This document shows, one piece after another, positions 1-34,749 of a stretch of 34,749 nucleotides of DNA; within the stretch, counting starts at the first letter, position 1, and every line of letters starts with the position of its first letter. The notes beneath the pieces were generated by a model that had not been told where the DNA came from, ran no database searches, and saw nothing but the letters and a program-made list of their open reading frames with translations. This stretch comes from Planctomycetota bacterium (GTDB lineage: Bacteria; Planctomycetota; Planctomycetia; Pirellulales; Pirellulaceae): positions 1 to 34,749 of the forward strand of contig VGZN01000004.1 in assembly GCA_016872635.1 (NCBI GenBank), read 5' to 3'. Both the position numbers and the translations under genes were made by a program.

Positions 1-188
1 TGGATCGGAATACTTAGTGGTATCGATCCGAGGATCCAGCCTAGTATTCACGGGGTGTGGTCGGAATCTAGGCAGTCGTCATAATGGGCCATTCCGAAGG
101 ACCATAGACAGTTCAAGGTACTGGCCTACACGGTTTACGTTGTAAGTTGAAACTCTGAGGATACGATTCTTTACAAGAGCACGACAAT

Positions 189-1508
189 ATGATGACGTTT
201 CAAAGATGGACGCATGATTTACGGGCGACAGCGCTGGTTTTTGTTGCTGCGATCTCGGGGTTCGTCGATGGTTTGGTGGCGGGTGAGTGGCGGGTTCCTG
301 TCGGTGGCAACGCCTTTCGGGTCGAACCCTCGCCTGGTGGCAATAACTTGCGACGCAATGGTGTTTTGACGTGGGGTGATTCCAAGGATGTATATGCCGT
401 TTTCGTGCATATCGACCGACCAGCGGAACTGAGTCTTGCGATCGAAGCGAAAGCATTACAAGGCGAGTCGACGCTGGAGACACGCGTCGGCGAGCGATCG
501 TTTAGCACGAAGATTTCTGGCACGGAGCCAACGGTGCATGCGGTCGGCAAGGTTCGGATGGACCAAGCTGGCTACGTGCGAATTGAGTTCCGAGGGAAAT
601 CGCGCACCGGGGATTCGTTCGGAGAGATTCGCGAGGTGATTGTCCAGTCGGACGACAGTGATCTGAAGGTAGATTATGTCCGCAACAATGAAGGGAATAT
701 GTTTTATTGGGGGCGACGAGGTCCATCGGTTCATTTGACGTATAGTTTGCCTCGCGAGCGAAACATCCAATATGGTTACAGTGAGATCACGGTTCCTGTC
801 GGCAAGGATCCGATCGGGTCGTACTACATGGCAAATGGTTTTAGCGAGGGGTATTTTGGGATTCAGGTGAATGGACCTGAAGAGCGCCGAGTCTTGTTCT
901 CGGTTTGGAGTCCATTCCAGACCGATAACCCCAAAGACATTCCAGAGGATCAACGCATTGCGGCGTTGGGCAAAGGCCCGGGTGTGCGTATCGGCGAGTT
1001 CGGCAACGAAGGATCTGGAGGGCAGAGTTTTTTGGTGTATCCATGGAAGGCGGGGACGACGTATCGTTTTCTTACCGAGGTCAAACCCGACGGTGAGGGA
1101 CGCACAGTTTATACATCGTGGTTTGGTGATAAGAGTCAAAATGAGTGGCGACTCATCGCCAGTTTTCGCCGACCAAAAACGGATACGCATTTCAAGGGCT
1201 TCCACTCCTTTCTCGAGAGTTTTGATCCCAGTTACGGCTACATCGAGCGCGAGGCCGAGTACGAAAATGTTTGGGTCCGCGATACCGAAGGGGAGTGGCA
1301 CGAATGCTTGAAAGTTCGCTTTTCGGTCGATGCGACCGGGGGTGGCCGGCATCGGCTTGATTTCGGGGGTGGTGCGGAGGGAACTCACTTCTTCATGAAG
1401 AACTGCGGCTTCTTTTCAAATACTGTTAAAGCCGGGGATAGTTTCACACGGACGTCTACCGCAGACCAAAAGCCACAGATTGATTTTTCAACGCTGCCTC
1501 GCGAATAG
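189..1508 (+). CDS. DUF3472/DUF5077-like secreted protein
   Basis: 439-aa ORF with N-terminal hydrophobic segment; 'GNAFRVEPSPGG..' N-terminal and 'YYMANGFSEGYFGIQVN..VLFSVWSPFQTDNP' core resemble DUF3472 proteins. Confidence 0.75.
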   Translation: MMTFQRWTHDLRATALVFVAAISGFVDGLVAGEWRVPVGGNAFRVEPSPGGNNLRRNGVLTWGDSKDVYAVFVHIDRPAELSLAIEAKALQGESTLETRVGERSFSTKISGTEPTVHAVGKVRMDQAGYVRIEFRGKSRTGDSFGEIREVIVQSDDSDLKVDYVRNNEGNMFYWGRRGPSVHLTYSLPRERNIQYGYSEITVPVGKDPIGSYYMANGFSEGYFGIQVNGPEERRVLFSVWSPFQTDNPKDIPEDQRIAALGKGPGVRIGEFGNEGSGGQSFLVYPWKAGTTYRFLTEVKPDGEGRTVYTSWFGDKSQNEWRLIASFRRPKTDTHFKGFHSFLESFDPSYGYIEREAEYENVWVRDTEGEWHECLKVRFSVDATGGGRHRLDFGGGAEGTHFFMKNCGFFSNTVKAGDSFTRTSTADQKPQIDFSTLPRE

Positions 1509-1540
1509 CCTTTTGCGGAATCAAGATGCCATCGTCGCGA

Positions 1541-2488
1541 TTACTCGAAGTGTTCTTGCGATTCCGAGCGGTAGTAGAGATACATGCTGGCGAGAGAAAC
1601 CGCTGTCAGGAGGTGCCAAACAGCGTGGCCTTGGAACCACGAATCTGGAGTGCTGAATTGACCTGCGACATCGAGTTGCCGGCAAGTGACTGCTAGGATC
1701 ATTGCAAGGAGCGAAACAGCAAGCCATCGGCGTTCTCTACTGTAAGCGTGGAGTCTTCGAAATGAAAACAGCGTGGAAGATGGAACGAAATCGGCGATCG
1801 CGAATCCAGCGACGATCGCAATATGGAGCGGGAGGACTTGGCCAGACGACATCGACCATTTGTAGTGGTAGAGCAAGTAGGAGATCGAGATGACTCCGAT
1901 GGCGAGCAGTGGCCATGTAGGAACTCGATCGTTGAGGTTCGGCTCGGAATCCTTCGAAAGGCTTTCGGATCGGAGCGAAGGAAACTGAGGTACATAACGC
2001 CCCAAATTGATTGCAATGCATGCAAGCAAAGGTGCGTACATTGAGCCCACGTCGAGTTGCTGTCCCCATCGCGTGAGAGATGCATGGAATAATCCGCTCC
2101 CGAAACCGAGGTAGCAGCAGGCGGCACCGAATAGAAAACTCATTGCGGGTGTTTTCGTAAGATAATTTCGGTTTGCCAATCTAGGGTTCATTCGATCGTA
2201 GCAACCAAAACAGATCGCATAGAGTCCTACGAGGACGTAGGCTAGATTCGACCACGTGTTGGCTCGAGTTCGAAACAGATCGTCCGCATGGATTGTTTCC
2301 GCGTAATTGGAGTTTCGCAATTCGTGGCTTGCGATCCAGGTGCCCCAAATATTTTGTCCTCGATAGCACTCTGCAGTTACTCCGAAAAGCAAAACGAGTA
2401 AGCCAATAGTTCCCCATGGGTACGCATGGATCCAAAGAGGGGATTTGTTTTGTACCGGATCGACGGAAAAAGAATTCGGAGCGGGCAT
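1541..2488 (-). CDS. multi-pass membrane protein, alkaline ceramidase/CREST-superfamily-like
   Basis: 315 aa, several TM segments; 'GLFHASLTRWGQQLDVGSMY' and C-terminal 'GHAVWHLL' (HxxxH) fit CREST hydrolase motifs. Confidence 0.6.
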   Translation of the reverse strand: MPAPNSFSVDPVQNKSPLWIHAYPWGTIGLLVLLFGVTAECYRGQNIWGTWIASHELRNSNYAETIHADDLFRTRANTWSNLAYVLVGLYAICFGCYDRMNPRLANRNYLTKTPAMSFLFGAACCYLGFGSGLFHASLTRWGQQLDVGSMYAPLLACIAINLGRYVPQFPSLRSESLSKDSEPNLNDRVPTWPLLAIGVISISYLLYHYKWSMSSGQVLPLHIAIVAGFAIADFVPSSTLFSFRRLHAYSRERRWLAVSLLAMILAVTCRQLDVAGQFSTPDSWFQGHAVWHLLTAVSLASMYLYYRSESQEHFE

Positions 2489-2640
2489 GAAGTAATGCTG
2501 GAGATCGATCCCAGGAGCATGTCACCCGCGGCCAGCGATAAATGGCTAGCTACGTACACAAGGATATAAATCACTGGCGATACATCGGGAAGAGCTCATC
2601 GTACAGATATCTCACACGGACTGTGGGTCTTCAATCGCTG

Positions 2641-3864
2641 TTATTCCGTGATGCGAATGGCATCGTTCTTTTTAATAACCATAGGGCGACGTTCGGTTCC
2701 GAATTCGACGTGGCAATCGAGCATGACTCCGAGGGATGCATCGCTCGGAATCTCAAGTTCGACAGCGATGGTGTTACCTTCTCGCTCGATGGATTTGGCT
2801 TCAAAAGGGCCAAACTGTACCCAAGACGGTTTTCCTTCAGGGAGAGGCCGGCGTAGGGCTTGTGGGTTGATATCGATCAGCACCTTGTGTGAGGAGCCTC
2901 GCACCAAATTGCCTGGCCGAATCGACGGTAGCATGCCATCGTACTTGTTCCCAGGCAATGTGTTTTCTTCGAGAACCCCGACAGGGCTTCGTTGCAACCC
3001 TCGATTGTTCGACGGTTCCACAACGCCAGCGTAACCACCTAGGATGTAGGGGAAGCGGCCAGGCGTGACGTGGTAATGGTAGCCACGCTGAGGGTCGGAA
3101 TGCCCATTGCATGCATCGAGTGCATTCCCACTGGAAAGTTCGAGTGCCATTCTTCCCTCGGATTCGTAAGGGCCGTACAGAGGGAATCCGTCAAATGCAA
3201 AGCCAATGACGGGCGAGTGCCCTTTGCCGTTGTCCGAGAATGGAGATTTCACACATGCTGGGTACTTGTGATAGTGATAGACACCAGTCTGCTGCGGGTG
3301 ACCGCAACATGCATCCAGCCATACCTCAGAGTAACCTTCTACCGCATTCATTCCTCCCATTTCAAAAGGGTTGAAGAAAACGACACCATTGAGTGCCATG
3401 CCGATAGGCCCCATCGGAACACGTGTGATTTTGCCAGCGAGTTTTGGCTCAAGCGGCAGCCGGAAGGTGAAGTCTTGGACGCGGATCGAGTTTGGATTGT
3501 CGCTATTCGGAAAGATCGCGGTGGGATGATTGGGGTAGCCTTGGCTCCGTAGGATCAAGAACGTGTCATCATGACTGATCTGCAGGTTTGGGATCCCGTC
3601 CTTATTGGAGTCCTTGGAGTGGTAGGAGAAGAGGTCTACGAAACGATTGGCGTCTTTGTAGTAGTAGATCGTCGGTTCGGTGGTGGATATGTACCACTTT
3701 CCACCGATGGGGCGGAGATCGAGCTCCGAGACGGACGGTGGATCGTCCCCGCGGACCGTAGCCTGAAGAAAGTAGGCATTCAGACCTGGACTAATAAATC
3801 CAGCAATGACAGCACCGGCGACAGCGGCACACGCTGTCCCGATAGGGGCATAAAATCGCACCAT
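2641..3864 (-). CDS. YHYH domain-containing secreted protein
   Basis: ORF contains 'GYHYHVTPGRFPYILGGYAGVV', 'GVYHYHKYPAC' and 'GFAFDGFPLYGPYE'; start set at internal Met before a signal-like segment (MVRFYAPIGTACAAVAGAV). Confidence 0.8.
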   Translation of the reverse strand: MVRFYAPIGTACAAVAGAVIAGFISPGLNAYFLQATVRGDDPPSVSELDLRPIGGKWYISTTEPTIYYYKDANRFVDLFSYHSKDSNKDGIPNLQISHDDTFLILRSQGYPNHPTAIFPNSDNPNSIRVQDFTFRLPLEPKLAGKITRVPMGPIGMALNGVVFFNPFEMGGMNAVEGYSEVWLDACCGHPQQTGVYHYHKYPACVKSPFSDNGKGHSPVIGFAFDGFPLYGPYESEGRMALELSSGNALDACNGHSDPQRGYHYHVTPGRFPYILGGYAGVVEPSNNRGLQRSPVGVLEENTLPGNKYDGMLPSIRPGNLVRGSSHKVLIDINPQALRRPLPEGKPSWVQFGPFEAKSIEREGNTIAVELEIPSDASLGVMLDCHVEFGTERRPMVIKKNDAIRITE

Positions 3865-4083
3865 GAGGTCGTTCCTTGCGGCTGAAAGGGCGTTAGACGC
3901 TGCAGCGAACGAGCAAGTATGCGCTCGAAACCTGAAGAGACGATGAAGCAGCCCCAATTTCCCGAAGGAACTTCGAATTTACGGAGGTCAGAAGGGGGGG
4001 CGGACTTGCTTGGCTGGCCGCTCTCGGTCCATTTGCGTATGTTGATTGAACAGGGATTAGCACTGTTTTTTCGACAATCCTCA

Positions 4084-4100
4084 GGGCAGGGCAGGGGGGG
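4084..4100 (+). repeat. KOPS-like repeat GGGCAGGGCAGGGGGGG (2 overlapping GGGNAGGG)
   Basis: direct reading; intergenic, 18 nt upstream of the ECF sigma start codon. Confidence 0.9.
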
Positions 4101-4118
4101 AGCGACTAATTAGGCATC

Positions 4119-4664
4119 ATGACTGCAGTTTCATTGGGATTTCCTGTGCCGAGCCAGTCGGACTCGACCATTGACTGGGGCCAAGCCTTGGAGAAGCATC
4201 GTCGCTGGTTAGCGACGGTGATTCGTTCGCGTTTGTCCGATCCTGACGCGGCTGAGGACGTCCTTCAAGAGGTTGCATTGGCGGCGATTAAGCAGTCGAG
4301 TCGTCCGACGGACCCGTCCAAAGTGGCCCCGTGGTTGTACAGGATTGCTCTGCGCAAGGTGATCAATCATCACCGCGTAACAGGTCGTCGGCGGAGGCTG
4401 CTCGAGGGGGCTGTCGCGGCTGGTAGGGCAGATGAGGAGTCTCGAGAGCCTCACCCTGGCGAATGGATGTTGCGTCAGGAGGCGATTGGATCGGTCGAGG
4501 ATGGATTAGGCAAATTGGAAGCACAGGATCGGCAATTACTGATGCTCAAGTACTCCGAAGGTTGGGGCTACCAAGAGTTGTCCGAGCATCTAGGGATTTC
4601 GATCAAGACGGTCGAGTATCGGTTGCTCAAGGCGCGGCGTGCGTTGCGAGCGCAGTTGGGATAG
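4119..4664 (+). CDS. ECF-family RNA polymerase sigma factor
   Basis: 181 aa; region 2 'DPDAAEDVLQEVALAAIK', region 4 'LLMLKYSEGWGYQELSEHLGISIKTVEYRLLKARRALR'. Confidence 0.9.
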   Translation: MTAVSLGFPVPSQSDSTIDWGQALEKHRRWLATVIRSRLSDPDAAEDVLQEVALAAIKQSSRPTDPSKVAPWLYRIALRKVINHHRVTGRRRRLLEGAVAAGRADEESREPHPGEWMLRQEAIGSVEDGLGKLEAQDRQLLMLKYSEGWGYQELSEHLGISIKTVEYRLLKARRALRAQLG

Positions 4665-4733
4665 TAGCTGGGATGCTTGAAGTGGCTGTTTACAGTTCGG
4701 ATCTTATTAGGTGATTGTGAATTGTTTAGGGTG

Positions 4734-5510
4734 ATGACTCCTATGGCACCATTAGAACTGCAACGATTGATTGATGGTGAGATGACTCACGCGCAGCGTG
4801 CTGACTTGCTGCATCGATTGGGTAACGATACCGAGCAATGGAAAACGCTGGCGATGTCCCTGCTCGAGGAGCAGCAATGGAGTCGTGAGGTTGCGCAAGT
4901 TGTAAGGCCCGAGAGCGTTCCAGCACCAATGCAACCATACTCCGAGTCACCGACGGTGATGTTGGCGCATCCTACCCCTTCGCTTGTTCGAGATGAAGGT
5001 ACCAACAACCACGGTTCCGGTACCTCGTCAGGTATGTCGGCAGGGACGAGGCGATCTTGGAACTGGGTGAGTGCTCTCGCTGCAGGTGCATTGTTCACGG
5101 TTGGCCTCGCGGGAGGTTCGTGGATGCGATCGTTGCAGAGTGCCGGGGAAGGGCAGGGGGGGGCGATGACGCAAGTACCTGTCGTCGATGGAAATAGCCA
5201 GGTTGCCGTGAATGCGCCCAAGGGCCTTTCAGACTACAAATCTTCGTGGGAAGCAGCGGCTCCGTTGCGCATGGTCGTTTCGGGGCTCGATTCCAAAAAA
5301 TCAGAGATCCCTTTGGTGAATGCCAAAGACATCGATCCGAATCTGCTGATGGCGAGCGAGGCGTTGGAGATGGCCAAACTCAACAAACAACTTCGTCGGC
5401 AAGGATACGAGATGGATGTAAGGCCTCAGTACTATTCCGGAAACTTGGGAGATGGCCGAAAGGTTGTCGTGCCCATTCATAACGTATCGCTCAAGCCCTA
5501 CGGGTTGTAG
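4734..5510 (+). CDS. anti-sigma-factor-like single-pass membrane protein downstream of the ECF sigma gene
   Basis: N-terminal 'LQRLIDGEMTHAQRADLLHRL', then one TM segment (WNWVSALAAGALFTVGLAGGSW); same strand and adjacent to sigma gene; start chosen at MTPMAPLELQ. Confidence 0.6.
   Translation: MTPMAPLELQRLIDGEMTHAQRADLLHRLGNDTEQWKTLAMSLLEEQQWSREVAQVVRPESVPAPMQPYSESPTVMLAHPTPSLVRDEGTNNHGSGTSSGMSAGTRRSWNWVSALAAGALFTVGLAGGSWMRSLQSAGEGQGGAMTQVPVVDGNSQVAVNAPKGLSDYKSSWEAAAPLRMVVSGLDSKKSEIPLVNAKDIDPNLLMASEALEMAKLNKQLRRQGYEMDVRPQYYSGNLGDGRKVVVPIHNVSLKPYGL
5146..5163 (+). repeat. KOPS-like repeat GGGAAGGGCAGGGGGGGG (2 GGGNAGGG)
   Basis: direct reading; inside CDS, encodes ..GEGQGG.. Confidence 0.9.
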
Positions 5511-5567
5511 GAGCGGTCAGACTATTACTTTTCAAGTTGGATTTCACAAGAAGGGTTTGACGGAATC

Positions 5568-6674
5568 ATGAAAAGCATTTTGCGATGGAATCGAACGTGG
5601 ATTAAGGCCGCGTCGCTGATGGGAGTAGCTGTTCTTGGGATCGCGGGTGCCAGTTCCGCACGAGCTCAACAGGCATCGGACGATAGTAAGACGGTACAAA
5701 AGCACTCGGTAGTTGTCGTTAGTTCCGGTGACGAAAATACCGAAAAGATCATGGAGAAGGTGCGTGATGGTATCAAGGAGTTACCCAAGGAGCAGCAAGA
5801 AAAAATCCTGAAGCAAGTTGAACAAGCGATGTCGGGTGCAATGAAGGCAAAAATTGCCACGGTCGTCGGCGATGCTGCTGAAGGTCAAGCAGGAGCTACC
5901 TCGCATACGATTACGGTGACCGCGGTCGAGAAGAACGACGGTAACAAGGACGCGACGGAGAAAAACAACAAGTCAATTCAGGCACGTGTTGTTGTGGTTG
6001 GACCAGATGGAAAACCGCAGGAGATGAATATCCAGCAAGGGGTACCTCGTCAACTACCACGTATTCCAGGAAATGTAGTCCCCGCTCAACCTGTCCCAGG
6101 CTTGAACGCATTCAAAATCGAAGATCTTCGCATGATGATCCCGCAAATGGTGCAAGGACAGATGATGCAAATGGATGCCAACGGTCCCAGTTACCGTATT
6201 GGTATTGCTATCGTCCCTGAAGATGAAGGTGAAGGAGAGGACGCCGAAGGCCTGGTTGTTCGCGAAGTGATGGAAGATTCGCCTGCCGAAAAAGCGGGTA
6301 TCGAGCAGGGAGATGTGATCATCGCGATCAACGGGAAAGAAGCCGAAGGATTCACGGATTTACTCGAAGCGGTTCAAGCTGCCGGCAAGGCGAACGAGGA
6401 TTTGCTGCTACTCGTCGAACGCGATGGCAAAGAAATGAAATTTGAAATCACACCAGCGAAGACCCAAGGCTCCGACGTGGGGATGCTCAACTTTAACTTG
6501 GCTCCTGAGGCGGGAATGATCCTCGATTTGAACGACGCAAAAGCACCAGCAGGTATAGCTTTTGGTCCTGCGATGATGGGCGGAAAAGCAGATGCACTTA
6601 AAGAGGAGATCGGCGAACTCAGGAAAGAGATCGAAGAACTCAAGGGTATGATCCGAAAGCTGATGGAAAAATAG
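5568..6674 (+). CDS. secreted PDZ-domain protein
   Basis: signal-like N-terminus; PDZ signature 'GLVVREVMEDSPAEKAGIEQGDVIIAINGKEAEGFTDLLEAVQAAG'; C-terminal coiled coil; no protease catalytic domain visible. Confidence 0.8.
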   Translation: MKSILRWNRTWIKAASLMGVAVLGIAGASSARAQQASDDSKTVQKHSVVVVSSGDENTEKIMEKVRDGIKELPKEQQEKILKQVEQAMSGAMKAKIATVVGDAAEGQAGATSHTITVTAVEKNDGNKDATEKNNKSIQARVVVVGPDGKPQEMNIQQGVPRQLPRIPGNVVPAQPVPGLNAFKIEDLRMMIPQMVQGQMMQMDANGPSYRIGIAIVPEDEGEGEDAEGLVVREVMEDSPAEKAGIEQGDVIIAINGKEAEGFTDLLEAVQAAGKANEDLLLLVERDGKEMKFEITPAKTQGSDVGMLNFNLAPEAGMILDLNDAKAPAGIAFGPAMMGGKADALKEEIGELRKEIEELKGMIRKLMEK

Positions 6675-6743
6675 TCGAGGATTAAGAGCAGTTTAGCGAA
6701 GGTGCATCGACGAAACGCGATGCATCATGGATAACCAAAGGAT

Positions 6744-6787
6744 GGCTCGCTGGCGGCTTCGTGGTCCAGGCGAGCCGTCCTTTTTTC
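6744..6787 (+). terminator. candidate Rho-independent terminator after the PDZ gene
   Basis: ggctcgctgg...ccaggcgagcc stem with one bulge, followed by gtccttttttctt. Confidence 0.6.
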
Positions 6788-6808
6788 TTATCCCCATGTG
6801 AAGAATCT

Positions 6809-7741
6809 ATGACGCTTGCATCGACCGTCATCATCTCTGCCAATCCCAAGTCCGGTGCGAGGAGTGGATTGGACCAAGCATCGTCTCTTCGCACCGCGCT
6901 TGAGCAATGCGGGTACATCGCAGAGATGTACACCGATATCGACGCGATGACTTCACGGACGGAGATTTGCCAGCGAGAAGGGACGCTCCGTACCGTAGTT
7001 TCTGCTGGGGGTGACGGAACAGCGTCCTTGGTGCTCTCGAAAATCCCGTCTGGGATCCCGGTTACATTGTTTCCACTGGGATCGGAGAACTTGGTTGCCA
7101 GCTATTTTGGGATGTCTCGCGATATTCATCAAACTGTAGCATGCATTGAAAAACTGGACACGGAGCCCTTGGATTTGTTCCTTGCCAATGGCCGATTGAC
7201 ATTGCTGGTGGCCAGTGTCGGTTTCGATGCCGAAGTGGTACGGCAAGTCCACGAGAATCGCAAATCGCACGTGACTCGGTGGGTTTACCGCACAGGTATC
7301 GTCAGGGCGATGTTCTCATATCGATGGCCAAAGTTTCGAGTGCAGTGTCTCGATGCGGATGGTGGATGGGGCGAGTCGGTCACTGCTAATTGGGTCTTTG
7401 CCTTCAATGTTCCTAGGTACGCCGCAGGAATTCGAATCATCGAATCGACGTCGATTTCGGATGGACTGCTCGATGTCGGAACGTTTCAAGGAGGGGGGTT
7501 GTGCCAAGGATTGTGGAACTATGGCATGGTGGTGCGAGGAGTACATGAGCGGTCGGGCGCATGGAAACGCTTTCAGACGTCAGGGCTTCGGGTCTCATTG
7601 GTGCAGGGCAATACAACTGCCAGAATTCATCCGGAGATTGCCTATGAAATCGACGGAGATGCCGGTGGGTTTCTTCCGTTGGAAGTGCTTTATTCGGGCA
7701 GGAAGGCCATGATTACGACCAGAAGATCGGTGGGCGTTTAA
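6809..7741 (+). CDS. diacylglycerol kinase-family lipid kinase
   Basis: 'VIISANPKSGARSG', 'RTVVSAGGDGTASLVLSKIP', 'PLGSENLVASYFG'; start at MTLASTV. Confidence 0.85.
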   Translation: MTLASTVIISANPKSGARSGLDQASSLRTALEQCGYIAEMYTDIDAMTSRTEICQREGTLRTVVSAGGDGTASLVLSKIPSGIPVTLFPLGSENLVASYFGMSRDIHQTVACIEKLDTEPLDLFLANGRLTLLVASVGFDAEVVRQVHENRKSHVTRWVYRTGIVRAMFSYRWPKFRVQCLDADGGWGESVTANWVFAFNVPRYAAGIRIIESTSISDGLLDVGTFQGGGLCQGLWNYGMVVRGVHERSGAWKRFQTSGLRVSLVQGNTTARIHPEIAYEIDGDAGGFLPLEVLYSGRKAMITTRRSVGV

Positions 7742-7774
7742 GTCGGCGGCAAAACTTGAGTTTTCAGCCGTTGG

Positions 7775-8344
7775 TCACACCGACGAGGAGTCTTGCAATT
7801 TGCTGATTTCATCATTGAGTCGATCGAGAGAGCGATTCACCATCATACGCACGGCGTCTTCTCCGCGCGAGACGAGTTCCGCAATCTTGCGATAGGAGTA
7901 CCCGTCGAAATATCGCCATTTGAGGATCTGCTGATGCGCCGATGGAAGCTTGCACATGGCCGCATGCATGCGTTTGAGTTCGCTTTCGCGATGAGAACCT
8001 CCTGTGGGAGTATCCATGAGTTTTTTGTGCAAGCTCGGTGAAAGAGGCCCCTCTCTCGCGACATCTCGTTTCATGGAGTTGCGAAAGTACCTGACGGCAT
8101 CAAGAAAATTATTTACGAGCATAGATCGAAGCCATGAATCGACGTGATTAGGATCTTTCGATTTGAGGGACTCGAGGTCCTCGTAGGCTTCCAGCATGGT
8201 CTGTTGAACCAGATCGGAAGCATCGATCTTGGATTGTAAATCGCGTGCGATCAAATCCTCGGCGAGTTCCTGCAGCATGGGGCGAATGCGGCTGAAGAAC
8301 TCTTCCTGCGATTCAGGGTTGGGGGGCGGGTTTTCGGAATCCAT
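7775..8344 (-). CDS. ECF-subfamily RNA polymerase sigma factor (planctomycete type)
   Basis: 189 aa; 'SKIDASDLVQQTMLEAYEDLESLKSKDPNHVDSWLRSMLVNNFLDAVRYFRNSMKRDV', 'LPSAHQQILKWRYFDGYSYRKIAELVSRGEDAVRMMVNRSLDRL'. Confidence 0.9.
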   Translation of the reverse strand: MDSENPPPNPESQEEFFSRIRPMLQELAEDLIARDLQSKIDASDLVQQTMLEAYEDLESLKSKDPNHVDSWLRSMLVNNFLDAVRYFRNSMKRDVAREGPLSPSLHKKLMDTPTGGSHRESELKRMHAAMCKLPSAHQQILKWRYFDGYSYRKIAELVSRGEDAVRMMVNRSLDRLNDEISKLQDSSSV

Positions 8345-8370
8345 GGAGTGGATGGAGATTCGGAGGCGTA

Positions 8371-9390
8371 TTAGGCCTTCACTGTCCAGGTGTCCCCGCT
8401 GCTAAACAGTTTCTGAAGATCTCCCTTGCCTCGTTGCGAGACCGTTTGATCAATCTGCCCGCGTACCGCTTCCTCGAACGTCTCGTGGACAACATTGCGG
8501 AAGACGCCGATCGGTTCTGGGAATGCGGGATGCCTCATGCGCGAGAGGAGGTAGACGAGAGCTGGGTCTGCGTGTTCATCGTGGAATAGCAAGTCATCTT
8601 CTTTGACTTTACCGTCCGCGAGATTCACGATCTCTAACGAGAAACCGTTCAGGCGGATCCCCTTGTCTCGATTCTTTCCATAGATCAACGGCTTGCCATG
8701 CTCGAGTTCAATCGTGGTGTCATCACGCGTGGCCTTGTCTTGAGCGTAGCTAAACGCACCATCGTTAAACACGTTGCAATTTTGGTAGACTTCAACGAAG
8801 CTCGTGCCACGGTGTGCGGCGGCTCGTTTAAGAACGGTTGCCAAATGCTTAATATTGCTGTCCACCGAGCGAGCGATAAATGTGGCTTCGGCTCCAATTG
8901 CGATACTGATAGGATTGAGGGGGTGGTCAACAACCCCCATCGGCGTGCTCTTCGTGATCTGTCCTTCGACACTGGTTGGGGAGTACTGGCCTTTGGTCAA
9001 CCCATAGATCCGATTGTTGAATAAGACGATATTGAGGTCGACGTTGCGGCGCAGCAAATGGATGAAGTGGTTGCCGCCGATGCTGAGCGCATCGCCATCC
9101 CCGGTGATTACCCAGACGCTCAGGTCGGGTCGGGACAGCTTTAATCCGGTGGCAACTGCAGGAGCACGACCGTGGATCGAGTGGACACCGTAGGTGTTTA
9201 CGTAATAAGGAAAACGGCTGCTGCATCCGATCCCTGAAATGAAAACAGTTTGTTCGGGAGGTATGCCAATCTCCGGAAGAACCTTTTTCATTTGTGCCAA
9301 GATGGAGTAGTCACCGCATCCTGGGCACCATCGAACATCTTGATCGCTCGCGAAGTCGTCAGCTTTTAAAACGTTTAGCGCGGTACTCAT
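8371..9390 (-). CDS. korB: 2-oxoacid:ferredoxin oxidoreductase beta subunit
   Basis: 'WCPGCGDYSILAQMKKVLPE', 'SGIGCSSRFPYYVNTYGVHSIHGRAPAVATGLKLSRPDLSVWVITGDGDALSIGGNHFIHLLRRN'. Confidence 0.93.
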   Translation of the reverse strand: MSTALNVLKADDFASDQDVRWCPGCGDYSILAQMKKVLPEIGIPPEQTVFISGIGCSSRFPYYVNTYGVHSIHGRAPAVATGLKLSRPDLSVWVITGDGDALSIGGNHFIHLLRRNVDLNIVLFNNRIYGLTKGQYSPTSVEGQITKSTPMGVVDHPLNPISIAIGAEATFIARSVDSNIKHLATVLKRAAAHRGTSFVEVYQNCNVFNDGAFSYAQDKATRDDTTIELEHGKPLIYGKNRDKGIRLNGFSLEIVNLADGKVKEDDLLFHDEHADPALVYLLSRMRHPAFPEPIGVFRNVVHETFEEAVRGQIDQTVSQRGKGDLQKLFSSGDTWTVKA

Positions 9391-9508
9391 GTCTGGTCGT
9401 ACTTTAGTTGAATAAGTTTCAGTAGGAAGTGAGTCGTTGTTATGTTGTCGGAAGCCTCAATGATGACGAAGGCTTCGTTGAGTGCTGGATTGATTTGCGT
9501 CGACGAGC

Positions 9509-11407
9509 TTACTTGGTCGAGACCGCATTCGAGCGATGCGACGATTTGGTCATTTCACAGATCTTTTCGAATAGCTCTGTCACCGTAAACGGCTTACCCT
9601 TGACCTTGTTGTAACCGACCGCATCGACGAGGTATCTGCTGCGGATCAACATCCTCAGTTGGCCCATGTTGAGTTCCGGAATCAGGACCTTCTCGTATCG
9701 CGAGATGATTTCCCCGAGGTTGCTGGGGAAGGGGTTCAGATAACGAATGTGGGCTAGAGCCACACTTCGTCCGGCTTCTTGGGCTTTTTGAACCGCGGTT
9801 AAACAGGCTCCGTACGTTCCACCCCAGGAGAGAACGAGGAGTTCGCCACTCTGAGGACCGACGACCTGTTGCGGGGGCAAAAGCTTGGCCGCGTTGGCGA
9901 CCTTTTGAGCCCGGATGTTGACCATCTTTTGATGGTTTTCGGGATCATAACTGATGTTGCCGGTGCCATCTTCTTTCTCGATTCCTCCGACGCGGTGCAT
10001 GAGGCCCGGGGTACCAGGAATAGCCCATGGCCTCGCGAGCAACTCATTGCGTAGGTACGGCTTGAATGGTCCGTTTGGATTGTTATTTCCTTGCGGATGC
10101 TCGATCTTGATCGGGGACAATTTGGAAACATCGGGGATCAACCACGGCTCGGCGCCGTTGGCGATGTAACCGTCGGAGAGCACGACCACTGGTAACATCA
10201 ATTGTGTCGCCAGCATCCAAGCTTCTTGGACGATTTCAAAGCAGTCTCCGGGGCTTCGGGCCGCGAGAACCGGCAAGGGGGCTTCGCCGTTACGCCCAAA
10301 CATCACCTGAAGCAAGTCGGCTTGTTCCGTTTTCGTGGGGAGTCCCGTGCTAGGACCGCCGCGCTGAACATCGATGACCAAAAGGGGCAACTCCAGCATG
10401 ATCGCCAGTCCCATCGCTTCGGTCTTGAGGGCGATCCCTGGTCCGCTGGAGGTGGTAACCCCCATCTGTCCACCGTAGGCTGCTCCGATCGCAGAGCAGA
10501 CCGCAGCGATCTCATCTTCCGCTTGGAAGGTGCAAACACCGAAGTTCTTGTACCGTGCCAGTTCGTGAAGGATGTCGCTGGCAGGTGTAATAGGGTATGA
10601 AGCGTAGAAAACCTCTTTGCCGCTTCGCTGGGCGGCAGCAAGCAGTCCCCACGCGAGGGCTTGGTTACCCATGATGTTTCGGTAAGTACCAGGGGTCAGT
10701 TTTGCTGCTTCGACGTTGTACGAGTGTCCGAGCGCCTCGATGGTCTCGCCAAAAGCCCAACCCGATCGCAACGCCTTTTCATTTGCATCTGCGATGACCG
10801 ATTTGCCAGCCCCGAATTTGCCATGGATGAATCGCAATGTCGCATCCATGTTTCGGCCGTAAAGCCAATAGACCAACCCCATCGCGAAAAAATTCTTGCA
10901 ACGATCGGCATCTTTGGAGCCGAGGCCAAACTCAGCGACCGCTTCTTTGGTGAGGCGAGTCATCGGAACCTTGATCAAGCGATAGTTTTCCATCGCGGGA
11001 TCTTCAAGCGGGCTCGTGCTAAGCTTGGCAAGCTTGAGGTCCTTGTCCTCAAAACTGTCTTCGTTGACGATCAGCAATCCTCCCTTGGGGAGATCCGCCA
11101 AATTCGTCACCAAAGCAGCGGGGTTCATCGCGACCAACGCGTCGAGCGTATCGCCCGGTGTATGGACTTCGTGTGAAGCAAATTGAACTTGGAATCCCGA
11201 AACCCCAGCGCGGGTGCCTCGCGGCGCACGAATCTCTGCTGGAAAGTCAGGGAAGGTCGCGACGTCATTTCCAAGAAGTGCCGATGTGTTCGTCAATTGC
11301 TGACCGAGCAACTGCATACCATCACCCGAGTCACCCACCAATCGCACGGTGATTCCACTGACAAACTTGACAGGTTTCTCGGTCGACGAGAGAGATTCGG
11401 TAGACAT
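9509..11407 (-). CDS. korA: 2-oxoacid:ferredoxin oxidoreductase alpha (fused gamma-alpha) subunit
   Basis: 'VRLVGDSGDGMQLLGQQLT', 'YASYPITPASDILHELARYKNFGVCTFQAEDEIAAVCSAIGAAYGGQMGVTTSSGPGIALKTEA'; adjacent to korB. Confidence 0.93.
   Translation of the reverse strand: MSTESLSSTEKPVKFVSGITVRLVGDSGDGMQLLGQQLTNTSALLGNDVATFPDFPAEIRAPRGTRAGVSGFQVQFASHEVHTPGDTLDALVAMNPAALVTNLADLPKGGLLIVNEDSFEDKDLKLAKLSTSPLEDPAMENYRLIKVPMTRLTKEAVAEFGLGSKDADRCKNFFAMGLVYWLYGRNMDATLRFIHGKFGAGKSVIADANEKALRSGWAFGETIEALGHSYNVEAAKLTPGTYRNIMGNQALAWGLLAAAQRSGKEVFYASYPITPASDILHELARYKNFGVCTFQAEDEIAAVCSAIGAAYGGQMGVTTSSGPGIALKTEAMGLAIMLELPLLVIDVQRGGPSTGLPTKTEQADLLQVMFGRNGEAPLPVLAARSPGDCFEIVQEAWMLATQLMLPVVVLSDGYIANGAEPWLIPDVSKLSPIKIEHPQGNNNPNGPFKPYLRNELLARPWAIPGTPGLMHRVGGIEKEDGTGNISYDPENHQKMVNIRAQKVANAAKLLPPQQVVGPQSGELLVLSWGGTYGACLTAVQKAQEAGRSVALAHIRYLNPFPSNLGEIISRYEKVLIPELNMGQLRMLIRSRYLVDAVGYNKVKGKPFTVTELFEKICEMTKSSHRSNAVSTK
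9726..9733 (+). repeat. single GGGAAGGG
   Basis: direct reading; inside korA codons for NPFPSN, may be codon-driven. Confidence 0.6.
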
Positions 11408-11831
11408 TATTTCCGTAGGATCAATTTCGATAGGATCGAGGTAGGATCAAAAAAACGAGCGACTCGAGATCTCCGCTGTGCCATCGGCCAAGCTCGCATG
11501 GATATTGCTTGCATTGTCCAGCCATGAACTTGGATTGCCGGGCATTCTGGAGAGAACTCCGCTCCCCTGAGACGAGGGACTCGCGTTGGGGGTATTTGAC
11601 GGTTGTATCGATTCTCGGAGCTCGGTTGGAAGCCCTATTTTGGCAAATCACTCCTAGGTTGAGTATGTCAAAATCGCCGAAAACCCCCACTTTCCCAACG
11701 CTTTTCTTCCTAGGAATCACGAATTACGGGCACCTAACCGTAGGAAGCCTACGCGACTAATTCCCACGGCTCACCCCCATTGCTCAAGCGGTCCACTCGA
11801 CGTGTGTGGGCTTTATTCGATGTGGGAGGCT

Positions 11832-14063
11832 TTATTCGACTTCAGACGTAACAGTATCGAGCACTCGGAGCTCAAAGTGCTCCAGCAATTTTCCCAAAGG
11901 TAAGATCAACGCGCGATAGAGATTCCACGAAGCGAACGCCCAGGGAATTGCCAAGAAGAGTGCCACTGGGACGGACGCCATCGCTGGAACGAACCGACTG
12001 ATCACAAACTCGATCCCGAGCGGGGCGAGGCTCAAGCAAAACATCATAGGTATCAAGGTTGAGAGGAGCAACGTTGATACAACCGCCTTCCAATTGAACC
12101 GCTTGGGCTGAATCCCGCCAGCTGGTAATCCAAACGGGGCTAGGATCGACTGGAGGTTTGTTACCAGAAAGCAAACGGGGATGAAGGTGATAATCGCTAG
12201 CGGGGAGTAGAGAAGTTTATCCAACGGGATGCGCCAATAGATACCAATCCCTATGCATGTCAGTCCGGCGATCGCGAATACAGGGATGCCATACGCGACG
12301 TTACGCCCGTTCAAGATCTGATGCCTGGGAATCGGTGAGAGGACCCACGCTCGGAAGCCCGAGCGATCGAATCCAAACAAGTTTCCTAAGAAGCCCGAAG
12401 ATGTGTAAAGGCAGAATCCCGCAATTCCCAATACGAGAAATGTATCCAAAAACGGATTGGCCGATGATCTCCAGTAACTCATGAAGAACAACAGAATGAT
12501 CGGCTGGATGAAGGGACCCATCAATTGCAGTTTCATCTCAGGAGCTCGCCAAATCGAAATCCAGGTTTGCGCCACAATTGCGGACGATGTTTCATCCAAC
12601 ATTGGGAACGATCGTTCCATCCACGTGCTGCTCCCCTTGGTCCCTTCCTGCAATCCTGCAGTGGAAATTGCTTGGTTAGTCGCCGTAGGGGATGTCGATT
12701 CCGCTTTTGGTTGGGAGAGTCCGGGAGCCGAACCGAATCCATGCTGGTAGTACCGCAATGTGGTGGCATAGTTGCGTCGTAGCGATACCGCTGATATCGC
12801 CAGCATCCCAGGAACCAAGAAAAGCGTTTTCCAAGGTGATTTTGGAATCGACTCGGCACATGCGGCAAACCAAAAAGGAGGCAGGGTGATATCAAGCCAA
12901 CTCAAGGCCTGATCCAGCACACCCGTGAACTCAGTAAACGACTCCGCGCGAAATGGCGCGGCTGATTCTTGCAATGAAGTATCCGTTTCGGGTGGTGTGT
13001 CGACTGGCAACGCTTTCGATGAGGAGGATGCAGTCGGTACCTCAGCCATGGAATCGGTAGCCATGGAATTTGCAGGGATCGGCGCTTCGGGGCTGGCCTC
13101 AGGGGTGTCTAGTTCTATGGGTGTGTCCGTAACGATGCTGTTGTCCGTAGTGCTTTCTTCGATCTTGCTGTCATGGAGATTCCCTTCGATCGATGGTATG
13201 GGAGCAATTGAGGGCAACGTACTATCTGGCAGTACTGTTGGTGGCGGAGGCAGAACACCGTGGGGGTTGGGCTTTGTGATGCGAGCAACGTACGAGGTGA
13301 GTTGACTGATGGAAATAGCAACGCCTGCCATCGTGATGCCAACGATAAATGGCAAGAAGAGCATTACCATTCGCCTACGTTTTGGATTGGCAACCCACGC
13401 TGAAAGGATACTTCGAAGGTGCGATGTCAGCGCCGTGATCATCACTAAATATGCCAGTAATGGGATAGCGATCAGCAGCACCGAGGGGCCGTGCGAGATC
13501 GATCCCCCGAGGATCAAGCCGATGCAGATGCACGTGAAGTAGATAAAGGGCAAGTTTCCAAGAGAGAGGATATGATTGAGGGAAAAGACATGGCTGGGGG
13601 AAATTGGCAAATGCATGATCCGGTCCATGCTGACTCCATCGCTCCGGGTCAGTTCGGTCGAGATTTCGATGATCCAAAACAAAAGAAAGACGAATACGAG
13701 ACCGTTCCAAACGTAGCTCGTGTAGTTCATCGAACTCGCGTTCCGATAGAGAAAGAATCCCCCGATGGAACCGATGAGAACAGCGAAGAGAGTCCCCATA
13801 CTGATCGCCGAATAGAACACAAAAACGACGACCTTGCCCAGGATCGATTCCCGCGACCAGCGATTCGCTACGACTCGCGATTGAAGGAAAACAATGGCGC
13901 TGAAATGCTGAATGCAAGTGCGGATCCAACCGGATAACGAATCATTCTCGGCGTTGCTTCCCGTTCGCGAAGCATGTTCTCTCGAGGGCAGGGTAGGGGA
14001 GGGGGGTGCCGTCGCAGACAGGGCAGGGCGGGGCAGGGGGGTGCCGGCGGTCTCAGGAGTCAT
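11832..14063 (-). CDS. ABC transporter permease-like multi-pass membrane protein
   Basis: 743 aa, many TM segments; overlaps the downstream ATP-binding gene; about 110-residue Pro/Thr/Ser/Glu-rich insertion between TM blocks. Confidence 0.75.
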   Translation of the reverse strand: MTPETAGTPLPRPALSATAPPSPTLPSREHASRTGSNAENDSLSGWIRTCIQHFSAIVFLQSRVVANRWSRESILGKVVVFVFYSAISMGTLFAVLIGSIGGFFLYRNASSMNYTSYVWNGLVFVFLLFWIIEISTELTRSDGVSMDRIMHLPISPSHVFSLNHILSLGNLPFIYFTCICIGLILGGSISHGPSVLLIAIPLLAYLVMITALTSHLRSILSAWVANPKRRRMVMLFLPFIVGITMAGVAISISQLTSYVARITKPNPHGVLPPPPTVLPDSTLPSIAPIPSIEGNLHDSKIEESTTDNSIVTDTPIELDTPEASPEAPIPANSMATDSMAEVPTASSSSKALPVDTPPETDTSLQESAAPFRAESFTEFTGVLDQALSWLDITLPPFWFAACAESIPKSPWKTLFLVPGMLAISAVSLRRNYATTLRYYQHGFGSAPGLSQPKAESTSPTATNQAISTAGLQEGTKGSSTWMERSFPMLDETSSAIVAQTWISIWRAPEMKLQLMGPFIQPIILLFFMSYWRSSANPFLDTFLVLGIAGFCLYTSSGFLGNLFGFDRSGFRAWVLSPIPRHQILNGRNVAYGIPVFAIAGLTCIGIGIYWRIPLDKLLYSPLAIITFIPVCFLVTNLQSILAPFGLPAGGIQPKRFNWKAVVSTLLLSTLIPMMFCLSLAPLGIEFVISRFVPAMASVPVALFLAIPWAFASWNLYRALILPLGKLLEHFELRVLDTVTSEVE
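13986..14006 (+). repeat. KOPS-like cluster GGGCAGGGTAGGGGAGGGGGG (3 GGGNAGGG)
   Basis: direct reading; N-terminal codons of the permease. Confidence 0.9.
14021..14041 (+). repeat. KOPS-like cluster GGGCAGGGCGGGGCAGGGGGG (2 GGGNAGGG)
   Basis: direct reading; N-terminal codons of the permease. Confidence 0.9.
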
Positions 14064-14929
14064 GGCGAGGCATCCCCTTCCTGGGTCTTCTCGGCCTCAA
14101 GGGTGGATGGCACTGACCCACCGTGATCTACAGGGACGACTGATGGGCCGATGCTTGCTGAAGTCTCCGTAGAATCCAGCCAGTCCAATGTCGCCGTTGA
14201 TCCACTTTCGCTGCCAGCAACTTCGATGAATTTCTTTTCGAGTGAACCCGATTCCAGGATTTCCTGCATCGAGTTTTGGAGGACCAATTTGCCTCCAACA
14301 ATTACGCCGACATGAGTACACAGTCGCTGAACGATTTCAAGGACGTGGGAGGTGAGAAAGACGGTTGCACCACGATGCGTGAACTGCAGCAATAGGTCTC
14401 GAATGACCAAGGAAGCGACAGCATCTACTCCCTCGAACGGCTCATCGAGAAAAAGAAGCTTCGGATTGGAAAGCAGAGCTGCGGCAAGCGATAGTTTTTT
14501 TCGCATCCCGTGCGAGTAATCGATCGTCAATTTTTTTGTTTCGCGATCGAGGCTCAGCAAGGTCAGGAGTTCGGAGGATCGTTTGCGAATTTCGTCGCGT
14601 CCGAGGCCGTGAATGCGCCCGATGAACGTCAAATAATCGGTGGCTGTCAAATTATCGAAGAGCGCTAAGTTTTCGGGGATCACGCCGATTTGCCGCTTTG
14701 CCTCCAAAGACTGTTTCGAGTCGAGCATGTCACATCCGAGGACACGGATCGAGCCACTAGTGGGAGCTAATAATCCCGTCAGCATTTTAATCGTGGTCGA
14801 TTTACCCGCGCCGTTAGGGCCTAGGAAGCCATAGAACGTGCCGGGTTCTACCGTTAAGTGGAGGGTGTCTACCGCAAGCCGGCCATGGAAGGCTCGGCAA
14901 AGTGCATCGGTGGAAATAACGGAGTTCAT
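14060..14929 (-). CDS. ABC transporter ATP-binding protein
   Basis: Walker A 'GFLGPNGAGKSTTIKML', 'DYSHGMRKKLSLAAALLSNPKLLFLDEPFEGVD'. Confidence 0.95.
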   Translation of the reverse strand: MNSVISTDALCRAFHGRLAVDTLHLTVEPGTFYGFLGPNGAGKSTTIKMLTGLLAPTSGSIRVLGCDMLDSKQSLEAKRQIGVIPENLALFDNLTATDYLTFIGRIHGLGRDEIRKRSSELLTLLSLDRETKKLTIDYSHGMRKKLSLAAALLSNPKLLFLDEPFEGVDAVASLVIRDLLLQFTHRGATVFLTSHVLEIVQRLCTHVGVIVGGKLVLQNSMQEILESGSLEKKFIEVAGSESGSTATLDWLDSTETSASIGPSVVPVDHGGSVPSTLEAEKTQEGDASP

Positions 14930-15151
14930 AGGTCAGAGTGCTTTGTTGGATGGCTCGAGTTGCCTACAAAATCTTCGAGTTTGGAAAAATCATACTCCTA
15001 GAATGGGACTCTGGGCTCCGTCGTCCTGCAATTTGCTCGCTGTGGCAACTCGACTTTCGACAAACTCCATTCGATTTGCCGCTACAATTCTTGGGAGAAC
15101 CTGATGTGAAGGTTTGATTTTTCAGTCGAAATTGAATGATGGGGCCGACCA

Positions 15152-18100
15152 TTGGCGAGGCGAAAGAAATCTCCAGCTTCCTACTCGCTAGACGCTTTGC
15201 GCGCCTTGCTGGAGCAGAACTTTTCGCTCCCGACATTTCGATCGGCTCACGGTGGGAGAGCATTCGGTGTAAGCGGAACAACCAATCGGGCTTCGGGCAA
15301 CCTCTCGGACCATGCTACCAACGGCGAATCTTCCGACGGCGAAGTTGCGTATACGGACAGCGATAGAAGCACGAAAGAATTGGTGCTCGCACGATCTGCA
15401 CACACTCGTGCGGAACAGTGGCAACCACGATTCCAGAAGATGATCGATCGCTTGCCATCGAATGTTTCCAAGGCTGGTAAGCCTCACGAAGACAGCATCG
15501 AGATTCTTGCGATTCATGCCTCCACGGTATTCGAAGCGGTGTACCGTACTCACTCCGAGGAGTGTCTAGCCGAGGAGTATCTGGTCTTTGTTTCGACCGA
15601 TTGGAATTTGGGTTGTGGTTGCTCATGCTCGATCAGTGCTGGACGAGGAAACTGTTTGCACACCGTCGCTTTGCTCCGTCGCGTGCATGAAGACCTAGCT
15701 TCGCCAGGGTCGCAGATCGCTCAAGCGGTTTCTCAAGGGAGGTTTTCGGATCAAGGTTTCCAAATGGTGGATTACATCCCCGATTCTGGCCTAGCACAAT
15801 TGGGCAGTCTGGATCGCTTGATCGCTTTACCCAAGTGGACGGAACACGCTGAATCGATTCGAGTCGACCGTATTCCTCACCGACGCACTCGGGTGGTGTG
15901 GCATATCGAGAGGCACTGGGGTATCGGTATTACGCCCTACATTCAAGTCGCTAACAAAAAGGGGAACGGTTGGAACCGCTCTAAAGAGATCGAGATCGCA
16001 GAACTTTGGAGCAGTGGAATTGAGTTGACCGAATCGGATAAACGCGTTCGAAAATGGATGGAGCATGAACTGGCAGGAAAGGATTTGCCGGTGATCGACA
16101 TCCTAGAAGCGCTCGTCGGACAACCTAATGTCTTTTTGAGCCATCAACACGAAGAGGTCGACGTCTCCAGAAGCGATGGCCGCATTGTTTTGCACGAGAT
16201 TCCGAAGGCTCGCAAGTTGCGACTTTGCTTTCGCGAGGAAACGCAATGGCCTGCGACCAATGTCTGTTTCCTCAACGACGGGATCGTAATGGTCTCTGAG
16301 ATCGCGCGAAAAATCGCGGTGGCACGATTCGATGCCAAGCAAACAGAGATGCTCTATGATCTACGACGGATTGCTGATATTCCGGCCAAGCATCGCGATG
16401 TGATTTTCCAAAAGATGGAGGCACTGCAAACATTTCTCAATGTTGAGTTGCCGTCGCGGGAAGAGCTTGCAATCGCGGAATTGGTTGCCCACCCGGTGAT
16501 GCTCCTCAAAAGCTTTCGAAATGGAGTCTTGGAGTATGGGTTGCGGGTCCGCGATGGCAAAGGCCGCCTGCATCGACCAGGCCAAGGCGTATTATTTCAG
16601 ATCGATCGAAGCGGGGATGCGCCGACGCAGTGGGTTCGCTCTGCTGCCAAAGAGATCCAGCTTTGCCAACACTGGCGAGATCGACTCGGAATCGAGGTCG
16701 CGAACTGGGATGGAGCCATCGAGGATTTTTTTGAAGCGATGACTCTGGTCAATTCGTTGCAGACGCCTACGAATTGTGCTGAGCCAAGTGAGGGAGAAGC
16801 TGCGCACAACCACATCGAGGTATTGTGGGATCCAAGAAGTGAATCGAAACCGCAACTGGCAGGAACGATCGGCATCGCAAACTTGAGAGTTTCCATCGAA
16901 CGGAAACGGGATTGGTTCCAATTGGCCGGTGAGTGTCTGTTGGGAGAGTCATCGATAGGGTTGCAGCAATTGCTGGATGCGATCGATGATAGCGAGTCTG
17001 TCCGGGTTGGTGCTGCAGCGGGGCAGGGCAGGGGGGGGAGCGATGGAAGCGAGTTTGTTCGTGTTGGGGATCTAGGTTGGGCGAAAATATCCACCGAGTT
17101 GCGGCGGAATTTGAAGCAGTTGCGAGAGTCGGTTCATAGCGAACGCAAGGCTTTGAAATTCGACCATTCCGCGGCGATCGAGATGCGAGCGCTGCAGCAA
17201 CGGCTTCCGATTCAAACCCACAAGTCGTGGGAAGAGTGCTTAGACCGAGTCGCTAGTGCTCAGGCCATGGAGCCAACGTTGCCCGGTGGGTTTGCAGCAT
17301 CGCTTCGCGACTACCAGTTCGAAGGTTATCGCTGGATGCGACGGTTGTGCGAATGGGGTGTGGGAGGTGTATTGGCCGATGACATGGGGCTCGGAAAAAC
17401 CGTGCAAACGCTCGGCGTTTTGCTCGACAGGGCAGGGGAGGGGCCATCGCTCGTCATCGCACCGACATCGGTCGGTTTTAATTGGATGCGGGAGACCGAA
17501 CGGTTTGCACCTGGGATCCAAGCTTTCCTCTATCGCGAAACCGATCGAGACGACTTTCTTCGTGGGCTGGGGCCTAACCAATTGGTGGTTGCAAGTTACG
17601 GATTGGCGTTGCGGGATATCGAGAAGCTCAAGCAAGTCGATTGGAATATTCTCGTTCTCGACGAAGCGCAAGCGATCAAGAACGGAAGGAGCAAAACCTC
17701 GAAAGCGATTGCCGATCTTGGGTCCAAATGGAAAGTTGCTCTGACGGGGACTCCGGTTGAAAACCACCTCGGTGAACTGTGGAGTTTGTTCCATACCGTT
17801 GCGCCAGGTGTTTTCGGCTCATGGGATCAGTTTCGGATTCGTTTTGCGAGTCCTATCGAACGAGATAACGATCCTGAGCGGCGAGATGCCCTTCGGAAAC
17901 GCTTGATGCCGTTTGTATTACGGAGGACGAAAAAAGAAGTGCTTCGCGATTTACCATTGCGTACGGATATGAATCTGATGGTCGAGTTGAGTCCTGCAGA
18001 ACGCAAGCGATACGATGCGGTTCGTGCGACTGCGATCATCGAAGCCGAGACCATCGCCAAATCCTCAGAGGATCAGGAGCAACGCTTCCGAATTTTGGCG

Positions 18101-18685
18101 ATACTGACCCGATTGCGTCAGTTGGCATGCCATCCTCGATTGGTGGATGAAACCTGGAGTGAGTCCTCGGCAAAATTGGATCAACTCAAAGAGACGCTAC
18201 TGCAACTCCGAGAGGAGGGTCATCGCGTTTTGGTTTTCAGCCAATTTGTCCAGCACTTGCAATTGATTCGAGCCATGCTCGATCAGGAGGGGATCACCTA
18301 CCAGTACCTCGATGGCTCAACCCCTGCGAAAGCAAGGCAGAGCGAAGTGGATCGTTTCCAGAACGGAGATGCCGATGTGTTTTTGATTTCGCTCAAGGCA
18401 GGAGGGACCGGATTGAACTTGACCGCAGCCGACTATGTCATTCACATGGATCCATGGTGGAATCCGGCCGTGGAGGATCAAGCCACCGATCGTGCGCACC
18501 GCATTGGGCAGACCAAGCCGGTCATGGTCTACCGCATCATCGCGCAGAATACGATCGAGGAAGAGATTCTCAAGCTTCATGAAACCAAACGGGATTTGAT
18601 CGCAGGGGTGCTGGATGGAGCCGAAAGTGCGGCCAAACTAACCACAGCGGACTTGATCGCGATCATCCGAGGTGAGCATTCTTAG
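15152..18685 (+). CDS. SNF2/SWI2-family DEAD/DEAH helicase with N-terminal SWIM-type zinc finger
   Basis: 'CGCSCSISAGRGNCLHTVALL' (CxCxnCxH), 'LADDMGLGKTVQTL', 'LDEAQAIKN', 'LTGTPVENHLGELWSLF', 'SLKAGGTGLNLTAADYVIHMDPWWNPAVEDQATDRAHRIGQ'; TTG start in ORF track. Confidence 0.93.
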   Translation: MARRKKSPASYSLDALRALLEQNFSLPTFRSAHGGRAFGVSGTTNRASGNLSDHATNGESSDGEVAYTDSDRSTKELVLARSAHTRAEQWQPRFQKMIDRLPSNVSKAGKPHEDSIEILAIHASTVFEAVYRTHSEECLAEEYLVFVSTDWNLGCGCSCSISAGRGNCLHTVALLRRVHEDLASPGSQIAQAVSQGRFSDQGFQMVDYIPDSGLAQLGSLDRLIALPKWTEHAESIRVDRIPHRRTRVVWHIERHWGIGITPYIQVANKKGNGWNRSKEIEIAELWSSGIELTESDKRVRKWMEHELAGKDLPVIDILEALVGQPNVFLSHQHEEVDVSRSDGRIVLHEIPKARKLRLCFREETQWPATNVCFLNDGIVMVSEIARKIAVARFDAKQTEMLYDLRRIADIPAKHRDVIFQKMEALQTFLNVELPSREELAIAELVAHPVMLLKSFRNGVLEYGLRVRDGKGRLHRPGQGVLFQIDRSGDAPTQWVRSAAKEIQLCQHWRDRLGIEVANWDGAIEDFFEAMTLVNSLQTPTNCAEPSEGEAAHNHIEVLWDPRSESKPQLAGTIGIANLRVSIERKRDWFQLAGECLLGESSIGLQQLLDAIDDSESVRVGAAAGQGRGGSDGSEFVRVGDLGWAKISTELRRNLKQLRESVHSERKALKFDHSAAIEMRALQQRLPIQTHKSWEECLDRVASAQAMEPTLPGGFAASLRDYQFEGYRWMRRLCEWGVGGVLADDMGLGKTVQTLGVLLDRAGEGPSLVIAPTSVGFNWMRETERFAPGIQAFLYRETDRDDFLRGLGPNQLVVASYGLALRDIEKLKQVDWNILVLDEAQAIKNGRSKTSKAIADLGSKWKVALTGTPVENHLGELWSLFHTVAPGVFGSWDQFRIRFASPIERDNDPERRDALRKRLMPFVLRRTKKEVLRDLPLRTDMNLMVELSPAERKRYDAVRATAIIEAETIAKSSEDQEQRFRILAILTRLRQLACHPRLVDETWSESSAKLDQLKETLLQLREEGHRVLVFSQFVQHLQLIRAMLDQEGITYQYLDGSTPAKARQSEVDRFQNGDADVFLISLKAGGTGLNLTAADYVIHMDPWWNPAVEDQATDRAHRIGQTKPVMVYRIIAQNTIEEEILKLHETKRDLIAGVLDGAESAAKLTTADLIAIIRGEHS
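17021..17038 (+). repeat. KOPS-like repeat GGGCAGGGCAGGGGGGGG (2 GGGNAGGG)
   Basis: direct reading; inside the helicase, encodes AGQGRGGS. Confidence 0.9.
17430..17443 (+). repeat. KOPS-like repeat GGGCAGGGGAGGGG (2 GGGNAGGG)
   Basis: direct reading; inside the helicase, encodes RAGEGP. Confidence 0.9.
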
Positions 18686-18794
18686 TGCAGGCGTCTTTAT
18701 CGCAACGCTTTCTATACGGGTAAGGATTCGCGGGCGTTGCGGAAACGGAGCGCGTTGAAGCGCAATGCAGTGATGCGAAGAGCAGGGCACTGCA

Positions 18795-18804
18795 GGGCAG
18801 GGGG
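18795..18804 (+). repeat. KOPS-like GGGCAGGGGG
   Basis: direct reading; between convergent genes. Confidence 0.9.
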
Positions 18805-19530
18805 TTAGCGCACCCAGTTTCCGGATTGCTCGCGGACTATGTTGAACCAGTCGGTTGCTGTGTGAGGAATGTTGTGCTGGTGCTGGTATCCGAAGCGTTG
18901 CATGATCCCCTCGTCGTGGTAGGCGAGAACGCCCAGCAGGATTAAGAGGGCGTAGGTCATGAGGTTAGGAATGCGATTCTCGCCCCAGAATTTGAGGGCG
19001 GTGCCAAAGCTATGCTTGAACACATACCGACCTCTTCGAAATTCGACCGACCAAATCTCGTCGAGCAGGATGTGCGACATGAAGCCGATGAAAACGGCTA
19101 CGGTTTTAAAAAGTCGAAGGTTGATGTTTTCAGAGGAAGAAACCAGAAAGACAAATAGAGCGGCGATGAAAGCAGCCGGCAAGCTGTGCCACATTCCGCG
19201 GTGGACTGTATATCGTCGGAATAATTCTGCGATGCCAAACCGGAGGAAGAAGTAGATCCCGCCGGTGATTAGAAGCATCATTTCGTGCGAAAGCCCAACC
19301 CGTTCAAGTCGGCTGACCATGAGCATAGGGACGAAGGCAGCCGCGAATGCAACGGCTTCGCGAAGCGGAATCCCCGAATCGCTATCGAGATCGGGGAGCA
19401 TTCCGCTGACCGCGCAGAGTCCACCAGCGATCACGCAGCTTTCCCAAGGCATCCCCGATTGGTATCCCCCTAAGCCGAACAGTGTGCCGGCGATGGTGCT
19501 GACCGTAATATGCGTTTTGAAGTCGGCCAT
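18805..19530 (-). CDS. YdjM-like metal-dependent hydrolase/membrane protein
   Basis: 'MADFKTHITVSTIAGTLFGLGGY', 'LPDLDSDSGIPLREA', 'HRGMWHSLPAAFIAALF', 'GFMSHILLDEIWSVEF'. Confidence 0.8.
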   Translation of the reverse strand: MADFKTHITVSTIAGTLFGLGGYQSGMPWESCVIAGGLCAVSGMLPDLDSDSGIPLREAVAFAAAFVPMLMVSRLERVGLSHEMMLLITGGIYFFLRFGIAELFRRYTVHRGMWHSLPAAFIAALFVFLVSSSENINLRLFKTVAVFIGFMSHILLDEIWSVEFRRGRYVFKHSFGTALKFWGENRIPNLMTYALLILLGVLAYHDEGIMQRFGYQHQHNIPHTATDWFNIVREQSGNWVR

Positions 19531-19531
19531 A

Positions 19532-19542
19532 GGGTAGGGGGG
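19532..19542 (+). repeat. KOPS-like GGGTAGGGGGG
   Basis: direct reading; immediately upstream of the 18805-19530 (-) start codon. Confidence 0.85.
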
Positions 19543-19555
19543 CTTCAAGGAATTA

Positions 19556-19566
19556 GGGCAGGGGGG
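19556..19566 (+). repeat. KOPS-like GGGCAGGGGGG, last + strand site left of dif
   Basis: direct reading; intergenic. Confidence 0.9.
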
Positions 19567-19804
19567 ACCGTGAGCGGCGATGCGCTGGCGGCCGGTTCCA
19601 CTGCGTTTGGGATATGTACCTCGGGAAGGGTGATACCAAGAGCGCGGTGGCAGAATCAATATTGGCTCGTGGGACCCGAATGTTCTTTTGTGGAAACTGG
19701 CCTTCGTTCCATCGATGGCATATGGTTATAGTCGGGCCCGGCTGATTGGAAGGATGGTGATTCAACGGCAATCGGCTAGTTCAACTTCGAGAAAGCACAA
19801 TTGC

Positions 19805-20650
19805 ATGCAAACATACGACATCATCATGTTGGTCGTTCTCGCGGCCGCGACAATTTTTGGGGCGATCAAAGGGTTTGCATGGCAAGTTGCATCGTTGGCT
19901 TCGATCGTGGTCAGTTATTTTGTTGCTAGCTATTTCCGAAACGATGTTGCCAAGGTGATCAATGCGCAGCCTCCTTGGAACATGTTTTTGGCGATGTTGC
20001 TGCTGTATTTCGGAACAAGTTTGGCGATTTGGCTAATGTTTCGCATGATCAGCTCGTCGATTGACAAGATCCGGTTGAAGGAATTTGATCGTCAATTGGG
20101 TGCGGGTTTTGGCTTGATCAAAGGTGCAGTGCTTTGCTGTCTAATTACGATGTTTGCGATGACGCTGTTAGGTCGAACTCAGCAGCAAGCGATCGCGAAC
20201 TCACGGAGTGGACATTACATCGGCCAGGTCCTTTCCCAGGCGGGCGGAGTTCTGCCGGCGGAGGTTAAAGAGGTCATCGGTCCGGTCCTCGCGAATGTTG
20301 GCAAGCAACTGGAGCAGAGTCGCGATCCGAACTATGTCCCCCCTGTGAATACGGGATTGCCAGGAGGCGACGATCCTTGGTCCAAAGGGTTGGACGCAGC
20401 GGTGAACGCATGGGGACAAGAAATGACAGGTGGCGGGCAGTCGCCAGCGGGTGAGCGTAACACATCGGGCGGGATCCTCAGCCGCTGGTTGAATCCGAAT
20501 GACACACCAGCGCCAAGCAACCCAACGCCGGCGGCTCCGCTGCCAATAAATCCGACTCCGGGGAAGGCCCCGGGCGGTTTGTACCCGCCTGGTTATCCGG
20601 CGAGTTTCCCGAGCACAGGTGGGAATTTAAGCCCCGGATACAACCCGTAA
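19805..20650 (+). CDS. CvpA-family membrane protein
   Basis: 'YDIIMLVVLAAATIFGAIKGFAWQVASLASIVVSYFVASYFRNDVAKVI'; Pro-rich tail; start at MQTYDII. Confidence 0.8.
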   Translation: MQTYDIIMLVVLAAATIFGAIKGFAWQVASLASIVVSYFVASYFRNDVAKVINAQPPWNMFLAMLLLYFGTSLAIWLMFRMISSSIDKIRLKEFDRQLGAGFGLIKGAVLCCLITMFAMTLLGRTQQQAIANSRSGHYIGQVLSQAGGVLPAEVKEVIGPVLANVGKQLEQSRDPNYVPPVNTGLPGGDDPWSKGLDAAVNAWGQEMTGGGQSPAGERNTSGGILSRWLNPNDTPAPSNPTPAAPLPINPTPGKAPGGLYPPGYPASFPSTGGNLSPGYNP

Positions 20651-21065
20651 GGTTGCGCAACCGTCAAAGCTAGCCAAGCCCCCCGGGCTTTGCGAGCAAT
20701 TCAATTTCCCTCTTTCGGCGATGGTCCCTTTTCGGAAAAATCGAAATTTCCAGCGCAGTTTCACTTCGGCGGCGTGCTTAAGTGGGCCGAGTCGGGGCAG
20801 GATCCTAAGAGTCCGATGGGTTGGGGCGGCTGTCGATTAGTGGATGTTTAGCGTGAGCTTGGTGGTCGGTTGCTTCTCGGCAGTTCGACGCTCGTTGTTT
20901 TCCAGTTTTCGGTCGATGCCTTGGGTTGCGTTGGCTCTAGAGTCGGGGCGACAGAGTTGATGGCGTACGGCGATTAGGTAGTCAACCGCGGAACGACAGT
21001 CTTGAATCGGTACCCAAAAGCCGTCTCCCAACAGGGCTTCCAATCACCAGAACTATCCCCAAATA

Positions 21066-21093
21066 ACGTCCGATAATGTTTCTTATGTTCGGT
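21066..21093 (+). other. dif: candidate dif site (XerC/XerD recombination site): ACGTCCGATAA TGTTTC TTATGTTCGGT
   Basis: 11-6-11 layout; right arm TTATGTTCGGT matches 8/11 of the E. coli XerD arm TTATGTTAAAT; left arm ACGTCCGATAA matches 9/11 of the Firmicutes-type arm ACTTCCTATAA; intergenic; sits where GGGNAGGG polarity switches. Confidence 0.75.
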
Positions 21094-21402
21094 TTTCGGT
21101 TACGAAATCCCTGGGAAGCCAGGGGTTTTGGTTTCTCGGGCTTGGGTTGGTCGCATGTTGCATTCGTGTTCCCTGCCGGTTGGTTGGGTGTGTTGCTTGG
21201 AATGCTTAGGGCAAGTCGCTGTTTCCCATTTTCTGCTCGAGATCGCTGGCAATCTTTACGGCCAAAATTGCGGTTTGGGGCCCGCCGAGCCTTTAGGCGG
21301 GTGCAGGAATCCTTGTGCATCGGTTCCGCTCAAGCCATTCCCGTGCGATGATAGCGACTCGGGTTTTCGGATCTTGCCGCTTGTAATGCCGAGGAAACGT
21401 TT

Positions 21403-22464
21403 TTGCTTCCGTCAAACCTTAACGGCCTCAGCCCAGGCGACCCTAGAGCCGGTGAGCTTCTTGCGGGGGATCTTCCAACTGGGGATCTTCCAACTGGGGG
21501 GCCGCCTGACGGCCGAAATACCACTCGGCCGTTGGGACCCCATTTGCGCCATCGCGCAAGGCGGCTACTTATCATCGTCTTTACCCTTATCGGTATTTGG
21601 GGATGCGGATGGCTGGTCCGTTTCTTTGCTCGCTCCGACGAAGTCGCTCGCTTGGCTTCGATGATCCTGTTCGCTCCCGCGCCCATCGTGGCTATTTGGT
21701 TTGGTTGGCGCACGCGGTTGCGATTCGAAGACTGGCTCGTCGCTTCGCTATCAATTCTTGTTGGGTTTCTCGTCTGGAACAGCGTCATGCTCCAGGGTCT
21801 CAACGATCCTGTGCAGTTTCGGGAGGTCGTCTCCAAGAATGCCGTGCATTGGTTCCTGTTCTTGATAGTTGGTACTGCAACAGCCCGATCGATACAGTGG
21901 GCGTCTCGAATCGGAATATGGTCTATGGTCAGTTGCGATGACGAGCCAGAGACCAAGGCGTTATCGGTGATTCGGCTGATGGGGATAACGGCGACAGTAG
22001 CCGTGTTTGCGGTTTCCTATCGCGCGATCTTTCATGCTTCGCTCGAAGAAGCCAAATCATGGATTTATATGGGAGCACCAAGTGGACCGATGCATTGGTA
22101 CTCGTGGTTTCCACTCCGATCCAAGATCTGGGTTTCGGGAGCCATCGGTGGAGTGTTGATTGGATTTCATTGGTACGCGGTCGTCGTAATCCTTCGGTTG
22201 GGTTCGTACCGCATGCCGGGTCTCGTTCTCTGGAGCATTGCAGTGGCGGGCCTTCGATGGAGTGCGAACCAAATCTACTGGGGCGAGATACCGATCTGGA
22301 TCGATCTACCGATTACGATCGATCTCGACTTCCGACCTTCGCAAATCGCAATCCAAATGCTCGTCGAAGGAACCTTGCAAACCCTGATCACGTGCGTATC
22401 GATTTATGGATTGCGCGGTTGTGGTTTCCGGATCGGGAAAAGGGGCAGGGCCCCCCTGCCCTAG
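21403..22464 (+). CDS. multi-pass membrane protein of unknown function
   Basis: 353-aa ORF with repeated TM segments; start codon uncertain because the N-terminus is Gly/Pro repetitive. Confidence 0.65.
   Translation: MLPSNLNGLSPGDPRAGELLAGDLPTGDLPTGGPPDGRNTTRPLGPHLRHRARRLLIIVFTLIGIWGCGWLVRFFARSDEVARLASMILFAPAPIVAIWFGWRTRLRFEDWLVASLSILVGFLVWNSVMLQGLNDPVQFREVVSKNAVHWFLFLIVGTATARSIQWASRIGIWSMVSCDDEPETKALSVIRLMGITATVAVFAVSYRAIFHASLEEAKSWIYMGAPSGPMHWYSWFPLRSKIWVSGAIGGVLIGFHWYAVVVILRLGSYRMPGLVLWSIAVAGLRWSANQIYWGEIPIWIDLPITIDLDFRPSQIAIQMLVEGTLQTLITCVSIYGLRGCGFRIGKRGRAPLP
21466..21499 (+). repeat. 15-bp tandem repeat ggggatcttccaact, about 2.3 copies
   Basis: seen directly; encodes GDLPTGDLPTG near the N-terminus of the 21403 ORF. 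Confidence 0.9.
22443..22461. repeat. inverted pair GGGCAGGG-CCC-CCCTGCCC (KOPS-like in both orientations)
   Basis: direct reading; at the 3' end of the 21403-22464 CDS. Confidence 0.9.
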
Positions 22465-22530
22465 CCTTCCCTAGCGGTGCTGCCATGGGGGCAAATTAGG
22501 TGGCATCCAACTGTGCGAGCCGTCGTAACG

Positions 22531-22551
22531 CCACTGGCTCAAGGCCAGTGG
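22531..22551. terminator. perfect 8-bp-stem hairpin between convergent genes
   Basis: CCACTGGC TCAAG GCCAGTGG; no T-tract, so terminator function uncertain. Confidence 0.4.
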
Positions 22552-22624
22552 AGGCCGGACAATCCTTCTGCGTCAGATACCCCAGCAATGTTGGAAATGC
22601 TCGAACGAAGTCAGTTCTCGGTGG

Positions 22625-23632
22625 TTAGACGCTGAAGGTGTGACCGTGTTGGCTCACGGTGCCATCTTCGAGTTGCTCAAGGTACGAGCCCATTTTCCGG
22701 AACTTGTCGTAGCGGCGTTCGAGGAGTTGTTCTGGATCGGTTTTTACCAATTGCTCGAGGGTTTTTGCAAGATAGTTCTTCAGTCGAGCCGCCATTTGAT
22801 GATGGTCGCGATGCGCGCCGCCGAGGGGTTCCTCGATGACATCATCGACCACACCGAGTTGTGGCAAATGCTCCGAAGTGAATCGCAATACATCTGCAGC
22901 CTTGGGCGCATGCTGATGGCTCTTCCAAAGGATACCGGCGCAGCCCTCAGGGCTAATTACGGAGTAATAAGCGTACTGCAGCATAGCGATGCGATCCCCG
23001 ACGCCGATCCCAAGTGCGCCCCCCGAGCCACCTTCGCCTATGACGATGCAAATGATCGGCGTTTTGAGCTGGCTCATCAGGAACATGCTTTCCGCGATCA
23101 CCTGAGCTTGGCCTCGTTCCTCGGCACCGATCCCTGGATATGCACCTGGAGTATCGATGAAGCAAATAATTGGAATACTGTACTTTTCAGCCAATTTCAT
23201 TTTGGCCATCGCCTTGCGATAGCCTTCGGGATGCGCGCAACCGAAATGGCACGCCGCGCGTTCCTTGAAGGTTCGGCCTTTTTGGTGCCCTACGACCATG
23301 ACTTTTTGACGCCCTAGTTTGGCGAATCCGGTCAAGAGAGCGCGGTCGTCGCCAAAGAACTTATCGCCATGCAATTCGATGAACTCATCGAAGGCTAGGT
23401 TCAAGTAGTCGCGTGTGTAGGGACGGTCCTTGTGGCGGGAAACTTGAACGACTTGCCAAGGGGTAAGTTTCGAATAAATCTCTCGGGTCTTATCCGTCCA
23501 GCAACGTCGAAGTTGACGAGCCAATTCCTGCTGCTCTTCCGAAGGGTTTGCAGCGGCTTCGAGTTCGCCCAATTGCGCTTCGATATCCAACATCGGTTGT
23601 TCGAATTCAAAGCCTGGTGATGCGCTTGGCAT
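22625..23632 (-). CDS. accA: acetyl-CoA carboxylase carboxyltransferase subunit alpha
   Basis: 'FEFEQPMLDIEAQLGELE', 'FKERAACHFGCAHPEGYRKAMAKMKLAEKYSIPIICFIDTPGAYPGIGAEERGQAQVIAESMF', 'SPEGCAGILWKS'. Confidence 0.97.
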   Translation of the reverse strand: MPSASPGFEFEQPMLDIEAQLGELEAAANPSEEQQELARQLRRCWTDKTREIYSKLTPWQVVQVSRHKDRPYTRDYLNLAFDEFIELHGDKFFGDDRALLTGFAKLGRQKVMVVGHQKGRTFKERAACHFGCAHPEGYRKAMAKMKLAEKYSIPIICFIDTPGAYPGIGAEERGQAQVIAESMFLMSQLKTPIICIVIGEGGSGGALGIGVGDRIAMLQYAYYSVISPEGCAGILWKSHQHAPKAADVLRFTSEHLPQLGVVDDVIEEPLGGAHRDHHQMAARLKNYLAKTLEQLVKTDPEQLLERRYDKFRKMGSYLEQLEDGTVSQHGHTFSV

Positions 23633-23750
23633 GATTTAGAATGGGTGATTGGTAGGTTGAGGATTTGGGAGTATCAAACTTAGCAGTGACTCTTTCTAAA
23701 TACGATCTTAGATCGAGGCATTCGATAAGCGTGGCCATGACGGGTACGGC

Positions 23751-24656
23751 CTAGGTTGGGGCATCGATTCGGCCGCCTCCCTGGAAATCGTCGAAAACAT
23801 TGATATCTGGAATGCGGGGTGGCTTCTTGAAGATCGGGGTGCCGCGGAGCATTTTGAGGACATCCCACATGCTGTCCGGTCGGTCCTCAGGTTTTTTGGC
23901 AAGCATTTTTCGGACGATTGCGTTGAACTCAGGAGTCACGTTTTCATTGCCGACGAGAATCGACGGGACGGATGCTGAAAGGTGTTTGCTCAACAGCTCG
24001 TTGGGTGTGTTTCCGGTGAAGGGAGCGCGGCCGGTGATCAATTCGTAGATCATGCAACCCATGGAGTAGATATCGCTGCGAGGGTCCAAGGTTTGTCCGC
24101 GGATCTGTTCTGGGGACATGTAAGATCGCGTTCCTTCCACTTTGGTTTTACCGGCAAAGAGCTTGCCGAGTCCCGTTTTGACTTTTTTGGCGATCGTAAA
24201 GTCAATCATTTTAACTTCCCAGTTCCTACTCAAAAGGAAGTTATCAGGCTTGATATCGCAATGGACATAGCCCTTGGAGTGCAGGAAATAGAGTGCCTCG
24301 GAGGATTGCTCGGCGATGTTTGGTAACTGATACGCGATGGGTTCGGGCCCTTTTCGCATCGCCATTTTCAAGTTGAGTTCGCTGAATAGTTCCAAAACAA
24401 TGAACGGCGTTTCAGCATCGGTTCGATATTCGATGAGTTTGATGATGTTCTTGTGGCTCATCCCTTTGGCCACTTCGAATTCATGCTTGAGGAACGCGAT
24501 TTCCTCTTTGTTCCCTCGCTGTTCGGGGCGGAGGACTTTTAACGCAAAGCGAGCGTTGTCCTTGTCTCGAATCGCTTCCCAGACTTGGCAGGTACTACCG
24601 AGTCGGATCAGTCGAGCGAGTCTATAGGAACCGAGAAAGTCGCGAACCTTGACCAT
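23751..24656 (-). CDS. serine/threonine protein kinase
   Basis: 'YRLARLIRLGSTCQVWEA', 'YVHCDIKPDNFLLSRNWEVKMIDFTIAK', 'GTRSYMSPEQIRGQTLDPRSDIYSMGCMIYELITGRAPF'; start at MVKVRDF. Confidence 0.93.
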   Translation of the reverse strand: MVKVRDFLGSYRLARLIRLGSTCQVWEAIRDKDNARFALKVLRPEQRGNKEEIAFLKHEFEVAKGMSHKNIIKLIEYRTDAETPFIVLELFSELNLKMAMRKGPEPIAYQLPNIAEQSSEALYFLHSKGYVHCDIKPDNFLLSRNWEVKMIDFTIAKKVKTGLGKLFAGKTKVEGTRSYMSPEQIRGQTLDPRSDIYSMGCMIYELITGRAPFTGNTPNELLSKHLSASVPSILVGNENVTPEFNAIVRKMLAKKPEDRPDSMWDVLKMLRGTPIFKKPPRIPDINVFDDFQGGGRIDAPT

Positions 24657-24690
24657 TTTAAAACTACTACTGTGGCAAAAGGAATTATCA

Positions 24691-24706
24691 CCCCCCTGCC
24701 CTGCCC
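24691..24706 (-). repeat. KOPS-like GGGCAGGGCAGGGGGG on - strand (2 GGGNAGGG)
   Basis: + strand reads CCCCCCTGCCCTGCCC; upstream of the kinase gene. Confidence 0.9.
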
Positions 24707-25053
24707 TGCATCGGGGACGCCGAGGCAAGTGAAACGGATGCCGATTGTGCCTCGGTATGCCGTTTCGATTTGAACTGTCGTTTCGCCTCGGAACATCGAG
24801 TCGAACACAGAAAGTTCGGGTCGAACACGGGTTGGTCGTGGTACAAACCCGGGGGATGCATCTTCTGTACTATAGGCAAAACCCGCAAAATCCGAAAGGA
24901 TTGACCTTTCCAGCGACTCCCCTACATTCTCTCGCAATGCCACGTGGTTGGGCGAGTTCAGTCCCGGGGCGTAACGCGAAAAAAGCATCGCAACTCGAGC
25001 GTTGAGTGGCGCAAGCCGTATTCAAAACCTTCTATTTCCAAGGAATCTATACC

Positions 25054-25572
25054 ATGGGCCGTTCTGGAGTTATCACATTCAAAGGTTCCCCAATGACCCT
25101 TCTCGGGGACGAACTCAAGGTGGGAAGCAGCTTGCCTGACTTCACCCTTCATTACTTCGAGGGTGGATTGAAGACGATTACGCCTAGGGATTTGGCCGGC
25201 AAGCCGACGATTATTTCCTCGGTTCCGTCTCTCGATACCGGGGTCTGTGCTATCCAAACCAAGAAATTCAACAGCGAATTGGCCGCCATGGAAGGAAAGA
25301 TCAACGCTGTTACTGCTAGCCGCGACCTACCGTTCGCCATGAATCGCTTCTGTGGCGCTGAGTCCATCAAGAACATGCGTGTCGGTAGCGATTACCAATC
25401 GGGGGATTTCGGAAGCAAAACTGGGCTTCTCATCGACGAGCTCAAGCTGCTGACCCGAGCGGTTATCGTTGCGGATGCCCATGGCAAAGTCGTTTATGTA
25501 GAGATCGTTCCTGAAGTGACCTCAGAGCCCAATTACGATGCGGCGTTGAGTGCGTTGAAGTCGATTCTCTAG
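25054..25572 (+). CDS. tpx: thiol peroxidase (Tpx-type peroxiredoxin)
   Basis: 'ITFKGSPMTLLGDELKVG', 'SVPSLDTGVCAIQTKKFN', 'DLPFAMNRFCGAESIKNMRVGSDY'. Confidence 0.95.
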   Translation: MGRSGVITFKGSPMTLLGDELKVGSSLPDFTLHYFEGGLKTITPRDLAGKPTIISSVPSLDTGVCAIQTKKFNSELAAMEGKINAVTASRDLPFAMNRFCGAESIKNMRVGSDYQSGDFGSKTGLLIDELKLLTRAVIVADAHGKVVYVEIVPEVTSEPNYDAALSALKSIL

Positions 25573-25629
25573 ACCCGAGTGTGGGATCGAATCTTAAGAA
25601 CTGAAATCGCGGGGGCGTAGAACGACCTA

Positions 25630-25640
25630 CCCCCCTGCCC
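25630..25640 (-). repeat. KOPS-like GGGCAGGGGGG on - strand
   Basis: + strand reads CCCCCCTGCCC; between tpx and the coiled-coil gene. Confidence 0.9.
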
Positions 25641-25740
25641 TCTGCTGTGCCCTCTGCCCTAGCCTTAGGCGTTAAGCCATGAATACAAAAAGCTCCTGCC
25701 TCGAAGCTTCGCGGCCTCTTCCTCAGAAAAATAGTCGCTA

Positions 25741-25782
25741 TCGCGTTTCAGCTGTCGCGTTTCAGTTGTCGCGTTTCAGTTC
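25741..25782 (+). repeat. 14-bp tandem repeat tcgcgtttcag(c/t)tg, 3 copies
   Basis: three consecutive units read directly; overlaps stop codon of the 25762-26388 gene. Confidence 0.9.
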
Positions 25783-26388
25783 GCCAGCAATACGTTTTAT
25801 TTCGCCGGCCATACGTTCGACCATCGCACGTAACTCTCGCATTTCTTCTTTGAGCTGTTCGTTCTCTTCCATCAATCGCGCCATCGGGGCTCCTGGAGCG
25901 TTTGGTCCGGGTGGATTGATTCCAGGTTGTCGTTGGTTTTGCATCGAACGAGCAAATGCTTCCTTGGCGTTGCCTAAGTCCTTTTCAATATCGTCAGCCT
26001 TGCGAGTGACCTCGTGAGCCATGTCGTGCATTTCGGCCATCTTGAGGTTTTCAGCGGCGACTCGCAGGTGCTGAAGTCGTTTCGCAGTTCGCGCGAACTT
26101 CTCAGCTTGCTCGGCATTCGGACGCCCTTGGCGGGCACGCTCGGGCGCCTCCGGACGGTTTTGTCGTTCTGATTGCTGCTCCAATGCAGCCGTCAATTCA
26201 GCGGCTTCACGTTTGCGCTGTCGAGCTTGTTCAGGTTTACCGTTCTTTGACAATTCCTCCGATTCCTCCAGAAGCTGCGCAATTCGAGCTTTGATTTCTT
26301 CACGCTCATCAGCGTGAGAAGGTGCAGCGTTTGAAAGGAAGCAAGCGGTGGAAACGGCAGCGGATGCAAGCCAAAGGTGGTAACGCAT
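25762..26388 (-). CDS. secreted coiled-coil protein of unknown function
   Basis: signal-like 'MRYHLWLASAAVSTACFLSNAAPSHA' followed by a long charged helical region. Confidence 0.65.
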   Translation of the reverse strand: MRYHLWLASAAVSTACFLSNAAPSHADEREEIKARIAQLLEESEELSKNGKPEQARQRKREAAELTAALEQQSERQNRPEAPERARQGRPNAEQAEKFARTAKRLQHLRVAAENLKMAEMHDMAHEVTRKADDIEKDLGNAKEAFARSMQNQRQPGINPPGPNAPGAPMARLMEENEQLKEEMRELRAMVERMAGEIKRIAGELKRDN

Positions 26389-26579
26389 GCGAAAGGTTCC
26401 TGGGTGTGAAGTAAGGGAGAGGCGAGCCCGATCGCACAGGAATGTCAAGGTTCCGTGTGGGGCGTGAGAGCAGGTTTTTCCATGCTCTATAGAGACGACT
26501 ATACTTGGTTGGGAGAGCGAGCGGCAAGACCTAGGGTCCAGTAACAATTCACGGAACCGGTAAATTCAAGCAATCGCTA

Positions 26580-27605
26580 TCAAGAAGGGGATTCCGTGCG
26601 TCTCGACACGGGCGGGCTGCTTGGTGGTGGAACTGTAGATTTTCGTACATCGCGAGCCGCGAGCTCGCGTCCTATGATATCAAAGCGTGTTTTGCTTTCG
26701 AACGGTTCTAGGCTACGAACCAATTCGCTCATCAACTCCTCGATCCGGCCGAAAACCTTGGTGATCTTTCCTTCGAAGTAATGAGAAGCGATGGCAGCAG
26801 GGATCGCAACAATCAAACCGGCAAGAGTTGTGACCAGGGCTTCGTAGATGCCCACTGCTAGGAAATCGGCTCGATTCTGTCCCGCGGTCAGTTGGGTGGT
26901 GTCGTGGAACGCGCGAATCAATCCCCATACCGTACCGAGCAGTCCTAGAAGTGGCGCGATACCTGCACCGAGATTGAGCCACCGAACGTTGGCATACGCG
27001 CGATCGACTTGCCTTTGAGTAGCTTCGGTGACCGCTGTGGCGATTTCCGATTGAGGCCGTCCTGCAAGAATTATTCCTGCTTTCGCGATCTCGGAAGCAG
27101 CGCATCGAGACTCATTGCAAATACGATACAGTTCCCTCGGGTCGATTTTACCCGACCTCAGCGCGTTAGTCATTGTTTTTCGAAACGAGTTGGGGAGAAG
27201 CCGTCCTGAACGCAAGCCGATCCAGCGATCGAAAACAAAGGTCACCACGACCAAGCTGGTGACGCCGATCGGGATCATGAACACACCACCGCGAATCAAC
27301 AGATCGATAAAATCGATCCCCATTTGTTTTTTGTCGACCGGTACTTCCGCTGCGATGATTGTCGGCGACGAACCATTTGCGTCAGTGGTTTGTCCCAAGC
27401 TCACTCCGCAGAAGACAACAGCCAAAACGAAGATCCCTACAAGCAATAACCGTTGCCCCTTGTCTCTCGATTGGGGATTGTCTGAATGCGTTTTGGGGCA
27501 AGCGGAACATAAAAGGGATCGCGATCGTGGTGGCACGCACTGCTCCTTTGTGACGACGAATAAAACAGTGGAATTAGTATAACCCAAGGCCGAAGGCATC
27601 AACAT
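26580..27605 (-). CDS. MotA/TolQ/ExbB proton channel family protein
   Basis: 'GGVFMIPIGVTSLVVVTFVFDRWIGLR', 'LNLGAGIAPLLGLLGTVWGLIRAFHDT', 'IYEALVTTLAGLIVAIPAAIASHYFEGK'; start uncertain. Confidence 0.88.
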   Translation of the reverse strand: MLMPSALGYTNSTVLFVVTKEQCVPPRSRSLLCSACPKTHSDNPQSRDKGQRLLLVGIFVLAVVFCGVSLGQTTDANGSSPTIIAAEVPVDKKQMGIDFIDLLIRGGVFMIPIGVTSLVVVTFVFDRWIGLRSGRLLPNSFRKTMTNALRSGKIDPRELYRICNESRCAASEIAKAGIILAGRPQSEIATAVTEATQRQVDRAYANVRWLNLGAGIAPLLGLLGTVWGLIRAFHDTTQLTAGQNRADFLAVGIYEALVTTLAGLIVAIPAAIASHYFEGKITKVFGRIEELMSELVRSLEPFESKTRFDIIGRELAARDVRKSTVPPPSSPPVSRRTESPS

Positions 27606-27704
27606 CAGAAACTGAGAGGCGGGTCCTATCTCAAGCGGAAAAGCTCCCCGTGAATCCCTTTATGAATACCCCTATCAATCCGATAAAGTCTTGCTGTTTG
27701 TGAA

Positions 27705-30299
27705 TTATTCCACAGCGGGCCCCACCGAAAAGCATTCCGCGTCGCTAGAGAGGTAATCCCAAGGGATCCTCGAGATCGCGCCTGATTGTTCGAGCATGAG
27801 TACCGTATTTCGGATCGTTGCCTCAAAATTGCTGCGTGCTATGCGATCACCAGCAGCGATGCTGCGCCAATCGATGACCAGGAAACGTATCTCTGATTTC
27901 GATTGATCGAGCCATTTCGAATGGTTTCGAAGCAGGAGTTCGAGCGATGCAAGTTCGCTGAGTCCGACCTCCAGGGTCGGAACAGTCAGAAAAAATGTGT
28001 CGGTGGTTCCGACCACCAGCCAGCGACTCGATGATCGAAATTGTGTGGGGAGAACGCGAGATCCGTCATGCCTGTTGATCCAATCGGTATAGATTGGGAA
28101 GGTCGATAAACCAGTCGATAAACGAATTGACGGAGGCGACGAGAGGTCTTTCGGATTCACGGCCCCCCCCTGCCCTGCCCTTTCGAGGGATGGCTCGCGT
28201 CCGGCGTCGTTGCTTTCTGTACTGCCCTCTAGGGCATCCCCCCTGCCCTCCCCTGCCCCGGGTTGATCCGGAACCGAGTGCCGGCTCAGGAGTGTAGTTT
28301 GGATATTGACCTGGGGGTTCGCGATAGTAGTAGGGATCAGTTGATCGATGGCGACCAGTAAACGAGGGTCTGCCGTGGGCCACGCCGCTAATGCGATGAC
28401 GCTCCACGCGAGCGAGATCAAGGCAAGTGGGAAGATCAAATAACCGCCCGATCTTTCGCGAAGCCACTGGATAGCTTGCGCTGCCGGCCAAGCTAACATC
28501 GGGGTTGCTACCACCCAATCGCGATCAAGGTGGGTGGTGAATATCCACCAGAGAAGGATCCATACCAACCATGCCATGGAGGAAAATCGAATCTCACGAT
28601 CCCGATACCCAGCCACGGCACCGATCGCGGCGAGCGGGATCAGCAACAGTCCATGCGCCATGGAGTTCCAAAGAATGCTGTTGAATGCATCGGCCAATTC
28701 GCTGAGCGACGCGCCGAGCATGGCGATGTTCGAGTGTGCAATCGCCAACGTTGGAAGGAAATCGTGGGATAGCGGGGAACCGTGCAGAAAAGCTCGAAGT
28801 TGCCATGGTATTGCAGCTGCGACGAATACCGTGAGCATCGCCAATCGTGCGATAACGGATCGACTCGCCACGGAGTTGCGATCGTTCCAATTACATTTTC
28901 GATCGCGCGAATTGAAGTTGATCATGCGATAAAGAAGGATGCTGCCTAGGAAGATACCAAGGAGTGATTGGTAGCTAAGTGCTCCCGCAGCAATGCACCA
29001 TGAACTGAGCTTGGGGATGGGCTTTTCATTAGGGAATTGGATCAAAACCATCGATGCGGTAATCCAAAGCATTAGCCCCCCTGCCCTGCCCCCGAGTCGG
29101 ACCAGTTCGTGCATCCCCGGGTGAGCTATGAGCAAAAAAGCGGTCAGGGCGGCGGCTAATGCACCGAATCGCCAGCGGATATTCGAAGCGATCATGAGAA
29201 TAGCGATCAGCCATAGCGACGCATGGAGGACTTGTCCGGAGAGCCATGCGCACGTGAGATGGCGAAGCGTCGCTTCGGGTGATAGGCTGGGCCGTATAAC
29301 CTCAAGAAACGATGTCATTGCCAGGGCCGGCATCGTGTTGCCTTGAGGGCCGTTTGCCGCACGATGGAGATCGAACCAACCGATCGAGTTATCGAGGTAG
29401 TATTTTTTCGTTGAGAGCATCTCGATCTCTCGGACGTCTGCATCGTAGCTAGGTAAGCATGAGCCGAGTACTGCAATCGTTGCGAGCCATACGGCACCGA
29501 CGACTGAAAGACCGATCAATCGACGACTCCAAGAGGATGCGAATGAGGAATCGCTTTCGATAGAACGTGGTGTTGCGAGATAGAACAACAAGTACCATCG
29601 CGACGTCAGAGCTACGATGACTGTCGATAGGGCAAGGGGCAATAAGAAGCGGGGGCCGAAAATCCAGCCGTTCGCTAGGGTCAGTAGCGATAGGATTGCA
29701 TGGCCGATCGCGATCGAAAACCCGCGAGTGGCCATTGGACCATTCCAGTGGTCGAGCGATTCCCTGGTAGCGATGGGGTGGCCTATCCACCACGACGCCG
29801 CAAGCCATCCTGACGCGAGGAGAAGGATCGGAACTCGGTCCATCCATGAGGCGTAGAGAAGGCCGCCGGTCCATTGTTTCCAAAGATCGGACAGGCTAGC
29901 GACATCGACGAGCCAGAGTTCCAGTCGTGAGGTTTGTAGGAATTCTCCGTAGGGGTCGGCCAGCGGCATGGAAGGAATTAAGAGCATTGCCGCCGAGTAG
30001 CCGACCAAGAGCAGTCCGGCTGCAACGATTGCGATCCATTTTCCTAATTGTGGCTGATTTTTTGGCACTTGAGAGTGGGCCGAGCAAGCGAAATCGTGGC
30101 TGAGAACTAAACTCACGGTGTACCGTCGGTCTGCGGCGGGGGCCAGCGTTGGTCCCCCAGTCGGACGTAGATTGGACGTATATCGAACGTAGAATCGTAC
30201 GAAACGATGCTGGCGGTGTTTTGCGATACTCCTTACGGTATCGTAGAAATCGTTTGCAAGCCAACAAGATTCCCTGCTATTGTTTCCCTTATGAACCAA
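27705..30299 (-). CDS. large multi-pass membrane protein (glycosyltransferase-like topology), unknown function
   Basis: 864-aa ORF, many TM segments and C-terminal soluble domain; start uncertain. Confidence 0.65.
28163..28180 (-). repeat. KOPS-like GGGCAGGGCAGGGGGGGG on - strand (2 GGGNAGGG)
   Basis: + strand reads CCCCCCCCTGCCCTGCCC; inside CDS, encodes ..RAGQGGAV.. Confidence 0.9.
28238..28258 (-). repeat. KOPS-like GGGCAGGGGAGGGCAGGGGGG on - strand (3 GGGNAGGG)
   Basis: + strand reads CCCCCCTGCCCTCCCCTGCCC; inside CDS, encodes ..GAGEGRGDA.. Confidence 0.9.
29076..29093 (-). repeat. KOPS-like GGGGGCAGGGCAGGGGGG on - strand (2 GGGNAGGG)
   Basis: + strand reads CCCCCCTGCCCTGCCCCC; inside CDS, encodes ..LGGRAGGLM.. 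Confidence 0.9.
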
Positions 30300-31298
30300 C
30301 CACTTTCAGGCATATTTACACCGAATATTACACCACTGGACGCCAAAGGCCGGCTCGATGAAGACAAGCTGCGGGGCTATGTCGATTGGTTGATCGAGCA
30401 TGGGGTTCACGGATTGTATCCGAATGGCAGCACGGGTGAGTTCGTACGTTTCACTCCGGAGGAGCGACGTCGGGTCATCGAAGTGGTGGTCGATCAAACA
30501 CGAGGGCGAGTGCCGATTCTCGCTGGGGCTGCGGAAGCCAACGTCGCGGAAACCATTCGAGCGTGTGATACGTATGGAGCCTTGGGTTGTCGGGCAGTCG
30601 CTATCGTTGCACCGTTCTACTACCGGCTAGCTCCAGATGGTGTCTTTGCCTATTTCAAGGAGATCGCTGACAACGTCTCGGTGGATGTTACTCTTTACAA
30701 CATTCCATTGTTTGCATCGCCGATCGATGTTGCGACTGTCAAGCGATTGGCGCAAGAGTGTCCCCGCATTGTCGGGATCAAGGATAGCTCCGGGGATATT
30801 CCACACATGATGCGGATGATCGCCGAGGTTCGTCCGCTGCGGCCAGATTTCTTTTTCTTGACCGGTTGGGATGCCGCTTTGGTCCCGATGCTCTTAGTCG
30901 GCTGCGACGGTGGTACCAACGCTACCAGCGGTGTGGTTCCCGAGTTAACTCGGGCGATCTACGAAGCGTGCAAAGCAGGTCAGTGGGACCGGGCGATGCA
31001 ATTGCAGTACCGTTTATTGCCGCTGTTTGATGCCATGATCGCGACGGTCGAGTTTCCAGAAGGCTTTCGACGGGGAGCGCAGATCCGAGGTTGGGATCTC
31101 GGGCAATCCCGACAGCCGCTCACACCGCAGCAAACATCTGCAGCGGATGTGGCGCAACGAAAGATTCGTGAGATGCTTTCCGGTTTCGATTTTATGCAGG
31201 CCAAGAGTCCACAAGCCAAGGTTGTAGCGGCGGATGCAAGCGATGCTGTGATCGATCGGATCGTATCCGAGGTTCTGATGCAATTGCGTTCCAAGTAA
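30291..31298 (+). CDS. dihydrodipicolinate synthase/N-acetylneuraminate lyase family protein
   Basis: '[58 protein letters not shown]', 'VTLYNIPLF', '[10 protein letters not shown]'. Confidence 0.92.
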
Positions 31299-31411
31299 CC
31301 GGATACGCAAGTCATCGGCCGATTGTAAGCCATCGGCACAGGTGATAACTCGGTTTTGTTTCGTCGGTTTTCGACTAGATCCATGTGACCCTGCTAAGAT
31401 TGATAGGAGCC

Positions 31412-31816
31412 ATGAAGATTCGAGAGGATCGCGACTGGGAAACTCGAGTGCTGTCTGTGATGGAGTCTCGCAGTCGTGCATTGGGATGGCTCTCGATGGC
31501 GTCTATCCTAGGTGCACTTATCTATGTGCTCGTGGCTTCGTTGCAGAGTGTACGCAAGCACGAATTGGGGGCCCCATTCGTGCTTGATTTGAATCGCGCG
31601 AGTGAGGCCGAGCTCAATTTGTTGCCAGGCGTTGGTCCGAAAATGGTGCGATCGATTTTGGATCACCGTCGATCTCGAGGCGGATTTGATAGCGTTGAAA
31701 ATCTTATGGAGATTCCGGGGATCAAGGAGGGACGCTTGAGGCAGTTGGCCCCGTATGTGCGCGTCGGACAAAGTTCCGCGTCGGGAAACATCAACGAGCC
31801 GGCCACGAAAAAGTGA
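31412..31816 (+). CDS. ComEA-like helix-hairpin-helix protein
   Basis: one TM segment, then 'DLNRASEAELNLLPGVGPKMVRSILDHRRSRGGFDSVENLMEIPGIKEGRLRQL'. Confidence 0.85.
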   Translation: MKIREDRDWETRVLSVMESRSRALGWLSMASILGALIYVLVASLQSVRKHELGAPFVLDLNRASEAELNLLPGVGPKMVRSILDHRRSRGGFDSVENLMEIPGIKEGRLRQLAPYVRVGQSSASGNINEPATKK

Positions 31817-31926
31817 CCGGAAGGTGCGCGTGGGGTTCTGTTACGGATTGACTCCCTGGACTAGGCCTTACAATCGTGGGGGGTGGATTCCTAAGGACGG
31901 TTACTTTTTGGTAGAGACTACCGCGC

Positions 31927-34020
31927 ATGCATTATCTGGAAGGTCCGATCGAATTCGATTTGGATAGTCGTTTTCAACCCGCGGGGGATCAGCCGCAGGC
32001 GATCGATGCTCTGGTTCGTGGGATACGTCGTGGGGACAAGCATCAAGTGCTGATGGGGGTTACCGGTTCGGGGAAGACGTTCACCATGGCCAACGTGATC
32101 GCTGCGGTCCAGAGACCGACGTTGGTGTTGAGTCACAATAAAACGCTTGCGGCCCAGTTATACGCTGAATTCCGGGATTTCTTTCCTCGCAACGCGGTCC
32201 ATTACTTTGTGAGTTACTACGACTACTACCAGCCGGAAGCCTACATTCCCCAACGCGATATCTACATCGAAAAGGATGCCTCGATCAACGAAGAGATCGA
32301 TCGTTTACGATTGGCTGCGACCAGTGCACTGGTCAGTCGTCGCGACTGTATCATCGTCGCAAGTGTTTCATGCATCTACGGATTGGGGTCACCGGATGAG
32401 TACCGACGGATGGTGATTCCGATCCGTGTTGGTGAAACATTTCAGCGCGAGGATTTGATCCTGCGGCTGATCGATATTCAGTACGAGCGAAACGATATAG
32501 CCTTCGAACGCAGTCGGTTCCGCATTCGTGGGGACACGATCGAGCTGTGGCCATCGTACGAGGAGTTCGCGTATCGGATTGAAATGTGGGGTGACGAAAT
32601 CGAACAGATATCGATCATCAATCCTGTGAGTGGCGAAGCGATATCGCGGCACAAGGAAGTCTATATCTATCCTGCGAAGCACTTCGTGACGTCTGAGGAT
32701 CGTATCTTGAGCGCCGTGCGTGTGATTAAGCAAGAGCTCGAGCAGCAGCTTGAAAAGTTCAAGGCCGAAGGGAAGTTGCTGGAGGCGCAGCGACTCAATG
32801 CGAGAACGCGGTTTGATATCGAGATGCTCCAGCAAGTCGGGTACTGTCCTGGCATCGAAAACTACTCTCGGCCCTTGTCTGGAAAACCGCCGGGGGCTAC
32901 TCCAGACACGCTTTATGATTTCTTTCCTAAAGACTTTTTGCTGATGATCGATGAGTCGCACGTTACAGTGCCTCAAGTGCGAGCGATGTATGCTGGAGAT
33001 CGCAGCCGTAAAACGACGCTCGTTGAGCACGGGTTTCGGCTTCCTTGTGCGCTCGACAACCGGCCGATGAAATTTGAGGAATGGGAGGAGAAAAGCGGCC
33101 AAGTCATCTTTGTGTCAGCGACACCGAGCGATTATGAGCTGGAGAAAACCGGCGGCGAAGTAGTCGAGCAAGTCATTCGGCCGACGGGTTTGCTGGACCC
33201 GTTGGTCGAAGTGGTACCGGCGCAAGGCCAAGTGATGCATTTGCTCGGGCAGATTCGCCAGAGAGTTGCCATGGGAGACCGAACTCTGGTAACCGCGCTG
33301 ACCAAACGCCTCGCGGAGGACTTGGCTAACTTCTTCACCGATCACGATGTAAAGTGCCGTTGGCTGCACAGTGAACTCGATGCCTTCGAACGGGTGGAAT
33401 TGCTGCGTGAGTTGCGAGATGGTCGCTGCGAGGTTCTCGTCGGAGTAAACCTGCTCCGCGAAGGCTTGGACTTGCCCGAGGTTTCTCTGGTTGCCATCCT
33501 CGATGCCGACAAGGAAGGTTTTTTGCGCAGTGAAACGTCGTTGATCCAGACGATCGGTCGAGCGGCTCGGAATGCAAACTCAAAGGTGATTTTGTACGCC
33601 GATACGATCACCCATTCGATGCAGATCGCGATCGAGGAAACGAGGCGGCGTCGCAAGCGGCAAGAGGAGTACAACGCTGAGCACGGGATCACCCCTGAGA
33701 CGGTGAAGAAAGGGATTGTCGCCAGCATTCATGAGGCGGCGGAGTCGAGGAAACGAGCTCGGGATATGGTTCGCCGCGACCCGGTTGGACAAGTGATCAC
33801 GGAAGCATATTTGAAGACGCTCGAAGAGGAGATGCTCGCCGCGGCGGAGAACCTCGAGTTCGAGAGGGCCGCTGCACTTCGGGACAAAATCATGCGATCC
33901 AAGGAGCGGATCGGAGAACCACTCGAAGAAGACTCCGCGGACTCAGAGCGAGTCGTCGGCGCACGCCAAAAGAAACGGTCTGGGAAATCTTCAAGCGGTC
34001 GCGTACCACGCAGGAAGTAG
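31927..34020 (+). CDS. uvrB: excinuclease ABC subunit B
   Basis: 'FQPAGDQPQAIDALVRG', 'LMGVTGSGKTFTMANVI', 'YVSYYDYYQPEAYIP'-type motif, 'GVNLLREGLDLPEVSLVAILDADKEGFLRSETSLIQTIGRAARN', C-terminal UVR domain. Confidence 0.98.
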   Translation: MHYLEGPIEFDLDSRFQPAGDQPQAIDALVRGIRRGDKHQVLMGVTGSGKTFTMANVIAAVQRPTLVLSHNKTLAAQLYAEFRDFFPRNAVHYFVSYYDYYQPEAYIPQRDIYIEKDASINEEIDRLRLAATSALVSRRDCIIVASVSCIYGLGSPDEYRRMVIPIRVGETFQREDLILRLIDIQYERNDIAFERSRFRIRGDTIELWPSYEEFAYRIEMWGDEIEQISIINPVSGEAISRHKEVYIYPAKHFVTSEDRILSAVRVIKQELEQQLEKFKAEGKLLEAQRLNARTRFDIEMLQQVGYCPGIENYSRPLSGKPPGATPDTLYDFFPKDFLLMIDESHVTVPQVRAMYAGDRSRKTTLVEHGFRLPCALDNRPMKFEEWEEKSGQVIFVSATPSDYELEKTGGEVVEQVIRPTGLLDPLVEVVPAQGQVMHLLGQIRQRVAMGDRTLVTALTKRLAEDLANFFTDHDVKCRWLHSELDAFERVELLRELRDGRCEVLVGVNLLREGLDLPEVSLVAILDADKEGFLRSETSLIQTIGRAARNANSKVILYADTITHSMQIAIEETRRRRKRQEEYNAEHGITPETVKKGIVASIHEAAESRKRARDMVRRDPVGQVITEAYLKTLEEEMLAAAENLEFERAAALRDKIMRSKERIGEPLEEDSADSERVVGARQKKRSGKSSSGRVPRRK

Positions 34021-34091
34021 CTGTTTCGTTGTAGGGACATCGACAGCAGCTACTCAATCCAAGCAATCGGGCCGGACGGAGCATGATCTGT

Positions 34092-34749
34092 TCAGCCTGT
34101 CTCGCGAGTTTCTCGGCTGGCGAGTGCGGGCAAAGGAGCATCGGATAGATGGGCTCGCACCGGCACATCGTCGAGTCGATGTCTGAGTAGCTCCATTTGG
34201 TCATGGCATAACGCTTGTCCGATTTTGCTCGCGAGGAACAAGCCGGAGTGGAGGATGGCGGTCGCGATCACAATAGCCCAACCCCAAGGAAATTGTCCGA
34301 TCATCCATTGCGAACCGCCGAAGATCGCGGCAAAAAAGATGGAGCAAAAAAGAGTAGGTAGAAGATCCAGACCAACGTCCAGACATTAGGCCGAGGAGCG
34401 AATCGGCCAAATAAAACCGAGTGATTGGGCGCGTGGTCGTCCAGGAAGTAGACGGAGAGGTGAGGTGACCAAAGGCGATGCAAATGGGGTTCGAGATGAA
34501 ATTCAGCGTAGTCCCCGTGGCTGAGGTATAGGGTTTCGTCGTTCATCTGTTGCAGAGTCGACGCAAAGCTTGAGATCGCTTCGTGCCTAGGGTAAGGGAT
34601 GTCCAGCGTGAAGGTTGGACGGATCGCGAATTGAACCCACTGAACCGTCGCTTCGGCTCCATTGAAATCATGGTCGAAAGGGTAGTCGGCCGTCTGGAGG
34701 GAACCCATCTCCAGGCGTTGTTGTTGTTGCCTTCAAACTCCTGCAACCG
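34092..34749 (-). CDS. membrane protein truncated by the window edge; reading frame continues only after a -1 shift near 34331-34337
   Basis: frame ending at 34301 and frame 34092-34304 read as one continuous TM protein if joined at TTTTTTG (see finding). Confidence 0.5.

Follow-up and report, generated by a model that had tools for sequence, protein, structure and literature searches.

The locus raises the question of whether a short intergenic sequence of a planctomycete contig is the chromosomal dif, the site at which a bacterium without FtsZ would separate joined chromosome copies during division. No planctomycete dif was found in the open-access literature searched, and in an earlier survey, in which one genome of the Planctomycetes was tried, dif prediction failed for this group (PMC3025954).

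The 28-bp core and its conservation

The sequence ACGTCCGATAATGTTTCTTATGTTCGGT was located at positions 21066-21093 on the forward strand of the window (the whole stretch of 34,749 nucleotides analysed, which is contig C4 of a draft genome of 6.08 Mb in 1143 contigs), and it agreed letter for letter with the 28-mer proposed as dif in the initial annotation. The features of the core and its surroundings are as follows.

19688-20650, forward strand: gene on the left, a member of the CvpA / colicin V production protein family (Colicin_V, 97 bits), given as context only
21065-21094, forward strand: 30-bp conserved unit, the 28-mer with the preceding A and the following T
21066-21093, forward strand: predicted dif core, recognised by position, uniqueness, order-level conservation and diverged flanks
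21066-21076, forward strand: predicted XerC arm, ACGTCCGATAA
21077-21082, forward strand: centre, TGTTTC
21083-21093, forward strand: predicted XerD arm, TTATGTTCGGT

Inspection of the 28 bp revealed an 11-6-11 layout with dif-like arm ends and near-palindromic arms. The left arm is identical to the Firmicutes-type arm ACTTCCTATAA at 9/11 positions, the count given in the initial annotation, while the right arm has TTATGTT in common with the XerD arm of Escherichia coli. The likeness to actinobacterial dif proposed for this site was also confirmed, since CCGATAATG and TTATGT occupy corresponding positions in the dif predicted for Frankia alni (PMC3025954), CACGCCGATAATGCACATTATGTCAAGT, although the outer parts of both arms differ and the organism belongs to another phylum. 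The core is situated in an intergenic gap of 752 bp (20651-21402), in agreement with the ORF list and with the earlier estimate of about 750 bp; the ORF at its right-hand side (21403-22464) gave no Pfam match.

A scan of the 6,077,677 bases of the draft genome at up to three mismatches returned the 28-mer alone, as the initial annotation had anticipated for a true dif, and the reversed control returned 0 matches. The order-level pattern ACGTCCGATAATNNNNNTTATGTTCGGT, with a free centre and up to three mismatches, was then searched in 148 relatives with the reversed pattern as control. The site was present in 133/148 genomes, and in 111/116 of those of good quality, counts that are not independent events since the compared genomes are related. 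Many of the genomes are drafts. It occurred as a single copy in 129 of the 133 site-bearing genomes and as two copies in the other four, and the reversed control gave 0; among the 15 of 148 genomes with no match many, not all, are incomplete. The matching contigs bore names such as Pirellula, Pirellulaceae, Pirellulales, Thermoguttaceae, Planctomycetaceae and similar. A pattern whose centre was one base too long, an accidental negative control, gave essentially no matches in the relatives. With a shorter pattern 237/345 genomes from across the phylum were positive, against about 31 genomes for the reversed control.

Conservation of the 28-mer over diverged flanks, another expectation set out at the start, was borne out: per-position agreement in the genus (11 loci) was 0.99 for the 28-mer and about 0.2-0.55 for the adjacent 28-bp blocks. 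In the order genomes the arms were fixed while the centre varied (TGTTTC, TGTTTA, TGTCTC, TGCCTC, TCTCTG and others). The centre of a dif must match merely between the two recombining copies, and fixed arms, a variable centre and diverged flanks are what Xer chemistry leads one to expect. The flanks are unconserved except for a short accessory element described below and for the two bases that complete the 30-bp unit (A in 146/150 and T in 122/150 order loci).

Two drafts carried dif on more than one contig. The flanks of L045 and L100, from a draft with two such contigs, were about 80-99% alike (80% and 99%), while in a draft with four (L047, L060, L083 and L101) the left flanks were 78-86% and the right flanks 43-63% alike. 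Both drafts are probably bins of mixed strains, and the differing right flanks of the latter could be due to indels or insertions at dif. Separately, in a genus of Planctomycetota outside the class (genomes G402, G384 and G420) up to 25 dif-like sites per genome were observed. Most of them form inverted pairs with a spacing of about 220-270 bp (for example in G402 at C7:13620-13889, locus L316 from 1501), and the short piece between the paired sites has long terminal inverted repeats, TGAACGCAACATAAGACTTATTATCGGAC. This is a small repeated element with dif-like ends, possibly mobilised by Xer in the manner of pdif modules, or its ends may resemble dif by chance.

Guide sequences and recombination machinery

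The initial annotation had placed the 28-mer at a switch in the polarity of KOPS-like sites. The sites found in the window are the following.

4084-19630, forward strand: 18 KOPS-like GGGNAGGG sites to the left of dif, all rightward
22443-22461, both orientations: palindromic pair of one rightward and one leftward KOPS-like site, containing the only wrong-way site of the window
22454-29091, reverse strand: 11 KOPS-like GGGNAGGG sites to the right of dif, pointing leftward

The window contains 30 copies of the motif GGGNAGGG where 4.45 would be expected, a count reached in 0 of 100 shuffles, and many of the 18 rightward sites are tandems overlapping by 5 bp, GGGCAGGGCAGGG. The switch was thus found in the window, and it recurred in 40 other loci. 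The distances of about 1.4 kb given for the nearest site at each side were correct, but the rightward site at 22443, to the right of dif, had been left out; it pairs palindromically with the first leftward site. A similar close pair of GGGCAGGG lies in locus L186 at about the same distance from dif.

Polarity was determined in the window and 40 Pirellulales loci, up to 10 kb on each side. In these 41 loci GGGNAGGG pointed towards dif 558 times and away from it 38 times, and an unbiased scan revealed that GGGCAGGG is the most dif-polarised of all 8-mers (389:18), with 138/410 sites arranged as tandems overlapping by 5 bp. The wrong-way copies of GGGNAGGG were more frequent at the XerD side (31) than at the XerC side (7), and over half of them lay less than 2 kb from dif. 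From an over-represented octamer that switches strand at dif we infer that GGGCAGGG / GGGNAGGG would be the KOPS read by FtsK.

The width of the guide zone was estimated from six genomes of the genus, one of them that of the window, and from G105, a genome of another family of the same order. In the six genomes the density of sites directed towards dif in successive 5-kb steps to 20 kb was 1.13, 0.60, 0.34 and 0.51 per kb, while beyond about 20 kb it was 0.03-0.13 sites per kb with both directions about equal, and samples taken round the chromosome of the complete genome G006 contained scattered, unpolarised sites. Polarity along whole chromosome arms, a property that is not strictly defining for KOPS, did not occur in the window's genus (none beyond about 20-30 kb) and occurred in part in G105, which showed a weaker peak and polarity out to 200 kb. 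The confinement is therefore not order-wide; it is a trait of the window's genus and perhaps of some relatives. In other classes of the phylum the polarity was weak, with 50 sites towards and 19 away from the site in 20 loci.

Other markers of the terminus were uninformative. GC skew was weak; in the window it had one sign to the left and right of dif, and in two complete genomes it made no turn within 210 kb of dif; skew therefore neither supports nor opposes the assignment. Each complete Planctomycetia genome sampled has two long DnaA-like genes, in most cases distant from one another, and dif was not consistently opposite one origin as judged from their positions. DnaA is an ambiguous origin marker here because there are two such genes and many records have been rotated so that one of the two comes first.

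Analysis of the predicted proteins of the genome revealed a XerC on contig C603, above the NCBIfam cut-off, and the N-terminal part (205 aa) of a protein on C313 whose best match was XerD and which is cut by the contig end; both recombinases are thus encoded, XerD as a fragment. A third, phage- or plasmid-like recombinase was observed on C230 (G000; L154 1357-2202). This short protein has a primase-type, DnaG-like start joined to the C-terminal part of a Xer-type recombinase, and could be an assembly or gene-fusion oddity. The FtsK gamma domain was identified on C577 (88 bits against a cut-off of 30.6) and in 37/40 relatives. It aligned over 60 residues with the gamma structures of Pseudomonas aeruginosa (2VE8/2VE9) and E. 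coli, and its helix reads GYGRAARLID as compared with GYNRAARIIE in E. coli. The FtsK of P. limnophila was said to have no gamma domain (PMC12283558), but the domain named in that paper is PF17854, whereas PF09397 was clearly present in the Pirellulales tested here. No FtsZ was matched in the window genome nor in 24 relatives, while 13/14 control genomes gave a match.

Three other readings of these data were weighed. The motif GGGNAGGG might reflect gene direction or strand composition rather than guide FtsK, as genes near dif are often co-directional and G-rich motifs track strand skew in many genomes. We consider this very improbable: the motif flips at dif while the GC skew of the window keeps its sign, its density and polarity are both lost beyond about 20 kb, and no other 8-mer is as polarised as GGGCAGGG across 41 loci whose flanks differ. 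The near-palindromic arms and the extra conserved sequence beyond the core would also suit an order-wide site of some other dimeric protein, such as a terminus organiser or regulator, yet this is extremely improbable given the arm likenesses (TTATGTT of the E. coli XerD arm, CCGATAA of actinobacterial dif), a variable 6-bp centre between invariant arms, and one copy per genome with converging KOPS and encoded XerC/D. Finally, Xer-using mobile elements duplicate dif-like sites and four of the 133 relatives do have two copies, so the 28-mer could be an attachment or resolution site left by such an element with the true dif elsewhere. The chance of this is close to negligible, since the window genome holds no second or better site, the site is single in 129 genomes, the polarity switch falls at the 28-mer, and in the double case compared, that of a draft with two such contigs, flank likeness was 80% and 99%, which suits mixed strains better than an insertion.

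Uniqueness, conservation, KOPS polarity and the presence of the Xer and FtsK genes together argue that the 28 bases are the chromosomal dif of a Pirellulales planctomycete, as the initial annotation had suggested, and judging from sequence comparison we assign this reading a probability of about 0.96. An FtsZ-less planctomycete thus almost certainly separates joined chromosome copies at the 28-mer during division.

A conserved element beside the XerD arm

An ungapped column comparison of 150 non-redundant order-level loci, with dif numbered 1-28, indicated that conservation extends beyond the core, as listed here for the window.

21049-21064, forward strand: weaker accessory signal at the XerC side
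21096-21135, forward strand: accessory element of about 40 bp at the XerD side, at a fixed distance from dif

At the XerD side the conserved columns of the 150 loci were T at 29, purines at 31-33, A/T at 40-43, C at 45-46, G at 48-50, A/T at 51-53 and T at 61-63, and at the XerC side A at 0, C at -1, CC at -9/-8 and A/T at -15. In window coordinates the consensus peaks of A/T at the XerD side are 21105-21108, 21116-21118, 21126-21128 and a weak one at 21133-21135, with C/G at 21110-21115 between peaks, and the XerC-side consensus comprises an A/T peak at 21049-21051, CC at 21056-21057 and C at 21064.

In a stricter set of 141 non-redundant loci with flanks less than 45% identical, the accessory columns mostly held 0.3-0.8 bits, and none of 527 far columns exceeded 0.116. 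The A/T fraction peaked about every 9-11 bp, with a power at 9.5 bp of 0.46 as compared with less than 0.015 in far stretches. Leave-one-out scores of the element had a mean of 10.1 bits (14.0 bits for the window), and 79% of the loci scored above every control stretch. The same A/T peaks were present in 8 loci of a family that belongs to the class but not to the order, and were absent from 20 loci of the wider phylum.

The possibility that the element is a true palindrome, with its centre at +47, was considered and rejected: complementarity was 0.383, against 0.373 expected from the column composition, and A/T phasing therefore fits the element better. With its A/T steps at helical spacing, the element probably serves the XerCD-FtsK complex by bending or wrapping DNA or as a protein site. 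It could instead be a mere transcription terminator or a phylogenetic remnant with no role in recombination, for the window piece CCCTGGgaagCCAGGGgTTTT is able to form a hairpin followed by T, and shared ancestry of related genomes could preserve such an element. We regard this explanation as unlikely, because most of the other loci listed lack the hairpin yet keep the A/T spacing, unconserved columns are interspersed with conserved ones at a fixed distance from dif in the 141 loci of low flank identity, and the element also occurs in the 8 loci of the same class outside the order.

Comparison with known systems and proposed model

The type of site is known, while for its assignment in this phylum, its short guide zone and its XerD-side element no description was found in the open-access literature searched. 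The locus resembles the XerCD/dif system of E. coli in its 11-6-11 layout, TTATGTT in the XerD arm, FtsK gamma domain and two recombinases, and in both organisms GGGNAGGG guides converge on dif. It differs in the absence of FtsZ, in the frequent tandem guides overlapping by 5 bp, in the conserved element beside the XerD arm and in the confinement of dense guides, in the window's genus, to less than about 20 kb from dif. In E. coli KOPS occur about once per 12 kb at similar density all round the chromosome (PMC3140498), and in the stretches of E. coli K-12 sampled far from dif the sites were still mostly polar. In the dif activity zone of E. coli KOPS converge over about 10 kb to the left and right of dif (PMC5357621). 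The zone that confines the guides here is of a similar order, but the E. coli guides continue beyond theirs.

The plasmid sites cer and psi (reviewed in PMC5357621) likewise combine a Xer core with conserved neighbouring sequence. The accessory DNA of cer is about 180 bp and is used by ArgR and PepA; the present site, on the contrary, is chromosomal and flanked by KOPS, and its XerD-side element is about 40 bp. Such an accessory element is not known at other chromosomal dif sites.

We propose that XerC would bind ACGTCCGATAA and XerD would bind TTATGTTCGGT. When an odd number of crossovers joins two sister chromosomes, a division-associated FtsK motor would load on GGGCAGGG sites within less than about 20 kb on either side and be driven towards dif from both sides, pairing the two dif copies. 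The FtsK gamma domain would then activate XerD, and strand exchange across TGTTTC would separate the chromosomes, while the XerD-side element may help to load, stop or assemble the complex. We give roughly even odds to the joint proposal that FtsZ-less planctomycetes keep a complete, though modified, FtsK-KOPS-XerCD-dif system, with guides limited to about 40 kb around a composite dif, and that in this composite dif the helically phased XerD-side element bends DNA or binds a protein required for recombination under FtsK control.

The dif described here provides a landmark for the segregation of chromosomes in this phylum, for which GC skew was uninformative in the present genomes. Both the accessory element and the short guide zone depart from the E. 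coli model in ways that can be tested.

Follow-up and report, generated by a model that had tools for sequence, protein, structure and literature searches.

The window, a stretch of 34,749 nucleotides, is an entire contig of a fragmented 6.08 Mb genome (G000), the nearest named relatives of whose host are uncultured Pirellula-type freshwater MAGs. A gene on its minus strand (27705–30299) encodes a polytopic membrane protein of 864 amino acids and carries seven in-frame copies of GGGNAGGG in three clusters of KOPS-like repeats. The cluster at 28163–28180 (minus strand; CCCCCCCCTGCCCTGCCC) consists of two overlapping copies of GGGCAGGG, a KOPS octamer, and encodes RAGQGG; that at 28238–28258 (minus strand; CCCCCCTGCCCTCCCCTGCCC) consists of three overlapping copies of GGGNAGGG and encodes GAGEGRG. 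The two sites, which a preliminary description of this DNA had placed in this gene, are thus tandem overlapping GGGCAGGG/GGGNAGGG arrays read in frame with the ORF. The third cluster (29076–29093, minus strand) encodes GGRAGG in a loop between predicted helices. The 21-mer at 28238–28258 was identical in the relatives G010 and G074, and the cluster at 28163–28180 was kept in G010 and, save for one Gly to Trp change, in G074. As called, the ORF runs into the beginning of the divergently oriented DHDPS gene (30207–30299), and its true start is probably further downstream.

Structural prediction of the 864-aa protein with AlphaFold2 gave a model that was poor overall (mean pLDDT 48). Residues ~653–736, encoded at 28089–28340 on the minus strand, were the least confident part of the model and lacked secondary structure; they separate the last membrane helix from a C-terminal alpha/beta domain. 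This predicted disordered linker agrees with the low-complexity stretch that had been described between a membrane region and a C-terminal domain. The protein had no Pfam match at 1e-3, although one of 14 orthologues weakly matched PMT_2, and a Foldseek search with the model returned no hit at E ≤ 0.001, its top match being the mannosyltransferase ALG12 (E 0.15). These matches give only a hint of a possible glycosyltransferase role.

Further clusters of the repeat were found on both sides of a 28-bp site, ACGTCCGATAATGTTTCTTATGTTCGGT (21066–21093, plus strand), which we identified as dif by sequence identity across relatives and which lies between the last left-arm and the first right-arm copies. 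All left-arm clusters are on the plus strand. Two of them are intergenic (4083–4100 and 18795–18802), and two are antisense to genes: 13986–14043, near the N terminus of gene 11832–14063, and 19532–19563, in the N-terminal part of a YdjM-like ORF. The cluster at 5146–5163 encodes GEGQGG after a hydrophobic segment of an anti-sigma-like protein (gene 4677–5510). In an SNF2 helicase gene (15152–18685), the cluster at 17021–17038 encodes AGQGRGG (AGQGRGGS in the preliminary description) within a 12-aa insertion, and a pair at 17430–17442 encodes DRAGEGP in the conserved SNF2 core, where the length is unchanged. The similar cases listed earlier at 5146–5163, 17021–17038 and 29076–29093 were therefore all real. 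On the right arm, the copies are on the minus strand and comprise, besides those in the 864-aa gene, the first copy (22451–22461), a cluster near the N terminus of a protein kinase gene (24691–24708), and an intergenic site (25630–25640). The first right-arm copy is faced by a plus-strand copy at 22443–22450; this facing pair (22443–22461), whose members are 3 bp apart, lies at the end of gene 21403–22464 and is kept in G010 and G074. No KOPS were found in the UvrB and DHDPS genes, which lie on the dif side in the window. Downstream of the DHDPS gene is a strong inverted repeat, AGCACGAATTGGGGGCCCCATTCGTGCT (31557–31584).

The octamer GGGCAGGG occurred 108 times in the 6.08 Mb genome, with 22 copies in the window and 86 in the other 6.04 Mb. 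The window holds 0.57% of the bases, so that ~0.6 copies were expected in this pattern search. The reversed control pattern occurred 99 times genome-wide. All 12 genomic copies of the 10-mer AGGGCAGGGG were inside the window, six on the plus strand left of 19.6 kb and six on the minus strand right of 22.4 kb. This confinement raised the suspicion of a foreign origin for the contig, which was dismissed on finding a syntenic block with the same cluster in close relatives; contamination was also ruled out by G105, the one complete genome of the genus, where KOPS are likewise locally concentrated.

A dif site is a 28-bp sequence, normally single per chromosome and located at the polarity switch, and ACGTCCGATAATGTTTCTTATGTTCGGT has these properties. 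Among the 27 genomes of the genus set, most of which are fragmented MAGs, dif was found in 19. The 28 positions were identical in G010, G074, G105, and G060, the last of another genus; 27 of 28 matched in G053 and G097 (also of other genera), and 26 of 28 in G121. In relatives, dif lies near the switch in KOPS orientation, between colicin-V-like and accA genes where both are present. G140 had two copies, each at the end of a different contig, which is the pattern expected from a break in the assembly. When the window was scored against E. coli- and B. subtilis-type dif sequences, the best match was 15 of 22. Compared with the genus, dif is inverted relative to the flanking colicin-V-like and accA genes in G060, G053, and G097 (L107, L105, and L104). 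The highly conserved accA itself carries a GGGNAGGG site at residue 199 in G105 and G127.

At 17 dif loci in the genus, GGGCAGGG was oriented toward dif in 251 cases and away from it in 13, nearly all of them within 20 kb. The density of toward-dif copies per 10 kb was 9.0, 6.0, 1.6, 2.3, and 0 in successive 5-kb bins from dif, with the near-zero density beyond 20 kb resting on few long contigs. When octamers within 15 kb of dif were ranked in 12 genus genomes, GGGCAGGG was the most polarised (206:7), and rearranged G-rich octamers were balanced (GGGACGGG, 3:2; GGGCTGGG, 5:8; GGGATGGG, 7:10). Octamers of the GAAGTTTG type were also strongly one-sided in dif zones (42:2), possibly as a repeat within one gene. 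KOPS orientation toward dif was also seen in other genera (G060, G053, and G097), and in the complete genome G083, again of another genus, AGGGCAGGG was polarised chromosome-wide with two switch points. No genome-wide leading-strand bias of KOPS was found in the complete G105, where copies beyond the dif cluster were few and of mixed orientation. Such a bias is a usual feature of KOPS that would not be required for action near dif; yet its absence is a reason to call the sequences KOPS-like. As far as sequence comparison can tell, the preliminary reading of the motif as a segregation signal is upheld by the shared octamer and its convergence on dif.

The candidate reader of the motif is present as well. 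An FtsK gamma domain was found in 23 of the 27 genus genomes and aligned with FtsK chains 2ve8/2ve9 (2.8e-9). In each of the ten genus sequences seen (FtsK loci L185–L194, including L190), its recognition helix read GYGRAARL(I/V)D; the E. coli counterpart is GYNRAARIIE and that of P. aeruginosa is GYNRAARMIE. Two of the changed positions (Asn to Gly and Glu to Asp) are ones that we take to be KOPS contacts.

We compared the 864-aa gene with its orthologues, whose neighbouring genes (MotA/ExbB-like and DHDPS) are mostly conserved. The KOPS-bearing copies, in which position and ancestry are confounded since they form one weakly supported clade (68/41), contained seven (G000), eight (G010), eight (G074), six (G121), and eight (G128) copies of GGGNAGGG, and the other nine contained none. 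The G074 gene is split over two contigs, with all eight sites in the longer part. The gene shares a contig with dif in G000, G010, G074, and G121, in each of which it is transcribed toward dif, and we infer a dif-side position in G128. For five KOPS-free copies (G131, G132, G139, G126, and G140), dif is on a separate contig, and a location off dif in these fragmented genomes frequently means only that; in the genomes of the other four (G141, G137, G138, and G133), dif was not found. The linker peptides are GAGEGRG and RAGQGG in the G000 clade and EQGRG or RAGEGRG in G121 and G128, both of which have additional private KOPS sites in the gene. At the 29076 site, copies with KOPS read GGRAGG or GGGAGEGG, and KOPS-free copies have LGRSEVLTG-type sequences of nearly equal length.

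The proposal that the motif creates a Gly-rich linker held only in part. Between conserved anchors, the linker measured 121–125 aa in the clade of G000, G010, and G074, 58–60 aa in G121 and G128, and 55–77 aa in the KOPS-free copies. Orthologues lacking the motif had been expected to lack the linker, but they retain it, and the linker is therefore independent of the motif. The long form was confined to the G000/G010/G074 clade, where KOPS explain just part of the extra length. The Gly-rich peptides, by contrast, tracked the motif: they were missing where it was missing in the three window genes and in the heme/HEAT-type gene described below, and in these four genes we found no orthologue far from dif that encoded the same Gly-rich peptide with different codons.

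The anti-sigma-like gene carries KOPS in G000, G010, and G074, and none of 17 other orthologues does. In the SNF2 helicase, the 12-aa insertion with KOPS was restricted to the G000 clade and absent from other orthologues; G121, whose contig is syntenic with the dif block, has KOPS in the same loop without the insertion. The core pair differs from KOPS-free sequences by codon choice and one or two residues (DRAGEGP vs DRASQGP or DRATEGP). Ten other SNF2 orthologues had no sense-strand KOPS. The SNF2 gene of G128, which is dif-side by synteny, had no KOPS, showing that dif proximity permits KOPS but does not force one into every gene.

In another part of the genus, an unrelated heme/HEAT-type gene at ~7–11 kb from dif provided the reciprocal case. 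Each of 11 copies had four to nine KOPS, and seven of these are on the dif contig (G131, G140, G126, G132, G139, G125, and G135). Orthologues without KOPS, both from a single clade, were found in G105, whose single-contig genome places the gene 1.22 Mb away from dif, and in G127, on another contig than dif. Depending on the species, the middle site yields AGQGG or GQGRG; the copies in G105 and G127 lack it. At the third site, RAGQGGF stands opposite QAEQGNF without a change in length, and the G139 copy (L169) has an in-frame RAGQGGPEQGGPEQGGPGQAGSGQAG expansion there. On the opposite arm, the same genome has 12 KOPS sites in ~140 bp about 1.9 kb from dif (L170). An amylase-like gene has antisense KOPS encoding RPALPF in G105, G125, and G127, and the oppositely placed G121 copy has RRAPLF without KOPS there and a sense-strand site elsewhere. 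Independent moves of genes between positions appear to be few, probably two.

These data bear on whether the repeats arise at the level of DNA or of protein. If the proteins needed Gly-rich flexible linkers, G-rich DNA would follow from Gly and Arg codons; indeed, sense KOPS encode Gly, Ala, Gln, Glu, and Arg, and several sites lie in loops or in the predicted disordered linker. However, redrawing synonymous codons of the 864-aa gene with the protein fixed yielded a mean of 0.33 copies of GGGNAGGG vs seven observed, a count reached in none of 5000 draws; the corresponding values were 0.51 vs four for the helicase (4 of 5000 draws) and, more weakly, 0.21 vs two for the short anti-sigma-like gene (85 of 5000). 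Codon bias as a source of the counts was likewise discarded, as the redraws did not reproduce them. The Arg codon used in KOPS is AGG, although it is rare here (7%). Between G000 and G010, all 15 KOPS codons were identical, compared with 376 of 578 (65%) codons of conserved residues elsewhere in the 864-aa gene. A comparison of reading frames, which the preliminary description had recommended, was similarly informative: 141 KOPS clusters in 12 dif zones comprised 53 sense, 37 antisense, and 51 non-coding clusters, with all frames used, so that the DNA is constant and the peptide variable. With genes called by a simple longest-ORF rule, ~126 of the 141 would be coding by chance and ~15 non-coding; the non-coding excess indicates that coding DNA is disfavoured, though it holds most copies, as would follow if the coding sites were a compromise. 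Since the same DNA occurs in all frames, antisense, and between genes, pointing at dif, and the peptide is missing from unlinked orthologues, we regard selection on the proteins as extremely unlikely to be its source.

Three alternatives act at the DNA level. A mobile or self-expanding simple repeat could have spread near the terminus and acquired one orientation per side by chance, and the 5-nt internal period of the arrays, the 12-site array of G139, and its in-frame RAGQGGPEQGGPEQGGPGQAGSGQAG expansion would fit such an origin. We saw no element ends or target duplications, however, and all genomes examined showed an orientation that follows dif. In conserved protein, many sites reflect codon choice or substitution at constant length, and unchanged-length sites such as 17430 in the SNF2 core refute expansion as the general origin. 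A simple repeat is thus very improbable as the main cause, although slippage may supply mutations on which selection for KOPS acts. The longer arrays (GGGCAGGGCAGGGGGG) also fit a G-quadruplex pattern on one strand, and the G-runs might act at the terminus by folding rather than by orienting FtsK. Against this, G4 patterns without GGGNAGGG were rare and unpolarised (two toward dif and five away), and single copies of AGGGCAGGG, too short for a G4, are polarised along the whole G083 chromosome, which leaves G4 folding barely credible. Finally, leading-strand G bias near the terminus might yield G-runs without specific selection, and GC skew is indeed positive left of dif in the window. Within the window, the skew keeps its sign across dif, whereas KOPS orientation switches there, and composition-matched octamers are unpolarised, in contrast to the 206:7 of GGGCAGGG; we give this reading practically no credence. 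The G-quadruplex and skew readings were accordingly rejected on the octamer and G4 polarity counts and the unswitched skew.

We consider it highly probable that the repeats are planctomycete KOPS in a dif zone and that the Gly-rich stretch of the 27705–30299 gene is a by-product of position-linked selection on DNA. KOPS would here be concentrated in a dif activation zone that extends about 10–20 kb out from dif in both directions. Most likely, FtsK uses its gamma domain to load on KOPS, moves toward dif from either flank, and activates recombination by Xer at that site; this binding and activation, and selection as the cause of the pattern, are what we infer from the arrangement of the sites. 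Selection for FtsK guidance near dif would be strong enough to place KOPS in genes at tolerant positions. They lie inside genes because the zone is mostly coding and their density in the 10 kb next to dif is ~6–9 per 10 kb. Coding KOPS would arise mainly in tolerant loops and linkers, whether by codon choice, by substitution of amino acids, or by insertion in frame, and depending on the frame would encode Gly-rich peptides in sense (RAGQGG, GQGRG, or GRAGG) and, for example, RPALPF in antisense. The comparisons support the view that the Gly peptides follow the DNA motif and that the motif follows dif proximity, not the protein. KOPS would rarely cause loops; they appear to be written into loops that tolerate them, as at 29076 and 17430, where the length is unchanged.

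A wider reading, which we put forward tentatively and at slightly less than even probability, is that in this genus a chromosome-wide KOPS polarity has collapsed to a dense dif zone of ~10–20 kb with an altered gamma helix, such that genes entering the zone gain KOPS peptides, in part through repeats expanded in frame, and genes leaving it lose them. If so, part of a protein's sequence would be set by its chromosomal address. The natural comparisons described here, in which the place of a gene on the chromosome predicts, via a segregation signal, amino acids of the encoded protein, offer a direct way to test what DNA-level signals cost proteins. Before Gly-rich 'linkers' of terminus-side genes are read as protein features, they should be checked for KOPS. 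In addition, dif and KOPS-like sites are now placed in a phylum for which an earlier survey predicted dif in zero of one Planctomycetes (PMC3025954). A literature search, which covered few subscription journals, found no paper on KOPS in Planctomycetes or on KOPS altering proteins.

Several known systems resemble parts of this arrangement. Rickettsia palindromic elements are repeats that add in-frame peptides to unrelated proteins, as KOPS do here, but they are larger and palindromic and have no orientation relative to dif. The DNA uptake sequences of Haemophilus and Neisseria are likewise intragenic DNA signals that, according to the account of Findlay and Redfield (2009) in PMC7811141, are under-represented in strongly constrained coding sequence; they accumulate genome-wide, whereas the KOPS studied here are local, oriented, and tied to dif. 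Architecture imparting sequences (AIMS) are also strand-biased octamers under selection that rises toward the terminus (PMC5993296), but they were treated as a constraint on rearrangement and gene acquisition, whereas here the proteins of resident genes vary with position. A fourth parallel is the KOPS/FtsK-XerCD-dif system of E. coli, which shares the octamer (GGGNAGGG), the polarity toward dif, the rise toward dif, the FtsK gamma domain, and the scale of the zone: E. coli KOPS converge within a dif activation zone that extends ~10 kb either way (PMC5357621). It differs in density, which in the present zone is far above the cited one motif per 13 kb (PMC5357621). The genus further departs from E. 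coli in its tandem overlapping arrays, its changed gamma recognition helix, and the lack of polarised copies elsewhere in its one complete genome, and insertions and peptide changes are documented here against orthologues outside the zone. The kind of signal thus appears to be a known one, KOPS; judged from these sequence comparisons, what would be new is an unusually dense local zone with protein effects that can be traced via gene position.
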